A DNA stretch of 35,848 nt, taken from NCBI GenBank assembly GCA_902500755.1, contig CABVRV010000033.1, forward strand, positions 1 to 35,848. Direction: 5' to 3'. Within the stretch, counting starts at the first letter, position 1. Every line of letters starts with the position of its first letter. Below the pieces are notes generated by a model. It made no database searches. It saw only the letters and a program-made list of their open reading frames with translations, and was not told the origin of the DNA. A program made the position numbers and the translations under genes. The stretch is from an uncultured Nitrospira sp. (GTDB taxonomy: Bacteria; Nitrospirota; Nitrospiria; Nitrospirales; Nitrospiraceae). Shown here in pieces: positions 1 to 35,848 of this stretch.

Positions 1-58
1 TCGCAGTCAAGGGATCATAAAACACGGTGACGCCTTCGTCAAAGGACACGCCATGTTT
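1..58 (-). pseudogene. BrnT-like toxin remnant, cut at the window edge
   Basis: Read on the minus strand directly after the cupin stop codon, this stretch encodes KHGVSFDEGVTVFYDPLTA. It matches the BrnT core KYGISFEEARTVFYDEHA of the intact toxin at 20187-20495. The normal N-terminal part (FEWD...N-L-R) is absent: the residues just before it belong to the cupin reading frame and its TAG stop, so the toxin lacks its own start. BrnT is a ribonuclease toxin of type II toxin-antitoxin systems. The rest of the gene would lie outside the window. That this is a truncated remnant is an inference from the missing start. Confidence 0.6.
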
Positions 59-413
59 CTAAAGATTGGGGAATGACACCTCGAACACCACACACCCGAC
101 GTCGGTCTTAAACGGACCATGCTGTTCTCCGGGAGGGCGGCGTAGTCACCCGCTTCAAGCCAACGATCGAAGGCGCGGTCGTACAGCCGCCCGCTGACAA
201 TGAAAACCTCCTCAGGGTATGCATGGGTCTTCCCCCGAATGCGGACGTATCCGCGCCAGGCAGGAAGCGGGTTAGCCTGGTGTATTCACCCGTCACCGGA
301 TCGATACTCAGTGTGATCTCCTCGGCCATCCCCTCCAGACCTTTGATGGCAGTCCAGCGGCTTCGTTGGTCGGGAGCCAACGGGTTCCAGTAGATTGTGG
401 TCGATTTCGACAT
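59..413 (-). pseudogene. Cupin-domain (ChrR-like) protein, two frameshifts
   Basis: The gene starts with MSKSTTIYWNPLAPDQRSRW and reads normally to ...RFLPGADTSAFGG. The cupin sequence then continues in a second frame (KTHAYPEEVFIVSGRLYD, then WLEAGDYA) and afterwards in a third (RPPGEQHGPFKTDVGC, VVFEVSFPNL, stop TAG at 59-61). Each switch is explained by one lost base: one in the G-rich tract near 230-237, the other near 138-143. With both repaired, a continuous cupin of about 118 residues results, with the HxPEEVF and HGPFKTD segments typical of single-domain cupins. The substrate is unknown. Two independent lesions make a sequencing error less likely but do not exclude it. Confidence 0.75.
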
Positions 414-453
414 TCCCGTCTCAGCACAAGGTGTGGCTCAGTTCTTCGGTGCG

Positions 454-936
454 CTAGGGGAATCGTTTCCGCTGGGTCTTCCGGAACTCCCATGGGGGGA
501 TCGGCTCAGGATCTTCCCACAACCCCTTCTTCGCCTCTCTTGCTTCCAGCTCAAGCCGCTCCAGTTCAGCGTCGTCCGGTGCAGACTTCCGAGCCCACCA
601 ACATCGGCCCTCCTTCACCAAGACGTGACTCACGTTGGTCCCATCCGCAAGCAGCACGTCGGCCATGATTCGCCCATACTTGTCCTTTCCATGAGGCTCG
701 ACCGTGACTTCCATGGCGAAGACGAGGGCTGAGACCGCTGGTTTCACGTCATCACCGTAGGGTTGGCCCTTCTCAGGACAGTCGAGGCCATACAAGTGGA
801 TGCGTTGTGCTTTTCCGAGGCGCACAACTTCGATGGCGCTCCCCTCAAGAACACCGACCACTTCGCCGTTGAAGGAGAATGCTTCGGCTTGGCTGAGGAG
901 AAGGAACAGAACTAAGAAGATAACTCGTAGCTTCAT
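454..936 (-). CDS. Secreted SNase-like (thermonuclease family) protein
   Basis: 160 residues with a clear signal peptide (MKLRVIFLVLFLLLSQAEA) and a staphylococcal-nuclease OB fold. The active-site segment RIHLYGLDCPEKGQPYG gives the equivalents of SNase Arg35, Asp40 and Glu43 (here R45, D52, E55), and DKYGR gives Arg87 (R89). The metal-binding loop, normally D-G-D-T, reads E31-G-S33-A, so the residue corresponding to the calcium ligand Asp21 is Ser. Nuclease activity may therefore be weakened or metal-independent (inference). The C-terminal ELEAREAKKGLWEDPEPIPPWEFR is typical of secreted thermonucleases of this size. The gene is alone, with degraded or empty DNA on both sides. The start is supported by an AAGGCAAG stretch just upstream. 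Confidence 0.85.
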   Translation of the reverse strand: MKLRVIFLVLFLLLSQAEAFSFNGEVVGVLEGSAIEVVRLGKAQRIHLYGLDCPEKGQPYGDDVKPAVSALVFAMEVTVEPHGKDKYGRIMADVLLADGTNVSHVLVKEGRCWWARKSAPDDAELERLELEAREAKKGLWEDPEPIPPWEFRKTQRKRFP

Positions 937-1524
937 GAGACTTGCCTTACGTTATCCGCATCCAATAAGCTACGCCACCGATCGGCTTCTTGACTACGTC
1001 TGCTTCGCCACAATCTTGTCTCTAAATGGTGTCATAGGTCGCCCGCCGAATGATCGTCTTTTGCACGATGAGGCTCAACAATGGTATAGGCCAATCCGCG
1101 TAAGAGCGGGATCTGCTTATTTCTGTCCGTCTACCATGCTATCGAATGGTCGCAGCATAACGCCATAATCATTGGCGTTTCAATGAGTCGTAACTGTAAT
1201 CAAGGTCAGAGTGCAACTTCAGAGGGGCGATCAGCCCGTTTGGGACACTCCTGCGTTTCCCCTTTCAGTCGCCTGCCGATGGGCCTCGCTGGATGACGTG
1301 ATGGGGATACGACGGTAGGCTGAGTCGAAGCGGACGAGCCATGGTCGGGAGAGCTCGTGCACTACGAGGGAACAACTTACTTCACGGGTCGTTGGCGATC
1401 AAGACAATTGATCACTAACCCCTATTTCTTTCCGACTTCGTTCCCAAGCAGTTCCCAGAGACAGGCGGGAGCGGACCAACCACATTGATCTGCCCCCGTC
1501 GTCTCTCGCGGCTATAACATCAAC
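937..1524. other. Gene-poor gap, about 590 bp
   Basis: No convincing coding region, tRNA, repeat or strong hairpin was seen on either strand. Short reading frames here lack ribosome-binding sites and recognisable sequence. The gap separates the SNase-like gene from the 3' end of the secreted acidic protein, both on the minus strand, so the SNase-like gene promoter... must lie in its right-hand part; no clear -35/-10 pair was identified. Confidence 0.5.
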
Positions 1525-2631
1525 TCAGTTCGGACATTGCGGCACTTGAATGTTCAGGCCGGCGCGTGTCGCCAATTCCTCGAATTCGCAAGGCCGGTAC
1601 GCATCATTGATCCGTTTGGTCATCTTGTCGACCCCGTAGCGAATCAAATCACCTGGGGGCACGGGCGTATAAGTTGGAGCTTCGTCTATGCAATTGTCTG
1701 AACCAATTGGTGGTGGTACTGAAGAATTAGCTGCGAGCGTTTGCCTGATTTTCATCTCAACCGCATTATTATAGCCAGCAGGATCGCCAGTTCTCGCTGC
1801 ATCGGTCGTTCCGGCCCACTTGGCGAGGCTGTTGGGGAAATCCGTCACCCTCGTGCCATCATCAGGCTTCGTGTAGAGGATTGGGCTGGGGACAAAATGA
1901 CAGGACTTCCAGGTTGAGATCACCTGGAGAAAGGTCACCTCATTCATATTCGGAAGCCCAGACTCCCTGATGATCTGCGTCAGCAGCTGCCGAAGGTTTG
2001 GGTCCGTTTCTGGCGCATGAATATCCACCTTGGCGAGATCAGGCACCATACTGAGATATCGAGGCTCATTCAACAGGGCTCGAAGCGCTTGTCGCCGGTC
2101 AATCAGATAGATCGAAGAAATGTTGGCATCTCTGCGATTGCCTGTGGCGACCAAACCTGGATTGATTGGATTCAGCATGCCCATCGGTTTGAACTCCCGA
2201 CTGTTGCTATCCTTCACATCCAGGAAGGCTTTCACCCCGCGAACCAAGGCCTTGCCTAAAAAGATGGCCAGGACTGGTGGGTTGCCTTCATCGACTTCCG
2301 TCGTAAAGTCGAGATTGGGGCGCAACGGAAAGCCTTCTTCCAAGGTGCCGCTGACCGCTACGATGGCAAACTTGGTGCCCCCACACTCACCGGTAAAATC
2401 GTTGAGATGATTCTGCAGGTGTACCTGCGCAACGTGGGCAGGTAACTTCAGAGTACTCGGTTTCATTTTCCCATGACTCGGGATATGGCAGATAGTTGTT
2501 TTGGGGCCTCTCCCCCTATCATCATCCTCATCATCATCGCGGTCCGCCAGTGCCACGGACGGAATCCCGACCAGGCTCAGACTCAACAACAGCACACCAA
2601 CTGGCCCTAAGAATCGCTTGAAATCGGACAT
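1525..2631 (-). CDS. Secreted acidic protein with ICHIP motif, function unknown
   Basis: 368 residues. A signal peptide (about residues 1-29, ending SVALA) is followed by an acidic Asp-rich stretch DRDDDEDDDRGRG. Next comes a Cys/His segment beginning TTICHIPSHGK and ending at GEC (about residues 45-83). It resembles the short ICHIPPGNP...H...C module found near the N-terminus or repeated in assorted secreted bacterial proteins. The remaining ~285 residues match no family I recognise; they contain three further cysteines (in WKSCHF, SDNCID and RPCEFE) and end QVPQCPN. Export is well supported. A metal- or calcium-binding role for the acidic stretch is speculation. The gene stands alone. Confidence 0.75.
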   Translation of the reverse strand: MSDFKRFLGPVGVLLLSLSLVGIPSVALADRDDDEDDDRGRGPKTTICHIPSHGKMKPSTLKLPAHVAQVHLQNHLNDFTGECGGTKFAIVAVSGTLEEGFPLRPNLDFTTEVDEGNPPVLAIFLGKALVRGVKAFLDVKDSNSREFKPMGMLNPINPGLVATGNRRDANISSIYLIDRRQALRALLNEPRYLSMVPDLAKVDIHAPETDPNLRQLLTQIIRESGLPNMNEVTFLQVISTWKSCHFVPSPILYTKPDDGTRVTDFPNSLAKWAGTTDAARTGDPAGYNNAVEMKIRQTLAANSSVPPPIGSDNCIDEAPTYTPVPPGDLIRYGVDKMTKRINDAYRPCEFEELATRAGLNIQVPQCPN

Positions 2632-3513
2632 GGTGCACCTCCCAATGGACTAAAGATCCTTGTATCCGCCAAGTTGTGCGAGGACCCAAAGACGGGTGCA
2701 GCGTGATGCCACCGGTCGCGTCATAAACGGGCGCGCATCCTACTGATCTGAGTCCTGAACCTGTATAAGTCTCGGTACTGGAATCCGAAGCGGTCATCTC
2801 ACGCTCCGACAGGAGCGTGCCACCTGGGCGAACCTTTGGAATCAGACGAACTCTCTTGTTGATCGCCCGCTAGCATCAGGGACCGGGTACTTGTGGTCGT
2901 GGACTCAGTCTGAATGATGCCGCGGAGCTAGCGCGGCTGACGTGAAGCCCGCCCATGAACAGGCGAGCAGTGCTGGTCCGGTGGAGTAGGATCGAGCATC
3001 TTCGACCTCCCCCTGGTTCGAAGTGATAGAGGAAGACCTTGCAGCAAAAGAAATAGGAAACAGGAGGCAACAGCTACTCTCTCTTACCCATTGGATCAAC
3101 TAGTAAACGTACTAGTCTGGTCGCAACAAATGTATCTATCAGCATGGTCCATTAATACCTAGCTACACGGTCTGTGTTCTTATTCACCTCCGGGGGATTG
3201 TTGACCGCTGAGCGAGCAAACTATTGGGTGACCTAGGAAACGGCTGTCAAAGGGCGAGGCTCCCATACCGTTGGTGGCGAGGGATCTCGGTCATCCATGA
3301 TCGTGCTACTCCGAACTGCGGAGAAGTTTGCTCCCGCACTATTCTGATCTGAGCCACATAAAGAGGCGGATCTACCGATTGTATGCACGCTACACGCCTT
3401 TGAGTACTCCGAGCATAAGGCCAAAAGCATGAGTTTCAATGAGATGCGGCTGTAGAGCCATTTATGATCGGTTCATATTCCTTCCAACCGGCACAACACG
3501 CCGTGGCCGGCGC
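2632..3513. other. Gene-poor gap, about 880 bp
   Basis: This stretch lies between the start of the secreted acidic protein and the end of hypC. Several reading frames of 60-90 codons exist on the minus strand but none has a ribosome-binding site, family resemblance or plausible codon pattern. The only clear structure is the hairpin at 2800-2819. The left part should carry the promoter of the secreted protein; the right part should carry the end of the hydrogenase operon transcript, where there are overlapping GC-rich dyads (3480-3512) without a T run. Confidence 0.5.
2800..2819. terminator. Perfect 8-bp stem-loop
   Basis: CACGCTCC, a 4-base loop GACA, then GGAGCGTG form a perfect palindromic stem. 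No T run follows on either strand, so a classical intrinsic terminator is not shown. It lies about 170 bp upstream of the secreted acidic protein and about 700 bp beyond the hydrogenase operon end. An operator or transcript-stability element is an alternative. Confidence 0.3.
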
Positions 3514-3762
3514 TCACCCCTCGGTCCCCTTTGAGGATCCTAGCGCTGCCAGGTTGGCGTAGGCCTCCAACGTTCGTCGTGCCGCCGCCTCATCCAACCG
3601 GCTGATCGCAAAGCCGACATGGACGATGACGTAGTCCCCGACTCCGGCTTCCGGAACCAGAGCTAGCGATACTGATTTCGTCACTCCACCGAACGATACC
3701 GTCGCGGTACGGAGCGCGTCACCCTCAACCTTCAGAACTTGTCCTGGGACTGCGAGACACAT
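3514..3762 (-). CDS. hypC: Hydrogenase maturation factor HypC
   Basis: 82 residues beginning MCLAVPGQVL, the hallmark HypC/HybG/HupF N-terminus in which Cys2 (exposed after Met removal) binds the Fe(CN)2CO precursor and the hydrogenase large subunit. The conserved GDYVIVHVGFAISRLDE segment with its His follows. HypC works with HypD as the scaffold for building the Fe(CN)2CO group of the [NiFe] site in the cytoplasm. It is the last gene of the hydrogenase operon, 18 bp after hypF. HypD, HypE and HypB are not downstream, so they must be encoded elsewhere. The length is normal for the family. Confidence 0.95.
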   Translation of the reverse strand: MCLAVPGQVLKVEGDALRTATVSFGGVTKSVSLALVPEAGVGDYVIVHVGFAISRLDEAAARRTLEAYANLAALGSSKGTEG

Positions 3763-3780
3763 TCTCTTGTATGCCTTTTC

Positions 3781-6159
3781 TTACTGAGCGTCATTGAGAC
3801 GGTGTGCCGCGATGACCGCCTGGCCCAACGATAATCCTCCATCATTGGGTGGAACCAGATTATGATTATAAACAGTGAATCCTGCTGCCTCCAACCGTTG
3901 TCTCACTAATGACAGAAGCAGCCGATTCTGAAAACAGCCACCGGTTAGGACAACGCGCGGAAGACCAGCCGCCTGCGCCACGCGAACCACTCCCTCAGCG
4001 AGGCCGACATGAAAGCTGGCGGCAACCAGCTCAGCTCGGCTGCCTCTGCGAAGATCATCCACCATGGCACTCATCATGGGCCGCCAATCGAGCATCCACT
4101 TGGTCCCAGGATTCTCACTTGGCACCAGATCGATCGGATAGCCTGCGTTGCCTCCTCCACTTGTCTCCATTCCTCGCTCGGCAGCAAACTGGACTGCCAT
4201 CGCCGCTTGGCCTTCAAATGACGTTTCGCGGCAGAGTCCTGCGAGGGAGCCGACCGCATCGAACAGTCGCCCCATGCTTGTCGTCCAAGGTGATGCGATA
4301 CCGGACCGGAGCAAGCTTGCGAGCTTCTCACGCTGATCGTCCGCCGACTTCCAAAAAGGAAGGTCATGAATCAACATCTCTTCACCCAGTAGATCCCACA
4401 AGACAGCTGCAGTAGATCGGCTCGGGTCCTTCATGGCTGCTTCTCCACTCAATAACCGAAATGGTTTGAGAGAGGCAAACCGATTGAACTGCCGGTAGCT
4501 CGCAACCAGGAATTCTCCACCCCAGACTTGGCCGTCCGCTCCATAGCCGGCTCCGTCCCAAGCGATGCCCAACACGTCACCGTCGAGCTTGTGCTCCGCC
4601 ATGCAGGAAGCCACGTGAGCATGGTGATGCTGCACGGGAACCAACGGGACAGAGAAACTCGCAGCGAGTTGTCGCGCGAAGCCGGTTGAACGGTAGTCAG
4701 GGTGCAGATCGCAGGCTATAGCCTGAGGCTCGACTTGTAATAGTCGCTGGAGATCCTCGACCGCCTGTCGGAAGGCTCTGTCTGCCTCTAGAGTGGAAAG
4801 ATCGCCAAGGTGCTGGCTCAGCACGACATGATAGTCTGTCAGCAAAGCGACTGTGTTCTTGAGGTGTCCGCCCACGGCAAGGATTGGACCCTGCAAGTTC
4901 TCATTTTCTAGACCGTCACACCAGCGGACGGCCTGAGGCACATAGCCTCGCGCCCGGCGAAGGATCACCACCTCAGGCTTGGGCCTGCCCACCTCACCCC
5001 TGTCGTTGCGACCAGGCGTATCATCAACGACCAATACCACCGAATCATCAACCGGCCTCGCGATCGGCCGATCATGCACGAGGAACGCATCGGCAATTCC
5101 ATTCAGTCGAACCAGCGCCGCCTGCTCATCCGTCACGATCGGTTCTTCGGAGCGGTTGCCACTCGTGGCGACCACGGGTCTCTGGAGCGATCCCATCAAG
5201 AGATGGTGGAGCGGCGTTGTCGGCAACATGACGCCGAGATAGGGATTGCCCGATGCCACGGCGTCAGCGAGGACTGCATCGCGCCGCTTTCGCGCCAAGA
5301 CAATCGGCGCTTGCGGCGAGCGGAGCAGCGCCTCCTCCCCCAAGGACAACAAGCAATAGCTTCTGATCGCATCGATGGATGGAAACAACAGCGCGAAGGG
5401 CTTGTCACGTCTTCGTTTCCGATTTCGTAAGCGCTGGACGGCCTCTTGTGACCTGGCATCAACCCAGAGTTGAAATCCGCCTACTCCTTTCACCGCAAGG
5501 ACGAGTCCTTGTTCCAGCAGAGACACGGCCCGTTGTAACGCCTCTTCTCCATCTGCGACTGCGTGACCCTGCTCATTCCACAAACATAGGCACGGACCAC
5601 AAGTGGCACAAGCGATCGGCTCGGCATGAAAGCGTCGATTGGTTTCAGCCCCATACTCTGCGGCACAGGCCGAGCAGAGCTCGAAGCCTGCCATAGTCGT
5701 ATTGGAGCGCTCGTACGGAATTGCCGTGAGCAGGCTATAGCGTGGGCCACATTGGGTGCAGGTGAGGAACGGATACCGGAAGCGACGGTCGTGTGGGTCT
5801 GCGAGTTCATGCTGGCAGTCGGCGCAAGTCGCGAGATCCGGCGGGATGACGAGAACTCGTTGTCCGGATTCCTCGCTCTGGTTGATCGAAAAGCCGGCGT
5901 CGTCGAGCACTGGAACGACCGTCGTGTTCACGGTCTCGACGGACGCTGAGGACGGGGCGTCGGTGCGCATCCTCTGGAGAAACATCTCCACAACTGGCAC
6001 ACCCCCTTCTGCTTCGATGAGCACGCCGTTTCTGGTATTCTGCACCCACCCCGTCAGCCCCAACTCACGTGCCAGCCGATAGACGAACGGGCGGAATCCC
6101 ACACCTTGCACCGTTCCTTCCACCTCGACCCGTATGCGCTGAGCAAGAGCGTCACTCAT
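3781..6159 (-). CDS. hypF: Carbamoyltransferase HypF
   Basis: About 792 residues. HypF makes thiocarbamate on HypE from carbamoyl phosphate and ATP, the source of the cyanide ligands of [NiFe] hydrogenases. Visible domains: an N-terminal acylphosphatase domain (VEGTVQGVGFRPFVYRLA, residues ~13-30); a double zinc finger with exact C-x2-C-x18-C-x2-C-x24-C-x2-C-x18-C-x2-C spacing (C112 to C187); a YrdC-like domain (ALAVKGVGGFQLWVDA, residues ~250 on); and a Kae1-like C-terminal domain with the HHHAHVASCMAEH metal site and GIAWDGAGYG. The open frame extends 43 codons further upstream, but the ATG at 6159 is chosen because it gives the normal N-terminus and overlaps the hypA stop (ATGA), indicating translational coupling. 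Confidence 0.96.
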   Translation of the reverse strand: MSDALAQRIRVEVEGTVQGVGFRPFVYRLARELGLTGWVQNTRNGVLIEAEGGVPVVEMFLQRMRTDAPSSASVETVNTTVVPVLDDAGFSINQSEESGQRVLVIPPDLATCADCQHELADPHDRRFRYPFLTCTQCGPRYSLLTAIPYERSNTTMAGFELCSACAAEYGAETNRRFHAEPIACATCGPCLCLWNEQGHAVADGEEALQRAVSLLEQGLVLAVKGVGGFQLWVDARSQEAVQRLRNRKRRRDKPFALLFPSIDAIRSYCLLSLGEEALLRSPQAPIVLARKRRDAVLADAVASGNPYLGVMLPTTPLHHLLMGSLQRPVVATSGNRSEEPIVTDEQAALVRLNGIADAFLVHDRPIARPVDDSVVLVVDDTPGRNDRGEVGRPKPEVVILRRARGYVPQAVRWCDGLENENLQGPILAVGGHLKNTVALLTDYHVVLSQHLGDLSTLEADRAFRQAVEDLQRLLQVEPQAIACDLHPDYRSTGFARQLAASFSVPLVPVQHHHAHVASCMAEHKLDGDVLGIAWDGAGYGADGQVWGGEFLVASYRQFNRFASLKPFRLLSGEAAMKDPSRSTAAVLWDLLGEEMLIHDLPFWKSADDQREKLASLLRSGIASPWTTSMGRLFDAVGSLAGLCRETSFEGQAAMAVQFAAERGMETSGGGNAGYPIDLVPSENPGTKWMLDWRPMMSAMVDDLRRGSRAELVAASFHVGLAEGVVRVAQAAGLPRVVLTGGCFQNRLLLSLVRQRLEAAGFTVYNHNLVPPNDGGLSLGQAVIAAHRLNDAQ

Positions 6160-6509
6160 TCCTGGACTATCAATTCGTGGAGCACGACTTCCTGTGCTGT
6201 CGGTCTCGCGATCACCGCATCCCCACAAACCGGACAGACATCGTCTGATTCCGTAACCATTGTGCATTGAGTACAGCGAGGACACCAAGCCTCTCCTGGG
6301 ACAGGGATGATTTCCAATGCCGCACCTTCGGCCTTTGTGCCACGCGCAGCGAGTTGAAACGCCATCTGCAACGCGGAATGATCATGAGCCAGCAAGTGAG
6401 ATAGCGCACTGACCTTGAGTCGCACTGCGGACAGTCTGGTGGATCCAGTTCCGTTCAGCTTCTCCCCTACAGCCTTCACGACTTGTGTCATCAGATGAAA
6501 CTCATGCAT
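6156..6509 (-). CDS. hypA: Nickel insertion protein HypA
   Basis: 117 residues from [11 protein letters not shown]. The His2-Glu3 start is the nickel-binding site of HypA/HybF, so the ATG at 6509 is preferred over one four codons upstream. The zinc site near the C-terminus is CPRC...CPVC. HypA delivers Ni to the immature large subunit together with HypB. The start overlaps the end of the protease gene by 8 bp and the stop overlaps the hypF start, so the three genes are translated as a coupled set. The sequence between the zinc pairs contains one additional Cys (CPRCTQC). Confidence 0.94.
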   Translation of the reverse strand: MHEFHLMTQVVKAVGEKLNGTGSTRLSAVRLKVSALSHLLAHDHSALQMAFQLAARGTKAEGAALEIIPVPGEAWCPRCTQCTMVTESDDVCPVCGDAVIARPTAQEVVLHELIVQE

Positions 6510-6981
6510 GACAGGCTTCACATTCCTGGATGATCCGTTTCACAACGTGATCCAATGCCTCGCCCATAGGGGGCGACAACGGTTGGCCGAGCTCAATATT
6601 CCCAACCTCGACTCCGTACACGATGACGGTAGCTGGAAGGACGTCCATTGCCCGGGCCAGCTCGATCGCCTCCGATACCCCGATGGCATGGCTGGAGCGA
6701 GGAAAGACTTGTCCACCGATCCGGCTCACCGACGCATCGAGTCGATAGATACTGCCGGGAGCCTTCCCACCGCGTGCAGCATCGATCAGAATCACAACGG
6801 ACGCGCCCTTCATCAGTTCGATGAGGTCAACGCCCGCCATCCCCGCTTCGATCACCTCGGCACGGTCACCGATTGTTTGCCGAAGTCGGCGGACAGTCAG
6901 AAGACCGACGGCATCATCACCTCGCAGGTCGTTGCCAAGGCCGATAATCCGAATGGAGGAGGGAGGACCGTTTGTTTTCAC
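6502..6981 (-). CDS. [NiFe] hydrogenase maturation endopeptidase (HybD/HycI type)
   Basis: About 159 residues. It cleaves the C-terminal extension of the large subunit after nickel insertion. The signature [13 protein letters not shown] opens the protein, and two further metal-ligand positions typical of HybD/HycI appear as LIDAARGG (Asp) and SSHAIGV (His). The GTG at 6981 is chosen as the start: it overlaps the stop of the large-subunit gene as GTGA and places the signature about 13 residues in. An ATG further upstream (7050) would lie well inside the large-subunit gene. Position directly after its substrate gene, and before hypA and hypF, is typical. Confidence 0.92.
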
Positions 6982-8288
6982 GCGCTGCCTTCTCTTCTGA
7001 TTTCCAGATTCAGAAAATGGGTCGCACAGGAAATGCACGGGTCGTAGCAACGGATGACCCGCTCGCAGGCCAGGGCCGCCTCCTTATCGGGAAGAGAGAG
7101 GAGGCGCGGCAGGAACAGACGCAGATCCTGTTCAATGCGACATTGGTTCTGCGAGGTCGGCGGAACGATCTTGGCCTTACGGACGATGCCGTCGCCGTCC
7201 ACCTCATACCGATGATAGAGAATTCCTCTGGGTGCTTCCGTGCAGGCCATCCCGATGCCCGGCTGCACCGTAATAGGCGCTGCCGGTACGGGTGGAGGTT
7301 CATACCGCTCGATCAGTCGTAACGATTCTTCCACTGCATAGAGAATCTCGATCGAGCGCGCGATGATCCCGTGAAACGGATTACGCATAGGCAATGCAAC
7401 CGCACAGTCGGCCAAGACCTGCTTGGCCAACGGTGTCAAATGCTCGAGATTCAAGTTCAGACGAGCCAGCGGGCCGACCAGATAGGGCGAGCCTTGCAAG
7501 GTGCAGTGGAGGGCGGTGGAATAAGAGACCTGGTGCTCGGTGAAATGTCGCTCGAACTCATTCACCGAGATCTGCAATCCACTGGAGGCGACGACCTGTC
7601 CTTCATTGAAGGGATACTCATCGGGGTGTCGAAGCGCAACATCATTGTAGTCAGGAGTAAAGTCCGGAAAGTCGAACCCCGCGACCCATCGCACGGTTTC
7701 CACCGCCGCATCGCGCGCCCATGAGAGTTCGTCTTTCATCCCTTCCAGCTCACGGCGAAATGGAACCCGAGAGAAGCCACCCACCTTCACGGAGACCGGA
7801 TGCACCGACCGGCCGCCAAGTAGCGTCATGATCGCATTGCCGGCTTTTTTGAGCCGCAAACCACGAGTCACCACGGCCGGATGGTCTTTCGCCATCGCGA
7901 TGCCGCTCTCGTACCCGAGAAAATCCGGCGCCTGAAGCAGGTAGACATGCAGCGCATGACTCTCGATCCACTCGCCGCAATAGATGAGCCGCCGTAGGTC
8001 TCGCAACGCCCCCTCGACGCGCAGGCCAAAAATCCGCTCGAATGCATGGACCGCGCTCATCTGGTAGGCAATCGGGCAGATCCCGCAGATCCGCGCGACG
8101 ATGTCCGGCACTTCGTCATAATGCCGACCCTGCAAAAAGGCTTCAAAAAACCTGGGTGGCTCGAAAATCTTGAGTTGTACGTCCTGGACTACGTCGCCCT
8201 TCACCGTGACACGGAGCGCGCCTTCCCCTTCCACGCGGGCCACCAGATCGACGGCGATGGTCCTCGTGTGCGTGTGCTTTTCAGACAT
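6978..8288 (-). CDS. hyhL: [NiFe] hydrogenase large (alpha) subunit, group 3b
   Basis: 436 residues. It carries the Ni-Fe(CN)2CO site that splits or forms H2. The N-terminal motif is [19 protein letters not shown] (C68, C71); the C-terminal motif is DPCISCATH (C418, C421, H424), followed by the 12-residue extension [12 protein letters not shown] that the downstream protease should remove after His424. Both CxxC pairs are intact. With its gamma (FAD/NAD(P)) and beta (Fe-S) partners, the gene set matches cytoplasmic bidirectional NAD(P)-linked group 3b hydrogenases, also called sulfhydrogenases because some reduce S0 or polysulfide. Substrate preference cannot be read from this sequence. Confidence 0.96.
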
Positions 8289-8324
8289 TCAGCCCTCGAA
8301 GGACGTTCCGCTTCATTACACAGG

Positions 8325-9149
8325 TCACGTCTTTTTCTCCCAAGCCTCGCTCTCCGTGCGAAAGGGCGACACAGACCCGTTGATGCCGCGAAAACGGCGC
8401 ACGACTTCGACGGGGATCAGTTGCAGCTCGCGATGGAAGCGCGTTGCGAGCGAAACCGTGTTGGGTGGAAGACCTGGACCTTTTCGTTCTCCCTCGCTTG
8501 GCCCAAAGCAGCCGTAACAGTCACGACCCATGCCGGGACAGATGGCCCCACAACCAGTCCGCGTGACTGGCCCAAGGCAGGGTATCCCTTTCGCCACCAG
8601 CACACAGACATGTCCCCGCCGCTTGCATTCCAGGCACACACTGTCGCCCGGCAAACGAGGCTGGACCCCCACCACGAGATCCGTGATGACACGAAGCAGC
8701 TGATTCTTATCGATCGGACAGCCCCACAGCTCGAAATCCACATGAATATGTTCGGAGATGGGAGTGGATGTACTGAGGCTCTGAATATATTCCGGGCTGG
8801 GATACACGGCCTGTTTGAACGCCTCGACATCGGCCCAGTTGCGCAAGGCTTGAATCCCGCCGGCCGTCGCGCAGGCCCCGATCGTGATCAACACCTTCGC
8901 CTGTTGCCGCACCGCGAGAATACGATGGGCATCCTCTGCGGTGGTGATCGACCCTTCCACCAGTGCGATGTCGTACGGCCCCGGCTTCATGTCGCTGGAG
9001 GCTTCCGGGAAATGCGCGATATCTAATGCCTGCCCCAGCGCGAGCAGATCGTCCTCCAGATTCAAGATGCTGAGCTGGCACCCATCGCAGGAGGCGAATT
9101 TGAAGACCGCCACCCTTGGTCGTTCTCGCTGTGCTTCCCGCTTGGACAT
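8325..9149 (-). CDS. hyhS: [NiFe] hydrogenase small (delta) subunit, group 3b
   Basis: 274 residues without a Tat signal, as expected for a cytoplasmic enzyme. Cluster-binding segments visible are FASCDGCQLSILN (C21, C24; proximal cluster), IGACATAGG, ELWGCPIDKNQLL, and a C-terminal Cys-rich region (CLECKRRGHVC, IPCLGPVTRTGCGAICPG, CYGCFGP). It passes electrons between the NiFe site and the beta/gamma subunits. It lies between the gamma and large subunit genes, 36 bp ahead of the latter, the usual order of group 3b operons. It is related to the small subunit of methyl-viologen- and F420-type hydrogenases. Confidence 0.95.
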   Translation of the reverse strand: MSKREAQRERPRVAVFKFASCDGCQLSILNLEDDLLALGQALDIAHFPEASSDMKPGPYDIALVEGSITTAEDAHRILAVRQQAKVLITIGACATAGGIQALRNWADVEAFKQAVYPSPEYIQSLSTSTPISEHIHVDFELWGCPIDKNQLLRVITDLVVGVQPRLPGDSVCLECKRRGHVCVLVAKGIPCLGPVTRTGCGAICPGMGRDCYGCFGPSEGERKGPGLPPNTVSLATRFHRELQLIPVEVVRRFRGINGSVSPFRTESEAWEKKT

Positions 9150-9158
9150 TGTTTCGCT

Positions 9159-10010
9159 TCAGACTCCTGTTCGGCCCAACCACTGCTCGACTCGATCGTA
9201 GCGCATAACCGGACCGTCTTTGCACAAAAAGTACGGACCCATCTGACAATGACCGCAGAGACCGATGCCGCATTCCATATGCCGTTCGAGCGACACATAC
9301 ATGGCCGTCGCCGGAATCCCGCGCCTCATCAGAATGGGCGCTCCCAGTCGCATCATGATCTCAGGCCCGCACATCAGGACCATGCTCTTCTCAGGATCCA
9401 TCGACACCTGTTCGAACAGTTCCGTCACGACACCGACGTGATAGCGCCAGGTCTTATCCGGTTGATCGCTGGTCAACAACACTTCGGTATCGGGGAAGCC
9501 CCGCCAGGCATCGAACCGTTCGCGATAGAGGAGGTCGTGCGGTGTCTTGACGCCGTGAAGAATCTTGACGGCTCCGTATTGATTGCGCCGTTTGAAGATG
9601 AACTCAATGGCTCCTACGACCGGGGCGCATCCCAGCCCACCGGTCACGATCACGACGTTCCGTCCCTTCGCCTCTTCCAGCGGCCACCCTTCTCCAAACG
9701 GACCGCGGATGCCTAAAGTCTCACCAGGCTGGAGATCGGCAATCGCCTTCGTGGTTCGGCCCACCGCACGGATGGTATGGTCGAGCCGCTCCGGTTCATC
9801 CGGGTCGGACACGATGGAAATCGCCACCTCGCCGATTCCGAACAGATAGACCATATTGAACTGGCCGGCCTTGAATCGAAATCGGCGTCGGGCCTCTTCA
9901 TCGACAAGCTGCAAACGGTAGGTCGTGATATCTTCGGCTTCTCGGATTTTCTCCACGATCGTCGCCGGATGGATGACATAGGGATTGACCATTGACTCAA
10001 CCTCCGGCAT
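9159..10010 (-). CDS. hyhG: Hydrogenase gamma subunit, FAD/NAD(P)-binding oxidoreductase
   Basis: 283 residues of the ferredoxin-NADP reductase/PyrK fold. The FAD-binding part includes FKAGQFNMVYLFGIGEVAISI; the nucleotide-binding part includes IVTGGLGCAPVVGAIEF; the C-terminus carries a [2Fe-2S] site at C247, C252, C255 and C263 (ECGIGLCGHC...FLC). It exchanges electrons with NAD(P)H in group 3b hydrogenases. Met7 (MVNPYVIHP) is an alternative start. It sits only 6 bp after the beta gene and 9 bp before the small-subunit gene. Related proteins serve as AsrB of anaerobic sulfite reductase, but the neighbours settle its role here. Confidence 0.94.
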   Translation of the reverse strand: MPEVESMVNPYVIHPATIVEKIREAEDITTYRLQLVDEEARRRFRFKAGQFNMVYLFGIGEVAISIVSDPDEPERLDHTIRAVGRTTKAIADLQPGETLGIRGPFGEGWPLEEAKGRNVVIVTGGLGCAPVVGAIEFIFKRRNQYGAVKILHGVKTPHDLLYRERFDAWRGFPDTEVLLTSDQPDKTWRYHVGVVTELFEQVSMDPEKSMVLMCGPEIMMRLGAPILMRRGIPATAMYVSLERHMECGIGLCGHCQMGPYFLCKDGPVMRYDRVEQWLGRTGV

Positions 10011-10016
10011 ACGTCG

Positions 10017-11159
10017 CTACGTACCTATCTTGTGTTGGAGATCTATTGGCGGCTGGACACCCGGCGTCAGCAAGGCCGATAATTCCTCGGTCAAGTCGAT
10101 CCCGACCGGGCACCACGTGATGCACCGACCGCAACCGACGCAACCGGACGTGCTGAATTGATCGATCCACGACGCGAGCTTGTGCGTCAACCACATCCGG
10201 TACCGATCTTTGATCGTCGGACGAATGTTTTTCCCGTTGATATAGCCGTGTTCCTGCGTAAAACAGGAACCCCACAATCTGGCATGCGCGGTGTGTTGGT
10301 GCGAGAGATCCGGTGTTTCCTCGACCGTGTGACAAAAGCAGGTCGGGCAGACCATCGTGCAATTGGTACAGGCAAGACAACGCCCTGCCACCTCGTCCCA
10401 TCGAGGATGTTCGTGAGCCTCGTAGAGAGCATGTGGCAAGCGCGAGCGATCCAACCGTCGGACTTGATTCTCGGCGCAGGATTCGATACGCCTGGTGGCC
10501 TCGCCAGCTAAGTCCTCAGAGGCAGGAGGCAGAGAGAAGCCTGAGAGAATATCGCGGCCGGCTTCGCTGCCCGCTTCAACCAGGAGCCGGTCGTCCACTT
10601 CGGTTAAAGCGAGATCATATCCGCACTTGGCACGAGGGCCGGTCTCCATCGATGCGCAGAAACAAGTTTGTAATGACCGTGTGCAGTTCACAGCAACCAC
10701 GAAGAGCCCGTCACGACGGGTCGCGTAGTAGGGATCCCGATACGTTTCGTTCAGGAAAATCCGGTCTTGTATGGCCAGCCCGGCGAGATCACAGGCGCGA
10801 GCGCCGATGACAGCTACCTTCTCCGGTTGAGGTAGCGTTGGGCTCGTGGTGAATCCTTCCTTGCTCCGCGTGATCTGTAAGAGCGGCTCACGCGGCGCAA
10901 AGACGAACGGCTTCAGCGATTGCGGTCCATGAACGACACCGAAGATTTCCTGTGCGCCGGTCTGTTCCAGTCGGTAGCGTCCTGGTTCCTGTTGATCACG
11001 CCAGCCGATCGGCAGCTCGGACACCGAGCTGATCGTCTCCCAGACAACGGACCCTTCTCGCACGGTGGGCCCAACGATTTGATACCCCTTCGCGCTCAAA
11101 GCATCGAGGAGCCGTTGGAGGTCGGCTCTTGCTAAGGCGCCGTGCATCTCGCTGGTCAT
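10017..11159 (-). CDS. hyhB: Hydrogenase beta subunit, 4Fe-4S protein
   Basis: 380 residues of the HyhB/AsrA type. The C-terminal third binds two [4Fe-4S] clusters: CLACTNCTMVC (C261, C264, C267, C271) and CVGCGRCITWC (C340, C343, C346, C350), each followed by Pro. A preceding region contains further cysteines (GARACDLAG, CTRSLQTCFCASM) typical of this family. The protein links the gamma subunit to the NiFe heterodimer. Met5 (MHGALARAD) is an alternative start; neither has a strong ribosome-binding site. A possible -35/-10 pair lies upstream at 11205-11233. Confidence 0.93.
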   Translation of the reverse strand: MTSEMHGALARADLQRLLDALSAKGYQIVGPTVREGSVVWETISSVSELPIGWRDQQEPGRYRLEQTGAQEIFGVVHGPQSLKPFVFAPREPLLQITRSKEGFTTSPTLPQPEKVAVIGARACDLAGLAIQDRIFLNETYRDPYYATRRDGLFVVAVNCTRSLQTCFCASMETGPRAKCGYDLALTEVDDRLLVEAGSEAGRDILSGFSLPPASEDLAGEATRRIESCAENQVRRLDRSRLPHALYEAHEHPRWDEVAGRCLACTNCTMVCPTCFCHTVEETPDLSHQHTAHARLWGSCFTQEHGYINGKNIRPTIKDRYRMWLTHKLASWIDQFSTSGCVGCGRCITWCPVGIDLTEELSALLTPGVQPPIDLQHKIGT

Positions 11160-11204
11160 TTACACACTCAACACGCTCTGTATGAAAGCGTCCCTCTTGT
11201 CGCT

Positions 11205-11233
11205 ATCGTAAATGCTCTTCTCTGGTCACGCAA
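11205..11233 (-). promoter_or_regulatory. Possible sigma-70-type promoter before the hydrogenase genes
   Basis: On the minus strand TTGCGT (11233-11228), a 17-base spacer and TACGAT (11210-11205) form a weak -35/-10 pair about 45 bp ahead of the beta-subunit start. Only 7 of 12 consensus bases match, so this is tentative. If real, it would let the hydrogenase genes be read without the zinc-ribbon gene. Confidence 0.22.
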
Positions 11234-11247
11234 GGCGAGAAACCGGC

Positions 11248-11457
11248 CTACTTACCCATCATGAGCGTTTTACTTTCATTCCGTATGGAATTCTTTTCGC
11301 GATGGGCAAGAATCACCGTATCGATACGCTCGCCGCAACTCACGCAACGGAAGTCCATTGACCTGATTTCTAACACCTGTTCGGGCACCATGAGTCCGCC
11401 ACAACGATGGCAACGACCACCCCATACACTCCTCTTCTCAGCGACTGTTTCAGTCAT
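11248..11457 (-). CDS. Small zinc-ribbon protein, first gene of the hydrogenase cluster
   Basis: 69 residues from MTETVAEKRSVW. Two CxxC pairs, CHRCGG and CVSCGERID, about 23 residues apart, should bind one zinc in a ribbon. The frame extends 26 codons upstream, but the ATG at 11457 has a strong ribosome-binding site (GGAGGG a few bases before it) and is preferred. The gene precedes the hydrogenase beta subunit by about 88 bp on the same strand. Function is unknown; small proteins of this kind may act as regulators or assembly helpers, but nothing in the sequence shows which. Confidence 0.7.
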   Translation of the reverse strand: MTETVAEKRSVWGGRCHRCGGLMVPEQVLEIRSMDFRCVSCGERIDTVILAHREKNSIRNESKTLMMGK

Positions 11458-11690
11458 GATGGGTCCCTCCTTTTCCGTACGAGCCAGCCTTACACGATAA
11501 GATTCACTGGAAGGGTCCCTTCGTCCACTTCCCACCTCTGTCTACACCGATCAATGGTGAATGAGGCAACAGCCTCACGTGTGTGACTGCCCCGTAATGC
11601 TACAGACCGCCGTCTGTTCCCTGGTGGATTGGAATCTAACTCACCGTTTTTTCAGGGAAGTACCAGGCGCTTCTCCCCCTCTTCCATATC

Positions 11691-11706
11691 TGGCACCGTC
11701 AATGCA
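11691..11706 (+). promoter_or_regulatory. Sigma-54-type (-24/-12) promoter before the Hsp20 operon
   Basis: TGGCACCGTCAATGCA shows the invariant GG (11692-11693), exactly 10 bases, then GC (11704-11705). It matches TGGCAC-N5-TTGCA with a single mismatch. It points toward hsp20, whose start lies about 60 bp downstream, a sensible leader length. RpoN-dependent promoters need an enhancer-binding activator, which is not encoded in the window. Assignment rests on motif match and position only. Confidence 0.45.
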
Positions 11707-11764
11707 CAAGTCGGGAGCAGGGCATAAAGTTCATCATCACTTTAAATAGAAGGAGGTTGCGGTC

Positions 11765-12238
11765 ATGAGTGCATTAACACGGTGGGAACCAGCATCTCGT
11801 TGGAATCCGTTCAAGGAGATCGAAGAAATGGAGAAACGACTCTCGAACTTATTCGGTCGAACACCTGTACCGACCGGCGGCGATAAGAAGGAGGCCATCA
11901 CCGTCGCCGAATGGTCGCCACTGGTGGATATCACCGAAGATGAGAAGGAATACCTCATCAAAGCGGAAATTCCTGAAATGAAAAAGGAGGACATCAAGTT
12001 GAATGTCCATGACGATGTCCTCATGATCACGGGTGAGCGTAAATATGAAAAGGAAGAGAAAGATAAAAAGTACCATCGAGTGGAACGCGCCTATGGCAGC
12101 TTTATGCGGAGTTTTACTCTTCCTGAAGATGCCGATGGATCCAAGGTGAACGCCGAGTACAAAGACGGCCTGCTGAAAGTGCATCTTCCTAAAACCGAGA
12201 AAACCAAGCCTAAAGCGATCGAAGTAAAAATTGCCTGA
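11765..12238 (+). CDS. Hsp20/alpha-crystallin small heat shock protein
   Basis: 157 residues. Small heat shock proteins hold unfolding proteins in an ATP-independent manner in the cytoplasm. The alpha-crystallin domain runs from about WSPLVDITEDEKEYLIKAE through the GDGLL-like segment YKDGLLKVHLPKTEKTKPKA at the end. The N-terminal WNPFKEIEEMEKRLSNLFG is typical of bacterial class A proteins. An AGAAGGAGG ribosome-binding site precedes the ATG. It is the first gene of a tightly spaced eight-gene plus-strand run, divergent from the hydrogenase operon, with a sigma-54-like element about 60 bp upstream. Confidence 0.95.
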   Translation: MSALTRWEPASRWNPFKEIEEMEKRLSNLFGRTPVPTGGDKKEAITVAEWSPLVDITEDEKEYLIKAEIPEMKKEDIKLNVHDDVLMITGERKYEKEEKDKKYHRVERAYGSFMRSFTLPEDADGSKVNAEYKDGLLKVHLPKTEKTKPKAIEVKIA

Positions 12239-12257
12239 TTTGGAGAAGAGGGACATC

Positions 12258-12410
12258 ATGTTTCGTCATCCCCGTTACCTCGAGATTCCATGGCAGGTTC
12301 ATTGGGATCAGAAAGAGGCCGGGCCACACCACTACTTCCTGCTCACGCTCATCCTGATTCTACTAGCTATGTTCTTAATCGGAGTCGGCGTGACGAGCGG
12401 CCTGACGTGA
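12258..12410 (+). CDS. 50-residue single-pass membrane protein, function unknown
   Basis: The reading frame starts MFRHPRYLEIPWQVHWDQKE and continues into one hydrophobic segment (about residues 28-46, FLLTLILILLAMFLIGVGV), ending TSGLT. A GAAGAGGGA ribosome-binding site stands 5-10 bases before the ATG. It begins 19 bp after hsp20 and stops 24 bp before the phosphoribosyltransferase start, so it fits the operon exactly. The N-terminal 27 residues are charged and aromatic and probably face the cytoplasm (inference). I recognise no family. Confidence 0.7.
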   Translation: MFRHPRYLEIPWQVHWDQKEAGPHHYFLLTLILILLAMFLIGVGVTSGLT

Positions 12411-12434
12411 GTGTATTGGACGGAAGGGAAGAGC

Positions 12435-13127
12435 GTGACGTTCAAGAATCGTGAAGAAGCTGGCCGGCGGCTCGTGGAGCGGCTGATTCAGTACCGCGAT
12501 CACTCAACAGCCATCATCTTGGCACTCCCACGTGGTGGAGTCGCAGTTGGTTATCAGCTGAGCCTGGGCCTGCATCTTCCGATGGACGTCTTTATCACCA
12601 GAAAGCTGGGAGCACCGGATAATCCTGAGTATGCCTTGGGGGCAGTGGGCGAAACAGGGACGGTCTATCTAAACCCTGAGGCAATGCGCGCGTACGGTCT
12701 TTCTCGCTCGGACGTCGAGGAGGTGGTTCAGGTGCAACAACGAGAGATTGCGAGACGGCAGGACCTGTACCGCCAAGGTCGACAGTTACCCAGACTTACC
12801 GATCACACCGTCATTCTCGTGGATGATGGGATCGCTACCGGCTCCACGTTCTTCGCAGCCGTCCAGTCCATCAGACATCTCAAACCGCTCCGCCTGATTG
12901 GAGCTATTCCAGTCGGCCCAGTGGAGACCATTCGAGAGGCTTGCATGCAGGTGGACGAACTTATTGTCCTTGCCACACCGGACCCCTTCTGGGCCGTGGG
13001 GAATCACTATATCGACTTTGGCCAGGTCAGTGATCACGATGTGGTGGCGTATTTGAACCTGGCGGAAGAGTCGCTGTTGGGCTGGAGGGAGCGGTCACGC
13101 TCTTCAACAGCCTCACCGCCACAATAG
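12435..13127 (+). CDS. Phosphoribosyltransferase-domain protein
   Basis: About 230 residues. The type I PRTase signature VILVDDGIATGST (residues ~126-138) binds PRPP, and the N-terminal ALPRGGVAVGYQLSLGL with DVFITRKLGAPDNPEYALGAV is typical of the stand-alone predicted PRTase family often found beside Hsp20 and stress genes. The acceptor base is unknown. GTG at 12435 is chosen because GGAAGGGAAG stands just before it; an in-frame GTG at 12411 lacks such a site. Many family members are fused to dienelactone-hydrolase domains; this one is not. The operon context suggests a salvage or stress role. Confidence 0.85.
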   Translation: MTFKNREEAGRRLVERLIQYRDHSTAIILALPRGGVAVGYQLSLGLHLPMDVFITRKLGAPDNPEYALGAVGETGTVYLNPEAMRAYGLSRSDVEEVVQVQQREIARRQDLYRQGRQLPRLTDHTVILVDDGIATGSTFFAAVQSIRHLKPLRLIGAIPVGPVETIREACMQVDELIVLATPDPFWAVGNHYIDFGQVSDHDVVAYLNLAEESLLGWRERSRSSTASPPQ

Positions 13128-13196
13128 AGAAGGATGCATGACCGCGAAGACAATGACCCCAGCAGGCTTGGGGCTCGACACCAGAAGGAGGTTTGC

Positions 13197-13742
13197 TTGA
13201 GCGTGCGAGCTAAAGCAGCATCGACCGTCACCTATTTCATTGCCATAATAGCCTTTCTTGGCGGTATCGGGACGGTGGCGGCGAAAATCGTCGTTCCGTC
13301 CGGATCGGTGATTGAGGTCGACGTGGCCACGCTCAGAGCCGTTGTCGATACCTTTGAGCAGGCGGAACAAGCGATCAAAGCCCACGACCTTGCAAAGGTC
13401 ATGGCCCTCTACTCTCCCCAATACAACTACCATGGGCTCAAGAAAGACGATCTCCGGAAGATCTGGAAAGAGCTTTTTGATGAGTATCAGGAGATTGCCA
13501 GCACCCATCTCTTCACGAAGATGACCAAAGTTGGAGCAGGGAAGGATACCGTGCTGGAAGTCACCTGTACTGGCCATCTCTGGGCCAGATCGAAGACCAG
13601 CGGCCTGTATGTTCCCATCGACAGTTGGTATGAAGAAATACACTACCTCGTCCTCGAAGACGGAGCGTGGCGTATTCGCGGCAATGTGGGTGAATCACCG
13701 CGCGCGCTTCCGTTCGGCACCGCACCACATCCACTCTTCTGA
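13197..13742 (+). CDS. Exported NTF2-like (SnoaL/DUF4440-type) protein
   Basis: About 181 residues. A hydrophobic segment near the start (VTYFIAIIAFLGGIGTVAA) serves as signal peptide or anchor. The C-terminal part looks like an NTF2-like cone fold: a helix VVDTFEQAEQAIKAHDLAKV, MALYSPQYNYHG, then beta strands ending SWYEEIHYLVLEDGAWRIRG. The chosen start is TTG at 13197, because AAGGAGG lies 6 bases before it and it gives a short basic N-terminus (MSVRAKAAS). An ATG at 13134 would add 21 polar residues before the signal segment. NTF2-like proteins vary widely in activity, so none can be assigned. Confidence 0.7.
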   Translation: MSVRAKAASTVTYFIAIIAFLGGIGTVAAKIVVPSGSVIEVDVATLRAVVDTFEQAEQAIKAHDLAKVMALYSPQYNYHGLKKDDLRKIWKELFDEYQEIASTHLFTKMTKVGAGKDTVLEVTCTGHLWARSKTSGLYVPIDSWYEEIHYLVLEDGAWRIRGNVGESPRALPFGTAPHPLF

Positions 13743-13766
13743 TGTGCGGGTGGGAAAGGTTGTGAC

Positions 13767-14624
13767 ATGAGAGTCGTCATCGGTGTTGATTGGTCGGACC
13801 AGTCTTTCGCTGCCGTCACCCAAACATTTCAGCTCTATCATCCAACCGACGTCACGCTGGTCCACGGCGTCGATTTAGGGATTTTGGAACATCCGGTCGT
13901 GGCTCAAGCGGGCAACGTGCAAGGGTACGATGATTTTCGAAAGGCGATGATCGCTTCGGGGCGCCAGCTGCTGGAGCGCGCCGCCGCCATGGTCCCCGCT
14001 GAGGTTGCATCGATCAGGAAGGTAAACGAAATCGGCAGTCCTGCTCAACTCATTCTTGACAGCGCCACAAACCTTTCCGCCGACCTTGTCGTCGTCGGCG
14101 TGCGTGGACGAAGCCGACTGTCCGAGATGGTCCTCGGGAGCGTGTCCCATCGAGTGCTTCTGCACGGCTCCCGCCCGACCTTGATCGTCAGAGGCGCTGC
14201 ACGTAAGGTGCAGCGCGTGCTCGTCGCCATCGAGGATCGAGATGACGCCGATCGAATCACGAAATGGCTCACGCAACATCCCTTCGTCGATCCCACTGAG
14301 CTCTGCGTGCTCCATGCCCTCGTTCCGATCGGAGTCAACGACCCCTATGACGCACTGGGAACCGAAACATGGTGGGAGGGCGCGGAGCGCTATGCGAAGG
14401 AACTCGTCGCTTCGACCGCCGGCAAACTCTTAAACCCTCGCCATACGATAAGCACGAAAGTCGCCACGGGCAATCCCGCCGCGGTGATTGAACAGGAGGC
14501 GCAAGGTATGGACTTGGTGGTCGTGACCTCCCACGGACGCAGAGGCATTTCCCGTTTCCTCTTGGGGAGCGTCTCCCACACCGTTGTCCATCATGTGACC
14601 TGTCCAGTGCTTGTTCTACGGTGA
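13767..14624 (+). CDS. Tandem-domain universal stress protein
   Basis: 285 residues with two UspA domains (about 1-143 and 148-285). Both carry the ATP-binding G-x2-G-x(8-9)-G-S/T pattern: VRGRSRLSEMVLGSVSHRV in the first and SHGRRGISRFLLGSVSHTV in the second. This suggests an ATP-binding USP, which typically works in starvation, hypoxia or oxidative stress. It sits between the NTF2-like gene and a cytochrome c gene. The ribosome-binding site of the cytochrome gene overlaps the end of this gene, so the two are co-transcribed. Confidence 0.93.
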   Translation: MRVVIGVDWSDQSFAAVTQTFQLYHPTDVTLVHGVDLGILEHPVVAQAGNVQGYDDFRKAMIASGRQLLERAAAMVPAEVASIRKVNEIGSPAQLILDSATNLSADLVVVGVRGRSRLSEMVLGSVSHRVLLHGSRPTLIVRGAARKVQRVLVAIEDRDDADRITKWLTQHPFVDPTELCVLHALVPIGVNDPYDALGTETWWEGAERYAKELVASTAGKLLNPRHTISTKVATGNPAAVIEQEAQGMDLVVVTSHGRRGISRFLLGSVSHTVVHHVTCPVLVLR

Positions 14625-14635
14625 AAGGAGCGAAC

Positions 14636-14995
14636 ATGAAGACGATGTCGACTCTCGCCCTGTTGTTCGTCGCCCTCTCGACCTCTGTGGTCTTGGCTCA
14701 AGCGATTCGAGGAGATTCAAAGGCCGGACAGGGTGTGTATGAGCAACAGTGTCTCCGTTGCCATGGAGCTAACCTGGACGGGAATGGGCCTGACAGCCAA
14801 GATTTGATCGTCCAACCAGCCGATCTTCGATCTCAGATCAGTCGTTCGAAGACGGATTGGGAACTGCTCGTTGCGATTTCGAACGGCGTCTTATTCAGCC
14901 CGATGCATAGCTTTCGCGGCAAACTGACGGATCAGCAGATGTTGGATGTGCTGTCTTATATTCGATCCATCTCACCACCGGACGTCACGAGTTAG
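14636..14995 (+). CDS. Monoheme cytochrome c
   Basis: 119 residues with a signal peptide (MKTMSTLALLFVALSTSVVLAQA) and one heme site CLRCH. The probable distal Met is in GVLFSPMHSF, followed by the class I C-terminal helix LTDQQMLDVLSYIRSI. It should carry electrons in the periplasm. The ATG at 14636 is preferred over one 15 bases upstream because GGAG lies just before it and the signal peptide begins there. It is a close paralogue of the cytochrome at 22171-22530, with the same length and the shared GVLFSPMH segment. The neighbouring redoxin-CcdA fusion suggests a linked redox function. Confidence 0.9.
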   Translation: MKTMSTLALLFVALSTSVVLAQAIRGDSKAGQGVYEQQCLRCHGANLDGNGPDSQDLIVQPADLRSQISRSKTDWELLVAISNGVLFSPMHSFRGKLTDQQMLDVLSYIRSISPPDVTS

Positions 14996-15004
14996 TACGG
15001 AGCC

Positions 15005-16159
15005 GTGCCCTTCCAGCAAGCAACCGGTAACAATTCTATTCGGTGGCTAACCTCCTGTCTGTTCGTTCTGCTGATCTTGTGCGCACCCAATGTTCCGGCT
15101 GCGGAAACTACTCCGGGCATCGAAGTCTTCGTGCGCACAGGCTGCCCTCATTGCGAAGCCGCGAAGACCTTTCTCGATGAACTTCGACAGGAGCAGCCTT
15201 CACTTCGCATTGTGCTCTACGACATCGCTGAGGACGACGCGGCGCGACAGCGACTGGCAACATTGGCAAAGGACCGGGGCATCACAACCATCGGTGCTCC
15301 GACATTCCTCATCGGCACAGAGGTCATCGTCGGATTTCGCTCATCCGACACGACTGGCGCCGAGATTCGAGCCAAGCTGGGCCAGGAGGCCTCAGGTGCC
15401 ACCCATCCATCAGTCGAAAGCATCGAGACGGGATGGTTCGGCCTGCTTCGTGTCCATGACCTGGGCCTTCCGCTGTTCACCGTCACCATCGGATTGTTGG
15501 ACGGATTCAATCCCTGCGCGATGTGGGTCCTGCTCTTTCTGCTATCGTTGCTCGTCAATTTCCAAGATCGGCGGAGGATGGCCATCATCGCCGGAACGTT
15601 CGTCCTCGTCAGCGGCGTGATCTATTTTGCCTTCATGGCGGCCTGGCTGAATATGTTTCTCCTGATTGGCCTCTCACGCGGCATTCAGATCGCGCTGAGC
15701 GGCGTGGCCTTATTCGTAGGCGCAGTCAATGTCAAAGACTTCTTTGCCCTCCACCACGGGATCTCATTGAGCATTCCCGAATCAGCCAAGCCCGGATTCT
15801 ATGCCGAAGTCCGAGAGATACTTCGAGCTGAAAAATTTGCCGGAGCCATGGTGGGAATCGTCGTCCTCGCGGGTCTCGTCAACATGATCGAACTGCTCTG
15901 CACCGCCGGATTCCCAGCGCTCTATACGCAGATTCTCACGATGCAACAGTTGCCGACATGGGAATACTATGGTTATCTCGGGTTGTATAACCTGGCCTAC
16001 ATTCTTGATGATAGTGTCATGGTGACAATCGCGGTGGTCACGTTGAGTCGTAGAAAACTATCGTATGATGCAGGTCGTTGGTTGAAACTGACCGGTGGAG
16101 CTGTGATGTTAAGCTTGGGCCTCGTGTTGTTATTGAAACCCGAATGGCTGGCGCTTTAG
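15005..16159 (+). CDS. Periplasmic redoxin fused to a CcdA/DsbD-like membrane domain
   Basis: 384 residues. After a signal segment (about 13-33) comes a glutaredoxin/thioredoxin-like domain with active site GCPHC (C47, C50) and the cis-Pro segment IGAPTFLIG. From about residue 155 there are six or so membrane segments of the CcdA/DsbD type, including GLLDGFNPC (C171) and a second membrane Cys in IELLCTAGF (C299), the pair expected to shuttle thiols across the membrane. The protein could transfer reducing power from cytoplasmic thioredoxin to a periplasmic partner. GTG start, 9 bp after the cytochrome gene. Such fusions occur in several phyla; the target is unknown. Confidence 0.85.
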   Translation: MPFQQATGNNSIRWLTSCLFVLLILCAPNVPAAETTPGIEVFVRTGCPHCEAAKTFLDELRQEQPSLRIVLYDIAEDDAARQRLATLAKDRGITTIGAPTFLIGTEVIVGFRSSDTTGAEIRAKLGQEASGATHPSVESIETGWFGLLRVHDLGLPLFTVTIGLLDGFNPCAMWVLLFLLSLLVNFQDRRRMAIIAGTFVLVSGVIYFAFMAAWLNMFLLIGLSRGIQIALSGVALFVGAVNVKDFFALHHGISLSIPESAKPGFYAEVREILRAEKFAGAMVGIVVLAGLVNMIELLCTAGFPALYTQILTMQQLPTWEYYGYLGLYNLAYILDDSVMVTIAVVTLSRRKLSYDAGRWLKLTGGAVMLSLGLVLLLKPEWLAL

Positions 16160-18954
16160 ATACACGTACGATGCGATCCGTTCGCCCCCTTTACATTCCG
16201 CCGCTGGAGACCGATCACAGTGAGTCCGGCTCGCTCATCATGCGTGACGGTTCGACCGCCGCAATACGACCGGCTGAACCGTCGGATGCGCCGATGATGC
16301 AACAATTCGTCGATCGGCTATCCCCTGAATCGAGACGCCACCGATTTTTCTCGGAAAGCTCTCCGTCTTCGGACAGTATCGCCGCCCTGTGTAATTCTTC
16401 TCACCCACGTTCGCAGTTCACGCTGATCGTCACGCGCGTATGGGAAGGCATGCCGCGTGTGATCGCCGCCGGGTCTTACTGGGCGAAGAACGGGCAGACG
16501 GCAGAAGTGGCCATGGCCGTGGACGATGGGTTTCATGGGAAAGGCCTAGGGACGCTGCTGCTGGAACGACTGGCCTTAGTCGCCATCCGACATGGCTTTA
16601 CTCACCTTTGGGCTGTCACTCACGCCGATAATCTGGCCATGCGCGAGGTGTTCCGAGAATCAGGATTTACCACCCATGAAGCCTACGAAGGCGAGGCCAT
16701 GGAAGTGGAATTGTCGCTGATCCCCACGGAAACGACCGTCACTCGTGCCGAGGTCCGTGAACGGCTCGCCACAACCGCTTCACTCCGCCCGTTTTTTCAC
16801 CCTCGATCCGTGGCCCTGGTCGGTGCATCGCGCGATCCAAAGAGCATCGGCTATCGACTCCTCGATGCACTCCGAACCAATCAGTTTAGCGGCGCCCTTT
16901 ATCCGGTCAACCCACATGCCACGGTAATCGCCGGAGTTCCTGTTTATTCGTCAGTACACGCGATTCCCGAATCAGTGGATCTCGCCATCATCGCCGTGCC
17001 CAGGCAGCACGTGTTATCCGTCGTCGATGATTGTGCGGACAAAGGTGTCCGGGCGTTGGTGGTGATTACCGCAGGCTTTGCGGAAGTGGGAGCTGAAGGA
17101 GCGGAGCTCCAGAGCCGGCTGGCCGAAAAGGTCCGGCAATACGGCATGCGCATGATCGGGCCCAATTGCTTCGGAATCTTGAACACGGACCGCGACGTAC
17201 AACTGAATGCCACCTTCACCACGCTGTTTCCCCCCCAGGGCCGTGCTGCCATGTCGTCGCAAAGCGGCGCCATCGGGATTGCGACCCTTGCCGGCGCACA
17301 GCGGTTTCACTTGGGCATCTCGTCCTTTGTGAGTGTGGGCAACAAGGCCGATGTGTCCGCCAACGATCTCTTGCAATATTGGGAAGAAGACCCTTCCACG
17401 AATGTCGTCCTCCTTTACCTGGAGTCCTTCGGCAATCCTCGAAAATTCGCCCGCATCGCGCGGCGCGTGAGCCGTCGCAAACCGATCATTGCGGTCAAAG
17501 CCGGACGATCACAATCGGGGCGGCGTGCGGCGAGTTCTCACACAGCGGCACTTGCAGCCAGCGATGTGGCCGTCGAGGCATTGTTTCATCAAGCGGGCGT
17601 CATTCGCGCTGGATCACTCGACGAATTGTTAGCCCTAGCCGCTGGTCTCTCGAATCAACCGCTCCCAGCGGGACGGCGGGTCGGAATCATCACCAACGCC
17701 GGAGGGCCGGCCGTTCTTTGTACTGACGCCTGCGAGCAAAGCGATTTGATAGTTCCGGAATTGTCTGCCCAGACCAAGGCAACACTCGCCTCCTTTCTTC
17801 CGATGGCCGCAGCACTGAGCAACCCCGTCGACTTGATTGCTTCTGCCACACCGGATCAGTACGCCAAGGGGATTGAAACGCTCCTCTTGGCGAGCGAGAT
17901 CGATGCATTGATCATTCTGTATATGGCTCTGACCGTGACAGACACAGCCGATATCGCTCACGGCATCATGACCGGTATCGAAAATGGTCGGAACGCGGGC
18001 GCGAAGACCAAGCCGGTACTCATCGGCTGGATGGCAGAGGGCGACATGGACCGTACGTTTAGTTCCCAAACAGAAACCATTCCCGCCTACCATTTGCCGG
18101 AGACCCCCGCACTCGTGCTCGGCAAAACGGCGAGGTACGCGGAATGGCGACAACAGCCGGTCGGCATGGTTCCCGACTTCGATGATCTGAATCTTCCAGC
18201 CGTTCGGAAAATCTGTGCCGACGCCCTCTTACGTCGCGGAGCAGGCTGGTTGTCCGTGGAAGAAACCAGAAATGTCCTGAGTGCGATCAGGCTACCTGTT
18301 CAGCCGGGCGGAGTGGCCAGAACAGCCGATGAAGCAGCGGCATTGGCAAGGCAAGTGGGCTATCCGGTCGCCGTCAAACTGGCCTCACATCAAATTGTGC
18401 ACAAAACCGAGATCGGCGGCGTGCAGCTGAATCTCACGAACGAGGACGCGGTTCGCGAAGCATTTCACTCAATGAGAACGCGACTCGCCGAGACCAATCA
18501 GCTCGACGCCATGGAAGGCGTGCTCGTGCAGCCGATGCTCATCGGCGGCATGGAGGTCATGATCGGGGTCACGGATGATCCCCTCTTCGGCCCTCTGATG
18601 GCTTTTGGACTTGGTGGAATTCATGTCGAGATCCTTGGAGATGTGCAGTTCCGCATCACGCCGCTCACCGACCGTGACGCGGCAGAAATGATCCGAGAAA
18701 TCAAAGGCTATCGTTTGCTCACCGGCTATCGCGGGCATCCACCGGCCGATCTTGAGGCCTTGGAAGACACGTTGCTGCGGGTATCTCGTCTCGTTGAAGA
18801 AATTCCGGAGATCAGCGAACTCGACTTGAATCCGATCTTCGCCTTACCGCCAGGCCAAGGCTGCCAGATCGTGGATGCGAGGATACGAATCGAGCCATTG
18901 CAACCCGCAGTTAGAAATTCTCTTTTCAGAGACTCCCGGAACCTTGCGACATGA
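16144..18954 (+). CDS. GNAT acetyltransferase fused to ADP-forming acyl-CoA synthetase (Pat-like)
   Basis: About 936 residues. The N-terminal GNAT domain (~35-190) has the acetyl-CoA loop HGKGLG (131-136). The acyl-CoA synthetase part follows: CoA-binding (RPFFHPRSVALVGAS, ~215-230), succinyl-CoA-ligase-like regions (MIGPNCFGILN; SSQSGAIG), the His-bearing loop SSHTAAL (H466), and a C-terminal ATP-grasp domain (VGYPVAVKLASHQIVHKTEIGG). In ADP-forming acetyl-CoA synthetases the equivalent His is phosphorylated, and it is kept here. The order GNAT-first is the reverse of enterobacterial Pat. Likely roles are protein lysine acetylation, acyl-CoA/ATP interconversion, or both. The ATG at 16144 overlaps the previous gene by 16 bp; an ATG at 16171 is an alternative. 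Confidence 0.9.
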   Translation: MAGALDTRTMRSVRPLYIPPLETDHSESGSLIMRDGSTAAIRPAEPSDAPMMQQFVDRLSPESRRHRFFSESSPSSDSIAALCNSSHPRSQFTLIVTRVWEGMPRVIAAGSYWAKNGQTAEVAMAVDDGFHGKGLGTLLLERLALVAIRHGFTHLWAVTHADNLAMREVFRESGFTTHEAYEGEAMEVELSLIPTETTVTRAEVRERLATTASLRPFFHPRSVALVGASRDPKSIGYRLLDALRTNQFSGALYPVNPHATVIAGVPVYSSVHAIPESVDLAIIAVPRQHVLSVVDDCADKGVRALVVITAGFAEVGAEGAELQSRLAEKVRQYGMRMIGPNCFGILNTDRDVQLNATFTTLFPPQGRAAMSSQSGAIGIATLAGAQRFHLGISSFVSVGNKADVSANDLLQYWEEDPSTNVVLLYLESFGNPRKFARIARRVSRRKPIIAVKAGRSQSGRRAASSHTAALAASDVAVEALFHQAGVIRAGSLDELLALAAGLSNQPLPAGRRVGIITNAGGPAVLCTDACEQSDLIVPELSAQTKATLASFLPMAAALSNPVDLIASATPDQYAKGIETLLLASEIDALIILYMALTVTDTADIAHGIMTGIENGRNAGAKTKPVLIGWMAEGDMDRTFSSQTETIPAYHLPETPALVLGKTARYAEWRQQPVGMVPDFDDLNLPAVRKICADALLRRGAGWLSVEETRNVLSAIRLPVQPGGVARTADEAAALARQVGYPVAVKLASHQIVHKTEIGGVQLNLTNEDAVREAFHSMRTRLAETNQLDAMEGVLVQPMLIGGMEVMIGVTDDPLFGPLMAFGLGGIHVEILGDVQFRITPLTDRDAAEMIREIKGYRLLTGYRGHPPADLEALEDTLLRVSRLVEEIPEISELDLNPIFALPPGQGCQIVDARIRIEPLQPAVRNSLFRDSRNLAT

Positions 18955-19087
18955 AGTTGTGGCTGATTTGAGCACAGAATAAATACAATTGTGATATGTT
19001 TCGCTCAGATCCTCGCTTCGGAGCCGAGAGTCCTGAGTCTGAATACCAACCGAAAACATGAGCAATCGCCTGTTTCCCAGAAACTTC

Positions 19088-19669
19088 TTAGTCAGTGAGG
19101 AGTCTCTGCTTGAGACTGTAATCCTCCAACTCCTTAATGGCCTGATAGTATTCTAGCAAGTCATCGTCGAAGGCTGTCAGGTCCGGGTCCGTGACAAGTT
19201 CGATGTTCTTCAACCACTCATCGCACAAAATAAAATACCTCGAATAGATGATTCGATTGAGCCGCCTGATAAGATCTGATTCCAAGAAGTAAATGTATGT
19301 AAACAAGCGTTGAATATCAGAGACAGTCCGGTCTTTGTAGTAACAAAGATATCGTGCGAACGTCGCACCCTTCAGCACTAGAAATCCGACAATTGGAGGA
19401 GCTTCCTTCTTGAGTTTAACCCGAGGGCCAATGAGTTTGATGTCTTCAAGTGTGATATTTGAGAAGTCTCGTTGTATTTCAGCTTCTTTAAAGAGCGTTT
19501 GGAAAACGATCTTTCCCTGACCTATCACTTCTCTGACTATGCCTGACGTATGCTCACGAATATTTTGCTCATCTCTCTGTTGCGGGACGCGCACGAAAAA
19601 ATACCAGAACAACCAGCTTGCTAGAAATGATGAAGCAAACCCTAGTAAGAAACCTACCAAAAAATCCAT
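19088..19669 (-). CDS. Single-pass membrane protein, unknown function
   Basis: About 193 residues from MDFLVGFLLGFASSFLASWL, a hydrophobic N-terminal anchor, followed by a soluble mostly helical part rich in Phe, Tyr, Ile and charged residues (IQRLFTYIYFLESDLIRRLN; LTAFDDDLLEYYQAIKELED). The frame extends 28 codons further upstream, but the ATG at 19669 places the anchor at the very N-terminus. The DNA is noticeably richer in A and T than the flanking genes. With the adjacent toxin-antitoxin pair this suggests acquired DNA. No family was recognised. Confidence 0.65.
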   Translation of the reverse strand: MDFLVGFLLGFASSFLASWLFWYFFVRVPQQRDEQNIREHTSGIVREVIGQGKIVFQTLFKEAEIQRDFSNITLEDIKLIGPRVKLKKEAPPIVGFLVLKGATFARYLCYYKDRTVSDIQRLFTYIYFLESDLIRRLNRIIYSRYFILCDEWLKNIELVTDPDLTAFDDDLLEYYQAIKELEDYSLKQRLLTD

Positions 19670-19798
19670 TGGAACTGTGTGTGCCACTAATGGTTTGAAG
19701 TTAGAGAGGCCAACCTTCTTTGTATTTCTGGCACAGGCAACATCTTTCAGCACATGGGCGACGACTATGGTATCGCCATCGGTCTCTTCAAGGCATGC

Positions 19799-19984
19799 TT
19801 ACTGACATGCGGCCATTTTCTCGACATCAGACCACGCAGTTTTTGTCTTCCTCATGATACTTTTTTGAATCCTGTAACCCTCACACTGCAAACTCAACAC
19901 CCACTTTCCGCCCATGCACGCCTCAAGCGTGATGAGCATTTCCAAACTGAACTCGTCCCACTTGGCTCGCACTAGGATGCCCAT
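19799..19984 (-). CDS. Possible small protein after brnA, doubtful
   Basis: A 61-codon frame starts inside the end of brnA (its ATG overlaps the last codons, ATGGGCATCCTAG) and runs to 19799. The product begins MGILVRAKWDEFSLEMLITL and contains a KSIMRKTKTAW segment. An overlapping start allows translational coupling with the antitoxin gene, the only reason to list it. No family resemblance, and chance is a real alternative. Confidence 0.25.
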   Translation of the reverse strand: MGILVRAKWDEFSLEMLITLEACMGGKWVLSLQCEGYRIQKSIMRKTKTAWSDVEKMAACQ

Positions 19985-20190
19985 TTCATGTGGAGTTTTC
20001 GGTGATGCATCGCGCAGTCTCGAAGGTAAAGATTGATCAGGCTCTGGTACGGGATCCCCATTTCCTCCGCAATGGACTTGAAATAGGTAACCGTATCGCA
20101 GTCCAGCCGCATCGTGACCGGCTGTTTCAAATTCTTGACATACGGATTCTTTCGCCCTTTCATCTTAGAGAAGTCGTAATGGTCTCTCAT
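19972..20190 (-). CDS. brnA: BrnA-type antitoxin
   Basis: 72 residues from MRDHYDFSKMKGRKNPYVKN. The C-terminal half (VTMRLDCDTVTYFKSIAEEM, GIPYQSLINLYLRDC) is the ribbon-helix-helix DNA-binding fold of BrnA/CopG-type antitoxins, which neutralise BrnT and repress their own operon. The ATG at 20190 overlaps the stop of brnT as ATGA, so antitoxin translation follows toxin translation. An in-frame ATG five codons upstream lies within brnT and is less likely. The gene order toxin-then-antitoxin is standard for brnTA. Confidence 0.87.
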   Translation of the reverse strand: MRDHYDFSKMKGRKNPYVKNLKQPVTMRLDCDTVTYFKSIAEEMGIPYQSLINLYLRDCAMHHRKLHMKWAS

Positions 20191-20495
20191 TGTCTTTGCC
20201 TCCAATATTCCCGCTCCTCACCTTTATCGGCCTTTCTTGCTGAGAACAGCCGCACTACGCTTTCGCTCTCCCTAAAGCAGTGACATACAACGATCACTCG
20301 CAACCTGAAACTCATCCCGAGCAGGATAAAGCGGTCTTCTGCTCCGGAGTGGTCAGGGTCAAAGTATTGAACGGCATGCTCGTCATAAAACACCGTTCGT
20401 GCCTCTTCAAATGAAATGCCGTATTTCCTGAGATTGGTTTTCTCCTTCGCCGCATCCCACTCAAACCGAATCCCATCCATCCGTACACTGTACAT
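20187..20495 (-). CDS. brnT: BrnT ribonuclease toxin
   Basis: 102 residues (or 97 from the internal MDGIRFEWD). The BrnT signature is complete: FEWDAAKEKTNLRKYGISFE, EARTVFYDEHAVQYFDPDHS, EDRFILLGMSFRLRVIVVCH, ending with REYWRQRQ-type R/E residues. BrnT is a RelE-like ribonuclease that stops translation under stress and is held by BrnA. Unlike the remnant at 1-58, every core segment is present, so the module is probably functional. It borders the cytochrome/cupredoxin block. Confidence 0.88.
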   Translation of the reverse strand: MYSVRMDGIRFEWDAAKEKTNLRKYGISFEEARTVFYDEHAVQYFDPDHSGAEDRFILLGMSFRLRVIVVCHCFRESESVVRLFSARKADKGEEREYWRQRQ

Positions 20496-20560
20496 ACGGT
20501 TGAAGGCTCCGTCAAGACGACCCTCACCGACTGAACATGAGCTGCCGAGTGCGTGCGAGT

Positions 20561-21040
20561 CTACTGCTCCGGATGGGGATCTTTTCTGATGAGGGCGAGG
20601 TAGAGCAAGGTGTCGGCGAGGTCTTGATCGGTCATGGTGTGGTCGGGAAACATGCCGGTGCCAGGATGGCCTTCTCGAATAGCGCGGGCCCGTTCCTTGT
20701 TATTTTTCAAGCGCAGGACCTCCGGATTCCGCAAGTCGGTGGGGGGAGGATTCAGTTTCGCGATGAGCGCGGCGGTGTCCGCTTCCAGTCGTGGTGTCTT
20801 AGACAAGTACCCATCGATCCCATGACAGTAGTAGCACACACCTTTGCCGTTAAAAATATCCCGGCCTTGCAGGATATTGCCCTTTAACTTGCCGCTCGGT
20901 TGCGCTGAAGGAGACTCGGCCCAGGCGCGATCAGCAACAGAAATCGGCTCGACTCCCAGCCAGATCATGATAAGCATGCTGAACGAGGTTGTCAGTTTGA
21001 CCAGCAGATTGAGACTACGGTAACTGAACAGATGTCTCAC
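20561..21040 (-). CDS. Monoheme cytochrome c
   Basis: 159 residues starting with GTG. It has a signal/anchor region (MRHLFSYRSLNLLVKLTTSF...AWAES) and one heme site CYYCHG preceded by GRDIFNGKGV. The likely distal Met is in HPGTGMFPDH, followed by TMTDQDLADTLLYLALIR. The GTGM segment is shared with the cytochrome at 24385 and the last domain of the tetraheme protein. It probably acts as a periplasmic electron carrier. It is the last gene of the minus-strand redox block, 27 bp after the hemerythrin gene. Confidence 0.9.
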   Translation of the reverse strand: MRHLFSYRSLNLLVKLTTSFSMLIMIWLGVEPISVADRAWAESPSAQPSGKLKGNILQGRDIFNGKGVCYYCHGIDGYLSKTPRLEADTAALIAKLNPPPTDLRNPEVLRLKNNKERARAIREGHPGTGMFPDHTMTDQDLADTLLYLALIRKDPHPEQ

Positions 21041-21067
21041 GCTTTGCCGTCCATTCTTTGATTTCCG

Positions 21068-21547
21068 TCAGTGGTCACTGCAACAAGCATTGTACCGGTC
21101 TTCCGGAATACTCTTCATGTTACTGAAGACGGTGGTGCGTTCTTCCGCACTGGTCACGTTATCGATCGCAGGATAGAGCGCCCGTTCTTCCTTTCGATTA
21201 TGCGAGCCCAATAGCTGTAAGAGCGCCTGTTCCTCCTGATCGGTATCCAGATTCTGCCCTTCCACTTTTTGGTGGATCACATCCAGCAACTGTTTGATCT
21301 GGCTATGTTCATGTCGCATCATGGGCGTCGGCCCGTCCTCGATCATCCCGGTTTTCTCTTCCCAGATTGGAAAGAGCAACTCCTCTTCCCACACAATATG
21401 CCGCTGGAGGCCCATCTTAAACTCCTTGAACGCTGCCTTGGCCTGGGCAAAGTCCGAACGTTTCATCGTGTGAAAGGTCTTGAACAACTCATCCAGACGG
21501 TCGTGATCCTTTTCATAGCATGTCGTGATGGTCTGTGATTCACTCAT
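21068..21547 (-). CDS. Hemerythrin (HHE) domain protein
   Basis: 159 residues. A four-helix HHE domain with the expected carboxylate and His ligands: KDHDRLDELF near the N-terminus, RHIVWEEELLFPIWE, MRHEHSQIKQLL and GSHNRKEERALYPAID. It has no signal peptide, so it is cytoplasmic. Di-iron HHE proteins bind O2 or NO or help repair Fe-S clusters (YtfE/ScdA type), but this protein lacks the ScdA N-terminal domain. The C-terminal NACCSDH has vicinal cysteines. Role inferred: O2/NO sensing or storage beside the cytochromes. Confidence 0.9.
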   Translation of the reverse strand: MSESQTITTCYEKDHDRLDELFKTFHTMKRSDFAQAKAAFKEFKMGLQRHIVWEEELLFPIWEEKTGMIEDGPTPMMRHEHSQIKQLLDVIHQKVEGQNLDTDQEEQALLQLLGSHNRKEERALYPAIDNVTSAEERTTVFSNMKSIPEDRYNACCSDH

Positions 21548-21619
21548 GGTGTGGTCCTTGTAACATGAATCGATGACCTAGGTAGTTGGGCATAAAACGG
21601 CGAATGAATCGCATGATCG

Positions 21620-21934
21620 CTATCCGTCACGGTATTTGTCCATTTTTTCTTTCATCGCTTCTCGACCGGCCTTCACTGCCGCTTCTACATCCGCTCGCCG
21701 TTCATCCACGAAATGCTTGCCTCGTTCAATGACCTCATCAAGAGCCGCTCGCGCCTCCTTTGCCCTTTCGATCATTTCGTCTTCCGTCCTTCGGGCATGG
21801 CGTTGTATCACGCGACGCGTATCCTCACCGGACTTGGGAGCGAGAAGAATGCCGGCGATCATTCCTCCGATTGCTCCGCCGAGAAATGCGAGGAACACCG
21901 TTTCAGGCGAACTTCTGCTGTCCTGATTTGCCAT
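21620..21934 (-). CDS. YtxH-domain protein
   Basis: 104 residues. A short hydrophobic Gly-zipper (FLAFLGGAIGGMIAGILLAP) precedes the diagnostic APKSGEDTR, then a long charged helix (TEDEMIERAKEARAALDEVI, then ADVEAAVKAGREAMKEKMDK), the layout of YtxH/Gas-vesicle-like stress proteins. It is probably anchored in the membrane with a coiled helix outside it. The family is induced by general stress in Firmicutes and is common in Nitrospirota; the biochemical role is unknown. It stands between a cytochrome gene and the hemerythrin gene. Confidence 0.87.
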   Translation of the reverse strand: MANQDSRSSPETVFLAFLGGAIGGMIAGILLAPKSGEDTRRVIQRHARRTEDEMIERAKEARAALDEVIERGKHFVDERRADVEAAVKAGREAMKEKMDKYRDG

Positions 21935-22170
21935 GATGAATCCTCCCTAGTGAAGCATGTATCTATTTGTTTGGACAGCGCGGTCTATGCGAGGAATCCT
22001 CGTCAGCGCTCTCAGCTTATTGCACATTGATGAGATCTTACGCCATCAACACTGGATCAACAACCAGTCATTCTACGGAACTTCTTGGCGGACACCGAGC
22101 GGAGCGGTGTTGCGAAAGGGCATCGGCGAACGCGGCCTTTTCATATCCCCTCCGTATACCTTCACCTCAG

Positions 22171-22530
22171 CTAGCCGACGGGATTGAACGGAGCCAAACT
22201 ACGAATGTAGTTGAGCACATCACGAATCTCTTGATCCGACAGCCGATCGGCCCATCCGTGCATTGGACTAAAAAGGACCCCCTGTTTGATCGCAAGATAC
22301 AAGTCCATGTCGGTCTTGGTGCGCGATTTTGCTGCCCGAAAATTCGCCGGCGGAACGATGAGCTCCTTGATATCGGGCCCCAACCCATCACCCGAGGTTC
22401 CATGGCAGCCGACACAGTGCTGTTGAAAAATCCTCTCTCCGTTCTTCGTACTTCCCGTATGGCTTTGAGCCAGAGCCGTAGATCCGGTCAAAACGACCAC
22501 GACGGCGCTGATCACTAGACGTAAAAACAT
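22171..22530 (-). CDS. Monoheme cytochrome c
   Basis: 119 residues with signal peptide (MFLRLVISAVVVVLTGSTALAQ) and one heme site CVGCHG. The distal-Met region is GVLFSPMHGWADRLSDQEIR, and the final helix is DVLNYIRSLAP. The frame extends 21 codons upstream but the ATG at 22530 begins a proper signal peptide. Closely related to the cytochrome at 14636-14995 (same length, same GVLFSPMH segment, similar ELIVPPANFR). It should be a soluble periplasmic carrier. About 85 bp separate it from the Spy-like gene upstream. Confidence 0.9.
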   Translation of the reverse strand: MFLRLVISAVVVVLTGSTALAQSHTGSTKNGERIFQQHCVGCHGTSGDGLGPDIKELIVPPANFRAAKSRTKTDMDLYLAIKQGVLFSPMHGWADRLSDQEIRDVLNYIRSLAPFNPVG

Positions 22531-22616
22531 GCGAGCCCCTCCGTTACCCTCTCCTCTGGACCACACGATCAACCAAGGAGGTACACATTCCAAGGACGGA
22601 CGGCGACGATCGATTT

Positions 22617-23282
22617 TCAGTGCTGGTGTTCCTGTGTTCCACTGGATCCTCCAGCCCCGTGATCGCCACTACTCTGCCCGTGTCCACCACTCCCCATGCT
22701 TCCGCCTCCCATACCACCCATTCCACTACGGCCAATTCCGCCCATACCACCCATCATCCCACCGCGACCCATGCCGCCCATTCCACCTCCGTGTTGTCCT
22801 TCGCTTGTACTCTTCATTTGTTCACGATGGGCGCGGTCCTTTTCTCGTTGATCGGGAGTCAACAGGGCCATGGCGGTGCGCGTGCTTTTGATCGCCTCGA
22901 ACAGACAGGCCCCTTCCGCCTTTTTCAATTGCTCGACTTTAGCCTGGATTGCTTTGAGATCAGTCTGCTCCTCATCCAACAGCGCGTGCAGTTCGAGCTT
23001 CGCCACCTTGGTGTCGGCTTCCAACCTGGCCTCCGAGCGTTTGAAGTCCAGCTGGATGGCCTTGAGTTTGCCGATCTGTTCCTGCGTCAACCCAAACTCC
23101 TTGGCATGCTTCAACAGATGTTTCAGGTAGTGCCCACTGTGATCGTCCTGTTCCTCCTGATCGTGACCACCATGCCCCTTCTTCTCATGGCCTTCGTCGG
23201 CAAAGACGGAAAACACGGTTATCGCAACAATGAACGCGGCTCCTCCGAATCCTGTCACCCACCATCCTTTCAGCTTCGTCAT
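22617..23282 (-). CDS. Spy/CpxP-like periplasmic protein with His- and Met-rich ends
   Basis: 221 residues. After a signal anchor (about 1-28) comes a His-rich stretch (EGHEKKGHGGHDQEEQDDHS), then a helical LTxxQ-type domain (FGLTQEQIGKLKAIQLDFKR; AMALLTPDQREKDRAHREQM) like Spy/CpxP chaperone-sensors. The tail is a Gly-Met-His low-complexity region (MGGMGRGGMMGGMGGIG, ending HQH). Both ends could bind Cu or Zn ions in the periplasm. It sits between a cytochrome and the Cu/Zn superoxide dismutase, consistent with metal handling. The low-complexity tail produces a long open frame on the other strand that is not a gene. Confidence 0.8.
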   Translation of the reverse strand: MTKLKGWWVTGFGGAAFIVAITVFSVFADEGHEKKGHGGHDQEEQDDHSGHYLKHLLKHAKEFGLTQEQIGKLKAIQLDFKRSEARLEADTKVAKLELHALLDEEQTDLKAIQAKVEQLKKAEGACLFEAIKSTRTAMALLTPDQREKDRAHREQMKSTSEGQHGGGMGGMGRGGMMGGMGGIGRSGMGGMGGGSMGSGGHGQSSGDHGAGGSSGTQEHQH

Positions 23283-23686
23283 GATTAGTACCTCCAGGGC
23301 TCGACCAACGTGCGTATTGGTGTTCTCTGTGTGGAGCGACTTTCAACCCGGTCACGAGGCGCGAAGAGCCTGCGTCCTCGGATCGCATTCACACGCCTTC
23401 ATCCGTTTCCTCTTATTGCGTGAGGGATGTTCTCCTCAAGATTGGATTCAGAAAAGCTGAGTGCGATTTTAGTGCCTTCACGAGGTTTGAGGATCTGTGC
23501 GATGAATATTCAATGAAATCGCAGGTTGAGGCGGTTCAACCACACAAGAACGGTCCGATGTGATGCAGAAATACTCACAGCGCTATTGTCAGATGAGGAA
23601 AAACGCAACAACGGATGAGGCGAACACGCTGTCGCACTCGCTCACGGCGAGTGCGACCGTAGACTCTATGGGCTTCTGAACGCCTA
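23283..23686. other. Intergenic stretch of about 400 bp with one strong hairpin
   Basis: No coding region is supported. It lies between the start of the Spy-like gene and the end of the superoxide dismutase gene. The right end carries the 11-bp stem-loop at 23631-23657. The left part presumably carries the promoter for the Spy-like gene and cytochrome, but no clear -35/-10 or -24/-12 element was found. Confidence 0.5.
23631..23657 (-). terminator. 11-bp perfect stem-loop after the superoxide dismutase gene
   Basis: GTCGCACTCGC, loop TCACG, then GCGAGTGCGAC form a perfect 11-bp stem 30 bases beyond the end of the superoxide dismutase gene. It is GC-rich and well placed to end that transcript, although no T run follows on the minus strand (sequence AGCGTGTTCG). 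It could also act as an RNA-stability element. Confidence 0.5.
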
Positions 23687-24268
23687 TTACTGCTTCACAA
23701 TGATGCCGCACGCGATTCTCGGTCCACCCGGTGCGTCTTTGGTCGGTGGATCAGGCAGGTATTGATCCGGAAGCTCGTGGATGATGAAAGCGCTGCCATC
23801 ACTGTCGAACAGCGTATTCAAGCCGCCGGAGAGCGTCACTCGACTTGTCACGGTATAGAGAGAACCCTTTCTGGCACTATCGACGGCCAGATTCTGTAGA
23901 TCCCCGAGATGATAGGGATGATTGCCGAGACCAGGGCTCACATTGGCTTCCGGATTCACCTGTGGGTCAATGTTGCCGTCATAATGCCCCTTGGCGGCTG
24001 AAAATGGCTCGCAGTTTCCAACTTCATGAATATGGATCCCATGTAGGCCAGGGGTCAGTTTGCTTTCAGGAGTGCCTTGGACCTTCAGCTTGATCCGCAC
24101 GCGCCCTTCATACTCTTCATAGAGGTCGGCTTCCCCCGTGATGCCGAGCCCGGCAATCGCCGCTTTTGCACGCAACTTGGTATCCTGCTTGCCGGTGTGA
24201 TAGGACGAACAGCCGCTCAACAGCAGCCCGATCACCAACCCTGTTCCCACCGTTCTTACTGTGCTCAT
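23687..24268 (-). CDS. sodC: Cu/Zn superoxide dismutase, lipoprotein
   Basis: 193 residues. The signal peptide ends in a lipobox (LLLSGCSSY), so it is probably lipid-anchored facing the periplasm. Copper and zinc ligands appear in order: GLHGIHIHEVGNC (Cu His-x-His), AKGHYDG (bridging His), NHPYHLGDL (Zn His; Asp after it) and SAFIIHE (Cu His). The active-site Arg is in GGPRIACG, and the two cysteines for the intramolecular disulfide are present. It converts superoxide to H2O2 and O2. The neighbours (cytochromes, His-rich Spy-like protein) suggest defence of the periplasmic electron chain. Confidence 0.92.
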   Translation of the reverse strand: MSTVRTVGTGLVIGLLLSGCSSYHTGKQDTKLRAKAAIAGLGITGEADLYEEYEGRVRIKLKVQGTPESKLTPGLHGIHIHEVGNCEPFSAAKGHYDGNIDPQVNPEANVSPGLGNHPYHLGDLQNLAVDSARKGSLYTVTSRVTLSGGLNTLFDSDGSAFIIHELPDQYLPDPPTKDAPGGPRIACGIIVKQ

Positions 24269-24384
24269 ACGGCCCTCCCCCTCGGATGACTTCCTTCAGC
24301 GTCCACGCGACCAAGATATCCTAGGTATGATAGCCGCAGCGACCGAGCGGTGCAATCTCTTATCTTTCGGCTGAGCAGGATTGA

Positions 24385-24936
24385 TCATCGTTCACAAGCT
24401 TCGCCTTCGCACTCCTTCATTCCACCACTCCGCCCACGATGCTCCATTCCTCCTCTACCACCCATAGGTCCCATGCCTTCTCCGCGACCCCTCATTCCTG
24501 GCCCGTGCATGCCCGCGAAGGTTTGTTCATACTGAATGAGGGCCCAGATTTCTTCATCCGACAATACCTGTCCAAACCCAATCATGCCGGTACCGGGAGA
24601 GCCGTGCTTGATTACCCAGAAAATTTCGCCTTCCGTGCGGTGCCGCCAAAATCCATGGTGTTGAAAATTCCGAGGAGAGGGATTTAGTTGGGCGCCTCCT
24701 GGTCCGGCGCCGTCCCCGTCTACTCCATGACAGGTAAAGCACGTGCCCTTGCCGTGATAGAGCGCCTTCCCTTTTTCTATGATTTCTTGAGATGCGGGGA
24801 GCGGGCTCCTGAGAGCTCGGGCTTCGGCCAGCTTATCGGCAGGCACTCTCGGCTGCATCATATGCCGTTCTGCCGCACCGTTGGGGACCTCGAACAACAC
24901 CAAGATAGCCAGCAACGGAAACATCTTTATCTTCAT
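24385..24936 (-). CDS. Monoheme cytochrome c with Met/Gly/Arg-rich tail
   Basis: 183 residues with signal peptide (MKIKMFPLLAILVLFEVPNG). Single heme CFTCHGVDGDGAGPGG. Middle region SPRNFQHHGFWRHRTEGEIF, distal-Met segment GSPGTGMIGFGQVLSDEEIW, final helix ALIQYEQTFAG. The last ~40 residues are a low-complexity Met-Gly-Arg tail (GPGMRGRGEGMGPMGGRGGM) ending in ECEGEACER, similar in style to the tail of the Spy-like protein. The tail might bind copper (inference). The body resembles the fourth heme domain of the tetraheme protein at 26739-28154. Confidence 0.88.
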   Translation of the reverse strand: MKIKMFPLLAILVLFEVPNGAAERHMMQPRVPADKLAEARALRSPLPASQEIIEKGKALYHGKGTCFTCHGVDGDGAGPGGAQLNPSPRNFQHHGFWRHRTEGEIFWVIKHGSPGTGMIGFGQVLSDEEIWALIQYEQTFAGMHGPGMRGRGEGMGPMGGRGGMEHRGRSGGMKECEGEACER

Positions 24937-25096
24937 CGCCCTGCTCCTTCCTCAATCATCTCGGCACTTCTGTTCTCCAGCAGCTCAATGAGGGCCTTTC
25001 TCGTGTCGAGCATACGGAAAGCATCCTCGGTCAGCATGGAACTTGGATCTCCGAATCGTCAGCTGCCATACGACACTTCCTTCTTCCGGTCTTAGA

Positions 25097-25456
25097 TCAG
25101 AAGGAGACGCTCCGATCTCGGTCTGCCACGGCTTTGATGTAATCCGGCATGCCTTTGATGGAGGCGCCGGCTACCAGATCCGCCGTGCCGACTTGTCTGG
25201 CGACCGCACAAGCTCCGCAGACCCAGATCGGCACTCCTGCCGCTTGCACGGCGGCAAGCAGCTCTTTCAGCGGGGTCAGGTTCACGCCGGTCACATGATC
25301 CGCCACACCTTTGCGACCCAACGTCACGGCTTCGTTCCATAGCCACAGAACCACATCGTGTCCTTGCTCTTTGGCCGTCTTGGCGGCCATAAACGGCAAA
25401 GTCGCCATCGTGGGATCGTCCGTCCCTCGACTACCTGAAATAATGAACGTCGGCAT
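25097..25456 (-). CDS. DsrE/DsrF-like family protein
   Basis: 119 residues, no signal peptide, so cytoplasmic. Start MPTFIISGSRGTDDPTMATL is typical of DsrE-like folds, and VPIWVCGACAVARQVG places two cysteines at 80 and 83, near the persulfide-carrying Cys of DsrE-type sulfurtransferases. Most DsrE-like proteins bind or transfer sulfane sulfur; some are only structurally related. It sits in a run with a TsdA-like cytochrome and an OsmC protein, which supports a sulfur-linked function without proving it. Confidence 0.85.
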   Translation of the reverse strand: MPTFIISGSRGTDDPTMATLPFMAAKTAKEQGHDVVLWLWNEAVTLGRKGVADHVTGVNLTPLKELLAAVQAAGVPIWVCGACAVARQVGTADLVAGASIKGMPDYIKAVADRDRSVSF

Positions 25457-25527
25457 GATTGACTCCTTGAATAGCTGGAGGTTCTACGCAACGTAGGCCG
25501 TTCTCACGAACCGGTGCTGCGCTCCGG

Positions 25528-25995
25528 TTATTGTCCCACGACGATTCGGCCACCCATATCGTCATCTGCCCGATGAAGGGGACAGTAGAATCGATAGGTC
25601 ACCGTCTCTCCCTCGACGGCGGTCGCATCGCTCGCCATCCGATCCCTGTCGATCACGATCTGCTCGGTCCCCGCTGGCGGAACAGTAACCCGAACCGGCC
25701 TGATGATCTGAACCCCTTCCTGCTCTACAGACTCAAACAAGGCCGGGGCTTCGAACACATGGGTCCGTTCAGTCGGATTCTCAAACCGAAAAATCAGCGG
25801 CTCTGTGAAATCCATGCTTCGTTGAATGGCGATGTCCATGGGAAGCCAAATTGCTTGCTGATTTTCGACATCACGGGCGACAAACGCGATCTCCTTCGGC
25901 CAGCCGGGCGACGGCATGGCCAGCAGTCCGCCGCCAATCACACACCCAAGCCCTACACCCATGGCACGAGCGGAGAGTCTACCCAATCCCTTCAT
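25528..25995 (-). CDS. Exported cupredoxin-like protein with complete type 1 copper site
   Basis: 155 residues; hydrophobic signal (AMGVGLGCVIGGGLLAM) then a beta-rich domain. Type 1 copper ligands are all present: H79 in RTHVFEAP, then C138, H141 and M147 in FYCPLHRADDDMGG. The spacing between His141 and Met (six residues) is longer than the usual plastocyanin loop but occurs in some cupredoxin families. It probably carries electrons in the periplasm beside the cytochromes. The gene is 71 bp upstream of the DsrE-like gene, with no gene between. Confidence 0.85.
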   Translation of the reverse strand: MKGLGRLSARAMGVGLGCVIGGGLLAMPSPGWPKEIAFVARDVENQQAIWLPMDIAIQRSMDFTEPLIFRFENPTERTHVFEAPALFESVEQEGVQIIRPVRVTVPPAGTEQIVIDRDRMASDATAVEGETVTYRFYCPLHRADDDMGGRIVVGQ

Positions 25996-26205
25996 GTGGT
26001 GTTCCTTTGACGCACAAGACGACCAGCCAGCTGCTCCCCTTCACGTCATCCATCTCAAGAACAGGACCGCCCGTCCCAGCTGAGCTCCAGTGTGAACTGT
26101 CGCCGGCCAGGACTGGGATCCTCACCCTTCGCCCCCTCCGGAAGGAAACGCATCGATTCTCTCCCGTGGGTGGAAGCACGTGTCAGACGATGACCAAGAC
26201 GTGAC

Positions 26206-26700
26206 TCAGCCGCCTCCGATATCCCCACGAGTTTCAATCACAAACAACTCCCCTTTCACTTCAGGATGGATGTCGCACCATAAAGCATGCCGCACACTTT
26301 CGGCTCCACCTGTCATCGGATCGAAGTTCGAGGGCGCTGTCGCGAACCGCAACGTCATCGTCTTTCCCGCGTCGACATGAAACGACTTGAATTTCTTTCC
26401 TCGTATCTCAGTCCCGCCTTCCACCTTCACGGGAATGTCTTTGAACAACGTTGATGCTAACCCGTGCGTGACCGAATCCTGATTTCGGACGACGATGATC
26501 GTGTCCTGCGACGGCATCGTGAACCCAGCGGTCTCATAGCCGTGCTGGCGGTCCTTGATGGTGATCTCCACCTTCGAGGGCGGCGCTCCCATCCCCACGG
26601 CCTGTGCATAGGCGATATCATGGCCACCCGCCAGTACCGCCCACGCAACGACTGCAAACAGAACGGCTGAATTCACCGCTCCATATCGACTCACTCCCAT
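26206..26700 (-). CDS. Exported cupredoxin-like protein without axial Met
   Basis: 164 residues with a signal peptide (about 1-33, ending AYAQA). The domain has H79 in SVTHGLAST and the ligand loop HALWCDIHPEVKGELFVIE, giving C142 and H145. The position that is normally the axial Met (CxxHxxM) is V148. Without it the site should be three-coordinate with a raised redox potential, as in Leu-containing fungal laccases (inference). Another Met could replace it, or the protein may bind copper for storage or delivery. It is about 50 bp ahead of the tetraheme cytochrome stop-to-start neighbour. Confidence 0.82.
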   Translation of the reverse strand: MGVSRYGAVNSAVLFAVVAWAVLAGGHDIAYAQAVGMGAPPSKVEITIKDRQHGYETAGFTMPSQDTIIVVRNQDSVTHGLASTLFKDIPVKVEGGTEIRGKKFKSFHVDAGKTMTLRFATAPSNFDPMTGGAESVRHALWCDIHPEVKGELFVIETRGDIGGG

Positions 26701-26738
26701 AATCGACCTCCTTTTTTACACGTACACATGGACCTTCC

Positions 26739-28154
26739 TTACTTATCCTTCGCTAAACTCCGGATGTAGTGGATGAGTTGCCAGACCTGCTCATCCGGCA
26801 ATGTGCCGAACGGCATCATCCCAGTTCCCGAAGAACCATTCTTGATGATCCAGAACAGCTGCCCATCCGGCAGGTCCCGCATCATCGCGCCACATGTAAA
26901 ATTTCGGGGTGGCGGCACTAAGGCCGCACCCATCAGCCCCTTGCCATCTCCTTGCTCACCATGACACATGACGCATGCGACGGGCTGCGCGGTCCTCAGG
27001 AATAATTCTTTTCCCGCCTTGATCGCCCCGGCAGACGACGGAAACGGGTTCGTTTTGGCGAGGAGGTCTGCCGGAGCCTGTGCTGTCTTGCGCGGTTGCA
27101 CACAGACACTCCCTTCAGTACCTCCTGCTGCCGCAGCAACATCCGGGACCCCTTTGAAGGTCACCTTCAAATAGGCGATCACGTCCGCCACGCCCTGTTG
27201 ACCGATCGTCAAATTCCAATACGGCATGTTCGGCGATTTGCCGACTGCCGGTCCGCCATGATTGATGACGTTGTAGAGATATTCGATCGGGAGCTTTTCG
27301 AAGGGAATGTTGGCATGTATCGCCGGTTTGGGTTCCAGGCCGGAAGCTGCCGGTCCGTCGCCCTTGCCGGTGAAACCGTGGCATTGAGCACAATATTCCT
27401 TGTAGAGCGTCTTGCCGCGATCCGAGCTCGCGTTGGCGAACTCCTGACCCGCCCATGGCTCATAATATTGAAAGTCCGGCACCCCTTGCACGGCGAGGAA
27501 GCCGATCACCGCCCGCAATTGCGCATCGGTTGCATCGGCCAGAAATTCCCCATTGTGGACCGTGAAGTCTTGCGGATTCTGGCCGAAGCGATACAGCCAG
27601 TCCGGGTTGTATCGTTGACCGGCATGCTGCAAGGCGGCGCTCTGGGGCCCCCCAATCAGTTTGCCATTCTCCTCGATCGTATGGCAGCCAAGACAGGCAT
27701 GGGCTTTATAGGCCATCCCGCCGAACGTCACGTCGAACTTTGTCACTTTTGAAAGATCGAATGCGCCGACCGTCACGCGCGGGTCTTTGTTGTGTTCGGC
27801 AAAGTAATCCGCGAGTGCGCTCGCCTCCGACTCTGTGACCATCGGATGCCTGGACGGCACGCTCGTGAGATCCCATAGATATCCCTTGGCATAGAGTGGA
27901 GCTTCCTTCCCGGTGAGCCAACGAATGAGCCACGACCGTTGGTACTTGCTGCCGGCCCACATCAAGTCAGGCGCGTGAAGCTTGAAGCGCGAATCCGGCC
28001 GACCTTCCAGCCGGTGGCACTGCACACAGGTCTGCTGGATGATGTCTTTCGCGCGCGCGTGATCACTCCCAAACGACAATTGCGGGGACGACATGAGTCC
28101 CAACAACACGAGCGCGGCGCTTCTAACGACCATCCGGATTCTCACCTCCAACAT
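26739..28154 (-). CDS. Tetraheme c-type cytochrome
   Basis: 471 residues with a signal peptide (VVRSAALVLLGLMSSPQLSF). Four heme sites lie at residues 43-47 (CVQCH), 154-158 (CLGCH), 255-259 (CAQCH) and 394-398 (CVMCH). Each is in its own class I-like domain; the last carries SSGTGMMPFG and WQLIHYIRSL like the single-domain cytochromes nearby. It looks like four concatenated monoheme cytochromes rather than a compact multiheme fold. The frame continues upstream to 28874, but that part overlaps OsmC and TsdA-like genes on the same strand and has no family resemblance, so the ATG at 28154 (AAAGGAG just before it) is used. A periplasmic electron conduit is likely. Confidence 0.9.
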   Translation of the reverse strand: MLEVRIRMVVRSAALVLLGLMSSPQLSFGSDHARAKDIIQQTCVQCHRLEGRPDSRFKLHAPDLMWAGSKYQRSWLIRWLTGKEAPLYAKGYLWDLTSVPSRHPMVTESEASALADYFAEHNKDPRVTVGAFDLSKVTKFDVTFGGMAYKAHACLGCHTIEENGKLIGGPQSAALQHAGQRYNPDWLYRFGQNPQDFTVHNGEFLADATDAQLRAVIGFLAVQGVPDFQYYEPWAGQEFANASSDRGKTLYKEYCAQCHGFTGKGDGPAASGLEPKPAIHANIPFEKLPIEYLYNVINHGGPAVGKSPNMPYWNLTIGQQGVADVIAYLKVTFKGVPDVAAAAGGTEGSVCVQPRKTAQAPADLLAKTNPFPSSAGAIKAGKELFLRTAQPVACVMCHGEQGDGKGLMGAALVPPPRNFTCGAMMRDLPDGQLFWIIKNGSSGTGMMPFGTLPDEQVWQLIHYIRSLAKDK

Positions 28155-28165
28155 CGCTGCTCCTT

Positions 28166-28582
28166 TCACGAAGGTTTCTCCGCACGAGGGTGGGGATTGA
28201 GTTCGATCGCCACGCCGGCAGGCACCGCGAGGGATTGATGCACTGTGCAGCCATGCGCGACCTTCAACAGGCGTTCTTTTTGTTCTGCGCTGATTCGATG
28301 GGGAAGATGGATTCCGATCTCGATACGACCGACACGGTGTGGAACTTCGGCCATCGTCCATTCCGCATCGACCGTCAAGCCATCTCGAGCAATGCCGTGC
28401 CGCCCACAGAATTGCCCGACGAAGTACGCGACACAACTCGCCACGGACCCGACAAAGAGTTCGACCGGACCCATTCCGGCATCCTGCCCTCCATCCTCCG
28501 CCGGCTGGTCGGTGATGACTCGATGTTTGCCGCTCACAATGTCGTAGCGTGTCCCTCCGTGAAAGGTGGCCGTAAGTTTCAT
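28166..28582 (-). CDS. OsmC-like peroxiredoxin family protein
   Basis: 138 residues, no signal peptide. The OsmC/Ohr fold shows in GPVELFVGSVASCVAYF (peroxidatic-type C50) and LLKVAHGCTVHQSL (second C112), spaced as in OsmC. Family members reduce organic hydroperoxides or, in the YhfA group, act on other thiol substrates. It is 11 bp upstream of the tetraheme cytochrome gene and 18 bp after the TsdA-like gene, so it is embedded in the redox operon. The product helps link peroxide or sulfur stress to the cytochromes (inference). Confidence 0.88.
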   Translation of the reverse strand: MKLTATFHGGTRYDIVSGKHRVITDQPAEDGGQDAGMGPVELFVGSVASCVAYFVGQFCGRHGIARDGLTVDAEWTMAEVPHRVGRIEIGIHLPHRISAEQKERLLKVAHGCTVHQSLAVPAGVAIELNPHPRAEKPS

Positions 28583-28600
28583 CTCTCTCCTGTCGCCCGC

Positions 28601-29455
28601 TCAATAGGGTACATCTGCCGGCTTGCCCCCCTTCGGCCAGTCGTGGATCTTGTCGGGAAAGTCCGGTCGAGGCTGCGTATTGATATAGGCCGCTGCATCG
28701 ATGGCTTCGTCGTCCGTCACCGTCCAGCCCCAGCCTCGCGGCATGTTGGCCTTGATAAACGAGGCGGCCACACTCACCCGCGCCATGCCTGCGCCGATGT
28801 TGTACGAACGCGGCCCCCACACAGGCGGTGCCGCCATGGTGCCTTGCCCGTCGGAGCCGTGGCAGAAGACACACTTTTTCTCAAAGACCTTCCTGCCGTT
28901 GAGAGGGTCAGGTTGATGGGTCGAGATGAGACGTGGGATTCCTCGCCATGGGACCTCAACGCCGGGCGGCATATTCTGCGACAACCATTCAATGTAGGCG
29001 ACGATGCCCGTCAGTTTGACACTGTCGGGTGGAAGTGCCTTGCCGTTCATACTGCGTTCGAAACACTCGTTGATTCGATCGGCCAGTGTCATCTGTCGGC
29101 CGGCTCGTTCACGATACTCCGGGTAGAGAGTGGCGATACCCACGAAGGATGCAGAGTTCGGGTTGAGCCCCGCATCTAAATGACAATTGGTGCAGGCGAG
29201 TGCGTTTCCAACGTACCGCTTCCCATATTCCTGCGTGTCGACAATCATCTTGTAGCCCAGGCGAATCTGCTCGCCTCTCAGATCCCCCGGAATCGTTTCG
29301 GGCGATGGCGGAACAAACAGCGCATCGACTGGCGACCCCGTGTTCCGACGAGCAGCCGCCTCCTCACTCTCCGTGACCCGTGGAGGTGGGACACAACTGA
29401 TCGTCCCCACCAGCGCACTCATCAGCACAATGCCTGCCGTGATCTGTCGGCTCAT
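28601..29455 (-). CDS. TsdA-like diheme cytochrome c (thiosulfate dehydrogenase family)
   Basis: 284 residues. Signal peptide with a possible lipobox (TISC at 18-21). Heme 1 is CTNCH (C88-H92), heme 2 is CVFCH (C195-H199). The segment ADRINECFERSMNGKALP contains C131, at the place of the unusual Cys heme ligand of TsdA, and PWRGI and IVAYIEWLSQNMP follow the TsdA pattern. FIKANMPRG (M238) matches the heme-2 distal-ligand region. TsdA enzymes oxidise thiosulfate to tetrathionate or run in reverse. That this protein does so is an inference from family signature. Neighbouring DsrE- and OsmC-like genes fit a sulfur role. Confidence 0.85.
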   Translation of the reverse strand: MSRQITAGIVLMSALVGTISCVPPPRVTESEEAAARRNTGSPVDALFVPPSPETIPGDLRGEQIRLGYKMIVDTQEYGKRYVGNALACTNCHLDAGLNPNSASFVGIATLYPEYRERAGRQMTLADRINECFERSMNGKALPPDSVKLTGIVAYIEWLSQNMPPGVEVPWRGIPRLISTHQPDPLNGRKVFEKKCVFCHGSDGQGTMAAPPVWGPRSYNIGAGMARVSVAASFIKANMPRGWGWTVTDDEAIDAAAYINTQPRPDFPDKIHDWPKGGKPADVPY

Positions 29456-29465
29456 AAAGTGGACC

Positions 29466-29684
29466 TCATTTCTTCATACCGGACGCCGAACAGTGTGTAT
29501 TGATCCCGAACAACGTAAACAGGGGACAATACCCCGCCGCTCCAGTGAGCAGCAGGATGGCCCCCACCGCAAGTGCCGTTCCCGCTATGGCAGTCGAAAA
29601 CCCCGCGAAGAGACCGATTATGATCGCCAGTAGCCCTGCTCCAATTCGGATAGGTCTCTCAATCCCTCCAACGTTACACGTCAT
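29466..29684 (-). CDS. DUF2892 (YgaP-like) membrane protein
   Basis: 72 residues. Start CNVGGIERPIRIGAG, two membrane segments, and the YCPLFTLFGINT end are the hallmarks of the DUF2892/YgaP transmembrane family. In some bacteria this domain follows a rhodanese domain (YgaP), which handles sulfur; here it stands alone. It lies 10 bp before the TsdA-like gene on the same strand and is probably co-transcribed. Its function in the stand-alone form is unknown. Confidence 0.9.
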   Translation of the reverse strand: MTCNVGGIERPIRIGAGLLAIIIGLFAGFSTAIAGTALAVGAILLLTGAAGYCPLFTLFGINTHCSASGMKK

Positions 29685-29772
29685 GGCATTACCTCCTCAT
29701 CGAAAAACAGAGTTGATCTTTATTTCCCTGATACGCTTATATGAGACAACTTCCACTTATTGGATTCATTCT

Positions 29773-30171
29773 TTAGGGTTGTCCACCGGACTCCACCCCG
29801 AGTGTGCGCACATAGGACAAGACGTCCCAAATTTCCTCATCGGAGAGAGCGTGTTTCCAGGCACCCATCGCCGTATTGGGTTTTCCTCCGTGAATCCGTC
29901 GAAACAAGGTCCCGTCGAGCCGACTCTGAACGGCGAGCGAGGTGAGGTCCGCCGGAGGTGGAACAAGTTTGATTCCGAGTCCCCCCTTCCCGTCGATTCC
30001 ATGGCAACGGATGCAGGTATTCACGTAAATTTCACGCCCACTGACTGAATCTCCACTTTTTGCTGAGACTGTCAGCTCTTTTACTCCAAGATTGCTGAAC
30101 CCCAGCGCCGCCATGCCAGACAACAGTGCGCAACAAACCAGCATCCGTCCAGTGATAGGCATCTTTTTCAC
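29773..30171 (-). CDS. Monoheme cytochrome c
   Basis: 132 residues, signal peptide (MPITGRMLVCCALLSGMAAL), heme CIRCHG preceded by GREIYVNT. Distal-Met region is GGKPNTAMGAWKHALSDEEI, final helix WDVLSYVRTLG. Same monoheme family as 14636, 20561, 22171 and 24385. It is the first gene of the minus-strand redox block and is divergent from the NRPS gene, so the 30172-30575 stretch should hold promoters for both. Confidence 0.9.
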   Translation of the reverse strand: MKKMPITGRMLVCCALLSGMAALGFSNLGVKELTVSAKSGDSVSGREIYVNTCIRCHGIDGKGGLGIKLVPPPADLTSLAVQSRLDGTLFRRIHGGKPNTAMGAWKHALSDEEIWDVLSYVRTLGVESGGQP

Positions 30172-30575
30172 CTTTCTACGCTGAACCTTGCGATCAGTAT
30201 GCCATTCCCCCTGTCACAGATCGGCACTATTCCCATTACCGAACAACGGCTTACGACGTTGCTTTAGAATGGATCGGAGAAGCGGACCTTGGACTGGTGA
30301 AGAACGCCACAGCACCTTATCCTCCGTTGACGCAGGATGCCACACAACTTCATCTCCGAGTGTTAGAGCCCCAGCAAATGTGAGTACAAAACGCTGAGCG
30401 AACTCGTTTCCCCCTGCCAGGTAGTGTGCCCATGAAGGAAGTCGATGCGATTCCGCTCGAAAATGAGAAATTCTTTCAACTTTTTCCTAAACCCACTACC
30501 CTATTCCTTCAGTAACCAGATTACTCGCAGGAGATATTTCCCCTTGGCCTAGTTTCGGATTTGGCGCCTCATTTG
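30172..30575. other. Divergent intergenic stretch of about 400 bp
   Basis: It separates the divergent cytochrome c gene (minus) and the NRPS gene (plus). No recognised gene is present. A stop-free plus-strand frame (30159-30383) ends ATHL-type residues QDATQLHLRVLEPQQM but has no start codon; see the findings. Promoters for both flanking genes must lie here; no clear -35/-10 or GG-N10-GC element was found. Confidence 0.5.
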
Positions 30576-33500
30576 ATGTCGCAACCATCCTCTCCGGCTA
30601 TACACAACCTCGCATCGCTCTTTCAGTGGAGTTGCCGGAGAAGTCCGAATGACCTGGCCTACGCGTTCGTCCGTGACAACCTCGAAGTTGAACACCACGT
30701 AACATTTAGTCAGCTTGAGCGCACGGTCTCTTCGCTTGCCGACCATCTTGCACGTGAGTTCTCACCAGGAACCAGGGCCCTTCTTCTCTACCCACAGGGG
30801 TTGGATGTCGTCTATGCATTTTGGGCATGTGCCTGTGCCGGTCTTGTTCCGGTTCCCGCTCCAGCTCCCGATCCCGTCCGGTGGAAACACAGCCTGCCAA
30901 GGCTTCGCGCCATTATCGAAGATGCCCAGGTATCGCTGGCACTCACGACTTCAAGTATCACGGCTCTGTCTTCAGAGTTCTCCATCGCCAAGGAGGTAGG
31001 TTCGATCAGGTGGATGGCAACGGATCAACCCTACGATTCAGTCGATTCGGTTGAGTTGCCACAGCTTCCCAGCACCACCCTTGCCTACTTGCAATACACC
31101 TCAGGGTCGACAGCCACTCCTCGTGGCGTCATGATCAGCCATGAAAACGTAATCTCCCACTGTAGGGCCTTGAGTCTGGTGGGAGAAGTGTCGAACAGGA
31201 GCCGGTCGCTCTGCTGGTTGCCCTACTTCCATGACTATGGATTACTGCACGGAATCATCGCCCCCTTTTATACCGGTAATCCCGCCTATCTGATGTCGCC
31301 CGTCACGTTCCTCCGGCGGCCATTACGTTGGCTCGAAGCGGTGGCTCGGTTTGGGATCACCCACAGCGGGGGACCGAATTTTTCCTATGAAGCTTGCCTC
31401 AGAGCTGTGCGGCAACAGAAAGGATGGCGGGCCGACTTGAGCAAGTGGGTGGTCGCCAGTTGCGGCGCCGAACCCATCCATCCCGATACAGTTGAGCGGT
31501 TTATCGACACTTTTGGCCCATATGGTTTCCGGCGAACCGCGTTCGCACCGGCGTATGGACTTGCAGAAGCCACGTTATCGGTGACGGTGAAGCGGTCCGG
31601 AACGGAGCCGAGCTTCTTGCATGTTGACGCCGACGCGTTGGCCGACTCGATCGTCAAGGAGTCGCCCCGGTCAGAACGAGGAACGCGGACACTCGTTGGA
31701 TGTGGGGTACCCCTCGAAGAGACTCATGTCCGGATTGTGAACCCGACTACTCGACGCGAGTGCCCACCCGGTGTGGTCGGAGAAGTGTGGCTGGCCGGAG
31801 CCGGGATCGGCGCGGGATACTGGGGCAAACCGGAAGAAACTGAAGCCATATTTAAAGCCTCGATTGCTGGATCCGGAGAGGGTCCCTACTTACGGACAGG
31901 CGACCTTGGATTTCTCCACCACGGAGAATTGTTCCTGACCGGACGCCTAAAGGACCTGATCATCGTGCGAGGACGGAACTATTCTCCCCATGATCTGGAG
32001 TGGACGGCCCAGCAAGCGCATTTCGGCTTGCGACGAGGATCTGGGGCGGCCTTCTCGATTGAGGGCAAGACGGGAGAACTGGTGGTGCTGGTCCATGAGA
32101 TCGACAGGCAGCTGTCCGAATCCGACCTGCCGGACGTGATGAACTGCATCCGTCGTGCGTTGGCCGACGAATATGGACTCGAACTCCACGCGGTGGTGCT
32201 GATCAAGTCCGGGACGATCCCCAGAACCTCCAGCGGAAAAATTCAGCGAGGCGTCTGCAAAGCCGCCTTTGAGTCAGGCCAACTCGCCATCGTGGCATCG
32301 AGCACATCGGACCCGGATCCGCAATATGATGCCGAGGGTTCACCGAGCGAGAGTCCACACACCATCGTCGAGAAAAGGCTGGCGGATATCTGGCAAGAGG
32401 TGCTTGGAGGAGATCCTCCAGATCGCCATGCGAACTTCTTTGCACTCGGAGGCAATTCGATCCTTGCCGCACAGATTGTTGCCCGCATCCTCGATCTGTT
32501 CCATGTCGAACTCCCCATCAGCCTTCTGTTCGAGTGTCCAACGTTGTCTGCGCTTGCCGCCCGGATTGAGGAGGGAAGCGCGAGTTTGGATGACGTGGGC
32601 CAGGCCACAGGTGGCGACGGCAGGACGCAGGTTCCAGCCATTCCGCTTTCCTCGCCCTCCATACGGAAAGGCAGAATTCCTCTCAGCCCCTCGCAGCAGC
32701 GACTGTGGTTTTTGGAGCAGGTGCATCCTGGGAGCGCGATCAACCATATTTCCATGAAGGTGCGTATCCGGGGGTCGGTCAACCCCGATGTGTTGGAGCG
32801 CTCGGTTCAGGAAATCATCCGTCGACACGAGATTCTCCGAACTCGTTTTGGATCGGAGAAGGGTGAAAGCTTCGCAGAAATATCCCCTGAAGGCCTCTTC
32901 ACGCTGACCGAGCATGATTTCAAAACACTGAGTCGGACCGAACAAGAAATCGAGGTGCGGCAGTTCCTTCGAACGGAGGCCAGTCGACCATTTGACCTCA
33001 GCCAAGGGCCATTGTTCAGAGTTGCGCTACTGGCGCTCGATCAAGATCTGCATGTCTTGGAGCTGACGTTCCATCGGCTCGTCGCGGATGGTTGGTCCCT
33101 TCGCCTCTTCTGCAAAGAATTGGCCTTCCTGATGGAGGCCGGTGGGAATGCTCAAGAAGCCCGTCTTCCCACACCGTCCGTTCAGTATGCGGACTACGTG
33201 AACTGGCAGCGGGCCAGGCTTGATGGAGGCCTTCGTGAGGTCGACCGCGAGTACTGGATCAAGCAGTTGCGCGATGCCCCGCCGCCTGCTGAATTACCCG
33301 CCGACCGTCCACGGCCAAGGGTGCGTACGTTCGAGGGGGCTGCCCAGTTTCGGTCTCTTTCTCCTCGACTAACCAACTTGCTGAGCCTCTTTTGTCGGCA
33401 GCAGAGCGTGACCCGATTCATGGTGTTGTATGCTGTGTTTGTCACATGGCTGCAACGCTACACACGCGAGTCGGATGTTGTGATTGGATCGATCGTGTCC

Positions 33501-35848
33501 GGCAGGCGCCGGAGAGAGCTTGAAGGGGTGATGGGGTATTGCGTCAATACGGTGGCGTTGAGGTCCGAACTTTCGGATGGGCTGACCGTACACGAACTGT
33601 TGGAGCAGATCCGCCGTGTGGTGGTGGAGGCCTATGACCATCAGGACCTCCCATTTGAGGAAGTGATCGAGGCATTGTCGCTACAACGAGCGCGTCAGCT
33701 GTCCCCACTGTTTAATGTGATGATCGTGAGCGAAGATGACCCCCTGTCCACGTTCAGTGTCCGGGATCTTCACGCCACTCACCTACCATGGAAACCGACT
33801 GCCTCGGAGTTCGACCTCGTCTTGATGGTCGTCAACAAAGTGGACGGCCTTGGCTTGGCGCTGCTCCATGATTCTACGGCTTTTGAGGATTCAACCATCG
33901 ACCGAATGTTGGAACAGCTTGAGATCCTCCTTGAGGAATTTCTCAAGAAACCTGAGGCCCCTCTCGACCAGCTTTCATTGCTGACCGACGAGGAGAGACG
34001 GAACATTCGCCTGACGTGGAACAGGTCACCCACCCTGGCCTCCGGTATTCATACCCTCATCGAGGCACAGGTGGAACGGACTCCTCATGCACCGGCTGTC
34101 ACGTGTGGAGACCAGTCCCTCAGCTACCAAGAGCTGAACCGACGAGCGAATCGACTCGCGCGCGCCCTAAGGACATTAGGGGTCTATTCAGATTGTCCGG
34201 TGGGTCTCTGTATCGAGCACTCTGTGGATGCTCTCGTGGGCCTCTTGGGCATTCTCAAAGCCGGCGGTGGTTATGTTCCCCTGGATCCGTCCTTCCCCGG
34301 TCACCGACTCCAGCTGATACTGGAGGACGCAAAGGTTTCCGTCGTGGTGACACGGGAGCGGCTGCGTAACCATTTACAGGGCTACGCAGGTCAGATATGC
34401 GACGTGGAGAAACTCTGTCATCCACCAACAAATGGAGATGAGGAAAACCTCGCCATCTCCGGCTCTCCTGATCAGCTCGCCTATATCATTTACACTTCTG
34501 GTTCGACAGGGCGGCCCAAGGGTGTGGCTGTGACACACGGCAGTCTGGTGAGCTCTCTGCATGCCAGATTGCAGTACTATCAGGAACCGGTCTCACAATT
34601 CTTACTGACCTTTTCCCTTGCCTTCGATGGATCTGTGACGGGGATCTTTTGGACCTGGCTGCAGGGAGGGGAACTGATTATCCCATCCGAGCCAGTCTAT
34701 CGTGACCCAACACAGCTTGCTGCGCTCATCGAACATCATCACATCTCGCACATCGTGTGGGTCCCTTCGTTGTACCACGTCGTGCTGGGGGACGCGTTAA
34801 GTACTCAGCTTGAATCGCTCCGAGTCGTCATTACGGTTGGAGAGAGCCTGCCTCTTGAACTCGTGCGACGGCACTACCAGCTCTTGCCTCATGCCACGCT
34901 GTACAACGAATATGGACCGGCGGAAGCCACGGGCTGGTGTAGCGTCTATCGAACGACTCGCGAGGAAGCCGGGGCCCGAGTGCCGATCGGCAAACCCATC
35001 GACCATATGCAGCTCTATGTGCTGGATGCGGGTCAGCAACCGATGCCGATCGGCGTACCGGGGGAACTCTATGTCGCGGGAGAATGTCTGGCTCGTGGCT
35101 ATGTCAACCAGCCGCAGTTGACCCACGAGCGGTTTCTTGCGAATCCCTACGTGGTCGGTACCAGACTGTATCGAACCGGTGACCTGGCTCGGTATCGTGC
35201 CGACGGCAATGTGGAGTTTCTCGGACGGATGGACCAGCAGATCAAACTGCGTGGCTATCGGATCGAACCGGGAGAAATCGAATCTGTGTTAAGTCACTTC
35301 CCGGGGGTGTATCACACGGCGGTGCTGCTTCGGCAGGATAAGCGAGACCAGCACCGGTTGGTCGGCTATATCGTGGGCGAGTCGTCCCTCAAAGGAAGGC
35401 TTGAACAGGTCCGCCGTTATCTCGCAACTCGATTACCGCACTATATGGTGCCCTCCGTCATTCTGTGCCTCGACAGCATGCCGCTTAATGCCACCGGAAA
35501 GGTGAATCGAAGCGCCCTTCCCGCTCCGGAAAACACCGCCGGTCGGGCGGTGTCCAGGGTGGCTCAAAGAAATCAGGTCGAAGAATCCTTGGCTGAGCTG
35601 TGGAAGTCCGTACTTCAAATCTCGGAGGCGGGCATCCGTGACAACTTCTTTGAGCAGGGAGGCCACTCGCTCTTGGCGACCCAGCTCGTCTCTCGGATAC
35701 GTGAGCTCTTCGAGGTTGACGTCTCACTCTCCACGCTGTTTGACCGACCGACGATCGCCACGTTGGCTGAAGAAGTGACACGACTGCGTCAGCGGGAGCA
35801 GAAGGCTTCTCTGATGCCCCCGATCACTCCGGTGCCCAGAGATCAGCC
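30576..35848 (+). CDS. Lipopeptide-type NRPS, FAAL-PCP-C-A-PCP, incomplete at right edge
   Basis: At least 1757 residues, open at the window end. Domain order: a fatty acyl-AMP ligase (30576 to ~32300; YTSGSTATPRGVMISHENVI, LPYFHDYGLLHGI, TIPRTSSGKIQR); PCP1 with phosphopantetheine Ser628 in LGGNS; a condensation domain (~32640-33950) starting IPLSPSQQRLWFLEQ; an adenylation domain (~34030-35530; IIYTSGSTGRPKGV, NEYGPAEAT, LYRTGDLARY, NATGKVNR); and PCP2 with Ser1698 in GGHSL, followed by the linker to the next module. FAAL start means a fatty acid is loaded first. The condensation motif is H833-R-L-V-A-D-G, not HHxxxDG. ATG at 30576 has only a weak ribosome-binding site; in-frame TTG codons just before it are alternatives. 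The amino acid is not predictable with confidence. Confidence 0.93.
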   Translation, partial: MSQPSSPAIHNLASLFQWSCRRSPNDLAYAFVRDNLEVEHHVTFSQLERTVSSLADHLAREFSPGTRALLLYPQGLDVVYAFWACACAGLVPVPAPAPDPVRWKHSLPRLRAIIEDAQVSLALTTSSITALSSEFSIAKEVGSIRWMATDQPYDSVDSVELPQLPSTTLAYLQYTSGSTATPRGVMISHENVISHCRALSLVGEVSNRSRSLCWLPYFHDYGLLHGIIAPFYTGNPAYLMSPVTFLRRPLRWLEAVARFGITHSGGPNFSYEACLRAVRQQKGWRADLSKWVVASCGAEPIHPDTVERFIDTFGPYGFRRTAFAPAYGLAEATLSVTVKRSGTEPSFLHVDADALADSIVKESPRSERGTRTLVGCGVPLEETHVRIVNPTTRRECPPGVVGEVWLAGAGIGAGYWGKPEETEAIFKASIAGSGEGPYLRTGDLGFLHHGELFLTGRLKDLIIVRGRNYSPHDLEWTAQQAHFGLRRGSGAAFSIEGKTGELVVLVHEIDRQLSESDLPDVMNCIRRALADEYGLELHAVVLIKSGTIPRTSSGKIQRGVCKAAFESGQLAIVASSTSDPDPQYDAEGSPSESPHTIVEKRLADIWQEVLGGDPPDRHANFFALGGNSILAAQIVARILDLFHVELPISLLFECPTLSALAARIEEGSASLDDVGQATGGDGRTQVPAIPLSSPSIRKGRIPLSPSQQRLWFLEQVHPGSAINHISMKVRIRGSVNPDVLERSVQEIIRRHEILRTRFGSEKGESFAEISPEGLFTLTEHDFKTLSRTEQEIEVRQFLRTEASRPFDLSQGPLFRVALLALDQDLHVLELTFHRLVADGWSLRLFCKELAFLMEAGGNAQEARLPTPSVQYADYVNWQRARLDGGLREVDREYWIKQLRDAPPPAELPADRPRPRVRTFEGAAQFRSLSPRLTNLLSLFCRQQSVTRFMVLYAVFVTWLQRYTRESDVVIGSIVSGRRRRELEGVMGYCVNTVALRSELSDGLTVHELLEQIRRVVVEAYDHQDLPFEEVIEALSLQRARQLSPLFNVMIVSEDDPLSTFSVRDLHATHLPWKPTASEFDLVLMVVNKVDGLGLALLHDSTAFEDSTIDRMLEQLEILLEEFLKKPEAPLDQLSLLTDEERRNIRLTWNRSPTLASGIHTLIEAQVERTPHAPAVTCGDQSLSYQELNRRANRLARALRTLGVYSDCPVGLCIEHSVDALVGLLGILKAGGGYVPLDPSFPGHRLQLILEDAKVSVVVTRERLRNHLQGYAGQICDVEKLCHPPTNGDEENLAISGSPDQLAYIIYTSGSTGRPKGVAVTHGSLVSSLHARLQYYQEPVSQFLLTFSLAFDGSVTGIFWTWLQGGELIIPSEPVYRDPTQLAALIEHHHISHIVWVPSLYHVVLGDALSTQLESLRVVITVGESLPLELVRRHYQLLPHATLYNEYGPAEATGWCSVYRTTREEAGARVPIGKPIDHMQLYVLDAGQQPMPIGVPGELYVAGECLARGYVNQPQLTHERFLANPYVVGTRLYRTGDLARYRADGNVEFLGRMDQQIKLRGYRIEPGEIESVLSHFPGVYHTAVLLRQDKRDQHRLVGYIVGESSLKGRLEQVRRYLATRLPHYMVPSVILCLDSMPLNATGKVNRSALPAPENTAGRAVSRVAQRNQVEESLAELWKSVLQISEAGIRDNFFEQGGHSLLATQLVSRIRELFEVDVSLSTLFDRPTIATLAEEVTRLRQREQKASLMPPITPVPRDQ

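Follow-up and report, generated by a model that had tools for sequence, protein, structure and literature searches.

A conserved redox gene block of Nitrospira encoding a predicted TsdA-type diheme enzyme and a tetraheme cytochrome

Closest described systems and gene content

Nitrospira are very widespread nitrite oxidisers, complete ammonia oxidisers among them. The described systems closest to the locus analysed here are TsdA of Allochromatium vinosum and Campylobacter jejuni, the sulfite:cytochrome c oxidoreductase SorAB of Starkeya, cytochrome 579 of Leptospirillum, and a gene cluster of Ca. Nitrotoga. The C. jejuni TsdA has Asn-Met at haem 2 and works in both directions, as given in part of the published account (PMC5146829). 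In a 2025 Nitrospirales genome comparison, SorAB was largely confined to lineage IV, and TsdA goes unnamed in its sulphur section (PMC12342949). We found no assignment of TsdA to Nitrospira in the literature searched.

The window, the whole stretch of 35,848 nucleotides that was analysed, carries the block as 15 minus-strand open reading frames running from 30171 down to 20561. The original prediction of six cytochromes, two cupredoxins and SodC on one strand was confirmed, the cupredoxin calls holding less firmly. For comparison of gene neighbourhoods, 131 loci were fetched (51 hand-chosen for g5 and for breadth, including L084 with a disrupted g5, plus 80 kept of 125), and counts were made on the 112 distinct ones. 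The 68 Nitrospirota loci with at least 7 kb on either side of the tetraheme gene form the full-context set, in which L107, titled Nitrosospira, was counted as Nitrospirota. Gene labels in these loci are best tblastn hits, which are rough for the small cytochromes, and kin loci were counted as independent. The genes are as follows.

g1, 29773..30171, minus: monoheme cytochrome c, 132 aa, signal-like N-terminus; CxxCH at 53; PF13442 46 bits; best-hit relative in 51/68 loci
g2, 29466..29684, minus: YgaP-like transmembrane protein, 72 aa; PF11127 63 bits; 46/68 loci
g3, 28601..29455, minus: predicted TsdA-type diheme thiosulfate dehydrogenase/tetrathionate reductase, 284 aa; PF21342 53.9 bits
g4, 28166..28582, minus: OsmC-family protein, 138 aa; PF02566 46.8 bits; 57/68 loci
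g5, 26739..28154, minus: tetraheme cytochrome c, 471 aa; four CxxCH; PF13442/PF00034
g6, 26206..26700, minus: cupredoxin-like protein, 164 aa; Cys/His/His kept, Val at the axial Met position
g7, 25528..25995, minus: cupredoxin-like protein, 155 aa; axial Met not conserved; predicted fold matches copper proteins
g8, 25097..25456, minus: DsrE-family protein, 119 aa, very strongly conserved; PF02635 72.6 bits
g9, 24385..24936, minus: monoheme cytochrome c, 183 aa, cytochrome 579-like but below the family cut-off; 54/68 loci
g10, 23687..24268, minus: Cu/Zn superoxide dismutase SodC, 193 aa, lipobox-like LSGC; PF00080 89 bits
g11, 22617..23282, minus: Metal_resist/Spy-CpxP-like periplasmic protein, 221 aa; PF13801 31.8 bits; 23/68 loci
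g12, 22171..22593, minus: monoheme cytochrome c, 140 aa as listed; PF00034 49.3 bits; 26/68 loci
g13, 21620..21934, minus: YtxH-like protein, 104 aa; PF12732 46.9 bits; 31/68 loci
g14, 21068..21547, minus: hemerythrin-domain protein, 159 aa; PF01814 54.8 bits; 28/68 loci
g15, 20561..21040, minus: monoheme cytochrome c, 159 aa, divergent; CxxCH at 69; PF00034 21.9 bits; 18/68 loci

The start of g5 was picked by us within a longer open frame, and that of g12 is probably an internal ATG (MFLRLV...) rather than the listed one. The six c-type cytochrome genes contain ten haem sites (CxxCH 1+2+4+1+1+1 by motif count), and all six passed a Pfam cytochrome cut-off, g15 barely (21.9 vs 21.3 bits). Pfam also confirmed SodC, OsmC, DsrE, Metal_resist, YtxH, hemerythrin and YgaP-TM. 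Matches to PF13442 over its cut-off numbered 29 genome-wide, with 6 in the 9.6 kb of the block where 0.07 would be expected at random placement; because cytochrome genes do cluster, this density shows clustering only. The description of the block as periplasmic does not extend to OsmC, DsrE and hemerythrin, which have no signal-like N-terminus by crude hydropathy. Promoter-like and terminator-like sites in the block showed no excess over shuffled sequence, a one-transcript signal was not found, and no RNA family matched at the gathering score. A tRNA-Ser call at 28988-29076 (plus strand), antisense and inside the TsdA gene, was rejected as spurious.

Small cytochromes and cupredoxin-like proteins

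Sequence searches gave no cupredoxin match for g7. Its predicted structure was of moderate quality (pLDDT 68, pTM 0.62), and a Foldseek search of the PDB with this model matched laccases, other multicopper oxidases, copper nitrite reductase and a Cupredoxin_1 protein; there were 169 matches at E<=0.001, and the best 50 of the 169 comprised 49 copper proteins and one phage baseplate protein. Among 20 sequences, His79, Cys138 and His141 of g7 were invariant and position 147 varied. For g6, the model was unusable (pLDDT 40) and its fold search returned no match. The g6 assignment comes from the motif, in which His79, Cys142, His145 and Val148 were invariant in 20/20 sequences with Val in place of the axial Met, and from two relatives that resemble Cupredoxin_1 weakly, scoring below cut-off (E 4e-4 and 4e-3). 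A g6 relative in L054, 50% identical, has Met at the axial position and a weak Cupredoxin_1 match.

The monoheme cytochromes had been predicted to share a distal-Met segment with the tetraheme protein. By eye, g1, g9, g12 and the last g5 domain show this segment clearly, g15 weakly. The accompanying proposal of local duplication was examined with a tree of cytochrome domains (109 columns and 72 rows, drawn from the window and 14 chosen loci after removal of rows with unexpected haem counts; deep forks weak). The units grouped by ortholog across genera and not by genome, with 7 label changes against a minimum of 6, so that the tree does not support a recent duplication of the monoheme units. 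An old common origin of g9 and the last g5 domain is possible, because 42 of 88 positions are identical and both match the cytochrome 579 model NF033864, although below its curated cut-off of 280 bits (g9 129.9, g5 83.3; g15 scored 22.8). At that score g9 was not accepted as a member of the cytochrome 579 family. A three-haem form of g5 lacking the last domain occurs in relatives.

The TsdA-type enzyme and conservation of its neighbours

The block had been thought to match no named system; this did not hold for g3, which by sequence is a TsdA-type thiosulfate dehydrogenase/tetrathionate reductase. A PDB sequence search matched the A. vinosum TsdA structure 4wqc with E 5e-58 over residues 42-272, so that the likeness spans most of the protein, and 5lo9 (chain titled Cytochrome C), which we take to be a TsdB-TsdA fusion, with E 1e-40. 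The diheme cytochrome 1h31, presumably SoxA, matched with only E 2.6e-5, and the SoxA model TIGR04484 scored 39 bits against a cut-off of 110, placing g3 closer to TsdA than to SoxA. The NCBIfam search returned no TsdA model for g3, although the collection may not contain one. Like TsdA, g3 has two cytochrome c domains, an N-terminal one of SoxA/TsdA type (PF21342, 53.9 bits) and a C-terminal class I domain (PF13442, 40 bits), with CxxCH motifs at 88 and 195. Cys131, which pairs with the Cys of A. vinosum TsdA in the alignment, is the predicted axial ligand of haem 1, and Met238 is that predicted for haem 2. In the ortholog alignment Cys131 was kept in 73/73, Met238 in 72/73 and Asn237 in 71/73 sequences. 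The residue before Met is thus Asn, as in C. jejuni TsdA and in contrast to the Lys of A. vinosum TsdA, according to the portion of the literature available.

Unlike the TsdA of A. vinosum and C. jejuni, g3 is linked to a tetraheme cytochrome, OsmC and DsrE. TsdA was present in 101 of 148 Nitrospiraceae genomes; in the one taken to be Ca. Nitrospira defluvii (FP929003.1) it lies at about 3853015-3853818. Both TsdA and g5 were found in 93 genomes, no more than 10 kb apart in 89 of these (co-occurrence p 2e-12, kin genomes treated as independent); g5 lacked TsdA in 17/110 genomes, and TsdA lacked g5 in 8/101. Of the 68 full-context loci, 53 have TsdA along with g5, 57 have OsmC, 52 have DsrE and 54 have a cytochrome of the g9 type. 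Three window genes that flank the block less than 7 kb from the tetraheme gene, BrnA, BrnT and the NRPS start, were found in 0, 2 and 12 loci, respectively; three further flank controls 7-12 kb from g5, which are weak as controls, gave 0, 10 and 2. The original prediction of a conserved multi-gene redox system was thus borne out across genera, and scattering in relatives was not seen for the core, whereas the outer genes g10-g15 were less regular (14-31 of 68 loci).

These data also bear on the possibility that the block is a loose collection of small redox and stress genes that have nothing to do with one another and stay together by drift, not by function. The irregular outer genes, the changing position of SodC and the gaps of 116-404 bases that set several block genes apart would fit such an origin. 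We consider it improbable, because the order of the core, TsdA-OsmC-(SorAB)-g5-DsrE, is kept across genera while flanking genes mostly are not, and g5 and DsrE adjoin in Nitrotoga too. Spacing from g2 through g5 is 10-18 bases.

A SorA-like gene with an adjoining cytochrome was found in 31 of the 68 loci; TsdA was there too in 27, so that TsdA or the SorA-like gene accompanies g5 in 57. Neither was present in 11, of which 7 carried g5-g6-g7 without the remaining core. The window itself has no SorAB, and the nearest SorA match in the window genome is not a close one (39%). SorA-like proteins matched the structure 2blf with E 4e-69 and 2e-72. The copy of Ca. N. defluvii (L132:8228-9313) scored 324.9 bits against the NF052245 cut-off of 600, with SorA still its best model and 2blf its best structure. 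Because it lies below the NCBIfam cut-off, this gene beside g5 may have been missed in the 2025 comparison (PMC12342949). The adjoining cytochrome, in the one copy tested, matched SorB weakly and far under the NCBIfam SorB cut-off, and it differs from the Starkeya subunit in having a second class I domain. Other neighbours were a sulfur transporter gene, Sulf_transp (16/68), and Rieske/cytochrome b genes (19/68). Counting duplicate loci, 97 of 99 copies of g8 have the CGACA motif; g8 passed the DsrE superfamily model PF02635 and scored 13.1 bits with the TusD/DsrE model TIGR03012, under its cut-off of 89.25.

Proposed role in sulfur-oxyanion redox chemistry

With moderate confidence, we read the block as an accessory module with which nitrifying Nitrospira would carry out sulfur-oxyanion redox reactions in the periplasm, stress defence being the main rival. 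The computed basis of this reading is the gene identities, the TsdA active-site residues, the conserved linkage and the narrow spread of g5; the activity, electron route and direction are what we infer. In this scheme g3 would interconvert thiosulfate and tetrathionate, and in relatives a divergent SorAB-like pair would add sulfite oxidation at the same place. TsdA and g5 would exchange electrons, with g5 as a dedicated intermediary, and small cytochromes (g1, g9) or cupredoxins would pass them to the general cytochrome c pool and an oxidase; where a lineage has the Rieske/cytochrome b pair next to the block, they may instead reach quinone. On the inner side, reactive sulfur would fall to OsmC and DsrE; the part of SodC would be to curb side reactions driven by superoxide. 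Because of its Asn-Met at haem 2, like that of the bifunctional C. jejuni enzyme, g3 may run as a tetrathionate reductase at low oxygen.

If the block were mainly an oxidative/nitrosative stress island, cytochromes would feed peroxide-removing enzymes, SodC would remove superoxide, OsmC would reduce hydroperoxides, hemerythrin would sense or bind O2 or NO, and TsdA would be an incidental electron source or a thiol-oxidation guard. The presence of SodC, OsmC and hemerythrin in the window agrees with this, as do the betaproteobacterial loci. Nine betaproteobacterial genomes have g5: six bear the name Ca. Nitrotoga, and three are other MAGs, one of only 1.1 Mb. Its neighbours there include SodC in 7, DsrE in 7, CCP in 3, KatA in 5 and KatG in 1; peroxidase or catalase genes adjoin g5 in 6/9. 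Their g5 is 67-74%, SodC 64-78% and DsrE (7/9 loci) 82-88% identical to those of the block, but they lack OsmC at these loci, and no TsdA was found in the nine genomes. In another Nitrotoga, NtogaGL1b, tsdA with cytochromes was reported, in the part of that paper available (PMC9239080). In Nitrospirota, CCP occurs in 3/68 loci, but no KatA or KatG relative lies near g5 in any of the 68. SodC was present in only 14/68 loci and 41/148 genomes; 35 genomes have both it and g5, and in 25 of these the two lie no more than 10 kb apart. Its co-occurrence with g5 was not significant (p 0.06, kin genomes treated as independent) compared with p 2e-12 for TsdA. We regard the stress island as rather unlikely.

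In our sample of genomes, g5 was restricted to a single Nitrospirota order and to the family that includes Ca. Nitrotoga. That these two distant groups contain nitrite oxidisers, and that the window genome has an AMO-family gene, would suit a role of the cytochromes in the main nitrite- or ammonia-oxidation chain, linking nitrite oxidoreductase or hydroxylamine oxidation to the oxidase. However, 12 genomes at least 90% complete have an NxrB-like gene (TIGR03478, matched below cut-off) and, at most, a single-domain match to g5, a count that is our own reading. Because of these genomes g5 looks dispensable, and nitrite oxidation was rejected as the main role of the block; the enzymes of the cluster, moreover, are assigned as sulfur enzymes. 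We consider the main-chain role very improbable.

A midpoint-rooted g5 tree was built from 58 of 96 usable sequences (that of the window, nine from betaproteobacteria, 45 picked at random from the others and the rest of the cupredoxin-only rows), with L159 and L160 left out and the second Nitrospirota family hardly represented. It is possible, and we propose it tentatively, that g5 is a swappable tetraheme hub of nitrite-oxidising lineages, wiring an adjoining periplasmic enzyme to the cytochrome pool, and that Ca. Nitrotoga acquired it from Nitrospira, perhaps together with DsrE. The enzymes coupled would be TsdA, the divergent SorAB, cupredoxins or, in Nitrotoga, a peroxidase. If so, many Nitrospira, comammox strains included, would join thiosulfate, tetrathionate and sulfite cycling, a trait unlisted in the sulphur section of the 2025 comparison (PMC12342949).

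Returning to the sulfur-oxyanion module, the sequences suggest that nitrifiers with the block can also gain or dump electrons via sulfur compounds. If Nitrospira commonly have a thiosulfate/tetrathionate enzyme, linked to its own cytochrome and in many lineages also to a sulfite dehydrogenase, nitrification and the sulfur cycle would be connected. Such a module could explain survival without nitrite or at little oxygen, and would be relevant to wastewater with sulfide or thiosulfate.

The gene block and its surroundings

The original prediction of six c-type cytochromes among 15 genes on one strand was borne out: 15 open reading frames (g1 to g15) run along the minus strand from 30171 to 20561 and contain ten CxxCH motifs in total. 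Spacings from g2 to g5 are 10–18 bases, and the remaining gaps in the block are 23–404 bases. Six of the genome's 29 PF13442 matches over the cut-off lie inside the block, compared with 0.07 expected at random. The genome (3.83 Mb, 94% complete) has an AMO-family gene (E 4e-101), and is therefore likely that of a comammox Nitrospira; the named contigs related to it belong mostly to Nitrospira. Features of the window were as follows:

28601-29455, minus strand: g3, TsdA-type diheme cytochrome
26739-28154, minus strand: g5, tetraheme cytochrome c
25097-25456, minus strand: DsrE (g8), the most conserved block gene (82–97% identity in named loci from Nitrospira to Nitrotoga; 52% in one relative, locus L081)
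28988-29076, antisense inside the TsdA coding region: tRNA-Ser called by ARAGORN, probably false
19972-20495, immediately downstream of the block: BrnT/BrnA-type toxin-antitoxin pair
30516-35846, plus strand: start of an NRPS-like gene cut by the contig end, with AMP-binding (two stretches), condensation (one) and carrier (two) domains
14720-14962, plus strand: another cytochrome c domain, not part of the block
3781-11159, minus strand: HypF, HycI-type protease, nickel hydrogenase large subunit, small-subunit-like protein, FAD/NAD reductase and 4Fe-4S protein, together resembling a group 3b [NiFe] hydrogenase set

A TsdA-type enzyme linked to a tetraheme cytochrome

The Pfam match of g3 is PF21342 (SoxA-TsdA). 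Sequence comparison with known structures places the thiosulfate dehydrogenases of A. vinosum first (E 5e-58, residues 42-272), with 1h31, presumably SoxA, far behind (E 2.6e-5). In an alignment of 73 sequences the heme-1 Cys and both CxxCH motifs are invariant, the heme-2 Met is present in 72, and Asn directly precedes it in 71. The corresponding pair is Asn254-Met255 in the bifunctional C. jejuni TsdA and Lys208-Met209 in A. vinosum TsdA (PMC5146829); thus the Asn-Met site is common to the C. jejuni enzyme and Nitrospira g3, whereas the A. vinosum enzyme has Lys in place of Asn. This similarity and the Asn-Met pair indicate that, as judged by sequence, Nitrospira g3 is a TsdA-like enzyme with a heme-2 site of the C. 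jejuni type.

In a literature search that covered mostly open-access papers, no assignment of TsdA to Nitrospira was found in passages of PMC9239080, PMC9326234, PMC11784365, PMC8115675 and PMC10367259. Those passages report tsdA or tsdB in 67 MAGs of 13 phyla left unnamed there (PMC10367259) and a Nitrospirae MAG expressing sox genes, the MAGs having tsdA not being specified (PMC9326234). The term tsdA is absent from the main text of PMC12342949, whose sulfur section names only SorAB and SQR.

A search at E<=1e-30 detected TsdA in 101 of the 148 Nitrospiraceae genomes, and g5 was found in 110 (fragments counted, single-domain relatives left out by hand). Both occur in 93 genomes, and in 89 of these they are no more than 10 kb apart. 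Loci were fetched around g5 (51 from relatives and 80 from named genomes), giving 112 distinct loci, 9 of them betaproteobacterial; flanks of 7 kb or more on each side of g5 were available for 68 of the Nitrospirota loci. Because loci were picked for having g5, the counts in these 68 describe how often each gene accompanies it: OsmC 57, g9 (monoheme cytochrome) 54, TsdA 53, DsrE 52, g1 (monoheme cytochrome) 51, g2 (YgaP-like) 46, PPK2 40, SorA-like 31, YtxH 31, hemerythrin 28, g12 (monoheme cytochrome) 26, Spy-like 23, g6 20, cytochrome b 20, Rieske 19, g15 (monoheme cytochrome) 18, g7 17, sulfur transporter 16, SodC 14 and CCP 3. Flank controls outside the block and <7 kb from g5 gave 12 (NRPS start), 2 (BrnT) and 0 (BrnA); three more distant flank genes gave 0, 10 and 2. 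TsdA or a SorA-like gene accompanies g5 in 57 of the 68 loci.

Forms of the cluster in relatives

In many relatives a molybdenum enzyme (PF00174+PF03404) lies between OsmC and g5, and in a few it follows g5. Its top structure match is SorA 2blf (E 4e-69; E 2e-72 for the Ca. N. defluvii copy). The latter reaches 325 bits with the SorA model of NCBIfam against a cut-off of 600, and the adjoining cytochrome is a weak SorB match (38 bits against 93). Sulfite oxidation has been proposed for N. marina and Nitrotoga (PMC8115632, PMC6050957). A full form of the cluster is seen in Ca. N. defluvii (locus L132), with the gene order:

OsmC2, g1, g2, Rieske, cytochrome b, g1-like, TsdA, OsmC, SorA-like,
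SorB-like, g5, DsrE, PPK2, g9, YtxH, cytochrome c', hemerythrin

The window cluster has neither SorAB nor PPK2; the cupredoxin-like genes g6 and g7 stand behind g5 instead. Another contig of the window genome carries a distant gene of the sulfite oxidase family (G000:C104:3008-4424) beside a cytochrome c domain; the gene product is 39% identical to the SorA-like protein. Of the 11 loci that lack both TsdA and a SorA-like gene, seven carry a g5-g6-g7 trio apart from the rest of the core, joined in two cases by a g1-like cytochrome; one genome (G062) has both forms. For g7, 49 of the 50 PDB matches listed for its predicted structure (a moderate model) are copper proteins. Structure prediction for g6 gave no usable model. 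A relative 50% identical to g6 has a C-x2-H-x2-M motif and a weak Cupredoxin_1 match, and in g6 Val replaces the Met in 20/20 sequences; if g6 binds copper, such a site would be expected to have a high potential.

PPK2 polyphosphate kinase is in the cluster at 54 distinct Nitrospirota loci (e.g., L083:8048-9109); 38 of the 68 full-context loci have it directly 3' of DsrE. In Erythrobacter, PPK2 reduces TsdA-dependent sulfur formation via c-di-GMP (PMC12172448), which might have some relevance for the PPK2 gene of the relatives' clusters.

Origin of the cytochromes and the role of the block

Local duplication of the cytochrome units, as first proposed, received no support as a recent event from the domain tree, which groups units by type. 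There g9, g5 domain 3, g5 domain 4 (weakly, 54/0), TsdA domain 2 and g15 form one group each; g1 and g12 show two changes each, owing to two long-branch rows. The units may have an older common origin. About 15 genomes have a three-heme version of g5 that lacks the last domain, and separate proteins are related to the first two domains of g5 or to its last; g5 is thus modular.

Phylum-wide, g5 was found in 61 of 246 sampled genomes (E<=1e-40), all in two families of one order. It was present in 1 of 274 genomes of the class sample around Nitrotoga HW29, namely HW29, and in 14 of 120 genomes of its family (E<=1e-40). All nine g5 rows from Betaproteobacteria, comprising six named Ca. Nitrotoga and three MAGs that belong to its family (L138, L149 and L150), fall into one clade (98/86) within the Nitrospiraceae rows of the midpoint-rooted tree, which suggests a single transfer from Nitrospira. 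In HW29 (L140:8374-9428 and L140:18342-21394), the vicinity of g5 includes a DUF1264 protein and a g9-like cytochrome. About 7 kb away are multicopper proteins with a monoheme and a diheme cytochrome, the diheme one being a relative of the first half of g5.

SodC occurs in seven of the nine betaproteobacterial loci, as does DsrE, and CCP, catalase or catalase-peroxidase in six. TsdA was found in none of the nine genomes by homology search with the window query, which recovers its own genome; tsdA with cytochromes is reported for another Nitrotoga (PMC9239080). This neighborhood is the strongest evidence for a stress role of g5 and against its serving thiosulfate alone; that the block is a stress island is a reading we consider rather unlikely. 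From the gene identities, residues and linkage observed, we lean slightly toward the block being a sulfur-oxyanion redox module, for which we infer partners, route and direction. In such a module TsdA would pair with g5 as its dedicated partner, the small cytochromes would serve as electron carriers, OsmC and DsrE would handle sulfur in the cytoplasm, and SodC would be protective.
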